Origin: Deltaproteobacteria bacterium
GTDB lineage: Bacteria > Desulfobacterota > Dissulfuribacteria > Dissulfuribacterales > UBA3076
DNA: 53,870 nucleotides
Reading direction: 5' to 3'
Assembly (NCBI GenBank): GCA_003194485.1
Contig: PQXD01000016.1
Location: forward strand, 1 to 53,870
The position numbers and the translations under genes are program-made. Shown in pieces: positions 1-53,870 of the stretch (its first letter is position 1; every line of letters starts with the position of its first letter). The notes below the pieces were generated by a model, which was not told where the DNA came from, made no database searches, and saw only the letters and a program-made list of their open reading frames with translations.

Positions 1-373
1 GCTCCGGATTATAGCTTCTGAAATTGTAGTTCATGAGGCCCTCAAAAAGCAATTATCATGTTGAAATTATATAATATTTTACCGAATTCGGCCTCATTTT
101 GCAACTAATATTTGCGGGACAGACTCTAAAGAGGGCAGGGCGGATGGGATTTATTGATCCACAGATTACGCAGATTGACGCAGATTAAAGATGAGAGATC
201 AGATGTCAGAATGTTATTTGGTGGTCAGCACATCATGCATGATAGAGAAAGGTAACATACCATCAAAAGAGTCTTCTTTCTGAAAATACAACAGATTTTC
301 ATTGCATTCATCATAACCAGATCGTAAGTTGATTTTTCAACATGAAAGAACTTGGCTAAAAGGAGAAGAGTCT
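1..373. other. Noncoding leader with a short 10-bp-period repeat
   Basis: I see no credible gene here. Positions 161-190 hold three 10-bp units that begin with or contain CAGATT, a low-complexity word pattern like those that form the arms of the four-helix-bundle elements further on. An 8-bp inverted repeat (ATGAGGCC near 33 and GGCCTCAT near 93) could form a hairpin. No clear promoter could be picked out. The last bases carry the AGGAGAAGAG ribosome binding site of the next gene. Confidence 0.4.
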
Positions 374-601
374 ATGAGTGTGATTCAACTTGACATTGAC
401 GAGACGTTAGTCCAAGCAATAGGAGTACGAGCCATTAAAGCGTTTATAGAACGCCAACTCTCGCTGTTACGAGTCCAATATTTAGGCGAGAAGATGACTC
501 AAGCCATGCAGCAGGCAGGGTTCGACCACGACAAAGAGGTGGAAGAAGCTCGTCAAGAGGCTTGGCAAGAATATAAAGCGAAATATTTACCACAACTATG
601 A
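374..601 (+). CDS. Probable antitoxin partner of a PIN-domain toxin
   Basis: A 75-residue acidic, mostly helical protein that I do not place in a named antitoxin family. I chose the ATG at 374 because AGGAGAAGAG lies just upstream; a start at 329 would add 15 residues without a binding site. Its stop overlaps the start of the downstream PIN-domain gene in ATGA (598-601), the usual translational coupling of antitoxin-toxin pairs, so the role as antitoxin is inferred from position and size. The N-terminal 25 residues (VIQLDIDETLVQAIG) could form a short dimerising or DNA-binding segment. The C-terminal half is rich in Glu, Lys and Gln and would be the toxin-binding tail. Confidence 0.6.
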   Translation: MSVIQLDIDETLVQAIGVRAIKAFIERQLSLLRVQYLGEKMTQAMQQAGFDHDKEVEEARQEAWQEYKAKYLPQL

Positions 602-1056
602 CATCAACGACACACAAGTATGTCATTGATGCCAATATCCTGTTCAGTGCCTTTATCAGTGGGAAAGAGGTCTATACACTCTTATTCTCAGAATATACTA
701 TCTATTTGCCGGATTTTGCTTTTCTTGAACTGGAAAAATATAAGCAGCGTATCATCAAAAAGACCAAATTGACGGAACACGAGTTTCAAGAATTTGTTCT
801 CCGGCTCCTGAAAGATGTGACCGTGATTCCAAACCTGCTCTTGTCTCAAGCCTCATTAACTAAAGCGTATGAACTTTGTCAAGAGATTGATGAAAAAGAT
901 ACGGTCTATATTGCCGCTGCGCTCGAACTCAATTTGGCATTGGTTACCAGTGATAAACGATTATATACCCATCTCAAGACTCGTGATTTCTCACAAATAA
1001 TGTTATTAGGAGATGTTATCAACACGCTTCCTCAGTTCCAGGGAGAGACATCATAA
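598..1056 (+). CDS. PIN-domain ribonuclease toxin (VapC-like)
   Basis: A 152-residue PIN-domain protein. The family cuts RNA with a Mg2+ site built from conserved acidic residues. Visible here are the N-terminal YVIDANIL with Asp11, a middle FLELEKY Glu, EIDEKDTVY with acidic residues near 97-101, and a C-terminal TSDKRLY Asp near 118. This order and spacing match a full-length PIN fold, and no acidic position seems lost. It overlaps the putative antitoxin gene by four bases. I expect the upstream protein to neutralise it and the pair to repress its own operon. No direct sign of the RNA target can be read from the sequence. Confidence 0.8.
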   Translation: MTSTTHKYVIDANILFSAFISGKEVYTLLFSEYTIYLPDFAFLELEKYKQRIIKKTKLTEHEFQEFVLRLLKDVTVIPNLLLSQASLTKAYELCQEIDEKDTVYIAAALELNLALVTSDKRLYTHLKTRDFSQIMLLGDVINTLPQFQGETS

Positions 1057-1121
1057 TATAGAGATAAGTAATGGAGGACGTTGGTACGAAGTTGCGTTAC
1101 TTTGGTACATAGGGCAGATAA

Positions 1122-2105
1122 GTGAAGAATATCGTTATAACGGGCGGATGCGGGTTTATTGGTGTAAATCTCATCCGTTTTTTAATGAAAACGGATGAAA
1201 GTGTTTGTATCCGTGTTGTGGACAATCTAAGCGTTGGACAGCTTGAGGATCTGAATAAAGTCTGCACATTCCGGATAATCAAAGCGGAGGAACTGACGGG
1301 CTGGGACAATGGAGCAACTCTCGTTGTTGGGGATATCCAGGATGCCAAGCTTGCTGATTCTGTTTGCCAAGAAGCGGATGGTGTAGTCCATTTGGCAGCC
1401 AATACCGGAGTTATTCCCTCCATTGAAGATCCCCGAATGGACTGCGTGGTTAACGTGCTGGGTACATTTAACTACCTGGATGCCTGCAGAAAAAGCAATG
1501 TCAAACGCTTTGTGCTTGCTTCCTCTGGTGCGCCTTTAGGTGAACAGGAACCGCCTATTCATGAAGAGATGCTGCCAAGACCTATTTCCCCTTATGGTGC
1601 AAGCAAGCTCTGCGGCGAGGCATACTGCTCGGCCTTTCATGGTTCTTTCGGAGTGGAGACGGTATGCCTGCGCTTTGGCAATGTTTACGGGCCATATTCC
1701 ACGCATAAGGGCAGTGTAGTGGCCAAGTTTATCAAACAGATCCTTGAAAGAGAGACATTGACTATTTACGGCGATGGCAGTCAGACCAGGGATTTCATCT
1801 ACATCGATGACCTGATTCGAGCTGTTTGGGCTGGGGTGACGGTTCCTGGCGTCGGCGGACATGTTTTTCAGATCGCTACCCATCGGGAACACACGGTAAT
1901 AGAGTTGGCTGAGGCCCTGAATGACCTGTCCGGGAAATACCTGGGGCGGAAGAGTGAGCTCGTCTACGAGAAGGAGAGGAAGGGAGAGGTCCGGAGAAAC
2001 TATTCGGATATATCGAAGGCAAGGGGGATGCTTGGATTTGAGCCGAAGGTGGGCTTGGAGAGTGGTCTCGAACTGACGTTCAAATGGTTTCTGGGTGAAA
2101 GTTAA
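1122..2105 (+). CDS. NAD-dependent nucleotide-sugar epimerase/dehydratase
   Basis: A 327-residue extended short-chain dehydrogenase/reductase of the UDP-glucose 4-epimerase group. The Rossmann motif is GGCGFIG (8-14), a Ser sits near 135 in LASSG, and the catalytic pair is Tyr158/Lys162 in YGASK. RDFIYIDDLI in the C-terminal half is the usual substrate-binding segment. It probably epimerises or dehydrates an NDP-hexose for surface polysaccharide. The start is GTG at 1122, since the Rossmann strand begins directly after it; the ribosome site is weak. It is first of five sugar-nucleotide genes on this strand, but a mobile element separates it from the next. The exact substrate cannot be told from sequence. 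Confidence 0.85.
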   Translation: MKNIVITGGCGFIGVNLIRFLMKTDESVCIRVVDNLSVGQLEDLNKVCTFRIIKAEELTGWDNGATLVVGDIQDAKLADSVCQEADGVVHLAANTGVIPSIEDPRMDCVVNVLGTFNYLDACRKSNVKRFVLASSGAPLGEQEPPIHEEMLPRPISPYGASKLCGEAYCSAFHGSFGVETVCLRFGNVYGPYSTHKGSVVAKFIKQILERETLTIYGDGSQTRDFIYIDDLIRAVWAGVTVPGVGGHVFQIATHREHTVIELAEALNDLSGKYLGRKSELVYEKERKGEVRRNYSDISKARGMLGFEPKVGLESGLELTFKWFLGES

Positions 2106-2361
2106 TCGTTATTGGTTAATCGTTATTGGTTATTTGTGAAAAGCCCCTTGCGGGAAGGGCAGAAGTTATTTGTTAATGGTTATTCGTGAAAAAAGATAAT
2201 AAAAAGAGCTTTCAATCATTTGAAGACCTGGAATGTTGGAAAGCGTGTACGGAGGTGCGGAGATACATCACCGAGTTGGTGAAGAAGTATCCGAAGGATG
2301 AGAAATACTCCTTGGTGGATGATATGAAGAGAGCGGCCCGATCTACGAGTCATAATGCTTG

Positions 2362-2638
2362 CCCTGTTAAATAGCTTGAGGAGAAAGTGTATTACACATA
2401 TGTTTTGCAGAGCGAAAATGGTGGAGGATTCTATACAGGTTTTACCAAGAACCTCAAGCTAAGATTTGAGCAGCATAATAAGGGCGATGTAGACTCGACA
2501 AGGGATCGGAGGCCTTTGAAGCTAGTTTATTATGAGGCATGTTTGGATCAGGATGATGCGACAAAGAGGGAAAAGTATTTGAAAACGCATCATGGGAAAA
2601 TGTACCTGAAAAAGAGGCTCAAATCTTATTTAACAGGG
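2362..2638 (+). mobile_element. One-gene GIY-YIG insertion with 12-bp terminal inverted repeats
   Basis: CCCTGTTAAATA at 2362-2373 and its exact reverse complement at 2627-2638 bracket the GIY-YIG gene. The match extends imperfectly inward (GCTTGAG against ATTTGAG). The right repeat is part of the coding sequence and specifies the last residues, YLTG. The left repeat lies just before the ribosome binding site. Removing the segment restores the family alignment of the host four-helix-bundle gene, so this looks like a recent precise insertion. The exact ends and any target duplication cannot be fixed without an empty site. Confidence 0.7.
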
Positions 2639-2641
2639 TAA
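2387..2641 (+). CDS. Small GIY-YIG endonuclease (UPF0213 type)
   Basis: An 84-residue single-domain GIY-YIG protein. It has the YYTYVL strand (GIY position), FYTGFT (YIG position), an Arg and His in LRFEQHN, and Glu in YYEACL, followed by the KREKYLK helix. These are the residues expected for a nicking active site, so it is probably active. Length is normal for the UPF0213 group, which lacks the DNA-binding modules of UvrC and of phage homing enzymes. The start is GTG 2387 behind GAGGAG. The stop TAA falls at the outer edge of the right terminal repeat. It interrupts a four-helix-bundle gene, and I infer that it promotes its own insertion. Confidence 0.85.
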   Translation: MYYTYVLQSENGGGFYTGFTKNLKLRFEQHNKGDVDSTRDRRPLKLVYYEACLDQDDATKREKYLKTHHGKMYLKKRLKSYLTG

Positions 2642-2922
2642 ACTGAGGGTTATGGCAGGTTTCATTTCCAGGAAAATATCCAGTTTTGCAGAATAAGTCG
2701 GGGATCGCTGTATGAGCTTATCGATCAGTTGATCACCTCGATAGATGAGGGCCATATCACCGACGGGGAATATGAGCGAGGAAGAGAACTCATCAATGGA
2801 GCGCTGGTCTTGCTCAATGGATACATCAGGTATTTAAATAAAGCAAAGATTTCCTAAGCTGCACACCAATAACGAATAACCATTAACAAATAACCTGCGT
2901 AGCATAAAGCGGAGCATATAGT

Positions 2923-4002
2923 ATGAACGAATTTTTCAAGGGCAAGCGGGTACTTGTCACAGGATGCTGCGGAACGATCGGGCTTGAATTAGTACGGCAG
3001 CTATTGGAGGTGTATCAGGTCGGAGAGTTTTCTGGCCTGGATAACAACGAGAGTGAACTTTTTTTTCTAGAGCAGAGCTTTGCTGAATATCCTAATGCCA
3101 GATTTACACTGGGGGATGTGCGGGACCGGGACAAGCTCGTTCGCTGTATGCGAAAGATGGATATTGTCTTTCATGCCGCGGCATTCAAGCATGTGATTTT
3201 ATGTGAGCGCTCCCCCTTTGAGGCTGTGCAGACCAATATAGTAGGACTACAAAACATAATTTATGCAGCTTATGAAAATAGTCTGGAAAAAGTCATATTC
3301 ACCAGCTCAGACAAGGCCGTAAATCCTACCAGCGTCATGGGTACGTCCAAGCTTATGGGCGAGCGGCTGATGACTGCTGCCAACAGTAATCAGCGTGGAG
3401 ATGGTCCTGTATTTGCCTCCACCCGTTTTGGAAATGTACTGGGATCAAGGGGATCAGTAGTACCTATTTTTAAAGAACAGATTCGCAGAGGCGCTCCTGT
3501 TACGTTGACCCATCCAGACATGACTCGTTTTATCATGAGTGCCAGCGAGGCCGTGAAGTTGGTCATTGATTCCCATTCCCTGGCAAAAGGCGGCGAGGTG
3601 TTCATCACCAAGATGCCGGTCCTGCGCATCAAAGATTTGGCCGAGGTCATGATTAAGATTTTGGCCCCGCACTTCGGTCATGATCCTCAAAAGATCGAGA
3701 TCAAAGAAATCGGCGTGAAGCCTGGCGAGAAGATGTACGAAGAACTGATGAGTGATGAGGAAACCAGGAGAGCATGGGAATTGAAAGATTATTTTGTAGT
3801 CCAGCCTGCATTTAGGAGTATGTATAGAAAGATCGAATATGATTATTCTGATATCGTATCCAAAAAAGTTGATCGGCCGTATATTTCCTCCGATGAGCCA
3901 ACAATGACGCAAGAGCAAATCGAAGAGTTCTTTGTGAAATACAAATTATTAGATCTGCCCTCAGAGATTAGTAGACATCCTGATGAACGATATTGGCCAT
4001 AA
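2923..4002 (+). CDS. CapD/FlaA1-type UDP-sugar 4,6-dehydratase
   Basis: A 359-residue soluble short-form member of the FlaA1/PseB/CapD family, which converts UDP-GlcNAc to a 4-keto-6-deoxy sugar. The Rossmann motif is GCCGTIG (14-20). The active-site stretch is SSDKAVNPTSVMGTSK, with Asp130-Lys131, Met139 and Lys143; Met in place of the usual Tyr is characteristic of this family (the SMK variant). It lacks the membrane domain of WbpM-type long forms. ATG 2923 follows GCGGAG. It would act early in making a deoxyamino sugar for O-antigen, capsule or flagellin glycan. It lies between the two four-helix-bundle elements. Confidence 0.85.
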   Translation: MNEFFKGKRVLVTGCCGTIGLELVRQLLEVYQVGEFSGLDNNESELFFLEQSFAEYPNARFTLGDVRDRDKLVRCMRKMDIVFHAAAFKHVILCERSPFEAVQTNIVGLQNIIYAAYENSLEKVIFTSSDKAVNPTSVMGTSKLMGERLMTAANSNQRGDGPVFASTRFGNVLGSRGSVVPIFKEQIRRGAPVTLTHPDMTRFIMSASEAVKLVIDSHSLAKGGEVFITKMPVLRIKDLAEVMIKILAPHFGHDPQKIEIKEIGVKPGEKMYEELMSDEETRRAWELKDYFVVQPAFRSMYRKIEYDYSDIVSKKVDRPYISSDEPTMTQEQIEEFFVKYKLLDLPSEISRHPDERYWP

Positions 4003-4012
4003 TCGGCAGGAC

Positions 4013-4436
4013 GGAGGACGGAGGACGGGGAAGGACAGAGGTCAGAAGTCAGATGTCGGAGGTCAGGTAAGATAGAGGATGAAGGACGGAGGACGGGGAA
4101 GGACAGAGGTCAGAAGTCAGATGTCGGAGGTCAGGTAAGATAGAGGATGAAGGACGGAGGACGGGGAAGGACAGAGGTCAGAAGTCAGATGTCGGAGGTC
4201 AGGTAAGATAGAGGATGAAGGACGGAGGACGGGGAAGGACAGAGGTCAGAAGTCAGATGTCGGAGGTCAGGTAAGATAGAGGATGAAGGACGGAGGACGG
4301 GGAAGGACAGAGGTCAGAAGTCAGATGTCGGAGGTCAGGTAAGATAGAGGATGAAGGACGGAGGACGGGGAAGGACAGAGGTCAGAAGTCAGATGTCGGA
4401 GGTCAGGTAAGATAGAGGATGAAGGACGGAGGACGG
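4013..4436. repeat. Tandem array of a 68-bp unit, about six copies
   Basis: A 68-bp unit starting GAGGACGGGGAAGGACAG recurs at 4021, 4089, 4157, 4225, 4293 and 4361, with a partial seventh at 4429. Copies are essentially identical. Each unit is itself built from shorter related words (GGTCAG, AAGTCAG, GATGTCGGAG). The array forms the left arm of element 2; the right arm at 4851-4905 is made of the reverse complements of the same words. Identical units suggest recent slippage expansion. Confidence 0.9.
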
Positions 4437-4838
4437 AGGTCGGATATCGAAACAAAACAAATAAAGTCTGCAAAGGACCTGAAAGTCTATAAAAAGGCCT
4501 ACGCGCTTGCTATGGAAATATTCAATATCAGCCAGCGATGGCCTTCAGAAGAAAAGTATTCGTTGACGGATCAGATCAGAAGATCATCTCGTTCAGTTTG
4601 TAGTAATTTGAGAGAAGCATGGGCAAAGCGCAGATATGAGGCACATTTTATCAGCAAGTTGACCGATGCAGATGGAGAAAACAGCGAGACAGATACCTGG
4701 CTCGATTTTGCCAAAGACTGTGGGTATCTCAGCGAAGAACACCGCCGCTACCTTGTAGAAGAATGTCAAGCTGTCGGCGCAATGCTGGGTTCCATGATCA
4801 AGAAACCATCACCATTTCTTATTAACTTCAAACAATGA
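4419..4838 (+). CDS. Four-helix-bundle protein (S23 / rRNA intervening-sequence family)
   Basis: A 139-residue member of the four-helix-bundle family that includes proteins encoded in 23S rRNA intervening sequences and diversity-element Avd proteins. Family features seen: KSAKDLKVYKKAYALAMEIF (helix 1), SLTDQIRRSSRSVCSNLREAW (turn into helix 2, where most relatives have SNIAEG), then SKLTDADGENSETDTWLDFA and a final helix near 105-130. The ATG at 4419 lies inside the last unit of the 68-bp array, so the first 14 residues are repeat-encoded and the start is uncertain. Unlike the copy in element 1 it is uninterrupted. Its partner and function are unknown. Confidence 0.75.
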   Translation: MKDGGRRSDIETKQIKSAKDLKVYKKAYALAMEIFNISQRWPSEEKYSLTDQIRRSSRSVCSNLREAWAKRRYEAHFISKLTDADGENSETDTWLDFAKDCGYLSEEHRRYLVEECQAVGAMLGSMIKKPSPFLINFKQ

Positions 4839-4921
4839 TGTATCATGTAATCCTGACTTCTGACATCCGACATCTGATCTCTGTCATCTGAACACTGTCA
4901 TCTGGAAAAAGGGGGAACGAA

Positions 4922-6112
4922 GTGAGCCATATTCTGATACTGGGTGGTGACGGCTATCTTGGTTGGCCTACTGCCATGTATTTTTCGAACAGAGGATATG
5001 ATGTTACGGTCGTAGATAATTATTTCCGCCGTAACGCATGCGTGGAGCTTGATTTAGGCATGCTCTATCCTGTTCCGACTCTGATCGAGCGGGCCAAGAT
5101 CTGGTACGAACACACGGGAAAAGAGATCAAGGTTGTGATCGGAGATTTGACAGATGCCGAGGTTATGAGGGGCCTGTTTGATGGACGGGTGGAATACACA
5201 TGGTCGGTGGACCGGATCTTCTCCGGTGTGCCTGAGACTGTGGTCCATTATGCAGAGCAGCCCTCGGCTTCATATTCATTGATCAACTACAAATACGCCA
5301 ATATTACTATAACGAATAACTTGCTCGTAACGAATAACTTGATGTTTGCTTTGCGGGATTTCTCAAGGGATACCCATGTGGTTCATGTGGGTACCATGGG
5401 AGAATATGGGACGCCCAATATCGATATTGAAGAAGGGTGGCTCGAAATTGAGCACAAGGGCAGAAAAGATCGATTTCTTTTTCCCCGGCAGGCCAGTTCT
5501 CTGTATCACACGACCAAGATCATGGATACGGATCTGATGTGGTTCGGGGTGCGTATGTGGGACCTGCGGATTACGGACCTGATGCAGGGACCTGTTTATG
5601 GGTTGGAGACCGAGGATTCGGTCATTGATGAGCGGTTGCGGACAATCTTTAATTATGACGAGATCTTTGGGACCATTTTGAACCGTTTCATTGTTCAGGC
5701 CATTGTGGGCTACCCGTTGACAGTTTATGGAAAAGGAGGTCAAACCCGGGGGTATTTGAATATCAATGACACCATGCAATGCGTGCATAAGGCTGCGGAG
5801 ACCCCCGCAAAGAAAGGACAACTCCGTATTTTCAACCAGATCATGGAGACCTTCAGTGCCAACGAGCTGGCTGAAAAGGTGCAGCGCGTGAGCAGGTCCC
5901 TCGGCTACGAGGTACGCATCGATCATCTCGAAAATCCCCGCAAGGAGGCCGAAAAACATTACTACAATCCCACATATCAGGGGCTAATCGAGATAGGGGT
6001 AAAGCCGCACTATCTGACGGATGAGGTCATTGAGGGAATGATGAGGATTGTTGATCAGTTCAAAGACAACGTGAGGAAAGACGTGATATTTAGAGGGGTA
6101 AAGTGGGGATAG
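4922..6112 (+). CDS. UDP-sulfoquinovose synthase-like protein (SQD1/SqdB family)
   Basis: A 396-residue extended SDR enzyme closely resembling plant SQD1 and bacterial SqdB, which join sulfite and UDP-glucose into UDP-sulfoquinovose. Seen are GGDGYLG (8-14), the catalytic segment GTMGEYGTPNIDIEEG (157-172, with Thr158 and Glu161), Tyr195/Lys199 in YHTTK, and the family block VYGKGGQTRGYLNIND. GTG 4922 follows GGGGGAA. No SqdD/SqdX-type glycosyltransferase is visible in the window, so the product may feed a sulfosugar-containing surface glycan instead of sulfolipid. That destination is inference. It stands before the GDP-fucose genes in the sugar-nucleotide block. Confidence 0.85.
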   Translation: MSHILILGGDGYLGWPTAMYFSNRGYDVTVVDNYFRRNACVELDLGMLYPVPTLIERAKIWYEHTGKEIKVVIGDLTDAEVMRGLFDGRVEYTWSVDRIFSGVPETVVHYAEQPSASYSLINYKYANITITNNLLVTNNLMFALRDFSRDTHVVHVGTMGEYGTPNIDIEEGWLEIEHKGRKDRFLFPRQASSLYHTTKIMDTDLMWFGVRMWDLRITDLMQGPVYGLETEDSVIDERLRTIFNYDEIFGTILNRFIVQAIVGYPLTVYGKGGQTRGYLNINDTMQCVHKAAETPAKKGQLRIFNQIMETFSANELAEKVQRVSRSLGYEVRIDHLENPRKEAEKHYYNPTYQGLIEIGVKPHYLTDEVIEGMMRIVDQFKDNVRKDVIFRGVKWG

Positions 6113-6347
6113 CGCAGAGCGCCTGGCACAGAGCTGAAAGCGAATAACAGAAAGTAGAAGGAAATATGAAAGTGCCGTTTGCAATGCCTGAGTGCAATCC
6201 GCAGATTACGCCCCAGAGAAATAGGCTACGTATTCCACGGGGTAAACATTTCACAGGGCATGGATTACCCCGGTTAAATAAAGGACGATTACATGACTTT
6301 TTTGCCAGTAAATAAGGGTAGATAAATATTTCACTGAGAGGATTCTA

Positions 6348-7403
6348 ATGACAAAGAGGGCTTTGATTACCGGCATTACAGGCCAAGACGGATCTTATCT
6401 GGCAGAGCTTCTGTTATCTAAAGGATATGAGGTCCATGGTATAGTTCGGCGTGCAAGTATGTTTAATACAGGTAGAATCGAACATATCTATGTTGATCCC
6501 CATGTCCCTGATGCAAAATTTTTTACCCACTATGGAGACCTGTCGGATTCAGGTCAGTTAACGAATCTGATTTATAACATTCAACCCGAAGAAATCTATC
6601 ATCTGGCCGCCCAGAGTCACGTAAGGGTCAGTTTTGATATGCCCGAGTTTACAGGCGATGTAACCGGCTTGGGGACGACCCGTCTGTTGGAATCCGTGAG
6701 AAGAAGCGGCATTAAAACAAAATTTTATCAGGCATCAAGTAGTGAGATGTTCGGGGACGCCCCCCATCCTCAGAATGAAGAAACGCCCTTCAGGCCGAGA
6801 AGCCCATACGCCGCAGCTAAGGTATATGCCTTCTGGATGGTCAGGAATTATAGAGAGGGGTATAATATGTTTGCCTGCAACGGGATACTTTTTAATCATG
6901 AGTCTCCAAGGAGAGGAGAGACCTTTGTTGCACGGAAGATTACCCGCGCTGTTGCCCGCATTAAATACGGCCTTGAAAACAAGCTTTACCTTGGCAATCT
7001 GGAGGCAAAGCGAGACTGGGGCTATGCTCCGGAGTATGTGGAGGTCATGTGGTTAATGTTGCAGCAGGAAAGACCTGAAGATTTTGTTATTGCAACTGGT
7101 GAAACCCATTCGGTAAAAGAATTTCTGGAAGAGGCTTTTGCTTACGCTGATTTAGACTGGCAGGAGCATGTGGAGATCGATCCGCAATATTTCCGTCCTA
7201 CCGAGGTCGAGCTCCTTCAAGGTGATGCCGGCAAGGCAAAAGAAAAATTGGGCTGGGAACCGAAGGTTACCTTCAAAGAATTGGTACGGATCATGGTGGA
7301 TGCCGATATGCGAGAACTGGAGGAGATGAAGAACTCAAAAGATGTTATACAGAAGATAATGAACAATAAGGTTAAGGTAGTTGGTATCGGGGCCGGATTT
7401 TGA
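6348..7403 (+). CDS. gmd: GDP-mannose 4,6-dehydratase
   Basis: A 351-residue GDP-mannose 4,6-dehydratase, the first step from GDP-mannose to GDP-fucose or GDP-rhamnose. Diagnostic features are [10 protein letters not shown] (NADP-binding motif, 9-18), [10 protein letters not shown] with the catalytic Ser/Glu near 131-133, and YAAAK with Tyr154/Lys158. [12 protein letters not shown] near 188 is typical of the family. ATG 6348 follows GAGAGG. GDP-fucose synthase follows after 45 bp and completes the pathway. The 235 bp upstream (6113-6347) hold no gene that I can see and may contain the promoter. Length and motifs are normal, and I see nothing unusual. Confidence 0.95.
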
Positions 7404-7448
7404 TGAACAGAATTTTTCAATGGATCTAAACGTCCTGGGAAGAAAAGC

Positions 7449-8378
7449 ATGGAACAAAACAGTAAAATTTATGTTGCAGGCCATCGAGGACTCGTTGGTT
7501 CTGCCATTGCAGGAAAGCTCAGGGCATCGGGGTATAACAATCTTGTTACGCGGACCAGCAAAGAGCTGGATCTGCGCCTCCAGGCGGATGTAAACTCCTT
7601 TTTTGAGCAGGAGCGCCCTGATTATGTATTCCTTGCTGCCGCCAAGGTGGGCGGTATCCTGGCAAACAACACATACCCTGCTGAATTTCTCTACGATAAT
7701 CTCATGATTCAAAGCAATATAATCCATTATGCGTATGTCTGCGGGGTAAAAAAGTTACTGTTTTTAGGTAGTTCCTGCATCTATCCCAAGCTTTCCCCTC
7801 AACCGATGAAGGAAGAGTATCTCCTGGACGGCAAGTTAGAGTCCACAAATGAACCCTATGCCATAGCCAAAATTGCTGGTATTAAGATGTGCCAGTCTTA
7901 CAACAGGCAATATGGAACCAATTTTATCTCTATCATGCCGACAAATCTTTATGGCCCTAACGATAATTTTGACCTGGAAACGTCACATGCTTTACCGGCC
8001 CTTTTAAGAAAGTTCCATGAAGCTAAAATGAACAAAGAGCCCTTCGTAAAAATATGGGGAACAGGGAGCCCTCGAAGGGAATTTTTGTATGTTGATGACC
8101 TTGCCGATGCCTGCGTCTTTTTGATGCAAAACTATGATGAGGATCAGATCATTAATGTGGGGACAGGAGAAGATATCTCCATAAGAGAGCTTGCCTTGTT
8201 GATAAAGGAAATAACCGGATATGAAGGAGAATTGAAATTTGACGTGTCAAAACCGGACGGTACCCCGAGGAAACTACTTGATGTGAGCAAGCTAACAGAT
8301 CTAGGCTGGGAGGCAAAGACCGGTCTCAGGGGGGGAATAACAAAAACCTATCAATGGTATAAAGAGACGGTATATTAA
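7449..8378 (+). CDS. fcl: GDP-L-fucose synthase
   Basis: A 309-residue bifunctional epimerase/reductase that turns GDP-4-keto-6-deoxymannose into GDP-L-fucose. The NADPH motif is GHRGLVG (11-17), the active site includes LGSSCIYP (Ser108, Cys110), and the catalytic pair is Tyr137/Lys141 in [18 protein letters not shown] near 203 is the conserved family block. ATG 7449 follows GGGAAG. Cotranscription with gmd is very likely. This is the last plus-strand gene of the block. The next gene is on the other strand and converges, and the 181 bp between holds no gene or obvious terminator that I can support. Confidence 0.94.
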
Positions 8379-8559
8379 TCAAATGAATCCGGTGGGAGGC
8401 ATCTCCAAGATCTGCTGAAGTGAAGTGTACCCCTTTGTCGAGACAAAAAATTGCGTTATTTAAGGTGTAAAGTTTTGAGCTTGTTCCCATTATTAATTAG
8501 CATCTTTTAATCGTCCCAAATTTCAAACTTAATCTCATTTTCCAGCAAATCCCCCGCCC

Positions 8560-9318
8560 TTAACGCCTTAAAATATATGTATCCATAAGCCAACCCTTTT
8601 CCCTTCTGGCCTTACTTCTTATCTTTTTAAGATCCTCAATTATATCTTTTAACCTCCCTGAAAGCAGAATTTCATCCTTACTTCCTAAATATCCACCCCA
8701 ATAGATGTCAATATCCGAATCCTTAAAATGCTTGAAGGCAGAATAAGTATCTAATAATACTACAGTATTTGTAATCTCAGCAGGCATATATTCTTTCAAT
8801 CTTCTGCCCGTTGTAATCACAACGGACTCTCCTATACGGTTTAGGGGAATTTTATGCCTTGCTGCCAATACCTGGACACTGGTTATTCCCGGTATCACCT
8901 TGTACTCAAAATCTACCGTTCCTTCCTTAAGGATATGTTGAAGAATTTCTAAATGTCCATCATATAGGGATGGATCGCCCCAGATAAGAAAGGCGCCGAT
9001 CTCGCCGTCTTTCATCTTGTCTTCAATCAATCCGGTCATAACCTCTGCTTTTTGTTGACGCCATGTCTTAACTTCTTCCTTATATGACTTACGGTTTTTT
9101 TTACGTTCAGGGATCTTTGCGCTCACAACCCTGTATGTCCCGCTATCCAAATACCTCTCCAATATCTCCTTTCTTATCTTAATGAACTCCTTAAATCCCT
9201 TCCGTTCTCCCTTTTCAAGAATGAAAAAGACATCTACCTCTTTCATTGTGTTTATCGCCTGGATGGTCAAATAATCAGGGTTGCCGGGCCCAATTCCGAT
9301 AAGATATATCTTCTTCAT
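8560..9318 (-). CDS. cobF: Precorrin-6A synthase-like methyltransferase (CobF family)
   Basis: A 252-residue SAM-dependent tetrapyrrole methylase. The N-terminal GIGPGNPDYLTIQAI is the family signature, followed by DVFFILEKGE, GDPSLYDG near 115 and VIPGITSVQVLAA, which bind SAM. The DVFF..KGE stretch and the ending GWLMDTYILRR match CobF rather than other Cbi/Cob methylases. CobF methylates C-1 with deacetylation in the oxygen-dependent corrin route, which makes its presence next to anaerobe-like genes notable. Its start overlaps the stop of the precorrin-8X methylmutase gene by four bases. It is the last gene of the riboswitch-led unit starting at btuB. Confidence 0.8.
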   Translation of the reverse strand: MKKIYLIGIGPGNPDYLTIQAINTMKEVDVFFILEKGERKGFKEFIKIRKEILERYLDSGTYRVVSAKIPERKKNRKSYKEEVKTWRQQKAEVMTGLIEDKMKDGEIGAFLIWGDPSLYDGHLEILQHILKEGTVDFEYKVIPGITSVQVLAARHKIPLNRIGESVVITTGRRLKEYMPAEITNTVVLLDTYSAFKHFKDSDIDIYWGGYLGSKDEILLSGRLKDIIEDLKKIRSKARREKGWLMDTYILRR

Positions 9319-9965
9319 TTCTTAAACCTTGCCAGGGCCATCTCGGCCAACTGGTTTACCACGGATGCAGCCAAGGCTGATCCTCCCTTGCGGCCTTCAA
9401 CAGTGATGAATGGGATACCTGTCTGCCCCATGAGCATTTCTTTGGACTCAGCCGCATTCACAAAGCCCACCGGCATACCCACGATGACCGCCGGGTTGCA
9501 TTTCCCCTCTTTGATACACTCCAAAAGCCTCAAGAGGGCCGTAGGGGCATTCCCCACAACGTATACGGCCCTGTTTAGCCTGGACAGGGCATAATCAACT
9601 GCCGCGGATGCCCTTGTAATTTTCTCCTTTTGCGCCTTCTCTTTTACTTCGGGTTCACCCATGTAGCACTCAACCCGGCAGCCCAATCGGTCCGTACGTC
9701 TTAAGGTAATCCCCATGCGGGCCATCTCTGTGTCAGTCACGATCAGACAGCCTGATTTCAGGGCTGCGATACCGGACTTGATAGCATCAGGGTGAAAATT
9801 GACAAGAGATAATAATCCAAAATCGGCGGTTGTATGGATCATCCTCCTGACTACAAGCCATTCGTCACCTTCAAAAGGACGCGGCTCAGGCACCCCGGAG
9901 TCAATGATTTCAAAGGAACGTTTTTCTATGGCCTCCGGTTCAATATGTGCATCAATATCTCTCAT
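9315..9965 (-). CDS. cbiC: Precorrin-8X methylmutase (CbiC/CobH)
   Basis: A 216-residue methylmutase that moves the C-11 methyl of precorrin-8X to C-12, giving hydrogenobyrinic or cobyrinic acid. Family marks: IEKRSFEIIDSG near 14-25 including the substrate-binding region, RRMIHTTADFG with the catalytic His near 43, TDTEMARMGI, and VGMPVGFVNAAESKE. ATG 9965; about 50 bp downstream of the CbiA-like gene and overlapping cobF by four bases. The enzyme serves both the aerobic and anaerobic routes, so it does not by itself reveal which one runs here. Confidence 0.92.
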   Translation of the reverse strand: MRDIDAHIEPEAIEKRSFEIIDSGVPEPRPFEGDEWLVVRRMIHTTADFGLLSLVNFHPDAIKSGIAALKSGCLIVTDTEMARMGITLRRTDRLGCRVECYMGEPEVKEKAQKEKITRASAAVDYALSRLNRAVYVVGNAPTALLRLLECIKEGKCNPAVIVGMPVGFVNAAESKEMLMGQTGIPFITVEGRKGGSALAASVVNQLAEMALARFKK

Positions 9966-10015
9966 AAATACTTACCTTTACTGATTTTCCGTCGCATTCA
10001 TCCAGGGACAATACG

Positions 10016-11428
10016 CTATTGGCCGTATCTCCGGCAATAATCCACAAAGTTTTTCGCAACTTCAGGATTGGAACCCCAATGTAGATGCACATAGGAGCCC
10101 AAGACCCTATTTTGGACAAAGCCCTCCTCAGCCTGGAAGCCGGCCTTCCGATCCGTCATGGTGTAAATGCATTCGGGGTTCGGCTCCATATTGTAAATCC
10201 TGGAGTAGTGGAATTCATGCCCTCTGATCTTTGTGCCCTTAGCACCCAGGATACTTTCCTTTTGAGTGATAACTTCACGATACCCGAGGGCCCTCAGCCG
10301 ACCTCCCATCTTTGCCCTCAAGGGGAAAATCCCTGCCATAGAGAAGATATGACCTTCAAGGTCCTGGATTTCTTTTGTGAGAAACATAAAGCCCCCACAC
10401 TCTGAATATATGGGCTTGCCGCTCAACCCGAACTCCCTTATCTCGGCCAATAGTTGCCGGTTCCGGGAAAGCATCTCACAGTGCAGTTCGGGATAACCTC
10501 CTCCCAGGATCAGGCCATTGATTTCCCCGGGCAGATGCCTTGAATGTAATGGAGAAAAGGGGATCAGCTTTGCGCCCGCCTCTTCAAGCAATCGCAGGTT
10601 TTCGGAATAATAGAAGCAAAACGCCTTGTCCCTGGCAATTCCGATTCTTATTTCAGGGCCATGTTTTTGACGGCCGTCAGGAATGTAAAACTCAGACCCA
10701 TGAACCTTTGCCCTTTCCAACAACCCCAAAAGTTGATCAAAATCCAGATTGTCCTCTGCCCAGCGCCCCAGTCTTTCAATCTGGTCTTCATGTACCCTGA
10801 AATCTTCATCCGTGACAAGCCCAAGGTGCCTGGAGGGGATTTCAAGTCCCTCATTATCAGGCAAACACCCGAACACCGGCAGACCGGCATTGGAACGCAG
10901 TGCATCTTCTATCACTTGGGCATGACCTTTACTCCCCACGCGGTTAAAAATGATGCCTTTCAGAGAAAGACCGGGATCAAACCTGGAAAAGCCCAGGGCA
11001 ACAGCGGCAGCGGATCGTGCCATGGCCCTGGCATCTATGACAAGGACTACGGGCAGATCAAGCCACTTGGCCATCTGGGCCGTTGAGCCGGCTTCATCGC
11101 TGCCGGAGAACCCATCAAACAGGCCCATGACGCCCTCGACTACAGACACATGCGCATCATGACCATAGCGTGCAAAGATCTGCCGGTTATGCTCAGGGTC
11201 CATTATCCATCCGTCCAAGTTGTGGGAATCCCTTCCGGTTACCCTTCTGTGATGACCCGGATCAATAAAATCAGGACCCACCTTAAAGGGCTGGACAGTG
11301 TAACCTCTTCTTACAAGGGCGGCTATGATCCCCAGGGAAACAGTGGTCTTACCGCACCCGCTATGGGTTCCGGCAATACACAGCCGGGCGATCTTTACAC
11401 GTTTTTCCACCTGAAAAGCAGTACTCAT
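10016..11428 (-). CDS. cbiA: Cobyrinic acid a,c-diamide synthase (CbiA/CobB)
   Basis: About 470 residues. It amidates the a and c side chains of (hydrogeno)cobyrinic acid using glutamine and ATP. The N-terminal DTBS-like ATPase shows GTHSGCGKTT (P-loop), FKVGPDFIDP and EGVMGLFDG. The C-terminal class-I amidotransferase shows LGGGYPELH and the nucleophile YSECGGFMFL, with a late His in SYVHLHWGS. I start at ATG 11428 because AGGAAAC precedes it at good spacing; a TTG at 11455 lacks this support. The region just upstream is the broken end of a TolQ-like gene, so this gene appears to have been joined to the btuB transcript by a deletion. Confidence 0.93.
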   Translation of the reverse strand: MSTAFQVEKRVKIARLCIAGTHSGCGKTTVSLGIIAALVRRGYTVQPFKVGPDFIDPGHHRRVTGRDSHNLDGWIMDPEHNRQIFARYGHDAHVSVVEGVMGLFDGFSGSDEAGSTAQMAKWLDLPVVLVIDARAMARSAAAVALGFSRFDPGLSLKGIIFNRVGSKGHAQVIEDALRSNAGLPVFGCLPDNEGLEIPSRHLGLVTDEDFRVHEDQIERLGRWAEDNLDFDQLLGLLERAKVHGSEFYIPDGRQKHGPEIRIGIARDKAFCFYYSENLRLLEEAGAKLIPFSPLHSRHLPGEINGLILGGGYPELHCEMLSRNRQLLAEIREFGLSGKPIYSECGGFMFLTKEIQDLEGHIFSMAGIFPLRAKMGGRLRALGYREVITQKESILGAKGTKIRGHEFHYSRIYNMEPNPECIYTMTDRKAGFQAEEGFVQNRVLGSYVHLHWGSNPEVAKNFVDYCRRYGQ

Positions 11429-11626
11429 CTGTTTCCTATGGATGTAGCCGATCAAGGGTGGGATATTCTTTCAACATGCTCTCGCATCCAGAAAATCCCG
11501 CCCTTGATAGGTTGCCCATGGATTCAAGATATTTCAAGGGCTTTATTCTGCATCCTTTAACACCAAAGGCTGTCCGGTTTGGATTTATGTGTACCGAAGT
11601 CAATACGCCAGCAGCTTCGGCCTCTA

Positions 11627-11785
11627 TTAAGGCGCGCTCTTTTTCCTGATTTGCCTTTTCGAGAAGGGCCGCTTTTTTTTCATGGCTTTTATCTGCAATG
11701 CCCGCATATCTTCGGCATGGGCGGCCCCGGACAGGAGCAGGAAAATTCCGGCAGCGGCAAGGATTCTGATCGCTGTCTTTTTCAT
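11627..11785 (-). pseudogene. 5' stub of a TolQ/ExbB-type proton channel gene
   Basis: It begins with a clear signal peptide (MKKTAIRILAAAGIFLLLSG, then AAHAEDMRA) and a helical stretch typical of the periplasmic N-terminus of the long MotA/TolQ/ExbB proteins paired with DUF3450. After an eight-A run the frame shifts and ends at 11627. In the other frame the coiled coil continues (AALLEKANQEKERALIE) for about 20 residues and then changes into unrelated sequence (KYLESMGNLSRAGF and onward) that stops shortly before cbiA. The membrane channel domain is absent. ATGA overlap with the DUF3450 gene keeps the ancestral operon structure. Nonfunctional as an energiser. Confidence 0.6.
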
Positions 11786-12108
11786 TTCACCACTACCTCC
11801 CCCAGGGGGAGATCCAGCAGGTCCACGGACCGCCTTCTCGCTCCCATCTCCATGTTTTGAGCGGTTAGGCGCTCGGTTTCCTCTTCCAGTTTTTCATATT
11901 CAATCTTGAGCCTTGCACGTTCTCCGGCCCACTTATCCTCGGTCTGCTGGGTCTTCCGGCGGATCGAAATTGAATCGTCCACAGGTCTTTTGACCCGGAC
12001 CGGAAAATTTTCGCAAAATGCCGGCAGGCTTTCAAAAATGCAGAAAAAACCGGTAATGCATACAATGATGAATACAAAATTTTTCAACCTTCTTTCCTCC
12101 GGACTCAA
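11782..12108 (-). CDS. Truncated DUF3450-like periplasmic coiled-coil protein
   Basis: A 108-residue protein with an N-terminal hydrophobic segment (FVFIIVCITGFFCIFESLPAF, used as a signal) and then QTEDKWAGERARLKIEYEKLEEETERL. This stretch resembles the start of DUF3450 proteins, which accompany TolQ-ExbB-ExbD-TonB systems behind TonB receptors. Full DUF3450 proteins are around 250 residues, so this one is short; its end (DLPLGEVVVK) is not family-like. It may be a reduced form or a product of internal deletion. It lies directly behind the btuB-like gene, consistent with having energised that receptor once. Function now doubtful. Confidence 0.5.
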   Translation of the reverse strand: MSPEERRLKNFVFIIVCITGFFCIFESLPAFCENFPVRVKRPVDDSISIRRKTQQTEDKWAGERARLKIEYEKLEEETERLTAQNMEMGARRRSVDLLDLPLGEVVVK

Positions 12109-12175
12109 AAAAATATGTCCAATACGTTCAGCCCGAGCTTCTTCCGGTCCCTGGTTCGATCAGGCATCTCTCGGA

Positions 12176-14206
12176 TCAAAAATTGAACGAATACTCCGCA
12201 TAGATTGCCCGTCCGGGAAGCGGGAATTCAGGCTTTTCATAGTAGTACCTGTCAAAAATATTTTCGACGCTCAGCTTGACCCGGTGGTGCTTCAGGAATT
12301 TGACCCCTGCTTCCAGATCGCATACCGTAAAGTCGTCGTAAGTGATAACGGGATAACCGATTGTATACCAGTCATAGTCTTTTCTTTTTCCCATATAGCG
12401 GACCAGGAATTTCCCGAAGAACATGCCGTCATCGTAGCGGACGCCGGTATTGAGCTTCCAGTGCGAGACGTTGTGGATATCCCGTTCATTTTCTCCGGGG
12501 ACCTTTTCAACCGCGCTGAAAAGACGCGTTCCATTGATAAAAAATTCAAGGGTTCGATCCTGGTTCATGATCCGGCCAGCATCCACCGATAATTCAAATT
12601 CCAGCCCGTGTATCTCGGCCTCATCGGAATTGTCGTAAGTAGTTTCGGTGTCGCTGGCTTTCACCTTTGATATCTTGTCGTCCACGTCGGTATGAAAATA
12701 GGTGATGTCCGCAAATATGCCCCAAACCTTCTTCTGAAAGGAAAGCCCCGCATCCCACGTCAGGCTTTTTTCAGGATCGAGACCCGGATTGCCCCTGTTA
12801 ATCATTATTCCTCCGCTGACTTCCCGCTCGGAGTAACCCGCCATCTGGTTTGCCTGGGGCGGGACAAAGGCCGTTCCAATGGTGGTATGGAACTGAAAGA
12901 CACGGTCATTCGTGATGAAATACTTCAGGCCGGCACGGGGACTAGCATGGTCAAAGGTCTCGGAGCCGGGGTGAAAGTCGGTCTTCAGCGGCGTTTTTTT
13001 GGTGGTCAGCTCAAACCAGTCGTAGCGGATTCCCGTGTTCAGTATGAGCCGTTCGTCAAAGAGCCTCAAAAAGGCATCGGCAAAAACCCCCACATTTTCA
13101 CGCTCATTATCCGGTGAATAGGGGGCCTTGCGGGTACCGTCGCTATTATAGCTCTTTGATTCAATGTCGATATCCTGATAATCTGCACCTATCGTGATAT
13201 CGTTATCAAGGAAGTGAAAGCAGTCCTGAAGCTGTGCTCCCCACCACTCGATTTCGCTTTCGTAATTTTTGTAATGAGGCTGTCCCTCATATTCCCGGGT
13301 ATATTCAGTATCTTCATGGGAGGCGTACACGGTGAGCAGCGGCTCATTGCTGCCGATCTTCCCTTTCATGGAGATATCTCCGCCGTAACGGTCTATATCC
13401 TTTTCAGAGGGCCTTCTGTCCTCGTAATACAGCGGACCGGGGGTCGCAATATCCCTGCCGGCATACCAGTCGCCCTTGATATCGAGACGCCAGTTGCCCG
13501 TAAACGATGAGCCCAGTCTCAAGTTGCCGTATCTCTCCTTGTAGCCCGTATTGTCTCTTTTATGGCCGTTGCCCATTCTGAAGTCGGTATTCTGGTTTTT
13601 GTTGCTGACAGAGGCGTCAAAATCAAGCCTGTCGTTTATCTTGCCGCCCGAGGCAATGCTCTCATAGTGGGTGCTGAAACTCCCGCCACCTCCGGTAAGA
13701 TGCGTCTTGATCTTACCTTTTGATCTCTTTGTGATGATATTCACCACGCCGCCCATGGCTTCGGCGCCGTACAGGGCGGATGCAGGACCCTTGAGGATTT
13801 CAACGCGCTCCACATTGTCTTTTAAGATTGTGGCGAGATTGGTAGCGCCCGCGGGCCGGCCGTCGATCAACACCAGGCTGTGTTTGGTAATCCCTGAAAA
13901 TTCCGGCCGGAAGCCGCGGATACTGATTCCGGACAGCACGCCCGGATAGTCGATTACGTCGATGCTGCTGTTCTTTTTAAGAATGCGGACAATGTTGCGG
14001 TCCACCGTGGTGTCAAGATCCAGTTTGCCAATAACCTCGATAACGGCCGGGACTTCTTCTTTTTTTACCTCCGATCGTGTTGCCGTAACGACAATTTCCT
14101 CCAGCTTCGCAGCGTTAGCTTCTTCCTGTTTTTCTTCCGCCATGGCCGGCTGGAAGGCGGTTATCAGACCAATAATCAAAAACGCCGTCATCAGTTTCAT
14201 TTTCAT
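12176..14206 (-). CDS. btuB: TonB-dependent outer-membrane receptor, BtuB-like
   Basis: A 676-residue receptor. Signal peptide (MKMKLMTAFLIIGLITAF...AMA) is followed by a TonB box, EEIVVTATR near 36-44. The plug domain has SGISIRGF, VLIDGRPA and VERVEILKGPASALYGAEAMGGVVNIIT. A 22-strand barrel follows, ending in YAEYSFNF with terminal Phe as required for outer-membrane insertion. A cobalamin riboswitch lies just upstream (14401-14592), so vitamin B12 or a related corrinoid is the likely ligand. A good Shine-Dalgarno (GGGAGGAAAG) precedes ATG 14206. The dedicated energiser genes downstream are degenerate, so it probably relies on a TonB complex elsewhere. Confidence 0.9.
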   Translation of the reverse strand: MKMKLMTAFLIIGLITAFQPAMAEEKQEEANAAKLEEIVVTATRSEVKKEEVPAVIEVIGKLDLDTTVDRNIVRILKKNSSIDVIDYPGVLSGISIRGFRPEFSGITKHSLVLIDGRPAGATNLATILKDNVERVEILKGPASALYGAEAMGGVVNIITKRSKGKIKTHLTGGGGSFSTHYESIASGGKINDRLDFDASVSNKNQNTDFRMGNGHKRDNTGYKERYGNLRLGSSFTGNWRLDIKGDWYAGRDIATPGPLYYEDRRPSEKDIDRYGGDISMKGKIGSNEPLLTVYASHEDTEYTREYEGQPHYKNYESEIEWWGAQLQDCFHFLDNDITIGADYQDIDIESKSYNSDGTRKAPYSPDNERENVGVFADAFLRLFDERLILNTGIRYDWFELTTKKTPLKTDFHPGSETFDHASPRAGLKYFITNDRVFQFHTTIGTAFVPPQANQMAGYSEREVSGGIMINRGNPGLDPEKSLTWDAGLSFQKKVWGIFADITYFHTDVDDKISKVKASDTETTYDNSDEAEIHGLEFELSVDAGRIMNQDRTLEFFINGTRLFSAVEKVPGENERDIHNVSHWKLNTGVRYDDGMFFGKFLVRYMGKRKDYDWYTIGYPVITYDDFTVCDLEAGVKFLKHHRVKLSVENIFDRYYYEKPEFPLPGRAIYAEYSFNF

Positions 14207-14400
14207 CTTTCCTCCCTTTTATCTCCATACGCTGTTCGCTGTTGTACGGGGAGGCCGGTGTTGAGACCTTCACGGCCGGTCCCCGATGGACAAGCCGGGG
14301 AAGCGGGACAGCCGCTCATCAACACCTTGTTGAAACCAATATGGCGCTTATATTCCGGCTGATCGCAACCCGTTCCTCGACGGCTTGAAACGATCCTTAA

Positions 14401-14592
14401 GATACCGGCAGGTCTTCTGGCTCCCCCTCCCTTCCGGCGGCCTTCCCGTCCCGATTCCATCGAAACAGTGGCGCGATAGTGCCGAAAGGGTCCTCCTTGC
14501 ATTAACCGCAAGGGGCGGGGTTACAGCGGCGGGACCGCTCCCGTTTTTCACGGGATTCCCTATTAAGCCTCAACGGCGCCGGTATCCTCCTT
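14401..14592 (-). promoter_or_regulatory. Cobalamin riboswitch upstream of btuB
   Basis: Read on the minus strand, the segment has the hallmarks of the adenosylcobalamin aptamer in order: AATAGGGAATCCCGTG, CCCGCCGCTGTAA, GCCACTG, GGGAAGGC, and the B12 box AGCCAGAAGACCTGCCGG. About 190 bp separate the aptamer from the btuB start. No U-tailed hairpin stands out there, but GC-rich inverted stretches near 14258-14296 could sequester the ribosome site, so translational control is my guess. Confidence 0.95.
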
Positions 14593-14676
14593 TCTTTGCC
14601 GATATATGATTTTGATCAGGTTGTTACGGCATCACCTCCTTTCTTTTACGTATTTGTAAATGCCTTCGTCCCCATG

Positions 14677-15417
14677 TCAGTCCCTTGCCTGGTTGACGCA
14701 TTTTAGGGCCATGAAAAAGAACACCCCTCCGATTGCCGCCAGCAACGGGTATGAATAGTAGCCGGGTGTCATGCCGAAAGCCGTCTGCCGGATCGCCTTT
14801 GAGGCGTGGGTAAGCGGCAGCAGGCAAATGATTTTCTGTGCCCAGGCCGGAAGGCGGTCCACAGGAAAAAAAGTGCCCCCTAAAAAGGCCATGGGCGTGA
14901 TCACAAAGCTCGTGAACATCGCCTGATCTGCATGGGATTTCACCAGCATGGCAAGGCCCACGGCCAGGGACGCGAAAACAAAGCTGTTGAGCCCGACGGC
15001 CAGCCAGAAGAGCGGGTTATAGTAATTCAGCATCACATCGAAAAGCATGCCGAGGACTATGATCACGGCAACCGAAAGCAGGGCCCGGGTCATGCCTGCC
15101 AGGACTTCGCCGGCCACATAGGCGGCATTGCTGATGGGCGCGGCCTGGAATTCTTCAAAGATATGCCAGTAGAAACGCGCCACATTGATATCAGTGGAGA
15201 TGGCAAAGGCCTGGGTCATGCTGCTCATGGCCACCAGGCCCGGTATCAGAAATTCCGTATAGGTATGCCCGTCAAAGCTTGCCCCATCCCCCATGGCGTA
15301 TCCGAAGGCGATCAGATAGAGCAAAGGGGAGACCGCCATGCTCAGGATCTGCCGTTTGAGCCGGTGTTTCAGGATCAATATCTCGCGGAGATAGACTGCG
15401 GTAAAACCCCTCAGCAT
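14677..15417 (-). CDS. ABC-2 type exporter permease
   Basis: A 246-residue inner-membrane protein with about six hydrophobic segments, matching ABC-2 permeases of the DrrB/NodJ kind. Family features include an N-terminal LREILILKHRLKRQ amphipathic lead, FLIPGLVAMSSMTQAF, and FVITPMAFLGGTFFPVDRLPAWAQ in the second half. Its ATG overlaps the end of the ATPase gene by seven bases, so the two form one transporter. It closes the CobN/ChlI/ChlD operon. The substrate is unknown. A role in cobalt or corrinoid-intermediate handling is only suggested by position. Confidence 0.85.
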   Translation of the reverse strand: MLRGFTAVYLREILILKHRLKRQILSMAVSPLLYLIAFGYAMGDGASFDGHTYTEFLIPGLVAMSSMTQAFAISTDINVARFYWHIFEEFQAAPISNAAYVAGEVLAGMTRALLSVAVIIVLGMLFDVMLNYYNPLFWLAVGLNSFVFASLAVGLAMLVKSHADQAMFTSFVITPMAFLGGTFFPVDRLPAWAQKIICLLPLTHASKAIRQTAFGMTPGYYSYPLLAAIGGVFFFMALKCVNQARD

Positions 15418-16250
15418 TGGACCCTCTTTCCGGTGAGTGTTAGGAATGAATCCTCCAGGTTTACCCTCCGCAGGGTGTAACTCCCTTTTTGACCGGCAAT
15501 GAAGACGCCGGCGTCGTGACGGGTTTTGAAACAGACCGTCTCTATCTTGTCGTCATTTATCCGGTCAATGGCCCATGCGCCTGTCTGTGCCATTAATTCT
15601 GCAGGCGTATCGGTGGCAACAACCCTCCCTTCATCCAGAAAGGCCACCCGGTCGGCCAGGAATTCAGCCTCCTCGATGTAATGGGTGGTCAAAAATATAG
15701 TAGTGCCGGTATGCTGAATCCTTTTTATTAATCCCCAGATCCTCCTGCGGATTTGCGGATCAAGGCCCACCGTTGGCTCGTCTAAAAAGAGAATCCTGGG
15801 GGAATGGACCAGGGCCCTGGCAATCGTCAGCCTGCGTTTCATGCCGCCGGAAAGCTGTTTGACCAGATCATTTCTCCGGTCAATGAGATCAACATAGCTC
15901 AAGAGTTCGTCGATCTTTTTTCTCCTTTCTCGTGCGGCCATATGAAAAATCCTGCCGTGAATATCCAGATTTTCAAAAGTGGTGAGTTCCTGGTCCAGGT
16001 TGATGGACTGCATTACCATTCCGAATTCCCTTTTGGCCGCAAGGCCCTCTTTTTCGATATTGAAACCGTTCAGCCAGGCATTGCCTGCCGAACGCCGGGT
16101 GAGCCCGGTCAGGATCCGGATTGTGGTCGTTTTGCCGGCGCCGTTGGGGCCGAGATAGGCGAAAAGTTCCCCTTCCGGCACATGAAAATTGACACCTTTT
16201 AAGGCATGGATGCCCCTGTAGGATTTGCTCAAGTTTTCGACCCGTATCAT
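15411..16250 (-). CDS. ABC-2 type exporter ATPase
   Basis: A 279-residue nucleotide-binding subunit. Walker A is GPNGAGKTT (near 34-42), the signature is LSGGMKRR, Walker B is ILFLDEPTVGLDP and the H-loop is LTTHY. The C-terminal 60 residues form the extra domain common in DrrA/NatA-type exporters. It overlaps the upstream ChlI gene by four bases (ATGA) and its permease by seven, indicating tight coupling within the chelatase operon. Such an exporter after cobaltochelatase genes is unusual enough to note. Substrate not predictable. Confidence 0.9.
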   Translation of the reverse strand: MIRVENLSKSYRGIHALKGVNFHVPEGELFAYLGPNGAGKTTTIRILTGLTRRSAGNAWLNGFNIEKEGLAAKREFGMVMQSINLDQELTTFENLDIHGRIFHMAARERRKKIDELLSYVDLIDRRNDLVKQLSGGMKRRLTIARALVHSPRILFLDEPTVGLDPQIRRRIWGLIKRIQHTGTTIFLTTHYIEEAEFLADRVAFLDEGRVVATDTPAELMAQTGAWAIDRINDDKIETVCFKTRHDAGVFIAGQKGSYTLRRVNLEDSFLTLTGKRVQC

Positions 16251-17284
16251 CTTTTCGTCCGCATGCCCTTCACATCGCCTCCTATTTCCTGAAGCGGCTG
16301 GCGGCGAACGCGGTGGGGCAGGGCCAGTCCGGCGGCCGCTTCAATATCTTCAGGCATGACTTCCCGCCGGCCGTGATAGGCGGCCAGGGTTTTGGCTGTC
16401 TTCAAGATAATGATATCTCCCCGGTGACCGTCCACTCCCACGTCAAGACAATAGGAAGCGATTTCAAAAAGCAGCGTTCGTTCAACAGTGACCCTGGGGT
16501 AGAGTGCGATTGCCTGCTCGATTTTTTTGGCCAGCTCCTTCGAAGCCGGCTCCCACTCCCTGCAAAATCCAACGGGATCGGCATCAAAGCCGGTCCGCTG
16601 CTCCATGATCGCCACCCGGGCTTCAGGGTCCCGGATTCCCTCGATGAGAACGCACAGGCCGAACCGGTCCAGGAGTTGGGGCCTGAGCTCTCCTTCTTCC
16701 GGGTTCATGGTCCCCACCAGGATAAAACGGGCAGGGTGGGAAAATGAAACCCCCTCCCGCTCGATGGTGTTGACCCCCATGGCCGCGGAATCGAGCAGGA
16801 TATCCACCACGTGATCATCCAGCAGGTTCACCTCATCCACATAAAGGATACCCCGGTGCGCGGCCGCCAGGATACCGGGTTCAATTTGTTTTTCCCCTGT
16901 CTTCAGGGCATGCTCCAGGTCCAGAGTCCCCACCACCCGGTCCTCGGTAGCGCCTACCGGCAGCTCCACCACCCGCACCTTTCGTTTTACTGTTGCCGGC
17001 CGTCCTGCTTGAGAAATCTCTTCCTGGCCCACGGCGCGCATACACTCCAGGTACACATCGAATTCCTCATCCGGAGAGAGGTTAAACGGATCGTTTTCAA
17101 ACACCTCGATTTCCGGCAGGATATCCGCAAGTGCCCGGACCGCTGTGGATTTGGCCGTGCCCTTTTCCCCGCGGATCAGTACCCCGGAAAGTGTGGGGTT
17201 GATGATGTTCAATATAAGCGCGAGCTTCATCTTTTCCTGGCCTACAATGGCCGTAAACGGATAAATATGTTGCTTGTTTTTCAT
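16247..17284 (-). CDS. Magnesium-chelatase-like AAA+ ATPase, subunit I type
   Basis: A 345-residue AAA+ protein of the ChlI/BchI family. P-loop GEKGTAKST near 39-47, Walker B ILYVDEVNLLDDHVVD near 146, GTMNPEEGELRPQLLDRFGL sensor/arginine-finger region, and a C-terminal helical lid. In chelatases this subunit forms the hexamer that drives metal insertion by the large H/CobN subunit. It overlaps the fused ChlI-ChlD gene by four bases and follows cobN in the same operon, so I expect cobalt chelation with CobN. It is about half identical by eye to the first half of its neighbour, suggesting a duplication. Confidence 0.9.
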   Translation of the reverse strand: MKNKQHIYPFTAIVGQEKMKLALILNIINPTLSGVLIRGEKGTAKSTAVRALADILPEIEVFENDPFNLSPDEEFDVYLECMRAVGQEEISQAGRPATVKRKVRVVELPVGATEDRVVGTLDLEHALKTGEKQIEPGILAAAHRGILYVDEVNLLDDHVVDILLDSAAMGVNTIEREGVSFSHPARFILVGTMNPEEGELRPQLLDRFGLCVLIEGIRDPEARVAIMEQRTGFDADPVGFCREWEPASKELAKKIEQAIALYPRVTVERTLLFEIASYCLDVGVDGHRGDIIILKTAKTLAAYHGRREVMPEDIEAAAGLALPHRVRRQPLQEIGGDVKGMRTKR

Positions 17285-19299
17285 CGTCTTTCCTTGACAA
17301 TATTCACCAGTTGGTCGGCTTTGAGTTCTTCGATTTTGAAATACCGGGCATTGAAAACCCTGGCAAGCTGCTCTGCCAGGCCGAATGTAACAAGTCCTGT
17401 TTCTTCGGTATCCACCACGATATATATAACCCTCGGGTCGGCGGCCATTTTTGCTGCAAAGTCAAATGATTCTTCAACCGGTTTTTGGTCTCCCATGGCC
17501 ACGTTGCTCTTGCCGTCCGTAATGATGACCACAATGGGCCGGGCCGCGGGATCACGCAAAAGATGATTCCTGACCTGTTCGTGGGCCGCGGCAAGCCCTG
17601 CGGAAAGGGGAGTCCTGCCGCCCACCGGCATTTCCGCCAGCAGCTTGCCCGCCATTTCCACGGAAGATGTGGGCGGCAGGTTCAGATCCGCTCCATTTTG
17701 CCGAAAAGAGATCATGGCCACCTTGTCCCTTTTTTGATAAGCATCCAGGAGCAGGGACATGATTGCGCCCTTGGAGGCGGCCATCCTTCCCCTGGCGCCC
17801 ATGGAACCGCTGGCATCCACGACAAAGAGAAGGAAATTTCCAATCCGTTTTTCCCGGATCTTTTCCCGGATATCCTCTTTCTTCAAGACTACCGCCAGGC
17901 CGTTCTCCCCCTTTCTTTTGAGCTGATAAGGGGCCGCGGCCCGCAGGGTGGCGTCCAGGGCGATATCTCCGCTCCTGCTTCCAGGCATGCTCTTGATGTA
18001 GCGCCCCTGTTTCAGGGAAACACGGGTACGGGATCTCCGGCCGGAACCCCGCCGGTAAATCCGGTCCCGTGGGGAGACGATTTTTTTGACCGCAAAGGTG
18101 GATCCCACTTCAAAAATCTGCTCGGGAGATATCTTTTCATCAGGTTGCTCAACGCTATCCGTTTTATCTGCATCCCCGGGCTGATCTCCGGAAGGCCGTG
18201 ACCCTTCACCGGTCACGGCCTCCGGTTGCGCATCCGGCCTGTTGTCCGGTTTTTCCGTCTCCGGCGGCGGGTCCTGCTCACTCTTATTCTTATCTTCAGG
18301 CGGTTCTTCTTTGGGCTGATCAGGCTGTGGCGGGGGCGCCGCATCCCGTCTCCTATGGACGATGACAAAAGGCGCCACTTTTGCGATATCATCCGTGGTG
18401 ACTTCAAAGCGTTGCCGCAACGCCGCATGGGCCCTGGCCGCCTGTTCCATGACCAGGTCGGCCCGGTGGCCTGCCACGAGATTTTTCGTGCACAACTCGG
18501 AAATAAAGGTCCTCAGGTGTTTGGGCAGCCTGACTGCGTTTAAATGATCCCTTGCCGACAGAATACGTTCAGACGTCTGGGCGTTTTCCTTTTCAAACCC
18601 CTTCAGAAATTCTTTGGGATCGAGATCAAAGGACTCCCTCCTTTTCATCAACTCAACCCGTTGCTCGATATCGGTCTCCGCCTCGATATCCACGCAGAGG
18701 CCGAAACGGTCCAGGAACTGGGGCCTGAGCTCTCCTTCTTCCGGGTTCATGGTCCCCACCAGGATAAATGAGGCCGGGTGCCGAAACGAAATCCCCTCGC
18801 GCTCGATGCGGTTTTCTCCGGAAGCGGCCGCATCCAGGATGATGTCCACGATGTGGTCGTCTAAAAGGTTCACCTCATCCACATAAAGGATCGACCGGTT
18901 GGCCTCGGCCAGGAGTCCGGGGAGGACGGCGCGCTTGCCTTCCTTGACGGCCAGGCTGAAATCGATTCCACCCGCCACCCGGTCTTCCGTGGCGTTGAGC
19001 GGCAGGGTCAAGACCCGAATCCTCCGGCGCCGGATTTCACGGACAGGCGCTTTTCCCTTGCACCTTTCACACATCCCGTCTTCATCGTCGGGATCGCAAA
19101 AATAGGGACATCCAGCAACCACCCTGATTTCGGGCAGCAGGGCAGCCAGGGCCCGGACGGTCGTCGATTTGGCCGTGCCCTTTTCTCCCCGGATCAGGAC
19201 GCCTCCTATCTTCGGGTTAACCGCATTGAGCAGCAATGCGAGTTTTAGTTCCTCCTGACCGACAATGGCTGCAAATGGATATATTTTTTTAAACATCAT
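17281..19299 (-). CDS. Fused ChlI-ChlD chelatase subunit (AAA+ and VWA)
   Basis: A 672-residue protein. The N-terminal AAA+ module has GEKGTAKSTT and ILYVDEVNLLDD. It contains a four-cysteine insert (CPYFCDPDDEDGMCERC, near 85-101) that could bind a metal. After the AAA+ lid comes a Pro/Glu/Asp-rich linker (about 330-410) and a C-terminal von Willebrand A domain with the MIDAS motif DASGSMG. The arrangement matches short cobaltochelatase or magnesium-chelatase D subunits in corrin-making bacteria, replacing CobS/CobT with CobN. The start MMFKK has two ATGs and I cannot choose between them. An outer-membrane receptor scrap separates it from cobN. Confidence 0.9.
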   Translation of the reverse strand: MMFKKIYPFAAIVGQEELKLALLLNAVNPKIGGVLIRGEKGTAKSTTVRALAALLPEIRVVAGCPYFCDPDDEDGMCERCKGKAPVREIRRRRIRVLTLPLNATEDRVAGGIDFSLAVKEGKRAVLPGLLAEANRSILYVDEVNLLDDHIVDIILDAAASGENRIEREGISFRHPASFILVGTMNPEEGELRPQFLDRFGLCVDIEAETDIEQRVELMKRRESFDLDPKEFLKGFEKENAQTSERILSARDHLNAVRLPKHLRTFISELCTKNLVAGHRADLVMEQAARAHAALRQRFEVTTDDIAKVAPFVIVHRRRDAAPPPQPDQPKEEPPEDKNKSEQDPPPETEKPDNRPDAQPEAVTGEGSRPSGDQPGDADKTDSVEQPDEKISPEQIFEVGSTFAVKKIVSPRDRIYRRGSGRRSRTRVSLKQGRYIKSMPGSRSGDIALDATLRAAAPYQLKRKGENGLAVVLKKEDIREKIREKRIGNFLLFVVDASGSMGARGRMAASKGAIMSLLLDAYQKRDKVAMISFRQNGADLNLPPTSSVEMAGKLLAEMPVGGRTPLSAGLAAAHEQVRNHLLRDPAARPIVVIITDGKSNVAMGDQKPVEESFDFAAKMAADPRVIYIVVDTEETGLVTFGLAEQLARVFNARYFKIEELKADQLVNIVKERR

Positions 19300-19311
19300 C
19301 TCTATTGGTAT

Positions 19312-19460
19312 TTAAAACTCGTAGTTGAAGCCGCAAATCCAGGTTCGCGGCGGCGCCAGCCAGCCGTCTCCGTAACGATATGTCTTATCCCCGATATTTT
19401 TGACTTCTCCGAAGAACTCCGGAAGACCGAACCCGCCTCCCGTCCAGGACGCCCCGTTTC
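19312..19460 (-). pseudogene. C-terminal scrap of a second TonB-dependent receptor
   Basis: Translation of this gap between cobN and the chelatase subunit gives GLPEFFGEVKNIGDKTYRYG, then GDGWLAPPRTW and ends GFNYEF. Terminal-strand features (VKNIGDKTYRY and a final aromatic Phe before the stop at 19312-19314) are those of a TonB receptor barrel. No start or plug domain remains. It suggests an entire receptor gene once stood here in the corrinoid operon and was deleted down to its last 48 or so codons. It is not in frame with cobN. Confidence 0.65.
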
Positions 19461-22400
19461 CTATTCCGTAAGCCCTTCAATCTCACCTTCCATTTCCAGG
19501 TATGCCTCGCGCAACTCGTTTTCCATGTCCGGGTCAGCGTTCCACATCCCCCGGCTGATCGCCTCCAGCAGCTTATCTAAGATGTTTTGCAGGGCGTAGG
19601 GGTTTACTTCCCTCATCCATTCCTGCATGGCAGGATCAAGGGCGAACTTTTCCGCGATTTTCTTGTACATCCAGTCATCGATCACTTCTGCCGTGGCGTC
19701 CCAGCCGAGGACCACGTCCATCATGTGGGAGATGTCCCCGGCGCCTTTGTAGCCGTGGCGTTTCATTCCCTCCAGCCACTTGGGATTGACAAGGCGGGAG
19801 CGCAGCACGTGTTTGGCCTTCTCAAAGGTGGTACGCATCTTCACCCGCCTGGGGTCGGCGCTGTCACCTACCAGGGCGAAGGGAAGCTCGCCGCGCACGG
19901 TCTTGGCCGCTACGATAAGGCCGCCGTAGTAGTTATAAAAGTCGGTGCACGACATCATGTCGTATTCTCTGGAATCCTCGTTTTTGACCGTCACATCCAT
20001 GCGGGAAAGAAGGTTGCGGAACGCGGCCGGCTTCTGCCTGCCGTAACTTCCCTTGCCATATGCGTGAGCACTATATCGGATGTAGTTGTTGCCCAGATCT
20101 TCCTGGGTCTTCCAGTTTTTCGACTCAATCAGTTCGGAGACCCCGGCCCCATATGTGCCCGGCGGGCAGCCGAAGACCCGGAACGTGGCCTCCCGCATGG
20201 CCTCTTCCCCGGCCATGCCCTCTTTCATATAGCCTTCCGCGTCCCGCAGGACATTGCGCCGCAGGATATTGGCATCCGGCGGTTCGTTTAACGCGGCCAC
20301 TATTCGCGCCGCCTCGTCGATCCGCTCAACCAGGTTCGGAAACGAATCCCGGAAAAATCCGGAGATGCGCGGCACCACATCGAGTCGGGGCCGTCCCAGT
20401 TCAGATGCCGGAATTACCTCAAGACCGGTCACGTCTCCGCTTCCCTTGGCCCACACGGGCTTTACGCCCATGAGGTAGTAAATCTCGGCGATATCATCTC
20501 CCTTGGTGCGCATGGTGGAGCCGCCCCAAACGATAATTCCGACGCCTTCAGGATATTTCCCCGTCTCTTCCAGGCACCTTGAAATCAGGGCTTCTCCCAG
20601 CTTCTTGCCTACTTCCCAGGCCCCCGGGGTCGGGATTTTTTGGGGATCGACGGAATAAAAATTCCTGCCCGTGGGCAGGATATCGGCCTGCCCCCGGCTG
20701 GGCGCGCCCGACGGCCCGGGCAGAACAAACCCGCCGTCGAACCCGGTAAGGCTTGAGTCGATTTCATCGGTGACCCTCCGGATATTGGGCGTCAATATTT
20801 CACAGATGTAGTGCAAGACAGCAGCGACATTCTTGTCCCTGCGGCCCAGATGGGATTCAACAACGGCATCAATGCCGGCGGCATCAAACCGGCTTTCTTC
20901 CAGCGCTTTCACCATGGCCAACCCCTTTTCATGGGCGCTTTGAATAATTTGTCCACCGGTTTTGTTCTGAAAGCGCAGCAGAGATTTGCCTTTATTTTCC
21001 AAAAGATCATCATAGTCATAGCCGAGAGCATTCAGAGCCGATTCGCGCAGCGAAGGAGTGCCCCCGTTGGGCAACCTGGTAAGCTGAACGAGAAATTCCA
21101 CAAGCCGGTCTTCCTCCGGCGATTTGCCCATAATGTGCAGCCCGTCATTAATCATGGTGTCTGCGAGATCGGCCAGGTAGCCGTGGAGTTTTTCGAGGAG
21201 TGCGTCGAAATCGGCAAACGCGTCTTTTTCACTTATTTCTAAATCCTTATGCAGGTCCGCTGCCTTCAGTGCCTCCCAGATCATGGGACGCAGGACCGGC
21301 AGCTTCCCTGGATCCTCCCGGCCCGCATCCGCATAGTCTTTTAAAAGATTCTCCACCTTTGCCAGGTCTTCGTAGAGGTCGGCGTTGGTGAACGCCGGGG
21401 TGAGGTGATCGATGATGCAGCAATAGGAACGGCGCTTGGCCTGAGTGCCTTCACTGGGGTCGTTGATGATATAAGGGTAAACATTCGGCAGGTCCATGAT
21501 GGCAAGATCGGGATAGCACGCATCAGACAGGCCCAGGGCCTTGCCCGGCAACCATTCCAGGGAACCATGTTTGCCAACGTGCATCACCGCGTCCGCCCTG
21601 AAAACATCCTTGATCCACCGGTAATGGGCCAGATAGTGGTGGGGCGGGGAGAGATAAAAATCATGATAGATTTTGTCGATATTTTCGAAATAACCGCGGG
21701 GGGGCTGGATGGTGATGAAGATATTACCGTTGATCAACCCGGCGAAATGCATTTTTCCTTCATGCACGAAAAGGTCTCCGGGGACCTCGCCCCAGTCCGC
21801 GGTCATCTTTTCGCGGATGGGTGCGGGCAATGCCTCGTGCCATGGCCCAAACATCTCTTCACCGGCATGGGCCGCGGCCCTTTGGGCCATACGTTCCGGG
21901 GTCAGCCAGCGCTGATCACAGGTCATGCGGTCGAGCAACTCCCTGGCCAGCTCATCGCCGCTTTCATAAATCCTGTCGATCCAATAGCCCTCTTCTTTCA
22001 TCCGGTCGAGAAGGAGTTTTACGCTCTCAAAGCTGTCAAGGCCCGCAGCGCAGCCGATGCGGTCGTTTCTCGGCGGGTAGTGATGAAAAACAATAGCGAT
22101 CTTTTTGTCTTTATTGCTGATTTTCCGCAGCCTGGCCCAATTGAGCGACAGGGAAACCATCTTTTTGACCCGTTCGGGTATGGGTACATATCTGGCAAGC
22201 AGCGCGCCCGTGACCGGATCAATGTCCTCCTGTTCTCGCGTGGCCACAGGAACGGTAATCAGGGCACCGTCAAATTCAGGCTGGGCCGCCGAAAAGGAGA
22301 CATCCATGGTGGAGACCCCCTGAAGGCCCTCCTTCCACTCGGCATAGGAATTCATGGTGACCATGGCCTGGATGAACGGGACATTCAGCTTCGGCAGGAG

Positions 22401-23234
22401 GTCTTTGTACTCAGGGGCCGCCAGGGTCAGAGAAAACATCATCGGGCTGATCAGGACATCAATCCGCGGCCTGCCGTTATCCATGAAGAAATTATCGACC
22501 ACATAGTCGGCGCCGCGGTTTCCCCGCTCGGCATCCTTATATCTGAAATGAAATACACAGATGACGTTGGCCCCCTGGAGTTCAATTTCACGGATAACGG
22601 CGTCTATATAGGCCAGATTGTCATTGAGCCAGTAGGATTGATAGAACCAGAGACCCGCGGTGATCTTTTCCGGGTCCACCTTTTGTTTCAGATAATCTTT
22701 TACGTCTGGAATACCGGGGATATCTGGGTGATAGATCCCTTCCTGGGGAAGCCTTTGCGGGGGATCGCACGGCACTTCCTCGTCAAACAGCAGATTGTAA
22801 AGATAGATGAGCATATTCTGGAAATTGACGCGCCCGCCGTGCATAAGGTAACGGTTCAACGTGTCCCATCTGTCCGTGCCGAATGCGTCGTCATACTCCC
22901 GGGCAGCCAAAAGGCCGTCTTCATCGCTCCCCTGGGGATGAATATGAAAACAGGGCGTTTTCTCCCCATGGTCTTTCTTTTCCGTAACAGCTTTCGCCAG
23001 GGCATCAAAGGCCGGACAGGATTCCCTGCCGCCGTGGAGGACAACAAGGACGGCATCGCAATTGAGTGCGTCCCGGACAAATGCCTCTATTCTCGATTCA
23101 TCAAAAAGCTGGCTCCGGGTCCTGGCCACGATCCTGATCTTTCCGCCCCCTTCCTGATATTGCCGCACGCCGGCGCTTAAGGAGGGGATCTCCATGGAAT
23201 GGGCGCTGAAGTAGCAAAGTGTAAAAGGTCTCAT
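19461..23234 (-). CDS. cobN: Cobaltochelatase large subunit CobN
   Basis: About 1257 residues, the size of CobN. It inserts Co2+ into hydrogenobyrinic acid a,c-diamide (or a related ring) using energy from the ChlI/ChlD complex. Family segments seen: VLVVLHGGRES near the N-terminus, DAVMHVGKHGSLEWLPGKALGLS (conserved HxGxHG-type metal or ring-binding block), DLPNVYPYIINDPSEGTQAKRRS, and EVGKKLGEALISRCLEETGKYPEGVGIIVWGGSTMRTKGDD. I start at ATG 23234, which overlaps the radical SAM stop (ATGA) behind AAGGAG; the longer reading to 23330 runs through that gene. Long antisense frames are its shadows. Confidence 0.95.
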   Translation of the reverse strand: MRPFTLCYFSAHSMEIPSLSAGVRQYQEGGGKIRIVARTRSQLFDESRIEAFVRDALNCDAVLVVLHGGRESCPAFDALAKAVTEKKDHGEKTPCFHIHPQGSDEDGLLAAREYDDAFGTDRWDTLNRYLMHGGRVNFQNMLIYLYNLLFDEEVPCDPPQRLPQEGIYHPDIPGIPDVKDYLKQKVDPEKITAGLWFYQSYWLNDNLAYIDAVIREIELQGANVICVFHFRYKDAERGNRGADYVVDNFFMDNGRPRIDVLISPMMFSLTLAAPEYKDLLPKLNVPFIQAMVTMNSYAEWKEGLQGVSTMDVSFSAAQPEFDGALITVPVATREQEDIDPVTGALLARYVPIPERVKKMVSLSLNWARLRKISNKDKKIAIVFHHYPPRNDRIGCAAGLDSFESVKLLLDRMKEEGYWIDRIYESGDELARELLDRMTCDQRWLTPERMAQRAAAHAGEEMFGPWHEALPAPIREKMTADWGEVPGDLFVHEGKMHFAGLINGNIFITIQPPRGYFENIDKIYHDFYLSPPHHYLAHYRWIKDVFRADAVMHVGKHGSLEWLPGKALGLSDACYPDLAIMDLPNVYPYIINDPSEGTQAKRRSYCCIIDHLTPAFTNADLYEDLAKVENLLKDYADAGREDPGKLPVLRPMIWEALKAADLHKDLEISEKDAFADFDALLEKLHGYLADLADTMINDGLHIMGKSPEEDRLVEFLVQLTRLPNGGTPSLRESALNALGYDYDDLLENKGKSLLRFQNKTGGQIIQSAHEKGLAMVKALEESRFDAAGIDAVVESHLGRRDKNVAAVLHYICEILTPNIRRVTDEIDSSLTGFDGGFVLPGPSGAPSRGQADILPTGRNFYSVDPQKIPTPGAWEVGKKLGEALISRCLEETGKYPEGVGIIVWGGSTMRTKGDDIAEIYYLMGVKPVWAKGSGDVTGLEVIPASELGRPRLDVVPRISGFFRDSFPNLVERIDEAARIVAALNEPPDANILRRNVLRDAEGYMKEGMAGEEAMREATFRVFGCPPGTYGAGVSELIESKNWKTQEDLGNNYIRYSAHAYGKGSYGRQKPAAFRNLLSRMDVTVKNEDSREYDMMSCTDFYNYYGGLIVAAKTVRGELPFALVGDSADPRRVKMRTTFEKAKHVLRSRLVNPKWLEGMKRHGYKGAGDISHMMDVVLGWDATAEVIDDWMYKKIAEKFALDPAMQEWMREVNPYALQNILDKLLEAISRGMWNADPDMENELREAYLEMEGEIEGLTE

Positions 23235-24325
23235 TGCAGACTCCTTGTGTATTCTTGCCATAGCGTCTGATACATGACACAGGCCAGCCGACTGTTTTGG
23301 ATGCCGTTGTAATATAGCCTGCTTGGACAATCACCGGGACAGTATGACGCCAGCAGGCAGCCCCCGCACTGCTCCCCGCGCAGGGTCAATCCGCTTAATG
23401 CCGTTATTTTCGACGTATCCGGAGCGTCCACGGTGCCGCAGGCAAACGCCGGATCACCAGCGGTCTGGGAGCAGGGGAAAAGGGTGCCATCCGGCAAAAC
23501 AGCCAGACTTTCGCCGCGGCAGGCGTGACAATAGTCACTGGCTCCGCGTACGCGGCGCCCTTTTATCCGTTCCCATTCCCGGAGCTGTATGGGGACCGAG
23601 CGTCTCCTGTTTATCCGGCGAAGTGTTTCCGTAAGACGGATAACACCGGTTTTAAGCGCCTCCGGCAAAGGGGCAGCCACTGTCTTTGATGCCGCAGCGC
23701 GCCCCCTGTTGACCAGCATGTCCAGCCCCAACCCTCTGCATCCGGGGAATGCGGCCAGAAACAGGGCCAGGTCATGGAGATGTTTTACATTTTGCCGGGT
23801 TACCACGGCGGTTACCCGGAATTCCATATTCGCATCGGAAAGGAGTTTCATGCCCCGAATCGTCTCTGCCGCCCTGCCCCGTAATTTCTCCTGAACCGCC
23901 GGTGTTCCGTCCAGGCTGATTCCCACCTGCACATCATACCGTTTCAAATACTTGATAAGCGCGCGGTCCAGCAGGGTGCCGTTGGTCTGGACGGCGATGG
24001 TGGCGGGCCGGCCGACCGAACGTATCTGTGACGACGTCCATTCGATCATTTCCGGTACCAATGCCGGTTCCCCGCCGGTCATCTGGACGTGGAACGCTTT
24101 GCCCGAAGCGGCGGCAAACCGCAGGCTTTTCCCAGCCGTTTTCCGTGACATTGACTGCTTTGCTTCCGGTTCTCCCCGGTAGCAGTAAAGACAGCGAAGA
24201 TTGCATTCATCCGTAAGCGCCAGAATAAGGTATCTGGTCGCCGGGGTTATCTGTTTCCGCACAGTGCTGATTATTTTTCTCCTCTTTCCATGGAACCGGT
24301 CACAGGGTGCTTCTTTTCCCAACAT
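23231..24325 (-). CDS. Radical SAM/SPASM protein in the CobN operon
   Basis: About 364 residues from ATG 24325. The radical SAM cluster motif is CNLRCLYC; MTGGEPAL binds SAM. The C-terminal SPASM region has several cysteines (CHACRGES, LFPCSQ, CGGCLLASYCPGDCPSRLYYNG) likely to hold auxiliary Fe-S clusters. Proteins with this layout modify peptides or act on small substrates; some act in cofactor synthesis. Its position between the ABC importer and cobN, with an ATGA overlap to cobN, points to the corrinoid pathway, but the reaction is unknown. The first 10 or so codons come from the left arm of the inverted-repeat element, so the start is uncertain. Confidence 0.8.
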   Translation of the reverse strand: MLGKEAPCDRFHGKRRKIISTVRKQITPATRYLILALTDECNLRCLYCYRGEPEAKQSMSRKTAGKSLRFAAASGKAFHVQMTGGEPALVPEMIEWTSSQIRSVGRPATIAVQTNGTLLDRALIKYLKRYDVQVGISLDGTPAVQEKLRGRAAETIRGMKLLSDANMEFRVTAVVTRQNVKHLHDLALFLAAFPGCRGLGLDMLVNRGRAAASKTVAAPLPEALKTGVIRLTETLRRINRRRSVPIQLREWERIKGRRVRGASDYCHACRGESLAVLPDGTLFPCSQTAGDPAFACGTVDAPDTSKITALSGLTLRGEQCGGCLLASYCPGDCPSRLYYNGIQNSRLACVMYQTLWQEYTRSLQ

Positions 24326-24480
24326 GCTCTCGCCCCCTGTTTTCTGAGGCTTTTGCAGCACGTGACCCTCCCCGTTCTCCTCCGCTGTGCTCCGGAGCCG
24401 GGGTCTCCCATGCCGCAAAAGCCAAGAAAACCTGCGGGGCTAACGCAAATCGTTTTCAAAAGAAGCACCCTGTGACCGGT
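24295..24480. repeat. Long palindromic element with perfect 23-bp inverted ends
   Basis: Positions 24295-24317 and 24458-24480 are exact reverse complements over 23 bp (ACCGGTCACAGGGTGCTTC and on). The inner sequence continues the symmetry imperfectly (GTTTTCTGAGGCTTTTGC against its partner near 24409-24437), so the whole 186 bp can fold into one hairpin. It supplies the last 14 codons of the BtuD-like gene and the first codons of the radical SAM gene. Size and shape suggest a miniature inverted-repeat element, but I see only one copy here and no target duplication. Confidence 0.75.
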
Positions 24481-25702
24481 TATCTTCTAAATATATCTCC
24501 ATCCTGTGCAACAGCCGGACTTCACTTTGGCAGATAAGCAGTCTGCCTGAATCCGTCTGCAGCAGTTGCCGGGCCTCTTCTTCTTTTCTTAAGGTAAAAG
24601 CAGGTTTGCCCTGTTCTATGGCCTCTGTCATAAGCCGAAGGTTCATCCGGTTCAGCGTCCCTACCGCAAATCCCGCGTCGATGACGCAAACAGCCTGCCG
24701 GACCAGGGGGAGCGCCTTATTTATCTCGTTTTGGGTAATTTTTCCCATAGGATACTGAGTGACGCATTTTGCGCCGAGGGCCTTTGCCACGTGATAGTCG
24801 AGGTCGTTTCCATGAAGGACCCCGGTGGTAATGGCAAATCCCCGCTTGGCCAGCAGCCGGTAGAGAGCTGTGCCGCTGCCCATGCCGCCGGCAACAAAAA
24901 CCGTTCCTCTATGGCCGTTGCCTTTGATCTCAATGCTCCCCAGCGCCGGATTGAAGCTCGCCCCGTCAAAATCGTAAAGGGCGGAGACGCTTTCTTCATT
25001 AAGCGTATCTTCCGGCGGGCCCCAGGCGACGATGCCGCCGTCCTTGACCAGAAGGACGCGATCGGACACCTTGGCGGCCATGTCCACATCGTGCAGGGAG
25101 GCCGCCACTGTGATACCTTTTTCCCGACATAGCCGCTGCAAAATGGTTATCACCTCCATGCGGTGCCTTAAATCCAGGTGCAGCGTGGGTTCATCCAGCA
25201 GGATCACCCGTGGCTCCTGGGCCAGGGCCCGGGCCAGAAGTACTTTCTGCTTCTCGCCGTCGCTCAGGGTGTCCAGTTGTCGGGCGGCCAGGTCCCGGGC
25301 ATGAACCAGGGCCAGGGAATCGAGGACTATTTTTTCATCAGCCCGTGTCAGTCTTCCTAAAAATCCCGTATGCGGGTAGCGGCCCAGGGCGGCAAACTCG
25401 AACACGGAAAACAGGCCGGGAGAGACCCGCTCCGTTAATACCACCGATATTATCCGGGCCAGATCCGCCTGGGGGAATCCCTGCAATTGGGTTTCATTGA
25501 TGAGGACCGTTCCCTTGATGGGCGCAAGCAGCCCGGCCAGCGTCCTTAAAAGGGTGGTTTTGCCGGCGCCGTTGGGGCCAAGCAGGGAGATAAACCGGCC
25601 TTTGCCCAAGAAAAAATTGACGGCCTTAAGAACAACTTCTGCGTCATAACCGACGGAGAGATCTTTTGTCGTCAGAACCGTATCAATTTGAGTATTTGTC
25701 AT
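24440..25702 (-). CDS. Corrinoid ABC importer ATPase with extra C-terminal domain (BtuD-like)
   Basis: 420 residues from ATG 25702, which overlaps the permease stop (ATGA). Residues 1-260 are a FecE/BtuD-type ATPase: Walker A GPNGAGKTT, signature LSDGE, Walker B VILLDEPTLHLDLRH, and ASLHDVD. A further 150 residues follow (GTVFVAGGMGSGTALYRLLA, GVLHGNDLDYHVAKALGAK, CVIDAGFAVGTLNRMNL). This Rossmann-like extension also occurs on some archaeal and anaerobe corrinoid transporter ATPases; its role is unsettled. The last 14 residues are encoded by the inverted-repeat element, so the natural C-terminus may have been altered. An upstream extension to 25978 is a shadow over the permease gene. Confidence 0.88.
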   Translation of the reverse strand: MTNTQIDTVLTTKDLSVGYDAEVVLKAVNFFLGKGRFISLLGPNGAGKTTLLRTLAGLLAPIKGTVLINETQLQGFPQADLARIISVVLTERVSPGLFSVFEFAALGRYPHTGFLGRLTRADEKIVLDSLALVHARDLAARQLDTLSDGEKQKVLLARALAQEPRVILLDEPTLHLDLRHRMEVITILQRLCREKGITVAASLHDVDMAAKVSDRVLLVKDGGIVAWGPPEDTLNEESVSALYDFDGASFNPALGSIEIKGNGHRGTVFVAGGMGSGTALYRLLAKRGFAITTGVLHGNDLDYHVAKALGAKCVTQYPMGKITQNEINKALPLVRQAVCVIDAGFAVGTLNRMNLRLMTEAIEQGKPAFTLRKEEEARQLLQTDSGRLLICQSEVRLLHRMEIYLEDNRSQGASFENDLR

Positions 25703-26727
25703 ACCGACACCCTCTGTTTCATCAACAGGCTGATGACAAGGGGCGCACCGAACATGGCGGTAACGGCGCTCACCGGCAGCTCCACCGGCGAAAAAAGCAG
25801 GCGGGCGATAAGATCGCACAGACTGGTCACGATGGCGCCTAAAAAAACAACTCCGGGGATCAGTATCCGATTGTCCGATGTTGCGAAAAAAAGACGCGTC
25901 ATGTGCGGCACGGCCAGGCCGATAAAGGCCACCGGCCCGGCCATGGCCGTCACCATGCCGGCAAGAGCGCAGGCGCACAAAATAATGAGAAATCTGAACA
26001 GCCGGATATTCACCCCCATGGTGGATGCGTATGCCTCCCCCAGGAGAAAGGCATTCAATGGTTTGCTGAGTCCATAGACAATGATCAGGATCAAGCCGCC
26101 CAGGAAAAACAGGATTTGAATTTCACTCCATTTAAACCCTGCAAAACTGCCGAGCTGCCAGAGCACAAAACCCTTGATTTTTTCCTGTCTGGCAAAGGCC
26201 ACAAGGACGCTGGTAACGGCATGACACAGATACCCCATCATCAGACCCACAATGAGCAGGGTGATCACGTTTTTGACCTTTGCGGCAATGGCCAGCACCA
26301 CGGCCATGGTCGCATAAGCGCCGGCAAGGGCGGAAAGAGTGGTTAAAAAAGGGGCCAGAGCGGTGAATCCCAGGCTCAGTGTGGTCAGCATCACAATAGA
26401 GACCGTCAACGTTGCGCCCGAGGAGATCCCCAGGATAAAAGGGCCGACAATGGGATTGCGGAAAAACACCTGGAGCAACAGGCCGGCCACGGCCAGATAT
26501 GCGCCGCCCATGACTGTGGCCACGGCTCTTGGAATGCGGATGTTCCATACGATGAAACCGCTTGTGGTCCCCACGTCATGACTGCTGATAATGCGCAGCA
26601 GATCGGGTAAAGATATGTCAATGGACCCAGCGATGATATTAACGGCCACAGAGACCGGCAAAACCGCGGAAAACAGGGCGAAAAGCAGGTAGTGTCTCTT
26701 TGCGTCGATGATGCGTTTTTCTTTCAT
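25699..26727 (-). CDS. Corrinoid/metal-chelate ABC importer permease (BtuC/FecCD)
   Basis: A 342-residue FecCD-family permease with about ten membrane segments. Family blocks: SLPDLLRIIS near 37-46, WNIRIPRAVATVMGGAYLAVAGLLLQ, NPIVGPFILGISSGATL, LWQLGSFAGFKWSEIQ and GPVAFIGLAVPHMTRLFF, the last being the coupling-loop region that contacts the ATPase. ATG 26727 overlaps the end of the binding-protein gene (ATGA), and its own stop overlaps the ATPase start, so the three are a single translation-coupled importer. The B12 riboswitch upstream suggests a corrinoid substrate, though iron-chelate homologues look alike. Confidence 0.92.
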   Translation of the reverse strand: MKEKRIIDAKRHYLLFALFSAVLPVSVAVNIIAGSIDISLPDLLRIISSHDVGTTSGFIVWNIRIPRAVATVMGGAYLAVAGLLLQVFFRNPIVGPFILGISSGATLTVSIVMLTTLSLGFTALAPFLTTLSALAGAYATMAVVLAIAAKVKNVITLLIVGLMMGYLCHAVTSVLVAFARQEKIKGFVLWQLGSFAGFKWSEIQILFFLGGLILIIVYGLSKPLNAFLLGEAYASTMGVNIRLFRFLIILCACALAGMVTAMAGPVAFIGLAVPHMTRLFFATSDNRILIPGVVFLGAIVTSLCDLIARLLFSPVELPVSAVTAMFGAPLVISLLMKQRVSV

Positions 26728-27854
26728 TTCAGCATGGCCTGTGGAGGATTATCCGTATCCGGAAGCCTGGTAAAAAATTTCATACGATACTCAGGGAAAC
26801 GTCCCGGGTTTAAAACGGCAGCCACCTCTTCGATGATTTCATCCAGCCGGTCAGCGGATTGCGCATAACATGGCAGGGGAGAAAAGACCTTGCCGTGTGT
26901 AAGTGGGCCGATACCTTTCAGCAGGGGATTGATCCGGGCCAGGGCCGCCTTGGATGAGGCCCCTGTTTCATAGGTCCTGTATGTAAAAAGTATGTCCGCT
27001 TTTTTGCCGCTGGAAAGAAACCTTTCCAGTGTAATTTCAATTCAGGACCCGCCTGCTATGTCGCTGAACAGGTAATCCCCCCCGGCCAGATTCACCATCT
27101 CCGCAACCCAGGAATTCCCCGGCTCCACCAGCACCCTTTTTTCATAAATATCTCCCCAGATCACTTTGGGCCGCACATCAGGAGAGAGATTAAGGCTATA
27201 TATCCGCTTGATGGCGCTGGACACCCTGGCAACATATTTATCCGCCTCCTTTTCCCTGTTGAAAAAAAGGGCCAGGAACTGGACGAACCGCATGCGCGTA
27301 TCAAGGTTCATGGCTTCGGCAGTGGTCGTGATCACCCCCGGGATATCCAGCTCCATAATTCCGGAAATCACAGACGGGTCCCAGGTAAGCACCAGGTCGG
27401 GCTCGATGGCCTTGAGTCTTTCAAAATCAACCGCGCTGGATTCGCCGATGTAAGTGACCCGTCCGTTTTCCATTCCTTTTTTGACTTCCTCGATGGTCCA
27501 GTACTCCTTTTTCCTGGTGACGCCCACGAGCACCTTGTCCAGGATGCCCAGGGCCTTGAGCAGCGCCACGTTATACCCGGAATAGACCACCACGCGGCGG
27601 ACCGGTATTTCAATGATCTGATGTCTTTCATATCCGTCCGGCGGCTTTTGTCCTCTGGGCACCAGAACCAGGGTTCTTCCCGCACCGTCCCGGATCTCCT
27701 TGCAGTTGTCAGGCAGTGTTTTTACTGAAAATTCACCGATACTCCTGAACGATGTCCTGCCGCCTGCTTCCTGACGGCAGGCTGCAAGCAGGAACACGCC
27801 TAACGCGGCGATACACAGCTTTATGAGTGCCCGGTGAGAATGGAATTTATACAC
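26724..27854 (-). CDS. Corrinoid-binding lipoprotein (BtuF-like) with in-frame UGA, possible selenoprotein
   Basis: Up to 376 residues if the UGA at 27044-27042 is read through. GTG 27854 follows AAGGAAAA and overlaps the ResB-like stop. Signal peptide ends in a lipobox (LGVFLLAACR, Cys at about 26). The periplasmic-binding domain has RRVVVYSGYNVALLKALG, VTYIGESSAVDFERLKAIEPDLVL and WVAEMVNLAGGDYLFSDIAGGS. The UGA comes next, and the frame goes on with IEITLERFLSSGKKADILFTY and a normal C-terminal lobe to 26724, where it overlaps the permease start. Without read-through the second lobe is lost. An 8-bp hairpin sits 12 nt after the UGA. Alternatives are a nonsense mutation or a sequencing error; relatives often have Ser here (TCA to TGA is one change). 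Confidence 0.75.
27010..27044 (-). promoter_or_regulatory. Candidate bacterial SECIS hairpin after in-frame UGA
   Basis: On the minus strand, UGA (27044-27042) is followed by 12 nt and then CUGGAAAG-GUUU-CUUUCCAG (27029-27010), a perfect 8-bp stem with a 4-nt loop starting with G. Known bacterial SECIS elements lie inside the coding region, with the apical loop about 16-37 nt after the UGA and a G among the first loop positions. Here the loop begins 20 nt after the UGA. This fits the model, but the folding rules are loose and no selA/selB genes are in the window. Confidence 0.5.
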
Positions 27855-28671
27855 GGCGTTTTCCTTCTTTCGCCTGTAATAAGAACCACTGATAGAGATA
27901 CATGCACAGTCCCACAATAAAGAGCACGGTCCCGGTAAAACAGAACATCATTCCAGGATCGTCTTTGATGATCAGATTAATGTAAGGCCGGCGTTTCATG
28001 CCGGTCTTATATTGGGGGGCAAAATCCTTAAGATGAAAGCTCAGGCCCTTGAATCTGAAAGGGGCGTTGATGCCGATGGCCTTCCACACCTCCTTTTGCC
28101 CCGCGGTCAAGCGCAGGGCTGCCTGGACGTTGATGGCCCGGTTATTGAGAAATTTCAGCCGGCTTCCCTGATAATATTGGACATCCAACGATCCCAGTTG
28201 CACTTGAATCTCCGAATGCGGGATCCGGACACTTTGTCCCTGAACGATAATTATGTCCGGATATGTCCTGGCATAGAGATAACTGACAAGGTAGCCGATC
28301 AGGATCACAATCAAGGCATAATGCATGATGTGGGGTGAAAATTTCAAAATAAACCGCAGGCGGCCTGTAAAACGGGAACGGAACTTCGCCAGGGTGAAAA
28401 CCCGGTTGGTAGTACAGACAAAGGTGTTTACAGCCAGGAGAAACAGCAGAATTAACAGTCCGAAAAACCACACTGTATGGCCTGCGTAAGTTATCCCGTA
28501 AGTCTTGATCCATTCAATAAGTCCCAAGTCATTGAGCGGTTTAAACAGGTTCTCGTGTCCTTTAAGCCCCAGGTAGCCGCCTGCCAGATCAACAACCAGC
28601 AGCAAGAGAACCACCGTGGTCAGACGGACGCTTCCCAAGACCTTCCATATTTTTTTCACGATGTCTTTCAT
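27847..28671 (-). CDS. ResB/CcsB-like cytochrome c assembly protein
   Basis: A 274-residue membrane protein. Segments near 13-33 (SVRLTTVVLLLLVVDLAGGYLG), 66-86, 115-135 and a final one near 240-262 resemble ResB (Ccs1). Between the last two lies a periplasmic domain with IRIPHSEIQVQLGSLDVQYYQG and FRFKGLSFHLKDFAP, shorter than in standard ResB (about 450 residues). ResB with CcsA exports heme and attaches it to apocytochrome c. Here the pair heads a B12-riboswitch operon, so it may act on a corrinoid or support a special heme protein. That is inference. It overlaps both neighbours by a few bases. Confidence 0.75.
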   Translation of the reverse strand: MKDIVKKIWKVLGSVRLTTVVLLLLVVDLAGGYLGLKGHENLFKPLNDLGLIEWIKTYGITYAGHTVWFFGLLILLFLLAVNTFVCTTNRVFTLAKFRSRFTGRLRFILKFSPHIMHYALIVILIGYLVSYLYARTYPDIIIVQGQSVRIPHSEIQVQLGSLDVQYYQGSRLKFLNNRAINVQAALRLTAGQKEVWKAIGINAPFRFKGLSFHLKDFAPQYKTGMKRRPYINLIIKDDPGMMFCFTGTVLFIVGLCMYLYQWFLLQAKEGKRRV

Positions 28672-29456
28672 AGAAACTTCATCAAAATACCCGTGTCGGG
28701 AAGCCGGAATCCCCCCAGCTCAGGACAACAATTAAAAGTCAAGATCAACACCGCGCCGAAAACGGCAGCATATGTCCTCCTTTCGACATCCCAGCTTTTC
28801 AGCAGGTGGAGATGCAGAAAACACCCATAGTAAAACCAGGTGGCCGTGGTCATGGTGATGGCTGCGTCATCCCAGACCACCGGACTTCCCCAGCTGAGAT
28901 AGGACCATATCTCTCCGGAAAACATGGAGAAGGTCCAGAAGCCAAACCCCCAGACAATCCAGGAGGCAGCCCAGCTCCTGTTTCTCAAAACCGCCTGTTT
29001 TCTTGATCTGCCCTTCTGACGGATATGATCAAGCGCATGGATGCCGGCGATCAAAAAGCAGGACTTGCCAATAATGCCTGACAACAAAAAGAGGTGGGAG
29101 AAGATGGTTTTGGATTTTAGGAAAGGGAGATAAAAGTCGTTGGGGAAAAAGGCCGCTGCCAGCGACAATAGGCATATCAAAGCCACGAGCATGTTCCATC
29201 CCGCCCGCTTTTGCCATATTGTCTTCAGGGACAGGATGCCGATAAAAAGCGGCAGGAAAAACGGGCCCTGGAACATGGGCATCAGGGGCCAGGAAAAATA
29301 ATAACGGCCGGCATCCGACAAGAAGTTGGCGAAAAGGCCGATGCCGAATATACATCGAAACAGAAGTGCCCTTTTGCCCTGCAAAAAAATAGACAGAAAC
29401 CCGCTCAAAAGATAAAAGGATACTGCCACATAAAACATGTCGCGCGGTAAAAACAT
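28668..29456 (-). CDS. CcsA/ResC-like cytochrome c assembly protein
   Basis: A 262-residue polytopic protein, about eight membrane spans. The key segment WGSPVVWDDAAITMTTATWFYYGCFLHLHLL is a variant of the WWD heme-handling motif (usual WGxxWxWD) of CcsA/CcmC/CcmF, with one Trp-rich position changed. YLSGF, FLSDAGRYYFSWPLMPMF and HLFLLSGIIGKSCFLIAGIHALDH follow the CcsA pattern, including His residues that ligate heme. It is the first gene behind the B12 riboswitch and its terminator, and it overlaps the ResB-like gene by four bases. The altered motif leaves open whether heme or another tetrapyrrole is carried. Confidence 0.75.
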   Translation of the reverse strand: MFLPRDMFYVAVSFYLLSGFLSIFLQGKRALLFRCIFGIGLFANFLSDAGRYYFSWPLMPMFQGPFFLPLFIGILSLKTIWQKRAGWNMLVALICLLSLAAAFFPNDFYLPFLKSKTIFSHLFLLSGIIGKSCFLIAGIHALDHIRQKGRSRKQAVLRNRSWAASWIVWGFGFWTFSMFSGEIWSYLSWGSPVVWDDAAITMTTATWFYYGCFLHLHLLKSWDVERRTYAAVFGAVLILTFNCCPELGGFRLPDTGILMKFL

Positions 29457-29496
29457 GGTCCTTGCGTATCCGATTTATTAGTACATTGTCAGAAGG

Positions 29497-29538
29497 TAAA
29501 AAAAATCCCCGGACCGAATTAAACCGATCCGGGGATTT
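29497..29538 (-). terminator. Rho-independent terminator in the riboswitch leader
   Basis: On the minus strand AAATCCCCGGA and TCCGGGGATTT (29538-29503) form an 11-bp stem, followed by a run of about eight T. It lies between the cobalamin aptamer and the CcsA-like start at 29456, where a riboswitch expression platform is expected. B12 binding probably favours this terminator and turns the operon off. Confidence 0.85.
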
Positions 29539-29604
29539 CCCTTTTTTTATCCGCAGGACCACACAGGTAAGCGCTTGTCCACGACGCTTGCCTCAATATA
29601 TTAT

Positions 29605-29792
29605 TCCCGGCAGGTCTTCTGGCTTCCCCGCCCCTTTAGCGACCTTCCCATCCCGGTTCACCGGAACAGTGGCACATGAATGCTAAAAGGGTTCCCTTTT
29701 TATTAATGAAAAAGGGCAGGGTCACAGCGGCGGGCCCGCTCCCGACTTTCACGGGATTCCCTATTAAGCCCATGAGGGCACCGAATTTCCTT
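29605..29792 (-). promoter_or_regulatory. Cobalamin riboswitch ahead of the CcsA/ResB-Btu-CobN operon
   Basis: The minus strand shows the aptamer core: AATAGGGAATCCCGTGAAAG, CCCGCCGCTGTGA, GCCACTG, GGGAAGGTCGC and the B12 box AGCCAGAAGACCTGCCGGG. It is a close relative of the riboswitch at 14401-14592. Together with the terminator at 29497-29538 it forms a complete transcription-attenuation leader for the operon that runs down to 14677. Confidence 0.95.
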
Positions 29793-30440
29793 TATCCGAA
29801 AGCGGGTGCCATTGTCAAGAAAAAAATATCGAAATGAACCCAAAGTTTCTCCAGCAAGGCCCCCAGCTTATCCCTCCCCACTTCTGGATCGCGATTTTGC
29901 ACTTCCGCCCACTCCTATAGCCTGTCCATGACATGTCCGGAGTCGTAAATATTCGGTGAACCCGTGGTCCACTGTGGAAGTTGCCATCCGTGCCCTGCCG
30001 CAGGAGCGGTTTGCCTTTTGCAGGGTTTCAACCGCGGGCCGGATTGCACTGCCTCTCCGGTCTGCGATGAGTGAGCTTTGAAACCCGGAAAAAGGTAACC
30101 GCTTCAAGGCAGGATATAACGGGTTCACCGGATATTTACCCGGAGTCAATGATTTCCTTAGCCTTTTCAAGGCGTTCCTATAAATAATCAGGCAGGCATC
30201 CCTCGGAAGAGATGCCCGGAAAAGGGCAATGCTTTCAAAACAGACTCGCTATGGGGTTTTGAAATTGTCATATAAGGAAGAATGATATATGAAAGTAAGA
30301 ACCAATTTAAAAATTAGGCGATTGTGAATATGCTGATCAGCGAAAAAATGCATACTGAGTATCCATCCTTGATAAATATGTAAAGCGGTTTTTATCTATA
30401 CTAATTTACCGAATATTTAGTAACTTCTCATTGGACCACC
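29793..30440. other. Intergenic region between divergent transcripts, holding the MITE
   Basis: It should contain promoters for the minus-strand B12 operon and the plus-strand glycosyltransferase operon. Apart from the MITE, the stretch 30148-30440 is AT-rich with no convincing gene. I could not assign -35/-10 boxes with confidence. Confidence 0.4.
29945..30139. repeat. 195-bp palindromic MITE, copy 1, with 8-bp target duplication
   Basis: The ends GTAAATATTCGGTGAACCCG and its near reverse complement (one mismatch) define a 195-bp element. The interior is also largely self-complementary (GCGGTTTGCCTTTTGCAGGG against GCGGTTACC...CGGGTTTC). CCGGAGTC occurs directly outside both ends (29937-29944 and 30140-30147), which looks like an 8-bp target-site duplication. 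A second copy of identical length lies at 35112-35306. No transposase for it is in the window. Confidence 0.88.
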
Positions 30441-31292
30441 GTGCCGGAAACGAGAACCAGTATATACAGATATATGGATTTGATTGCGGATAAAAATAAC
30501 CGATGGGATTTAGACCTGAGCATCATCATTCCTGTCAAGGATGAAGAAAAAAATATCTCCCGACTTGCAAAAGAGGTCGGAATGGTGATGAATGCCGCAT
30601 TATGGTCCTGGGAATGCCTTTGGCTGGATGACGGATCAACAGATAATACGCTATCCGAACTACAGCAAATAAACGCAAAGGATTCCCGCCATCAATTTAT
30701 TGCCCTGTCACGCAACTATGGTCAATCGGCAGCCCTATATACAGGCTTTGGTTGCGCGCGCGGGGAGATTCTGGTCACCCTGGATGGTGATGGACAAAAT
30801 GATCCTAAGGATATCCCTGTCCTGGTAAGACGTCTGCTTGAAGATAATGCAGACATGGTAAACGGCTTTCGCCGGAAACGAAGGGACACCTTCATACGGA
30901 AGGTCTCCTCGCGTATTGGGAATGCCTTCCGGAATTGGGTTACCAATGAACAGATACATGATGTAGGCTGCTCACTGCGGGTCTTTCGCCACCGGTGCGT
31001 GGAAAATATCCCGGTATTCAAGGGAATGCACCGCTTTTTACCTACACTGATACGAATCAGCGGGTGTTCCGTCATACTTGAAATGCCGGTGAACCACCGT
31101 CCTCGCAGGTATGGACAGACAAAGTATGGCATCCATAACCGTCTTTGGGTAGGGTTGATGGATACCCTGGCCGTGCGATGGATGCAGACTCGAATGGTAT
31201 ATCCAGAGATAAAGACTTCATCGTTGAATAAAGAGAAAGAAAGGACGTACATGTTCAGTAAACCGCGTCTTCGCGGACCCCAAACCCGATGA
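30441..31292 (+). CDS. Family 2 glycosyltransferase, ArnC/dolichyl-phosphate mannose synthase-like
   Basis: A 283-residue GT-A enzyme. LSIIIPVKDEEKNI starts the fold, WLDDGSTDNTL binds the nucleotide, and LDGDGQNDPKDIP is the DxD-type metal site. DVGCSLRVFRH and VNHRPRRYGQTKYG are typical of polyprenyl-phosphate glycosyltransferases, but the two C-terminal membrane helices of ArnC are absent, so this is a soluble DPM1-like form. The GTG at 30441 has only a weak ribosome site; ATG 30474 is possible. With the next three genes it probably makes and moves a polyprenyl-phosphate sugar for lipid A or other surface glycan modification. Confidence 0.82.
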   Translation: MPETRTSIYRYMDLIADKNNRWDLDLSIIIPVKDEEKNISRLAKEVGMVMNAALWSWECLWLDDGSTDNTLSELQQINAKDSRHQFIALSRNYGQSAALYTGFGCARGEILVTLDGDGQNDPKDIPVLVRRLLEDNADMVNGFRRKRRDTFIRKVSSRIGNAFRNWVTNEQIHDVGCSLRVFRHRCVENIPVFKGMHRFLPTLIRISGCSVILEMPVNHRPRRYGQTKYGIHNRLWVGLMDTLAVRWMQTRMVYPEIKTSSLNKEKERTYMFSKPRLRGPQTR

Positions 31293-31319
31293 CGGACTTG
31301 AATTGTACGAAAAGACGGT

Positions 31320-31592
31320 ATGAATACTTATTGGTTAGGTCTGGGCTTTTTCGCCCAGATACTTTTTTCTTCAAGGTTTCTTGTCCAATGGATAGCCAGT
31401 GAGAAGGCCGGCAAGAGCGTCGTTCCCGTCCTGTTCTGGTATTTGAGCCTTGCAGGGTCTGTCCTGCTTTTGATATATGCGATATATCGTCAGGATCCGG
31501 TCTTTATTTTCGGTCAGGCGGGCGGGATATTTATTTACAGCCGGAACCTCTATCTGATCCGGCGTGAGAAGAGAAGGCCCCATATTGATTGA
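31320..31592 (+). CDS. Lipid A biosynthesis N-terminal domain protein (LpxB-N)
   Basis: A 90-residue membrane protein with three hydrophobic helices. FFAQILFSSRFLVQWIASEKAGKSVVPVLFWYLSLAGS and FGQAGGIFIYSRNLYLI match the small LpxB N-terminal-domain family, found fused to LpxB in some bacteria and as stand-alone genes next to glycosyltransferases. Its biochemical role is not established; a part in lipid-linked sugar handling is inferred from the ArnC-like and ArnT-like neighbours. The following gene starts two bases after its stop. Confidence 0.85.
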   Translation: MNTYWLGLGFFAQILFSSRFLVQWIASEKAGKSVVPVLFWYLSLAGSVLLLIYAIYRQDPVFIFGQAGGIFIYSRNLYLIRREKRRPHID

Positions 31593-31593
31593 G

Positions 31594-33096
31594 ATGCACA
31601 ATGAAAATATACCTGGGAAGTCATGGCTGGCAATGGTCTTTTTGGCCCTGCTGGTATCCTTTTCCTTTCAGGGTTCCAGGGGACTCTATGAGACTTCAGA
31701 GGGGCGATATGCAGAATGTGCCCGCGAGATGATAGAAAGTGGAAACTACCTGGAGCCGACATTGGGTTACCGGCCTCACTGGGCAAAACCCCCTCTGACA
31801 TATTGGGCCATTGCAGGAGGCATAAAACTCTTGGGCCCCAGCGAATGGGGAGTCCGATTTTACAATGTGATCGCCTTTTTCTTTACGGTCCTGGCCGTAG
31901 CTTACATCGGGGCGACACTCTGGGATAAGACCACCGGACTCATGGCAGGCCTTATCTATGTATCGTCACCTTTTCCGGTATTTGGTGCTTACGCAGTCAC
32001 TACTGACACGCTTTTGACCCTCTGGGAGGTAAGCGCTGTCCTATGCTATATCAAAGCATACCATGCCATGTCTTCAGCAGAAGGGAAAAGATGGATCGCG
32101 GCAATGTGGATATCTTTCGGTCTTGGCTTTCTTACCAAAGGCCCGGCAGTATTACTTCCACTCATACCTGTTCTCATATGGCATTTCCAGCACAAGCCAC
32201 AGATAAGTGTTATAAGTCCCCTGGGGATACTCCTGTTCATCCTGGCAGGATTTTCCTGGTATCTGCTCGTCTGTCTCCGTCATCCGGGGCTTATGTCATA
32301 TTTTCTGGGTCATGAGATAATAGACAGGGTCACGTCAAACTCTGTTCATAACCACGAATGGTATAAACCGTTTGTTGTTTATCTGTCGGTTCTGACCTTA
32401 GGCGCAGGACCATGGCTGTATTTCGGATTAAGAGTGCTCTGGCAGAAACGCATCATCAGTCCAACAGTCCTTCGATCTCACTTGCGAAAAGGGAGTAAAG
32501 GCTCCTTTTTGTTGCTCTGGCTCCTCCTCCCCCTGATTATATTTTGCCTGGTAAAGAGCCGGCTGGAGCTCTATGTCCTGCCCATTTACGCCCCTATTGT
32601 ATTGGCTATTGCGCGGGGGATTTACACAGGCGCCGGGAGAACCGGCATTTTGCACAGAGTTGTTATTATAAGTGTGCTCACGGCATTCACGCTCGCCGGC
32701 CTAAAGGGAGTTACATCCTATTCTTTTAACAAAAAGGACATGAAAGCCCTTTACAAACTGTGTCGTGAAGTTGGCCGGGACGATACAAGGTTTGTTTCCT
32801 TCAATAGATCAAAGCTCTATGGCCTTCAGTACTATCTGAACGGAGACCTTCGCAGGACATCTCTTACCGGTAGAGAGGCTTGGGCCGATGGAAGCATACA
32901 GGAGGACATAAGAAAAATAAGAGGACCGGGATCGTCAAGATCATATGTATTTATTACAGATAAGAAGGAGGCCCATAGCCTCTGTAATATACTGAAAGAA
33001 TCAGGTATTGATTTTCAGCGGTTTCATGACAGATACTGGGTCACATGTCTGGCAGAAAAGGAGGCACCTAAATCCTGTATGCCGAAGCGTCTTTGA
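31594..33096 (+). CDS. ArnT-like membrane glycosyltransferase (GT39/83, PMT family)
   Basis: About 500 residues with ten or more membrane spans. The first periplasmic loop carries LYETSEGRYAECAREMIESG (DE/E-rich motif of ArnT and PMT enzymes) and PTLGYRPHWAKPPLTYWAIA, both conserved in 4-amino-4-deoxy-arabinose lipid A transferases. The family moves a sugar from undecaprenyl phosphate onto lipid A or another acceptor in the periplasm. ATG 31594 is preferred over an overlapping GTG at 31564. It lies in the ArnC-LpxB-N-ArnT-SMR order. The donor sugar is unknown, as the arabinose-specific arnA is missing. Confidence 0.88.
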   Translation: MHNENIPGKSWLAMVFLALLVSFSFQGSRGLYETSEGRYAECAREMIESGNYLEPTLGYRPHWAKPPLTYWAIAGGIKLLGPSEWGVRFYNVIAFFFTVLAVAYIGATLWDKTTGLMAGLIYVSSPFPVFGAYAVTTDTLLTLWEVSAVLCYIKAYHAMSSAEGKRWIAAMWISFGLGFLTKGPAVLLPLIPVLIWHFQHKPQISVISPLGILLFILAGFSWYLLVCLRHPGLMSYFLGHEIIDRVTSNSVHNHEWYKPFVVYLSVLTLGAGPWLYFGLRVLWQKRIISPTVLRSHLRKGSKGSFLLLWLLLPLIIFCLVKSRLELYVLPIYAPIVLAIARGIYTGAGRTGILHRVVIISVLTAFTLAGLKGVTSYSFNKKDMKALYKLCREVGRDDTRFVSFNRSKLYGLQYYLNGDLRRTSLTGREAWADGSIQEDIRKIRGPGSSRSYVFITDKKEAHSLCNILKESGIDFQRFHDRYWVTCLAEKEAPKSCMPKRL

Positions 33097-33137
33097 TCAA
33101 TGATAAATGATTAAGAACGGAGAGAGATGATAAAGAA

Positions 33138-33509
33138 ATGAACAGATACCTACCGCTGATCCTGTCAGGGGTCTTGCTGAATGCCTGTGCTCAACTCGTA
33201 CTCAAACAGGGCATGCGCAACATAGGCCATTTTGCATTTTCCATCCAAAATATCTTACCCATCGGGGTCAAAGTGGCACTGAACCCCTTTGTAATGGCAG
33301 GTATACTCTGTTACGTGATGAGTGTCATCGTGTGGCTGATGGTCCTCTCCAGGGTGGACGTGAGCTATGCCTATCCACTACTGAGCGCGGGCTACATCGT
33401 GACTGCCTTTGCAGGACGGTTTTTCTTTGACGAGGTCCTGGGGCCTGTACGCTGGGCAGGCATACTGATAATCTGCCTGGGTGTATATCTCGTTACAAGG
33501 AGTGTATAA
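33138..33509 (+). CDS. SMR-type small transporter, ArnE/ArnF-like
   Basis: A 123-residue protein with four membrane helices, as in EmrE-type proteins. LNACAQLVLKQGMR and SRVDVSYAYPLLSAGYIVTAF, then GPVRWAGILIICLGVYLV fit the ArnE/ArnF subgroup that flips undecaprenyl-phosphate aminoarabinose; the EmrE Glu14 is replaced, as expected for that subgroup. It follows the ArnT-like gene after 41 bp, and its stop overlaps the ATG of the arnB stub by one base. It may work as a homodimer, since only one such gene is seen. Confidence 0.8.
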   Translation: MNRYLPLILSGVLLNACAQLVLKQGMRNIGHFAFSIQNILPIGVKVALNPFVMAGILCYVMSVIVWLMVLSRVDVSYAYPLLSAGYIVTAFAGRFFFDEVLGPVRWAGILIICLGVYLVTRSV

Positions 33510-33622
33510 TGACTGGCAACATCCCTGTGAGGTCCGTTTTTTTGCCATTTTCCCGCCCGACCATCGGCCAGGCAGAAATAGACGAGGTGGCGGACAGCCT
33601 GCGCTCCGGCTGGCTGACCACT
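33509..33622 (+). pseudogene. 5' stub of an ArnB-type sugar aminotransferase gene
   Basis: The first 38 codons read LPFSRPTIGQAEIDEVADS and LRSGWLTT, the start of DegT/DnrJ/EryC1 PLP-dependent aminotransferases such as ArnB. After that the frame runs into unrelated hydrophobic sequence and stops at 33742. The Lys that binds PLP and all the rest are missing. A hairpin-rich noncoding segment begins about 100 bp later, so a deletion or insertion removed the gene body. An amino-sugar branch of the lipid modification pathway may have been lost. Confidence 0.75.
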
Positions 33623-33728
33623 GTCAAGGGATACCATCTTTTACGATTTTCCGTGTTCTCAATTTATTCCTTTTGTCTTTGTTCCTGCCATTCCTGCTTA
33701 TTCTCTGAGAGCCTCATGTCCACAGATC

Positions 33729-33858
33729 CAAGACAAGTATAATAATTGAATAGGCAAGAAATCGATTCCAGAAAAGCGCATTCTGTCAACTGAATTTACA
33801 TTTTATTTCTGAAAATGTATATTAGCTTGACAGAATGCATTATCTTTCTTTGTCTTGG
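33729..33858. repeat. Imperfect hairpin element behind the arnB stub
   Basis: Nested inverted repeats share one centre: CCAAGACAA (33729-33737) with TTGTCTTGG (33850-33858), GCATTCTGTCAA (33778-33789) with its exact complement at 33827-33838, and TACATTTT near the tip. The unpaired part on the left makes the arms unequal. Single copy here; could be a MITE remnant or terminator-like structure. The rest of 33623-34146 shows no gene. Confidence 0.55.
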
Positions 33859-34146
33859 AGCGCGTCCTTAGAATCAAATTCACATTAAATTATATCAGTA
33901 AATCCGTAAGTTATTATCAAAAATCCCCGCATCCCTCCCCGTTTCCCCAGTCTGGCACAATATTCGCTCAATAGCAATTTCAAGAAAACGAAAAAGGGAG
34001 TGATCAAAATCAAATGAGAAAAGGAGGATAAAAAAATTTCCACTAACCGGACTCTGTAAAAGAGTTACTAATTTCTTGGCAGATACAAAAGATAATATCC
34101 AGAAAGAATGTGCTGAAGCATTCGAAGATCGAAAAGGAGAAAAAAA

Positions 34147-34725
34147 ATGGGCATTACTATTCCTGGAAGTGATGACAGTAGAAGAATGATGGAAGAAGAG
34201 GCTAAGGTTATAATACGGGATAGAAGGGGTTCGACAGCTATTCCTATGCAAGCTTCAGAAGTGGAATTTGTTGATGAAGAGAAATTTGCAGTCGAAGAGG
34301 AAGTAGGTTTGCCGTATGCTGGACATCCCAATGTTCCCAATATAAATGTCGCCAATGCAATCAAAGCCGCATTTGGTAATACAGGTTATCATGCCTATCT
34401 ATCCGACAGCAGTTATACTGGATACACTCTTAACGAGCTGTGGAGATACCTCAAATATTCTGAGCATACCGACCTGATTCCTTACATGTCACAGATATTC
34501 GACTGCGACGATTTCGCCCAGGTTTTGCAGGGAAGTATTAACCGGGTATTCAAGGGAATTCCATTTGGTACCCTCTGGTTTTACCATAAGACGGAGCATT
34601 GGGGTCACGCTATTAATATCTTTTATTCTTACCAGCACAACAAAATTGTCTGTGTCGAGCCTCAGAATGATAATATGTTCTGGTTCAATAAGAATGCGTG
34701 GCGGGCTTACTTAGTTATAATATAG
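34147..34725 (+). CDS. Cysteine-peptidase-like protein with DCDDF motif (MOA C-terminal-like)
   Basis: A 192-residue protein. Its C-terminal part, FDCDDFAQVLQGSIN, TEHWGHAINIFY and VCVEPQNDNMFW, gives a Cys, His and Glu/Asn order like papain-type cysteine peptidases, most like the C-terminal domain of the fungal lectin MOA and its small bacterial relatives. Cys is near 120, His near 157. The N-terminal 45 residues are charged and of unknown role; there is no signal peptide. ATG 34147 follows AAAAGGAG. It stands alone between two hairpin elements with no partner gene, as in cargo-type or defence genes. Substrate unknown; this call rests on motif shape. Confidence 0.55.
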   Translation: MGITIPGSDDSRRMMEEEAKVIIRDRRGSTAIPMQASEVEFVDEEKFAVEEEVGLPYAGHPNVPNINVANAIKAAFGNTGYHAYLSDSSYTGYTLNELWRYLKYSEHTDLIPYMSQIFDCDDFAQVLQGSINRVFKGIPFGTLWFYHKTEHWGHAINIFYSYQHNKIVCVEPQNDNMFWFNKNAWRAYLVII

Positions 34726-34780
34726 AAGAATATGCCTATTGAGTAAGTATTTGCAATAAATAATTATCCCAAATTATGCA

Positions 34781-34903
34781 CTTCAAACACCGAACAATAA
34801 GGAACAAATAGAAAAATCAGTAAGTTATGGTGTATTGTCCAGTTTGGAATGTTCACCCAAAAGGTGCATTCCACCGGAGTTAAAAATTGTTCGGTATTTG
34901 AAG
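34781..34903. repeat. 123-bp inverted-repeat element
   Basis: CTTCAAACACCGAACAAT (34781-34798) pairs with 34886-34903 with one mismatch. A smaller hairpin (GGAATG near 34845 with CATTCC near 34867) lies inside. Shape and size suggest a MITE. Downstream, 34904-35111 holds no gene; part of it (CTCATCTCCCACCCTAATCC, around 35031) is low-information repeat-like sequence. Confidence 0.6.
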
Positions 34904-35111
34904 CCACAAGGGGCAGCCAATTTTACCAAATCTGCTTTGTTGTCAGGCACTTGAAGTACAAAAGTACGTCTGCGTGCCTTCCGCCTCGCATCTTTGGCAA
35001 ACTTGGCTGCTGCATAATTCGGGATTATCCCTCATCTCCCACCCTAATCCCTTCCTGACAGGGGAGGGGATTAGGGAATTTGATTCCCCCGCTTCTGATT
35101 CAGGAGCAGAT

Positions 35112-35306
35112 GTAAATATTCGGTGAACCCGTGGTCCATTATGGAAGTTGCCATCCGTGCCCTGCCGCAGGAGCGGTTTGCCTTTTGCAGGGTTTCAACC
35201 GCGGGCCGGATTGCACTGCCTCTCCGGTCTGCGATGAGTGAGCTTTGAAACCCGGAAAAAGGCAACCGCTTCAAGGCAGGATATAACGGGTTCACCAGAT
35301 ATTTAC
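35112..35306. repeat. 195-bp palindromic MITE, copy 2
   Basis: Same orientation, length and near-identical sequence as 29945-30139, differing at only a few positions (for example ACTGTGG/ATTATGG near the left end and GTAACC/GCAACC). The inverted ends are GTAAATATTC and its partner at 35297-35306. Flanks here show no clear 8-bp duplication, so this copy may be older or its flank rearranged. It ends about 30 bp from the stop of the PfkB kinase gene. Confidence 0.88.
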
Positions 35307-35334
35307 CTGAATAGATCTGAAAGCTCAATATTTT

Positions 35335-36336
35335 TCAGGCCTTCAGTCTGTCCAGCCAGCCTCTGCCAAAGGCGGACAGAGAAAAGGCGGCAAGCCGGGC
35401 ACCGGACCTGAGACATTCAAGGGCAGGTGCCCCCTGAAGCATGGCGTCCAAAAAACCGGCATTAAATGCATCCCCTGCACCGGTGTTGTCAACTATTTCC
35501 GGAACCTTTTCGGCCGGAATTGTAAAAGATACTTCAGGACTATAGATAGCTGCACCCTTTGGACCCTGTTTGCATATTATGGCAGCTCCTCCTGTGTCTT
35601 TGAAGAGGCCTAATCCCAAAGAGCCGTTGCGACCCAGCAGGGGATAAACGGCCTCAAGCCCGGCCCCGCCTGCCATGCCCGTCATTATCCTTACTTCCTC
35701 TTCCGTGATAAATAGCAAATCCGTCCTTTTGAGAATATCTGACAGTGCCTCAATACCCCTTGCTGCATATAGCTCACCCGGATCAAAGGAAAGTATCTGT
35801 TCCGGCTTAAGGGCATTGGCCATCTCTGTCTGGGCAGAGATACCGCCGGGCTGGGCCAGGGAACTGAAATGGAGCACTCTTGTATCGGATACGCCTTTCA
35901 GGACAGCGGCATCCGGAAAGCCTGCCTTATGATAATGAGGTGCAACAAACATGGCCCTGTTCCGCATCTCTTTATCTATCACAACGACACAGACAGCGCT
36001 TTTCCCTACTTGTTTCACAAGGGATAATTCCACACCCTTCATGGAGCCAAGTATGAAATCCCCGGCTTCGTCTTTACCTGCTGTACCTATGAAGCCGACC
36101 CTGTGTCCGAGACGGCTGAGAGCACATATGGTATTGGCGGAAGAGCCACCTCCGCTTTTGGTAATGAGGGTCCCCCGGTTATCCAGAAAATCGATAAGGA
36201 CTCTTGCCGTCTTGTGATCTCCTGATATCTCGCGCCCGGCATAGAGATCAAAGCCTGCTGACCGCACATCCTCAAGGTCATCTATCTCATAGACCAGATC
36301 GAGATTGAGTGCTCCTGATCCCAAAAAGTCGATCAT
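35335..36336 (-). CDS. PfkB-family sugar or nucleoside kinase
   Basis: A 333-residue ribokinase-like enzyme. The GGGSSANTICALSRLG block near 62-77 is the first PfkB signature, and DNTGAGDAFNAGFL near 288-301 is the second, including the catalytic Asp of GAGD. VVVIDKEMRNRAMFVAPHY lies in the lid region. It phosphorylates a sugar, nucleoside or similar alcohol, with the substrate not readable from sequence. ATG 36336. It lies downstream of the terminator that closes the aryl-polyene-like operon, so it is probably transcribed separately. Confidence 0.88.
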   Translation of the reverse strand: MIDFLGSGALNLDLVYEIDDLEDVRSAGFDLYAGREISGDHKTARVLIDFLDNRGTLITKSGGGSSANTICALSRLGHRVGFIGTAGKDEAGDFILGSMKGVELSLVKQVGKSAVCVVVIDKEMRNRAMFVAPHYHKAGFPDAAVLKGVSDTRVLHFSSLAQPGGISAQTEMANALKPEQILSFDPGELYAARGIEALSDILKRTDLLFITEEEVRIMTGMAGGAGLEAVYPLLGRNGSLGLGLFKDTGGAAIICKQGPKGAAIYSPEVSFTIPAEKVPEIVDNTGAGDAFNAGFLDAMLQGAPALECLRSGARLAAFSLSAFGRGWLDRLKA

Positions 36337-36780
36337 AATGCCAATCAGCTCTGCTCATTCTCTGACGGACCTTGGTCGTGAACAAGTTCCGGCATTAGAG
36401 GCATCTTTGACAATTTCTCTGCAGGCAATATCGGTGATATCTCTTTTTTTGATGAAGCGCCAAGTTCCGTAAAGCGCCTGGCTGACGGAAACACCCTTCT
36501 CTCTTCGGTGTCGCAAGGATTATACAATCTTTTACACCTCATTCGATTAGCGCGGGGTCCTGCTCCAGGGCCGCACTGAAGAAATTTTCTCCTGGTAAAA
36601 ACATGACAACGAACTCAGGAGCTGGCTCAAACTGTTGCCAGTAGGCCTTTGAACCCAACTTCCTCTTCTGCCTGCTTGTAAAAAATTATACTACAAAAAG
36701 TTCTGAAATATGATACTGCTCAAAAAGCCCGACACCTGCCTGCCGGCAGGCAGGTGCCGGGCACAGAAATCAGCTCAAAG
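36337..36780. other. Intergenic region between the PfkB gene and the polyene-like operon
   Basis: No gene I would defend. A 65-codon minus-strand frame at 36345-36542 has no homology features that I can see. The stretch should contain the promoter of the kinase gene. The only clear structure is the terminator hairpin near 36727-36762. Confidence 0.45.
36722..36762 (-). terminator. Strong palindromic terminator at the end of the polyene-like operon
   Basis: A perfect 24-bp palindrome (CACCTGCCTGCC/GGCAGGCAGGTG, 36733-36756) is extended by five more pairs outside a single mismatch. On the minus strand it is followed by TTTTT, giving a Rho-independent terminator about 20 bp after the ketosynthase stop. 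Confidence 0.75.
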
Positions 36781-37932
36781 TCAAAGATAAAAGCTCAAAG
36801 AGCTATCGTAATCAACCCCTTTAAGCTGATTAAGGGGCTTTGCTCCAATAAGTAAACTTGCATTTATGCCGCCAAATCCTGAGTTGCAGGATAATATGGA
36901 TGGATGATCCACGGCGAGGGGTTTTTGTCCGGTTATACGGCCGATGCCGGATTCCGGTGTCGTCAGTCCAACGCTTGGAGGAATCAGGCCCCTCTTCAGG
37001 CTTTCAACAGATAAGACCGCCTCAATTACGCCTGCAGCTCCAAGGCAGTGGCCTATAGCTCCTTTCACAGAATGAAAAGGCGGATTGTTTTTGCCCCACA
37101 GAGTGGTAAATGCGCATATCTCCATGGCATCGTTATGCCGGGTACCGGTACCGTGGGCGTTTATGGCGCCTACTTTCCTGCGGCAATTGTCCGTAGCTTT
37201 TTTTATGGAAGCTATCAGCCCGCTCGCCTCCCTGTCCGGCGCTGTGATGTGAGCTGCGTCACAGGCCGCCCCCCATCCGGTTATCCGGGCAAGGATGGGC
37301 CGATCGCGTTTATGGGCCTCTTCTGTGGCGCATAGAAGTATGATTCCAGCCCCTTCGCCCAGGCTAAGCCCATCACGTCTATGATCGAAAGGACGGCAAG
37401 GTTGAGTGGAAAGCGCCATAAGACTTGCAAAACCGGCCAGCACAAACCGGCTTAATATATCTATACCGATTACGGCGACCGTTTTTGCATCACCACTGAT
37501 AATCCTGTGTATTCCTTGGATTATAGCTATTGTTCCGGATGCACAGGCAGCGCTGATTGTGCTTACAGGACCCTTAAGGCCGAGTTCTCTCGCTATATAA
37601 CTTGCAGTATCACAAGGTTGGCCTGGTGTGGGACCGACTGACCGGGCAAGGAGTTCGTCCGGAGCGCCTTTTGTAATAGCCAGAATGAGGGTGGTGTCAT
37701 CCGGAACCGGGGGGCTGTCAGCAAGAAGCAATTTTATCAGTGCGTAAAGGCGTTTTGCCGTTCCCGGCTCTCCTTCAAGCCTATCTATTGACCCTACCGG
37801 CCATCTGCCAAACAAACCGTCTGATTTAAGACAGGCAAGGGCAGAGCGTCCTTCCATCAGTCCGCTCCACGTCTCGTCTAAATTGCCAAGAGAAGTTATC
37901 GCTCTGGTGGCCACAATAGCTACTGATTTCAT
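36781..37932 (-). CDS. Beta-ketoacyl-ACP synthase (FabF-like, ApeR/ApeO type)
   Basis: A 383-residue ketosynthase. The nucleophile is in STISAACASGT, with His in NAHGTGTRHND and His in KGAIGHCLGAAG, so the Cys-His-His triad is complete. FGGINASLLI near the end is the usual Gly-rich loop. It is somewhat short for FabF (about 410). ATG 37932 overlaps the thioesterase stop (ATGA); a GTG at 37953 is a reading into that gene. It would extend an acyl chain in the aryl-polyene-like pathway together with the ketosynthase and chain-length-factor homologue near the window end. It is the last gene of the operon. Confidence 0.88.
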   Translation of the reverse strand: MKSVAIVATRAITSLGNLDETWSGLMEGRSALACLKSDGLFGRWPVGSIDRLEGEPGTAKRLYALIKLLLADSPPVPDDTTLILAITKGAPDELLARSVGPTPGQPCDTASYIARELGLKGPVSTISAACASGTIAIIQGIHRIISGDAKTVAVIGIDILSRFVLAGFASLMALSTQPCRPFDHRRDGLSLGEGAGIILLCATEEAHKRDRPILARITGWGAACDAAHITAPDREASGLIASIKKATDNCRRKVGAINAHGTGTRHNDAMEICAFTTLWGKNNPPFHSVKGAIGHCLGAAGVIEAVLSVESLKRGLIPPSVGLTTPESGIGRITGQKPLAVDHPSILSCNSGFGGINASLLIGAKPLNQLKGVDYDSSLSFYL

Positions 37933-38396
37933 TCCAGCTTGCCATCTCTCCACTTTTGCCGGAAATCTTCAATCCAGGCAGTCGGTACGAGCAAAACATC
38001 CCCCTTCATATCTGTCAGGAGTTGGACCGTATACCCAGTGGCTGCTAAACGTCCGTCCTGGCCTGTAATATGATATTCAAAGTTCAGCCTCATGGCATCG
38101 CTCCAGTGTAGAGCGGTCTCAATGTTCATTATCTCATCAAAGCGTAACGGGGCCTTATAGTCGATGTGCATTTTCAAAATAGGAGCTGCCAGCCCTTCAT
38201 CCCGGAACTTCGTGTAACGCAGGCCGTACCTGTCTCCAAATGCCACGCGGCCATCTTCAAGATAACTCACGTACCGGCCGTGCCATACCATCCCCAACGG
38301 ATCTATTTCTTCAAACCTGACCCTGCGGGGAACAGTGACTGTAAGAGGCCTGGGAGCATCAGGCTCTTGAGGAAAGTAGCAACGTTGAGATCTCAT
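37929..38396 (-). CDS. Hot-dog thioesterase (4-hydroxybenzoyl-CoA thioesterase type)
   Basis: A 155-residue acyl-thioesterase from ATG 38396, which follows GGAGAA. VRFEEIDPLGMVWHGRYVSYLEDGR is the family signature, with Asp in IDPLGMV as the likely catalytic residue and the His of WHGRY nearby. IDYKAPLRFDEIM and ITGQDGRLAATG complete the hot-dog fold. In aryl-polyene clusters a thioesterase of this kind (ApeK/ApeG-like region) removes or transfers the acyl chain. It overlaps the ketosynthase by four bases. A four-helix-bundle element remnant lies directly upstream. Confidence 0.88.
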   Translation of the reverse strand: MRSQRCYFPQEPDAPRPLTVTVPRRVRFEEIDPLGMVWHGRYVSYLEDGRVAFGDRYGLRYTKFRDEGLAAPILKMHIDYKAPLRFDEIMNIETALHWSDAMRLNFEYHITGQDGRLAATGYTVQLLTDMKGDVLLVPTAWIEDFRQKWRDGKLE

Positions 38397-38428
38397 GTCT
38401 TCTCCATTCAGGGGTTCCGGGTTCACGG

Positions 38429-38629
38429 TTCGAGAAAAAAATGAACATCGAACATCGAACGTCCAACATCGAATATTGAATGGGGAAAAAGGACTTTATC
38501 CATAAGCTTCGTATCTTATTAAAGGAAGTTAGGGAGACCCGGAGACAGTTAAAACTCATTCAGCGTATACCGTTGAATGTTCGGAATTGGATATTCGTTT
38601 TTTCATTCGACGTTCGACGTTCATCTTTC
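38429..38629. mobile_element. Deletion derivative of a four-helix-bundle element, copy A
   Basis: The left arm (38441-38481) is a series of GAACATCG/GAACGTCC words and the right arm (38573-38623) their reverse complements. The core of about 90 bp still encodes GKKDFIHKLRILLKEVRETR, the third helix of the four-helix-bundle family, with nothing of helices 1, 2 or 4. The core is nearly identical to that at 43490-43715. It lies between the dehydratase-like and thioesterase genes of one operon. Confidence 0.75.
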
Positions 38630-38714
38630 AAAACAATTCATTACGGCATAAATGTAACCTGTGAACTTTTACAAAACAACTTAATGCTAATGGCTAACCG
38701 CTAACCGCACAGAT

Positions 38715-39113
38715 CTAATTTTTTTCACAGAAATCTATTCTACCTGTAGACACAGTCTCATTCTCATTACGGATGCTGAATATGGCCCTCCATGTCATTC
38801 GGTGCCTTTTCAAGTTCACGGTTATCGATATTCGCTCCTTTGGCTGGATAAGGCCTCGGAATTTGATTCGTTTTGCAGCAGTAGGCACAAGCTGTTGGTT
38901 CAGGGCCTTATTGGCCAATGAACGAACCGCCGCCATTTGTATGATGCCCGGGAGTATTGCTTGATCTGGGAAGTGGCCCTGGAAGCAGGGGAAATCAGGC
39001 TGAAAGACAAACGTGCCATTCACTGATATGTCTTCATCTCTATCTACAGTGTATTCAGATAGAGATTCCATCAAAGCCTGTTCTATGGAATCAGTATCGA
39101 TTTCTTTTATCAT
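38715..39113 (-). CDS. FabZ/ApeP-like hot-dog dehydratase lacking the usual acidic residue
   Basis: A 132-residue hot-dog protein. FQGHFPDQAILPGIIQMAAVRSLA matches the FabZ active-site helix, including His near 45 in GHFP. FabZ normally has Glu a few residues after PG (PGVLIVEAL); here the matching position is Ala (PGIIQMAAV). It may be inactive, scaffold-like, or use other groups. Its N-terminus overlaps the lipoprotein gene by 23 bases. In aryl-polyene pathways two dehydratases act; the second is fused to the ligase at 46918-48770 and has its own residues. Confidence 0.8.
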   Translation of the reverse strand: MIKEIDTDSIEQALMESLSEYTVDRDEDISVNGTFVFQPDFPCFQGHFPDQAILPGIIQMAAVRSLANKALNQQLVPTAAKRIKFRGLIQPKERISITVNLKRHRMTWRAIFSIRNENETVSTGRIDFCEKN

Positions 39114-39684
39114 AAGTCAGATATAAACCATGGAATAGCTCCAGGGTCAGCTTAGAGCGCCTCCATGGCTCTTGCAACACCGCACAAACAAATCCTTCAG
39201 ATGTGTCTTTACTATAAAAATAGTCCACAGACCAAAGCAAAAAAGGGCCGAAGCGGGCCTCTTTTCTTTCCACATCCGAAGCAGGCTTTTTCTTGCATAT
39301 TCTGATGAAACCATGTCTGAAACAATGGACATCATCTGACACGGTATCAAAAATGCGTGAGGCGGATTTGGAAAGATATTCCGGCAAACCGCGGTCGCGC
39401 ACTGACTTTAAGGCAAAAATAGCTCTGACATCACTTCCATTAGACATTGTGGTCTCCAGCAGCTTAATCCCAGTGGCATCAAGCAGGGCCAAATGGAAAT
39501 CAGGGCCAATAGTCCTCACTACCAGCAGACCGGTAAATCGTTCAGCCCCCCATTTTTCTATAGTAAGTTTCCAGAGAGATTCCTCCACATATGGAAAATG
39601 CAGACCGGCATGTTCAGGGATCCTGTTGATACCACATCCTGAAATAAACTGAATCATTAATATCAACGATATCCAATGCATCAT
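39091..39684 (-). CDS. DUF3261-like outer-membrane lipoprotein (ApeN-like)
   Basis: A 197-residue protein with a lipoprotein signal (MHWISLILMIQFISGC, Cys near 17). The rest has RFTGLLVVRTIGPDFHLALLDATGIKLLETTM, typical of DUF3261 proteins found in aryl-polyene clusters next to the MMPL exporter and LolA-like protein. Function is unknown but it is thought to belong to the envelope transfer step. It overlaps the exporter gene by four bases (ATGA) and the dehydratase by 23. Confidence 0.72.
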   Translation of the reverse strand: MMHWISLILMIQFISGCGINRIPEHAGLHFPYVEESLWKLTIEKWGAERFTGLLVVRTIGPDFHLALLDATGIKLLETTMSNGSDVRAIFALKSVRDRGLPEYLSKSASRIFDTVSDDVHCFRHGFIRICKKKPASDVERKEARFGPFLLWSVDYFYSKDTSEGFVCAVLQEPWRRSKLTLELFHGLYLTYDKRNRY

Positions 39685-42067
39685 GTTACATTTCCATTAT
39701 GTAGCTTCAGAATCGCCGGTGTTATCCATAGTGCGGTCGGCCAGGCTGCACCGATCCCGGCAAGCACTGTGGCTCCCAGTATGTGGAGGGCCGGATGCTC
39801 TGCCAGGGTCAATACCCCAAAGCCTGAAAGGGTACTGGCAGTACACATGCTCACGGCAAAAAACGTGGTTTTGAAAATCGCCCTCTGGTAGGCGCATACT
39901 ACAAAGATGCCGTAGTCCACGCTAATGCCTATTACCATGATCCCAATGAGAATGTGCATGAGGTTGATGTCTTTGTTGCACAGGTAATTGAATATGACCA
40001 TGGACGACAGGGCGGAAAGCACAGGGGCCAATGCTGCAAGCACAGGCATCGGCCTTCGGAAGAAAAACCACACCAGACATACTATGAGTATGCCGGCTGC
40101 GATGGAAAGCCTGGTTAAGTCGCGACGCAATAGTATCTCTATGCTGGAGCGCCATTTGGAATTGGAGAGGACTGCAACTCCGGGAATTTGTTCCTCCAGT
40201 TTTTTAAGCACAGGCCATGTGCCGGGGATGTCCGGGGCAATTGTAGCTATCACTATCTCATGCCGATTATTGTCCTGGTTTTTTGTGCCGTGCTTATCCG
40301 GCAGACGCAGCATGGAACATATCAATGGTGAAAGCGGCCCGGAAATCAGAACACCTGGATCCAGGATAACAGGCTCGGCAGACAACCATTCAAAAAAGGG
40401 TGAAAAGGCCCCGGGGATAAAACCCAGTTCTGTTCCAATTCGGTCCATTTCCTTTTCAGCGCTAACGCGCCGCTTTTCCCAAAAAATGTTCCAGTTTGAT
40501 ATGTTTTGTGCCTGCAGGCATGGTCCGGGAAGAATTGGAGAAATACTTCGCAAACCCGATATGGAATGATGCTGAAGTTCCTCATAGACTCGGTCGTTTC
40601 GATCCAGGGCCTGTGACAGGGTGCTTCCTGAAACCAGAACAAATGCCTCATCTCCAGCGGGTCCCCAGGTAGCGCGAAAATGGGCCTCGTCTGCTTTTAT
40701 CTTTGGAGTAATCATGTCCAGTGTCTGAAGGTTTCCGTTATAGTGCAACCTGGGCCAGGCCAAAGCTCCGGCGGCAAGCAACAGCCCCCATAGTATGAGC
40801 TTTGATTTTGAATACCGGAGGCCGGGCTTTATATGTTCTTCTTTTGAAATCCGGGGTTTTCTTATTGCGAGGGTGGGCACAAGTATCCAGGCCAATACCA
40901 CTGCCAGAAAGACCCCGGTTATGGCCAAAGCGGCCATTTGCCTGTGAGATGGGACTTCAGAGAAGAGCAACACCACAAAGACCGCGAGAGTGGTCGCTGT
41001 GGACAAAATTACCGGGCGTTTAACACCTTTGAGGACAGCATCTTTGCCGCCGGGACTTCTGGAAAGCGCAAGATAGATATGTATAGCAGAATCTACTGCA
41101 ATACCCAGAAGGACAATGCCGAACCCGAGGGCAATAGCACTTACCCGGTCGTAAAAGAGCCTCAGAACGGCTATTGCCACAGGGGCGGCCATAAAGGGAA
41201 TGCCCACTACCAATAACGCGCGGGGATCCCGAAAAATCAGGAAAAAGAATATAAACAGTGTCAAAGTGGCCAATGGCAGGAGCTTGCGCAGATCTTTCTG
41301 GACTGTGCGGGCGTTTGCCAGGGTATGTGGAAGGGCGCCGATGATTCGTGCGCTTACTCCATGAACCAGGCCCTGCTTAAGGGCCTTTTGCACCTCACCC
41401 TGTACTTGTTCCGCAGCCTTGGAATCTGTAAGCGGGAGTGCGCTTTCAGCCCAAATAAGACAACTTCTGCCGTCCTGACTAAAAAAAATCCATCTCGAAT
41501 TTGACCAGTAAATTCACCACGGAGCCTGGAAAGGCGCTTTATAAGAAGACGTGACAGCCCAAGCGGGTCCCGGCGTATCTGTTCCTTGAGTGGCAATCCG
41601 GCAGGGCTGTTTAACAGGGCAAAATCCTCTGTAAGGGCCTGATTAAGTCCATCCGTAGTAAGCTGGGATTGTATCCAGCGCAGGTCTTCTTCTGCCAGAA
41701 GGGCCGGCAGATGGGACCATAGTTGATCCAGAAGTCTCCATTCATAGCCTGGAGGAAGCTGATATAACACTTCCCTGAATACGGGATTTTCTGCAAGAAC
41801 TGATCCAACTTGTCTGGCAGAAGTTTTGAGTGCCTGTTCAATTCCATTCCTTGAAACAGTCGTCTGGGAAGGATTTATTTCCAAGCTGATAAAGACACGA
41901 TTTACCAGCCCCATACGTTGTAGCAACTGGATATCCCCGCGTACTGCTGAATCCGGCAAGAGGTCCAATGCATCCTCTCCAAGATATATCCCCCTGGCTG
42001 CAAACAATCCAAATGCGGCCAGAAAAAAAGCAATGCCCCATTTCAGCCAGACGGACTTTGTGTTCAC
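39681..42067 (-). pseudogene. MMPL/RND-type exporter gene with a frameshift at a homopolymer
   Basis: Two frames join into one exporter of about 795 residues. The first (from ATG 42067) has one membrane helix and a periplasmic domain up to DGFF. The second continues from SQDGRSCLIWAESALPLTD through LFIFFFLIF, VAVLRLFYDRVSAIALGFGIVLLGIAVDSAIHIYLAL, a second periplasmic domain and a last membrane block (LMHILIGIMVIGISVDYGIFVVCAYQ). The change of frame falls at T8 on the coding strand (41481-41488). It could be a sequencing error, slippage, or a real mutation. This family (ApeM) is proposed to export the polyene lipid. It overlaps the LolA-like and DUF3261-like genes by four bases. Confidence 0.8.
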
Positions 42068-42711
42068 GGGCTGCTACACCTGGTAAAAAGGGATTGGTTC
42101 AGGGGTTGGTTCAGGATAAAATCGCTAAACGAAATTACAGTATGGTCCCCGCCGGCTTCCTGTATTCTTACTGTGGTTGGTTGCAACGAATCAGGATTAA
42201 AGCTGATCTTTACACTGGAAATTGCCCTTGCTATCTTTGGATCGCTTGCTGTAAGTACAAGGCAAGGGCCTGGTTCAAGCAATACCATATGGTATTGTTC
42301 TTGTAGAGTAGCATATGATCCGTTTACCCAGGTCCATATCTGTTTAGATACCATTTGCATTACCGGATCCGTAGCCAGATTAAATCTCTGAGGCTCACTA
42401 TTGCCACTGCATTTTATCCCTTTGGCGCCATTAAAAATCAACACAGAGGCTATAGGGCTTGTGAATTCCCAGCGCAGTTTGTCCGGCTTTTCCAAGGCCA
42501 TGCGGCCTCGAAAAATAACCGGCCGGGCAAAGATGGCTAAATGACGTTCCTGTTTCAGTGTGCACGTTAAGGTCTTGACAGTGGCGGCCTTTGCCTCTAC
42601 CTCGTGGATAAATGATGAAAGTCTGCCATTGTCTTCTGCAAAAACAGGAGAAATAATAAAAAAGGATAAAAGTATAAGTATCAGTTTCTGCCTCATTCCT
42701 TTTCCGCTCAC
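42064..42711 (-). CDS. LolA-like outer-membrane lipoprotein carrier protein
   Basis: About 215 residues with a signal peptide (LILILLSFFIISPVFA). FIHEVEAKAATVKTLTCTLKQERHL and FRGRMALEKPDKLRWEF, then VLIFNGAKGIKC fit the half-barrel fold of LolA-like proteins used in aryl-polyene and related lipid clusters. It would carry the acyl product or lipoprotein across the periplasm. GTG 42711 overlaps the FabG-like stop; ATG 42696 is also possible but its AAAAGGA touches the start. It overlaps the exporter by four bases. Confidence 0.82.
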   Translation of the reverse strand: MSGKGMRQKLILILLSFFIISPVFAEDNGRLSSFIHEVEAKAATVKTLTCTLKQERHLAIFARPVIFRGRMALEKPDKLRWEFTSPIASVLIFNGAKGIKCSGNSEPQRFNLATDPVMQMVSKQIWTWVNGSYATLQEQYHMVLLEPGPCLVLTASDPKIARAISSVKISFNPDSLQPTTVRIQEAGGDHTVISFSDFILNQPLNQSLFTRCSSP

Positions 42712-43436
42712 ATGTAAAGGCCCCCGTTTACCCCTATAACCTGCCCTGTAATGTAGCTTGCCTCATCGCTCAGCAGGAAATTTACCACCCCTGCCACCTC
42801 TTCAGGCCGTCCGATGCGGCCAAGGGGAATAGTCGGGAGCAGTTTTTCCCTGGGCAGGTCCCGGATCATCTCCGTCTCAATGAGTCCGGGTGATACTGCG
42901 TTGACCAGAATGTTGCGCTTGGCCACCTCCCTGGCAAGGGCCTTGGATGCCCCTATGAGCCCTGCCTTTGCCGCAGAGTAGTTAATCTGACCTGCCAGGC
43001 CTGTCTCCCCTGACACAGAGGCAATGGCAATGATCCGGCCCTGTCTTTTGGACAGCATGGCCTTTAACAAAATACGCGTCAGCAGAAAGAAACCGGTCAG
43101 GTGAACGTTGAGCACTGTATCCCAATCCTCCCTGCGCATCAGGGCCGCCACTGTGTCACGGGTGACTCCGGCACTGTGGACTAAAGCGTATGGCACTTCC
43201 TCATCCAGCAATGGGGTGAGAACCTTGTCCACAGCCGGTTCGTCAGCCACATCAAAGGGCAGGAGAGTACAGCGCTGTCCCCGGGCCTCTATGTCACTTT
43301 TTACAGATGCGGCCGCTTCATGCGAGGAGCGGTAATTGAGCCAGATATCATAGCCCGCGCTGGCCAGTCTTTTGGCAATCGCAGCTCCAATACCCCGGCT
43401 GCCGCCTGTAATCAATACTGTGCGTGGTTTGTCCAT
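42708..43436 (-). CDS. 3-oxoacyl-ACP reductase (FabG/ApeQ-like)
   Basis: A 242-residue classical SDR. ITGGSRGIGAAIAKRL is the NADPH motif, VHSAGVTRD the NAG-type stretch, and the catalytic residues are Ser in IASVSGETG, Tyr and Lys in YSAAKAGLIGASK. PGLIETEMIRDLP and YITGQVIGVNGGLYM complete the FabG pattern. It reduces the beta-keto group during chain growth. ATG 43436. A four-helix-bundle remnant separates it from the upstream radical SAM gene, which may affect read-through of the operon. Confidence 0.93.
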   Translation of the reverse strand: MDKPRTVLITGGSRGIGAAIAKRLASAGYDIWLNYRSSHEAAASVKSDIEARGQRCTLLPFDVADEPAVDKVLTPLLDEEVPYALVHSAGVTRDTVAALMRREDWDTVLNVHLTGFFLLTRILLKAMLSKRQGRIIAIASVSGETGLAGQINYSAAKAGLIGASKALAREVAKRNILVNAVSPGLIETEMIRDLPREKLLPTIPLGRIGRPEEVAGVVNFLLSDEASYITGQVIGVNGGLYM

Positions 43437-43489
43437 AATACGTTCCTATGCATAACATCGTAACCTTTCACAGGTTCAGAGGTTTAGGG

Positions 43490-43715
43490 TTCGAGAAAAA
43501 AATGAACATCGAACATCGAACGTCCAACATCGAATATTGAATGGGGAAAAGGACTTTATCCATAAGCTTCGTATCTTATTAAAGGAAGTTAGGGAAACCC
43601 GGAGATAGTTAAAACTCATTCAGCGTGTACCGTTGAATGTTCGATATTGAATATTTGTTTTTCATTCGACGTTGGACGTTGGACGTTCGACGTTCGATGT
43701 TCGACGTTCATCTTT
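43490..43715. mobile_element. Deletion derivative of a four-helix-bundle element, copy B
   Basis: The core (about 43542-43635) is nearly identical to copy A, with single-base changes (GGGAGACCC to GGGAAACCC, GAGACAG to GAGATAG) and a one-A loss that breaks the short coding frame. Arms are again GAACATCG/GACGTTCG words, but the right arm is longer than in copy A. The right end touches the stop codon of the radical SAM gene (43716). Copy A and B must share an origin more recent than their arms. Confidence 0.75.
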
Positions 43716-45167
43716 TCAGCCCTCTCCAAGTCGTTTATTGCTTCTGGCAAATCTGAGAAAATCTCCCATATTCTCCAAAAAACGTAACCAACTATCAGGT
43801 GAGCGCCAGACCATGGCCGCATAACCTAAAAGGACTTTCGGGCGCATAAAATGGGTCTTGTAGAATTTCTGGAAAAGTTCCTCCATTTGCTCCTTGGTCA
43901 TCCCTTTTGGAATGAACTGGAAGTGCATGCAGTCCATCTTTTCCCAGTCTTCATCAAACTCTCCTAATTCATGGATGTTTTGATAAATGGGAGAGCCGGG
44001 GAATGGAATAAACTTGGCCAGGTTAAAATCGTCAATGGGCAGGGAAAATACATAGTCCATGCTCTTCTTGATACTGGCTTCAGTCTCACCCGGCAACCCC
44101 ATCATCAAAAGTCCTTTAGTACGGATCCCTGCCTGTTTGATCAAGCGTATTTTGTCTGCCAATAGTTGCAGGTTTACATGCTGCCGGTGTCGGGCCAAGA
44201 GATTCTCGTCACCGGTTTCAATTCCAAGGCTGATCATCCAACATCCCGCTGCCTTCATCTGTCGAAGCAGATCCAAATCGATATGTTCAGCCCGCACTGC
44301 ACAGTTAAAACTCATTCCCAATGGGCTGTCTATCAGCATCTGTGTAAATTTATCAATCCTTTTGCGGTTGAAAGTAAATTGATCGTCATAGAAATTGATG
44401 TGCCGTATCCCGAAGCGTTCCTTCAGATAGCGCAGGTGGTGATACATATACTCGGCTGAGTTGTAACGGAAAGTGCGCCGGAATACAGACCGGTCACAAT
44501 AGCTGCAGGCATAAGGGCAGCCACGGCTGGATATGCAACTGGTATTGGGAACCCTGGGATAATTGAATATGGGCAGCCTGTAGGCTTCGGGGTACCCTTC
44601 CAACTCCTCGTAGGCAGGAAACGGAAGGGTGTCGAGCACAATCCCTTTGTCCCGATAACCGGTAAAACAGGTATCTCCTCCGGCATCCCGGTATATTACA
44701 CCCTGAATCAGGGCAGCCTCTTTTCCGCCGCACTCCATCAGTTCGGCAAGGGTCTGCTCCCCTTCACCTACAACGACAAAATCAATAACAGGGAAGTCTT
44801 CCAAGACCCGTTCTTTCATGGCCGAAACATGGGGACCGCCCAATACCGCCTGGATGTCAGGCAGGATGCTCTTGGCAATTTTTATGATGCGGACTGCGTC
44901 AAGAAAACTCGATGTGGTGCAGCTCACGCCTATAAAGGCAGGTTGTTCTGTCAACAGATAATCACGGACAAGACGATCCGAGTCAGGCCGGGCGTAGTAG
45001 TCGATAATGGCGGCATCATTTCCCTGTCTTTTGAGAAAGGCCGCAATGCTTGCCAGTCCCAGAGGAGGCATGATGTTTGCCATTCTGGAGATGTCCCTGC
45101 CCGCGGCTTCTGTCCGATAGCCGAGCGGATGGACCAGCAGAATATTTTTTGCATTCAGAGTGGTCAT
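43716..45167 (-). CDS. B12-binding radical SAM enzyme
   Basis: About 483 residues from ATG 45167 (a longer reading from 45218 is possible). The N-terminal 150 residues are a cobalamin-binding Rossmann domain (LVHPLGYRTEA, MPPLGLASIAAFLKRQG, VLGGPHVSA), without the DxHxxG motif, as in many class B enzymes. CISSRGCPYACSYCDRS holds the radical SAM cluster, and LGIETGDENLLARHRQ and GLLMMGLPGETEASIKKS are the class pattern. Such enzymes methylate or rearrange unactivated carbons, including in hopanoid and ladderane-like pathways. It lies within the aryl-polyene-like operon, so modification of the acyl chain or a lipid is plausible. The reaction is unknown. Confidence 0.85.
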   Translation of the reverse strand: MTTLNAKNILLVHPLGYRTEAAGRDISRMANIMPPLGLASIAAFLKRQGNDAAIIDYYARPDSDRLVRDYLLTEQPAFIGVSCTTSSFLDAVRIIKIAKSILPDIQAVLGGPHVSAMKERVLEDFPVIDFVVVGEGEQTLAELMECGGKEAALIQGVIYRDAGGDTCFTGYRDKGIVLDTLPFPAYEELEGYPEAYRLPIFNYPRVPNTSCISSRGCPYACSYCDRSVFRRTFRYNSAEYMYHHLRYLKERFGIRHINFYDDQFTFNRKRIDKFTQMLIDSPLGMSFNCAVRAEHIDLDLLRQMKAAGCWMISLGIETGDENLLARHRQHVNLQLLADKIRLIKQAGIRTKGLLMMGLPGETEASIKKSMDYVFSLPIDDFNLAKFIPFPGSPIYQNIHELGEFDEDWEKMDCMHFQFIPKGMTKEQMEELFQKFYKTHFMRPKVLLGYAAMVWRSPDSWLRFLENMGDFLRFARSNKRLGEG

Positions 45168-45342
45168 TTTCTTTTCATGCCATTGAGGCGCAATCCTTTG
45201 AAAAAGCGTACGAGTCAATAAGGCACGTCTGGAGCTTCAAAGGCTTATATAGACGAGCTGTCTTCAGCTAATGTACCTGAAAGTAACATTAACTTAAATA
45301 GTTGTACATCAAGGCAATAATTGAGAAGAAAGCAAAACGAAA

Positions 45343-45741
45343 TTATAATGGCATAGGTGTCTTCAGGGAGAAATGGGATACCATGGGATCAAAATCACGA
45401 TCATCATGGAGCAAGGTCAATCCCTCCATAATACAAAACGTCGCGATTATTATATCAATTGTTTTTCGTACAGTGACACCAGCTTTTCGAAGGAGTCGGT
45501 AATTTTGGGCACTTTTAATGGCGACATTGTATCCACCGATTTGACGAAACGGAAGATCACTGAGGAAGTTCTTGGCTATTTCGTAATCTTTATTAGATCT
45601 GAAACCCTGAAGGACCTCTGTGAGAATTAAATCACCGATGACGACGGGTACATTTGAAAGGTAATTGTCAAGAAGGTCTGTTTGCCATGTGGAAATACCG
45701 TTGAAATAATTGACCCATACGGATGAGTCGACCAAAATCAC
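45343..45741 (-). CDS. vapC: PIN-domain toxin (VapC type)
   Basis: A 132-residue PIN ribonuclease. ILVDSSVWVNYF starts the fold with the first Asp, LTEVLQGF gives the Glu, and RKTIDIIIATFCI and LLHDDRDFDPM the later acidic residues, as in VapC toxins that cut tRNA or rRNA. GTG 45741 overlaps the VapB stop in GTGA. It interrupts the polyene-like operon together with its antitoxin, probably as a stable insertion. It is not closely similar to the PIN protein at 598-1056. Confidence 0.9.
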   Translation of the reverse strand: MILVDSSVWVNYFNGISTWQTDLLDNYLSNVPVVIGDLILTEVLQGFRSNKDYEIAKNFLSDLPFRQIGGYNVAIKSAQNYRLLRKAGVTVRKTIDIIIATFCIMEGLTLLHDDRDFDPMVSHFSLKTPMPL

Positions 45742-45932
45742 TGGTCTAACCTCATTGCATCAAGGTCACCATCCCATTTCAATTTTCCACGTAAGCTTTT
45801 GATACGTTCTTGTTTTTTAATTTGAACCAATAATTTAAGCCCTGTCTCAACAACAGCTTTTTTGGTTTTTAGCTGGCTGAGTGTCATGGCTTCATGCATT
45901 AATTCGTCATCTATAATAATATTGGTTCTCAT
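45738..45932 (-). CDS. vapB: VapB-type antitoxin
   Basis: A 64-residue antitoxin from ATG 45932 (GAGGC upstream). MRTNIIIDDELMHEAMTLS is the ribbon-helix-helix start of the VapB family that dimerises on operator DNA, and LKTKKAVVETGLKLLVQ the following helix. The C-terminal tail KWDGDLDAMRLDQ would block the toxin. It overlaps vapC by four bases. A longer frame to 46049 adds unrelated codons upstream and is unlikely. Confidence 0.88.
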   Translation of the reverse strand: MRTNIIIDDELMHEAMTLSQLKTKKAVVETGLKLLVQIKKQERIKSLRGKLKWDGDLDAMRLDQ

Positions 45933-46169
45933 AGTATTGCCTCTATGATTAATGTGTATTAAAAATATAATACATACACATTCGATCGATGTCAAGACCT
46001 GATATTTTTTATGAATTGTAAGCAGATGTACACATGGATGGCAGCGCACGCATTCAGGTTGTGACAGGGGACCGGAAGTCCTGGAAAAATCAATTATCGG
46101 TTCTGTAGTTCAACAACTGCTATGCGATTGACTATCCGCAGAATGGCATCTTTTAGATAAATTCCCGCT

Positions 46170-46763
46170 CTAATAGTTTCCTATGATATCTTTGACCTTG
46201 CCATGCGTACCAAAGGCTACGATAAACTTACCCCACCGGTTCCGCCAGTATTGCCAACTCGAAGCCGCCATGGGATCAGAAACAACAAACTCAGGCGGAT
46301 ATCCTATAGCAATCAGGACACCCTGCTTGCTCATACCTACCATGGCCCTGGCGTCCTCAATCCCCTTTTTGTCCACGCTCGACAGACTCCCGACCCTTGT
46401 TTTAAGCTTGTTGGGATCAGTAGTCAGGAAACGCGCCAAGTGATCTCTAACCGTTGTTATTTTACGTGTCCGTTTATGGATTTCGTACGTAAAGTTTTCG
46501 CCGGATGCCTCAAACTTGACTTTTTTCCCAGAAATCTTCTTTATTTTTATCGGGGTGCCCCATTTCAGCACCTTACCTGCCAGTTGATAGTTTACTGATG
46601 ATAATTTGTTGTTGTTCGGGTCGGCATGGAGATTACATTTAAGATAGTATGTTTTGCCGGCCTCGATATCACTGTTGCCTGCAAGAGCTGATTTGTGGGT
46701 AGGCATCAAGACAAGACAAAGAATGAATACACAGACCAAAGACCATACACCGGTCATCTTCAT
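46170..46763 (-). CDS. Secreted protein with SmpA/BamE-like C-terminal domain
   Basis: A 197-residue protein with a signal peptide (VWSLVCVFILCLVLMPTHKSALA) and no lipobox. The middle part (YYLKCNLHADPNNNKLSSVNYQL, GTPIKIKKISGKKVKFEASG) is beta-rich and unidentified. The C-terminal 60 residues (VGMSKQGVLIAIGYPPEFV, WQYWRNRWGKFIVAFGTHGKVKDI) follow the SmpA/OmlA pattern of two helices and beta strands. ATG 46763 has an excellent AAAGGAGG. It lies between the ligase and vapBC. A role in envelope assembly or polyene transfer is inference. Confidence 0.7.
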   Translation of the reverse strand: MKMTGVWSLVCVFILCLVLMPTHKSALAGNSDIEAGKTYYLKCNLHADPNNNKLSSVNYQLAGKVLKWGTPIKIKKISGKKVKFEASGENFTYEIHKRTRKITTVRDHLARFLTTDPNKLKTRVGSLSSVDKKGIEDARAMVGMSKQGVLIAIGYPPEFVVSDPMAASSWQYWRNRWGKFIVAFGTHGKVKDIIGNY

Positions 46764-46783
46764 GGTTTTTCCTCCTTTATACG

Positions 46784-46917
46784 TCAGATTAGCCGGGCAT
46801 CTCCAAAAGGAGACGTAATATTAAAATCGATAATATCATCAGGTCCTTTGCCTCGCAAGTGCGTAAGCGCCTTAGTAATGGTCAGTGCGTGGTTCAGGGG
46901 TCCTGTTTGAGGTTCAC
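46784..46917 (-). pseudogene. C-terminal scrap of a ketosynthase or chain-length-factor homologue
   Basis: Translation gives LNHALTITKALTHLRGKGPD followed by DIIDFNITSPFGDARLI before a stop at 46784. This resembles the end of the ketosynthase-like protein at 52457-53314 (YALTDAVSRLR, NIIKWTITAPFGQAQLTL). No start or body remains; it begins right after the ligase stop, so it is the residue of a lost paralogue between two operon genes. Confidence 0.55.
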
Positions 46918-48770
46918 TTATGTCGTGGATAAATGATGGAAGTTTGCCGTTTCTTTTTCCTCCCACACCTTGATTTCACCGCAGGCTACAAGTCCATTGG
47001 GACCAACTACTCTGCCTTCCATAATGGTTACTGCCTGAAACTTAAGGGTCTTTTTGAGTTCCACCCGCAAAGTCTCTCCTGGACAAACTTTGCCCATCCA
47101 GGAAAAGTTGTCTATTCCAACCAAAAAGCCCCTGGATGGAATTTGGTCGCTCTGCTTGGCGTCAAATCCGTTTGCTGCGGCCATGGACTGTGCCACCAAC
47201 TCGATAATATACTCGGGAAGAAGCCCTTTATCCGGGTCCACAAAGATACCCTTTGATGGGACCACAGCCTCCGCCACCGCTGTATCCTTATCCTTTTCAA
47301 GGAGCTGGTTAATAATGAGCATGGGCGGGCGATGTGGGACCAGAAGCTGGGCGGGATACGGCAGGGGGCGCCTTTGCACTTTCCCACTGGAAGTGGTGGG
47401 GATATCAGATACTGCCTTCAGTGACACCGGCACCTTATGACATGCAAGATGCCTGCGGCAGAGGGCCAGCAGTTCTTCTCTCTCTAAGTTTTCCCCGATA
47501 TGCAGACACACCTCGCCGCGGACTATGTCACCTGAACGTTGGTGCGGAACCCCGAAAACCCTGGCCTTTGATACTGATGGATGCTCAAGAAGCACTGCCT
47601 CCACCTCCTCGGGGAAGACCTTGAGCCCGGCCACATTCAACACACAGGATTTGCGGCCCATCAATGTCAATACCCCATTCTCATAACGCCCAAAATCTCC
47701 GGGGTGAAATCCGATTTGTTCCCTTGGCAGCCACGGAGACACATATCCTTCAAACAGGCCAGGTCCCTGTATCAGGACTTCACCGACCTCTCCGTCAGAC
47801 ACTGGACTGCCGAATTCATCCAATATGGTCACTTCATAGCCTGGGACCACCTGACCAACAGAATCATCGGGTGCCGGGGGGTCTGAAGCGTTGATGGCAA
47901 CAAGTCCGGCTTCTATGACACCATATGCCTGGCGGACCGGATGCCTGAAGCGCTTTTCAAACGCCAGGGCAACAGATCTTGGAAGAAAAATCCCTGTAGA
48001 AATGGCCCAGCGCAGATCAGGGAAATTACGGTCTGTAACATCTGCAGCCAGAAGCCTATACTGCCATGGGGTACCGTAAAAAGAGTTGTCACTGGCCATA
48101 TAGAGGCGAGCTCAAGTAAGGTATCAGGACTTTGGTCCTTTGCAAGGAGGATAGTTGCACCGTAGTTCAGATACAGGAAAATAGACACGGCCAGGTGATA
48201 GGCACAGGGAAGGGTCCATAGGACGATATCGTCTGGCCCAATCCCCAGGACACTGTTTGCACAGGCAATCCGGCCTGCAACAGATGCATGGGAGAGAAGG
48301 ACGCCTTTTTGTGCCCCTGTAGTCCCGGAGGTAGGCCTTATAATGGCAGGAGGTGAAGACAAGGTGGCAAATCTTGTTTCAGTCAGAGGGTCTTCGACTT
48401 CGGAAACCAGGGTTAAATTGGCATTTCCTTGATCCAGATCCAGCAGGCCCTGTGCTGCCGAGCAGCGTAAATAATCTTCTGTCTCTGATGAAGTAGCATC
48501 TGGCGGCAGAGGAATAAGGCAGGCCCCGGCCTTGATCACTGCAAGTGCCCAAACCAGATGATCTGTACGGTTTTCCATCGTCAGGGCGAGCCGTTCGCCT
48601 GGCTGCAATCCCAGTTGCCCCAGCTTTGCAGCATGGCAGCAGACTTTCTGCCAGAGTTCGGCATAGGTCATTACAATGGCATCAGAGACCAGTGCTTGAT
48701 GATCCGGATCTGTCTCCGCCTGCCTTTCGATGCCTGTCAGGACGTTGGTGCTGTTGAGATCAGGGGTCAT
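46918..48770 (-). CDS. AMP-dependent acyl/aryl ligase fused to a dehydratase domain, frameshifted
   Basis: Two frames make one protein of about 617 residues. From ATG 48770, the first has ALVSDAIVMTYAELW and PTSGTTGAQKGVLLSH (P-loop), to VTTLFTVPH. The second continues with QYRLLAADVTDRNFPDLRWAISTG, QAYGVIEAGLVAIN, GDFGRYENGVLTLMGRKS and ends the ligase at TSSGKVQRR. A hot-dog dehydratase (LLVPHRPPMLIINQLLEK, ELVAQSMAAANGFD) follows, like ApeI. The frame changes near 48068, in a GGGG run on the plus strand. An ApeH-ApeI-type fusion would activate an aryl starter and dehydrate chain intermediates. The frameshift leaves activity uncertain. Confidence 0.82.
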
Positions 48771-49912
48771 GTTATATAATCTTGTAAATATATATCGTAT
48801 GTCTGCCCATCACTGGCGGCTTCAGCCGCGAGAGTACCGGCACGAAAACCCGTATCCAGGCAGGCAGCAATGACCCTTGAGGAGGCCTGCCCCTTGGAAG
48901 TGGCACTAAGACTCATACCGGCCGCAAATAATGGCGGTTCCCCGGGAGACATAAGACACCCGTCTGTTATCAAATAGCCTGCAGGACCGGGATAGGTAAA
49001 GCATGGGCCTGTCGTCCCTGTCCAGTGCTCCACAGGCCACCAGCTATGAGCTTGCTCTTGATCGCTGGTTTCATTTAAGGCCAAGTCAATATCCAGTGTA
49101 TCTTCACCAACTATTGTCTCACCACTCCTGAAGCCTATTTCCTCTGCAACCCAGGCCAGATTGACCATACGAAATCCTTGTTGATAGGCGCGAAGCAATG
49201 TCAGAATTCTTTCTAACTCTCTCAAGGCCTTCTCGTAAAGAGACCGCTGATCAGCAGGACGGATAACAGGTGGGAGATTCAGAAATCCGGGGATTTCTCC
49301 TCCGGGATTACTAAAGTCCGGATAGAGACGAAAAAGACAGCCAGGAGCCTCCTTTTCCAAGTGCCTCAAGATATTTAAGCAGCCAGGAGCGAGGCGTTTT
49401 AGGTCTACGCCGCTTATCCTGAACCCAAGAGCCGGACATGCAGGTTCAGTCTGTCTGACGGATCGCCCGAGGAGATGCGCCAATGCTGCACAACCAGTGC
49501 AGTCCACCAGGACCCTGACCCTCAAACGCATGCCGGATTTCAGGCGGCACCCAAGGCAGATAGTCAGGTTGGGGCAGTCATCGAGAAATCCGCGGGCCGT
49601 TGCAGTGAAAGCACCGGGGTTCAAAGTCAAGACAAAGAGCCTTCCCATTCGGACGACATGGCCACCTAAAGACTTCGCCCATTTAATGGCCTCCGGTCCG
49701 GCCACATACTCAGGATAGGGCCTGTCTGGGGCAAAAAGCCTGCATACGCTACAGATCCCTGCATGAGTTACAGTACCCCCTACTTCATTATGACTGTCCA
49801 CCAACAGAGTGTTTGCTCCATTCCGTGCTGCAGCCAGGGCAGCAGCCAGTCCGGCCGGTCCTGCCCCTGCGACCATAACATGAGCGGACAAAATTGGTTC
49901 AGCCTGTGACAT
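48767..49912 (-). CDS. FAD-dependent oxidoreductase
   Basis: A 381-residue flavoprotein. The N-terminal VMVAGAGPAGLAAALAAARNG binds FAD, LVDSHNEVGGTVTHAG is the following motif, and FAAGMSLSATSKGQASSRVIAACLDTG closes the FAD site. It resembles the FAD-dependent oxidoreductase/FAD_oxidored group with conserved Cys (CSVCRLF, near 55). It overlaps the ligase gene by four bases, so it belongs to the pathway and may saturate, desaturate or hydroxylate the acyl chain. Such an enzyme is not part of the core aryl-polyene set, so the product is probably modified. Confidence 0.78.
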   Translation of the reverse strand: MSQAEPILSAHVMVAGAGPAGLAAALAAARNGANTLLVDSHNEVGGTVTHAGICSVCRLFAPDRPYPEYVAGPEAIKWAKSLGGHVVRMGRLFVLTLNPGAFTATARGFLDDCPNLTICLGCRLKSGMRLRVRVLVDCTGCAALAHLLGRSVRQTEPACPALGFRISGVDLKRLAPGCLNILRHLEKEAPGCLFRLYPDFSNPGGEIPGFLNLPPVIRPADQRSLYEKALRELERILTLLRAYQQGFRMVNLAWVAEEIGFRSGETIVGEDTLDIDLALNETSDQEQAHSWWPVEHWTGTTGPCFTYPGPAGYLITDGCLMSPGEPPLFAAGMSLSATSKGQASSRVIAACLDTGFRAGTLAAEAASDGQTYDIYLQDYIT

Positions 49913-50401
49913 TCAGCTTGTTATACGGGGCGAGTTTCTGAACGAAAATCGCAAAGACAATCCATATATGCGGTTACCTCCTCTATATATCATCCGCAAG
50001 GTCTCACACAATAGTCATTATGGAATATTATGCAGAACAACCACCAGGACTTCAAGCCATTTATGATGAGAGCTCTGGGAAGCTGAAACATAAGGGCAGG
50101 ATAGATGAAGATCTGATTCGTAGACTCATGGGTTGACGGCACAGTGAGTTCAGCGTATACCAGTTCAAGACTATATGATCTTAGACTTTTGAGATGATTT
50201 AGCCCTGGAAGATTTTTAATCCGGGAACAAAACTGAAATGTTCATTTGGCTATGGAAAATCGTAATACAGGACTTCTCGCTACGCTTGGAATGACAAAAT
50301 TCTGTGAGTAAATATTTACGCCTGACTTATTGAAAAGTTACGAGAAGACTACCCCAAAAGTTGAGTTATTATAAATATAAACAAAGGGAGGGAGGGAAAC
50401 A
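49913..50401. other. Intergenic stretch with one tiny possible gene
   Basis: A 38-codon plus-strand frame (50020-50136, MEYYAEQPPGLQAIYDESSG and on) has no ribosome site I would accept and no recognisable family; it may be a scrap. The rest is AT-rich. It should carry the promoter of the FAD-enzyme transcript on the minus strand and of the lipoprotein gene on the plus strand. No other structure was seen. Confidence 0.35.
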
Positions 50402-50725
50402 ATGAAAAAACCATTGCTATGCGTGATTTTAATAACCTTTGTTGCCGGTTGTGCCGGGACTCCTGTGCGCATGACCAGCCCTGCTCCAGATCCCAGCAAA
50501 TATGAGGTCTTGGGAGAAGGCATGGGTCGGTCAGTCGGCATAATGCTGTTTCAGTTTATTCCCATTAATCAAAACCACCGATTTGAAAAGGCGTATAATG
50601 CTGCAGTAAGGAGTAAGGGTGGGGATAAATTGCTTAATCCGGTAATTTCAGAACGGTGGTTCTGGGCTTATGTTCTTAACGGTTACAGTACTACCATAAG
50701 GGGAACAGTAGTTAAGGAAAAATAA
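50402..50725 (+). CDS. Small lipoprotein of unknown function
   Basis: A 107-residue protein with a lipoprotein signal (MKKPLLCVILITFVAGCAG, Cys at 17) and a strong ribosome site (GGGAGGGAGGGAAAC). The mature part has MGRSVGIMLFQFIPINQNHRFEKAYNAA and GDKLLNPVISERWFWAYVLNGYSTTIRGTVVK. It is like small TRL-type envelope lipoproteins of Proteobacteria, but I do not recognise a defined family with confidence. It is the only plus-strand gene inside the polyene-like region. Confidence 0.7.
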   Translation: MKKPLLCVILITFVAGCAGTPVRMTSPAPDPSKYEVLGEGMGRSVGIMLFQFIPINQNHRFEKAYNAAVRSKGGDKLLNPVISERWFWAYVLNGYSTTIRGTVVKEK

Positions 50726-50887
50726 ATTTTACAAACCATTACCAGAGGTGGTGGCTTGAGATTGACCCCCAGAGGGAGCTTTAGGATGAAAATAGGGGAC
50801 ATCATGAATTTATGCTTTTCTTTTTACGGCCTTTGCGGCTTTATGGTTCGAATGGTAGTTAAGCCATATGTCGTGGCCGCATAGACT

Positions 50888-52183
50888 CTACTTATTGTCA
50901 TTGACCAGTTCGTTTACCAGATCATTGGCCGCTGTTTCCATTATTCCTCTTTCAAGGGCGCCGTCGATCCAGCAGATGGTCAGGTGAAGGCAGCCTGAAT
51001 ATCTGCATGCAAAAAACCCTACTCCAGGAGGTTGACATATCATCGGGCGGTGAAAGCATGCAGTTACCGGCACTCCCAAAAAATCATAATGCCCGCCCGG
51101 ACTCTCTCCCAAACTGACAGGACCTGTATTTGCAAAAAAGCACGAGGCCAATTCTCCCTGCATTGTCCTGCGGAGTAACCACCGATAAAATGGCTTGGGG
51201 AGATGGCTGCCCAGGGAAAGGGATGCGTCCACCGCCAAAGGAAGGTCATTACGGACCTGCTCAACAAATGAGCGGGCAATATCCCTGGCTACGGCATCCA
51301 TATCGGACTCTTCAATCCTTGATATCTTGATGTAAATGAAAAAGAAACTCACGGGGTTCCCAAGAACAGGTGAGCGGCTTCCCGGCAGACGCCTGGAGAC
51401 CGGGACAGGAACAAGATAGCCTCCATATTTCCTGTCCTGGCCCCGGCAGAGTATATTAACGCGTCGAAGGGCTGCGGCCAGCAAAAGGGCGGTCTCCCCG
51501 AAAATGGGATGCACCCTGTGGCTCCGTTTTGACAGCACAGCCGTAGCCTCTGGTTCAATTACCCTGAAGGTGCTTGCCAGCCTGAAAGGACCCTTCGGTT
51601 TTTCTCTTCCCGGGGACGTCACTCCGCCAACGGCCATTTGCCTGACAACCGGCCTGAATCGCCTGGCCTCCTTAAGGCGTGAAAGCAGGGAAGAATTGTC
51701 TGCAGCCGGAAGGTACCCGGTCGGCGCCGATGAAGTAGCGGCCAATCGGGCCAGGAGAAACTCGCCGCCATGCGCGTCGGTCAGAAGGTGGTGCCACGTC
51801 AGTGCCAGAATGGCTCCTCCGTCCTCAAGCGCAATAATATCTATGGCAAAGGCAGGTAGTCTTGAAATGGAAATAGGGCTGTTGATCCTCTGATCCAGGA
51901 TTGAAGCCGGGTCAACTGCCCTGTGCCAGTTGACTGGCGGTGGCACAGGCTTCGAGAGAAAACGCCATCGCGGCAACTTCCACAGGGATCTGCTAATGGC
52001 AATCCGGCAGGCAGGCTCTGTTGCCGTCCAATCTGCTATGCGTTGTTCAAGTCTATCCCGCTCAGGCGTGGATTCCAGGTAAAGGATTAACTGTACCAGG
52101 TTTCCGGCAAGGCCCGACCGACGCTGATCAAAGTCAAGTACATCCAGAAACAGATCAGTCCCACGAAGAACATCGGAAGTCAT
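50888..52183 (-). CDS. Condensation-domain/WS-DGAT-like acyltransferase
   Basis: A 431-residue member of the chloramphenicol acetyltransferase superfamily. ALTWHHLLTDAHGGEFLLARL carries the HHxxxDxxG active site near 134-142. The second half has VPVPVSRRLPGSRSPVLGNPVSFFFIYIKIS (a region like the floor-loop and DFGWG replacement) and FANTGPVSLGESPGGHYDF. It may join the ACP-bound acyl product to an alcohol or amine acceptor, replacing the membrane acyltransferases of classic aryl-polyene clusters. It directly follows the ACP gene (TAATGA overlap). Confidence 0.8.
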   Translation of the reverse strand: MTSDVLRGTDLFLDVLDFDQRRSGLAGNLVQLILYLESTPERDRLEQRIADWTATEPACRIAISRSLWKLPRWRFLSKPVPPPVNWHRAVDPASILDQRINSPISISRLPAFAIDIIALEDGGAILALTWHHLLTDAHGGEFLLARLAATSSAPTGYLPAADNSSLLSRLKEARRFRPVVRQMAVGGVTSPGREKPKGPFRLASTFRVIEPEATAVLSKRSHRVHPIFGETALLLAAALRRVNILCRGQDRKYGGYLVPVPVSRRLPGSRSPVLGNPVSFFFIYIKISRIEESDMDAVARDIARSFVEQVRNDLPLAVDASLSLGSHLPKPFYRWLLRRTMQGELASCFFANTGPVSLGESPGGHYDFLGVPVTACFHRPMICQPPGVGFFACRYSGCLHLTICWIDGALERGIMETAANDLVNELVNDNK

Positions 52184-52470
52184 TAGCGATGGGTCTTGTA
52201 ATAGGCAATGACAGCGGACAGGGAGGAGAGATTGTAAATATTCTCGGCTGTCAGGGCCTCGTCAGGCAGATATACCCCGAAGCGTTCTTCCGCAAATAGC
52301 AGGATCCGAAGCAGGGCCATGGAGTCAATGCCTGCGTTGGCCAAGGGAGTCTCTGGATCGAGATCCGGGATGTCGCCACCTAAATCCTGACAGATATAGG
52401 TCTGGAGGCCGGCCTGAATTTCCTCTACAAGTCTGTCCTGTAATGTTCCGCGAATATTAATACTGTCCAA
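52183..52470 (-). CDS. Acyl carrier protein
   Basis: About 95 residues from TTG 52470, chosen because AGGGAGATCG precedes it; an earlier TTG at 52500 lies deeper in the upstream gene. The phosphopantetheine serine is in LANAGIDSMALLRILLFAEERFG, a normal D-S-M motif. Helix 1 is RLVEEIQAGLQTYICQDLGG. It overlaps the stop region of the ketosynthase-like gene by 14 bases. It should carry the growing chain between the ketosynthases, FabG-like reductase and dehydratases. A second ACP, common in aryl-polyene clusters, is not in the window. Confidence 0.9.
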   Translation of the reverse strand: MDSINIRGTLQDRLVEEIQAGLQTYICQDLGGDIPDLDPETPLANAGIDSMALLRILLFAEERFGVYLPDEALTAENIYNLSSLSAVIAYYKTHR

Positions 52471-53314
52471 CGATCTCCCTGAGCTTACCCTGCTTATCAA
52501 AATCCCTGTTTCTTAATGTCAGTTGAGCTTGACCAAATGGAGCGGTAATAGTCCATTTTATAATATTCTGGCTTGAATAACGCAACCTTGAAACAGCATC
52601 AGTCAAGGCATATGCATAGGCCATGGGGTGACGGCTGCCACGAGGAATAGAGCCGTCCATGTTCCAGGCCTCTCCGGTCCTGGTCAGAAAGACATCAGGG
52701 TTGCAAGGGATTTCTGTAAGCACCGTGTCCTCCAGTAAAACAGCATATCTGCCTGCCTGATCAACAGTATCCAGTACCCAGGCTACAGCTCCCGGCTGCC
52801 AAGAAACTGCTTTATTGCCTTGAAGCTGCCTGCATGCGTCTTCCAAGACGGGACTATTTGCCTCTATTCCAAGTACCAATGCCCTGCGGACACGGCCTGA
52901 ATCCACTGCCAGCCTGGCTTCGCTGATAGCAGTCAGAAAAGGCCATGAAAAGGAGGTCATAGTAAGGGCCGGACCCTGGATATCGAGTAACCTGGCCACA
53001 TAACCCGCTGCCGCATTGTGTACCGAGTGAGAAAAGAGTGTAGGGGATGCCTGCCTCTCTCCATCATCAATAAGGGTATCCAGAAATCTGAAACTGGTCT
53101 CTATAGGCCCGTAAGCCGTACCCATGAAGGTGCCGATCTGCTCTGGTAACAGTTGCCGGGACGGAGCCAGATCGATAACTGACTTGGCACTGACAACGGC
53201 CAATCTGATGAAATCGTCGGCACGACGCAAGGCCCTGGCAAGTGAGTCTGGGACCGAAAGATCCTTTGATGATACCACCTTCTTTGTTGCACTGACTGCC
53301 ACCGGGGAAATCAT
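52457..53314 (-). CDS. Chain-length-factor-like ketosynthase homologue without active-site Cys
   Basis: A 285-residue short thiolase-fold protein of the beta-ketoacyl-synthase-like N-terminal family. SHSVHNAAAGYVARLLDIQGPALTMTSFSWPFLTAISEARLAV aligns with the nucleophile helix of ketosynthases, but the Cys place is held by FSW, so condensation by itself is unlikely. It resembles the ApeC/chain-length-factor role: partner of an active ketosynthase. Its end (YALTDAVSRLR, ITAPFGQAQLTLR) matches the scrap at 46784-46917. It sits directly behind the truncated active ketosynthase (TGA/ATG junction at 53314). Confidence 0.78.
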   Translation of the reverse strand: MISPVAVSATKKVVSSKDLSVPDSLARALRRADDFIRLAVVSAKSVIDLAPSRQLLPEQIGTFMGTAYGPIETSFRFLDTLIDDGERQASPTLFSHSVHNAAAGYVARLLDIQGPALTMTSFSWPFLTAISEARLAVDSGRVRRALVLGIEANSPVLEDACRQLQGNKAVSWQPGAVAWVLDTVDQAGRYAVLLEDTVLTEIPCNPDVFLTRTGEAWNMDGSIPRGSRHPMAYAYALTDAVSRLRYSSQNIIKWTITAPFGQAQLTLRNRDFDKQGKLREIVGQY

Positions 53315-53790
53315 TAAGCCGCCTCTAAAATCAGGACTGAATTGCCACCGCCAAAGGCAAGGGACTGAGATATCCCCAGTTTATTGCGCAATAGGCTTGT
53401 CTGGCCCTCAGGCAATGGTTTCACCGACAGGACCGGATCTGGAACAGAGCACCCGACTGTTCCGGAAGCCTGCCCATGTTGAAGCGCTAGGAGCGTGAAA
53501 ATCGCCTCAATGGCTCCGGCAGCACCAAGGGTGTGGCCGGTCAACCCCTTTGTGGAAACTATCGGCACCTCGTCAGGATCTGGCAAAAGAGCTGCCAGTG
53601 CCTTGGCCTCAGCAAGGTCATTTGCCCTGGTTCCTGTCCCGTGGGCATTAATCAGGGCAATATCCTGTACATGGACACCGGCGTCTGAAATTGCCTTGCC
53701 GAAGGCGCACTTGAGGCCCCGTCCTTCAGGATGTGGCGCTGTAGAGCGTGTCCCGTAAATCATATCAGCCGAAGATTTCGATTCGGCCAA
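53314..53790 (-). CDS. Beta-ketoacyl-ACP synthase, C-terminal part only
   Basis: 158 residues that cover the second half of a FabF/ApeO-type ketosynthase: TAPHPEGRGLKCAFGKAI, LINAHGTGTRANDLAEAKAL (first His), STKGLTGHTLGAAGAIEAI (second His) and FGGGNSVLILE. The nucleophile Cys domain should lie upstream, yet in the 80 bp left in the window a TAA stops this frame shortly before the visible start and the sequence no longer matches. Either a frameshift lies here or the gene is broken by the unrelated segment at 53791-53870. Partner of the Cys-less homologue downstream. Confidence 0.75.
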   Translation of the reverse strand: MAESKSSADMIYGTRSTAPHPEGRGLKCAFGKAISDAGVHVQDIALINAHGTGTRANDLAEAKALAALLPDPDEVPIVSTKGLTGHTLGAAGAIEAIFTLLALQHGQASGTVGCSVPDPVLSVKPLPEGQTSLLRNKLGISQSLAFGGGNSVLILEAA

Positions 53791-53870
53791 ATTTTGGCCT
53801 TATGCCCCTCTGGACTTTCTGGAAATGCTGATTATTGAGATTCATTGTCATAAGAGCCTTATTCCACCCC

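Follow-up and report, generated by a model that had tools for sequence, protein, structure and literature searches.

Selenocysteine or cysteine at a predicted corrin-cavity position in a BtuF-like family of ABC importer lipoproteins

The locus under study belongs to the genome of a bacterium of sulfate-reducer type, from the Dissulfuribacterales (Desulfobacterota), and lies on contig PQXD01000016.1 of assembly GCA_003194485.1. The window, that is the whole stretch of DNA analysed, covers 53,870 nucleotides. Its minus strand carries, behind a cobalamin riboswitch, genes for two cytochrome c assembly-like membrane proteins, for the substrate-binding protein, permease and ATPase of an ABC importer, and for chelatase subunits (Table 1). 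The gene of interest encodes a BtuF-like substrate-binding lipoprotein, the lipobox LAAC being directly readable at its N terminus. The frame starts with the GTG at 27854 and ends at a UGA stop at 26726-26724, with a single internal UGA at 27044-27042 (-) and 105 codons between the two. Its 5′ end overlaps the stop of the ResB-like gene and its own stop sits in an ATGA that provides a 4-base overlap with the ATG of the permease gene. The first-pass annotation of this DNA had described one UGA in this frame, a continuation of about 105 codons and the 4-base permease overlap, and all three are found as it stated. The Pfam model Peripla_BP_2 (cut-off, 27.5 bits) matches the read-through protein with 69 bits and the part preceding the UGA alone with 54 bits. 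Gene callers would end the protein at the UGA and the last 105 residues would be lost.

Table 1. Features of the riboswitch-headed operon and of its surroundings in the window.
Feature	Position	Strand	Remarks
Cobalamin riboswitch heading the operon	29592..29800	(-)	RF00174, 82.3 bits
CcsA-like (cytochrome c assembly) membrane protein	28668..29456	(-)	Upstream of the binding-protein gene in 53/55 testable relatives
ResB-like membrane protein	27847..28671	(-)	Upstream of the binding-protein gene in 53/55 testable relatives
BtuF-like substrate-binding lipoprotein gene	26724..27854	(-)	GTG start, lipobox LAAC, Pfam Peripla_BP_2
In-frame UGA, almost certainly read as selenocysteine	27042..27044	(-)	Residue 272, numbering from 27857; Cys/UGA-aligned in 68 members
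Predicted bacterial SECIS hairpin	27010..27029	(-)	GUUU loop 20 nt past the UGA, stem of 8 bp
FecCD/BtuC-type permease	25699..26727	(-)	
BtuD-like ABC ATPase	24440..25702	(-)	Corrinoid ABC transporter ATPase is the top NCBIfam match, scoring under the cut-off
Radical SAM/SPASM protein, start uncertain	23231..24418	(-)	In a minority of relatives
CobN-type chelatase large subunit	19461..23330	(-)	Above TIGR02257 cut-off
ChlD/CobT-like chelatase AAA+VWA subunit	17281..19299	(-)	
ChlI/CobS-like chelatase AAA subunit	16247..17284	(-)	
Second cobalamin riboswitch, before the TonB receptor gene	14390..14598	(-)	96.3 bits
TonB-dependent outer-membrane receptor, probably for corrinoids	12176..14206	(-)	Behind its own cobalamin riboswitch

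Homologues of the protein are found in other genera. A first search, over 148 related genomes, gave three with UGA and four with Cys at the aligned codon. A wider scan of the genomes of 84,980 species gave 68 genes, in which the column holds Cys in 54 cases and UGA in 14, and never another residue; Cys or Sec is absent at this position solely in two more distant paralogues (L018 and L019). One of the 14 UGA genes (L022) comes from the contig of the window itself, in its public version, and two others (L037 and L082) are closely related. Most of the 13 other UGA loci are from separate species, representing several families, and one of them (L070) belongs to a named, cultured strain, Dethiosulfatarculus sandiegensis SPR. 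Among the Cys genes, L034 is that of Desulfogranum japonicum, likewise in culture. The alignment of homologues that had been proposed as a check thus returned only Cys or UGA, and the accompanying warning that relatives often have Ser at this position proved wrong for the BtuF-like family, where Ser occurs in none of the 68 genes. The residue at position -3 relative to Sec/Cys is Gly in 68/68 members and that at +3 is Ile or Val; neither CxxU, UxxC nor any other redox motif surrounds the Sec/Cys in the family. A search of plasmids found only distant relatives of the protein. In a tblastn sweep of the window and of the UGA loci, no second UGA aligned as widely with Cys was found among the other genes of the operon, and in the window itself no further UGA/Cys column was found.

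Seen in one genome, a frame interrupted by nothing but one UGA would suggest a nonsense mutation, a pseudogene or a sequencing error, and errors do occur in MAG assemblies. The protein would then end at residue 271, the remainder being a decaying or misread sequence. However, the codon is also UGA in the 13 other loci, including that of the cultured isolate. Furthermore, pairwise dN/dS values past the UGA are 0.06-0.12 in all computable pairs and do not exceed the values upstream, and the hairpin described below is conserved in the UGA genes only. With such dN/dS values, the post-UGA part of the protein must be translated and needed. An accident of mutation or sequencing is therefore extremely improbable. 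The particular case of a Ser codon turned into a stop by a TCA to TGA point mutation, against which the first-pass annotation had cautioned, is rejected because of the same downstream dN/dS values, of the 13 other UGA genes and of a column that is never Ser. A reassignment of UGA to another amino acid in this organism, for instance Trp as in code 4, would account for the readthrough itself and has nothing else in its favour. It is at variance with homologues carrying Cys, not Trp, with the UGA at which the BtuF-like gene itself stops, and with the full Sec machinery of the genome, and is rejected as well.

Downstream from the UGA, after 12 nt, comes the hairpin CUGGAAAG-GUUU-CUUUCCAG, in which CUGGAAAG (27029-27022) and CUUUCCAG (27017-27010) form a perfect 8-bp stem closed by a GUUU loop (27021-27018). 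Published limits for bacterial SECIS elements are a loop of 3-9 nt, a stem of 4-16 bp, a G within loop positions 1-2, a distance of 16-37 nt from the UGA and an MFE of at most -7.5 kcal/mol (PMC13188914). The hairpin falls within all of them, with a loop of 4 nt, a stem of 8 bp, a G in first position, a distance of 20 nt and an MFE of -11.7 kcal/mol, and the geometry claimed by the first-pass annotation is thereby borne out. Dinucleotide shuffles have a mean MFE of -5.9 kcal/mol (sd 2.3; z -2.5) and 4 of 200 are as good, so that the folding energy of the window's hairpin by itself is only moderate evidence for a SECIS element.

The comparison of UGA and Cys genes is stronger evidence for the hairpin than are covariation counts. 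In the 14 UGA genes, the stem register has all eight pairs in 11, seven in two and six in one, whereas in the 54 Cys genes the same register peaks at 4-5 pairs (Mann-Whitney p 1.6e-8); these pairing counts are inflated by kinship among the sequences, and Sec and Cys genes differ in adjacent amino acids too (Ser versus Tyr in FLS/FLY). The loop is GUUU or GUUC in every UGA gene and opens with C, A, G or U in the Cys genes. When synonymous codons are shuffled with the amino acids held fixed, the mean z is -1.30 for UGA genes versus 0.00 for Cys genes. Compensatory change is seen at two stem pairs, from AU to GC at one and from GC to AU at the other. Pairing falls from 96% to 42-66% once the partner strand is shifted by 1-3 columns. 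Of 500 shuffles, 4 reach the covariation score, and pairs changed on both sides are not unusually numerous; covariation counts by themselves give modest support. The hairpin is thus kept among the UGA homologues, as had been proposed for verification, with some compensatory change; it is weaker in L085 and L023 than in the other UGA genes.

The genome of the window has what is needed to decode UGA. The four genes selA, selB, selC and selD, for which a search had been suggested, are all present: SelA matches with 536 bits, SelB with 357 bits across the full model, and tRNA-Sec, with anticodon UCA, with 75 bits. The SelD frame (C5:26704-27630) contains one in-frame UGA, and this SelD is a selenoprotein too. 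SelA is found in 10 of the 13 other UGA-carrying genomes versus 32 of the 37 Cys-carrying genomes tested; its presence fails to tell Sec carriers from Cys carriers and is necessary evidence only. Among the three UGA genomes with no SelA match, two have a UGA-containing SelD, one of them together with a full SelB, and the third (L085) has SelB-like fragments only; most of the UGA- and Cys-carrying genomes are fragmented MAGs, in which the absence of a gene is weak evidence. A further open frame of 51 codons in the window's genome (C5:35376-35513, L021) resembles the C-terminal wing domain of SelB and is separate from the full selB gene.

The homologues, the hairpin and the Sec machinery all support the selenoprotein substrate-binding protein that the first-pass annotation had postulated: the BtuF-like protein is almost certainly a selenoprotein. 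Judging from these comparisons, it is close to certain that the UGA would be decoded as Sec by SelB and tRNA-Sec, with the help of the downstream hairpin. On a tree computed with the trait column masked, about five changes between Sec and Cys are needed, at least three of them forced by well-supported branches. Sec occupies a clade of nine rows and the L037/L082 pair; it also occurs in L070, next to Cys sisters, and in the L079-L086 group, mixed with Cys. Repeated exchange of this kind is what a functional Sec/Cys pair typically shows. Its recurrence in one operon offers natural pairs for measuring the contribution of selenium.

Where the Sec would be located in the protein can be considered from a structural model. 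AlphaFold2, run with 35 family rows, predicts a class III substrate-binding protein fold with a pLDDT of 91.4 and a pTM of 0.85, and the Sec is in a loop right before a short strand of the C-lobe (273-275). Siderophore- and heme-binding proteins of class III are the PDB neighbours of the model. In E. coli BtuF, the corrin cavity is lined by Y50, W66, W85, F162, F168 and W196, and the beta face of the corrin ring points to the C-lobe (PMC5269720). Both MAFFT and hhalign align the Sec on W196 of E. coli BtuF, with about 22% identity over 178 columns, and in an independent profile match the Sec column is occupied by a Trp from PDB 4ovk. The W196 position is Cys or Sec in 63/63 family members and W85 is kept in 62/63. 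In this low-identity alignment W85 is the sole clearly kept cavity residue of the six, Y50, W66 and F162 aligning, in part not safely, with other residues and F168 with a gap. The alignments support Sec/Cys in place of BtuF W196, on the C-lobe side of the corrin cavity, and the earlier suggestion that the Sec would be near the ligand gains support from its place in the cobalamin cavity of BtuF (PMC5269720).

The nature of the ligand may be approached through the operon. The order CcsA-like, ResB-like, binding protein, permease and ATPase is nearly invariant among relatives (permease in 61/62, ATPase in 62/62), and a cobalamin riboswitch is found upstream in 13 of 14 relatives scanned; in L023 the copy is cut by the contig end and L026 has none. 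CobN lies within 5 kb downstream in 31 of 46 relatives, and CobF, CbiC and CobB are encoded further along the same neighbourhood. Because the operon combines a cobalamin riboswitch with FecCD/BtuC, BtuD-like and CobN proteins, the ligand is probably a corrinoid. With the corrin-synthesis genes and the conserved W85 of BtuF added, we are rather confident of this assignment, which is drawn from gene context, the identity to BtuF being about 22% and fold and profile searches favouring siderophore and heme binders no less than BtuF. As to the other genes of the region, the CobN, ChlD and ChlI genes (16247-23330) together with CobF, CbiC and CobB (8560-11455), all on the minus strand, hint that cobalt is inserted late or that corrins are remodelled in this presumably anaerobic lineage. 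Between the ATPase and CobN genes sits that of the radical SAM/SPASM protein (23231-24418, (-)), which 11 of 46 relatives also have at up to 5 kb downstream. For the TonB receptor (12176-14598 region), heme-receptor models outscore B12-receptor models, all being below cut-off.

A ligand other than a corrinoid, such as heme, another metal-tetrapyrrole or a siderophore, with Sec/Cys as an axial iron ligand, has a small probability in our estimate. HmuS, a CobN relative of gut Bacteroidota, is reported to take iron out of heme (PMC12583661), and on this account heme stays among the rival ligands. The best match of the TonB receptor to the TIGR01785 heme receptors, below cut-off, the heme and siderophore binders among the fold and profile matches, and the handling of heme by relatives of CcsA and ResB also go in this direction. 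Nevertheless, cobalamin riboswitches head the operon in the window and in 13/14 relatives, CobN passes the CobN cut-off with CobF, CbiC and CobB nearby, and the best model of the ATPase is a corrinoid ATPase. Our best overall reading of the locus, which we regard as likely, is that of a Sec-containing, membrane-anchored substrate-binding protein of a riboswitch-controlled corrinoid importer, with the Sec at the position of BtuF W196.

What the selenium would do there is more speculative. Comparison among family members shows that a chalcogen is needed at this position and that the need is conserved, and a column that is always Sec or Cys suggests direct contact of the Se or S atom with the B12 cobalt in the course of uptake. 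At the pH of the periplasm, a selenolate would be stronger both as a nucleophile and as a ligand. Located at the W196 site, the Sec/Cys side chain would touch the corrin ring from its upper (beta) side, where it might ligate the cobalt or attack its upper ligand. Incoming cyano-, alkyl- or sulfur-ligated corrinoids would in this way be bound tightly and stripped before transport. We put this role forward tentatively as the most likely one, by analogy with Cys80 of BtuM. In a real selenoprotein, the Sec/Cys could also be a redox thiol that makes no contact with the ligand metal, for instance by passing electrons to or from the CcsA-like/ResB-like pair or by serving as a guard against oxidation. 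Most selenoproteins are indeed redox proteins (PMC13188914), and the pair adjoins the gene in 53/55 relatives, related proteins performing periplasmic heme and thiol chemistry. On the other side, no CxxU- or UxxC-type motif accompanies the residue, -3 being Gly in all 68 members and +3 Ile or Val, and the Sec stands in for a residue of the ligand cavity. Such a redox role appears doubtful. Coming back to cobalt ligation, the CcsA-like/ResB-like pair might supply electrons or handle the tetrapyrrole for the Sec/Cys step, which we consider unlikely. The boldest reading, of low probability in our estimate, is that a Se-Co bond on the upper face and ligand removal in the periplasm, with a dedicated CcsA/ResB-like pair backing electron supply or ligand exchange, would define a new, substrate-modifying type of ABC importer.

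Several known systems can be compared. With E. coli BtuF (PDB 1N2Z/1N4A), the protein shares the class III fold, BtuC/BtuD-type partners, the predicted corrinoid ligand and W85. It differs by the Sec/Cys in place of W196, an extra N-terminal region of about 60 residues, its lipoprotein nature and the low identity already mentioned. A selenoprotein with the motif CxxU, named 'cobalamin-binding protein BtuF' (cd01144; MDE0719563.1), appears in reviews (PMC9312934, PMC13188914) and likewise places Sec in a BtuF-class binding protein. That the present protein is this listed one is improbable: fold family and predicted ligand are the same (PMC9312934, PMC13188914), but the invariant Gly at -3 makes the motif GxxU, not CxxU, in 68/68 members. 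Any overlap between the family and the CxxU entry is likewise unlikely. In SaoB and SaoX (Haft and Gwadz 2023), which the reviews list too, Sec is likewise part of the substrate-binding protein of an ABC transporter, with a supposed contact to a metal compound. Their motifs, CUxxT and UxP, are different, and in NCBIfam (E 0.001) no model, including NF040727 (SaoB) and NF040735 (SaoX), matches the BtuF-like protein. A precedent for the role proposed here is BtuM, an ECF-like B12 transporter in which Cys80 ligates cobalt and removes cyanide (PMC6072759); in both, a chalcogen side chain would ligate cobalt and strip the other axial ligand. However, BtuM is an unrelated membrane protein that uses sulfur only, as a lower-face ligand, whereas the BtuF-like protein is a substrate-binding protein with a predicted upper-face contact. 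According to the BtuM study, no other B12-binding protein whose structure was then known showed thiolate-cobalt ligation (PMC6072759).

A literature search found no paper on this family, and we regard the BtuF-like Sec/Cys proteins as a selenoprotein family that is new and for which the proposed use of Sec is unusual. Desulfobacterota gain a selenoprotein family that has no NCBIfam model. Since selenium is placed in the predicted binding site of a B12 importer, ligation of cobalt by a selenolate or thiolate becomes a testable question. Two observations on the neighbouring genes may be added. The CcsA-like/ResB-like pair (27847-29456, (-)) is a fixed part of the B12-riboswitch operon, and no paper on such a pair in corrinoid uptake was found in the literature. 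Finally, a pair of ABC-2 type exporter genes (14677-16250, (-)) adjoins the chelatase genes in the window, as it does in several relatives.
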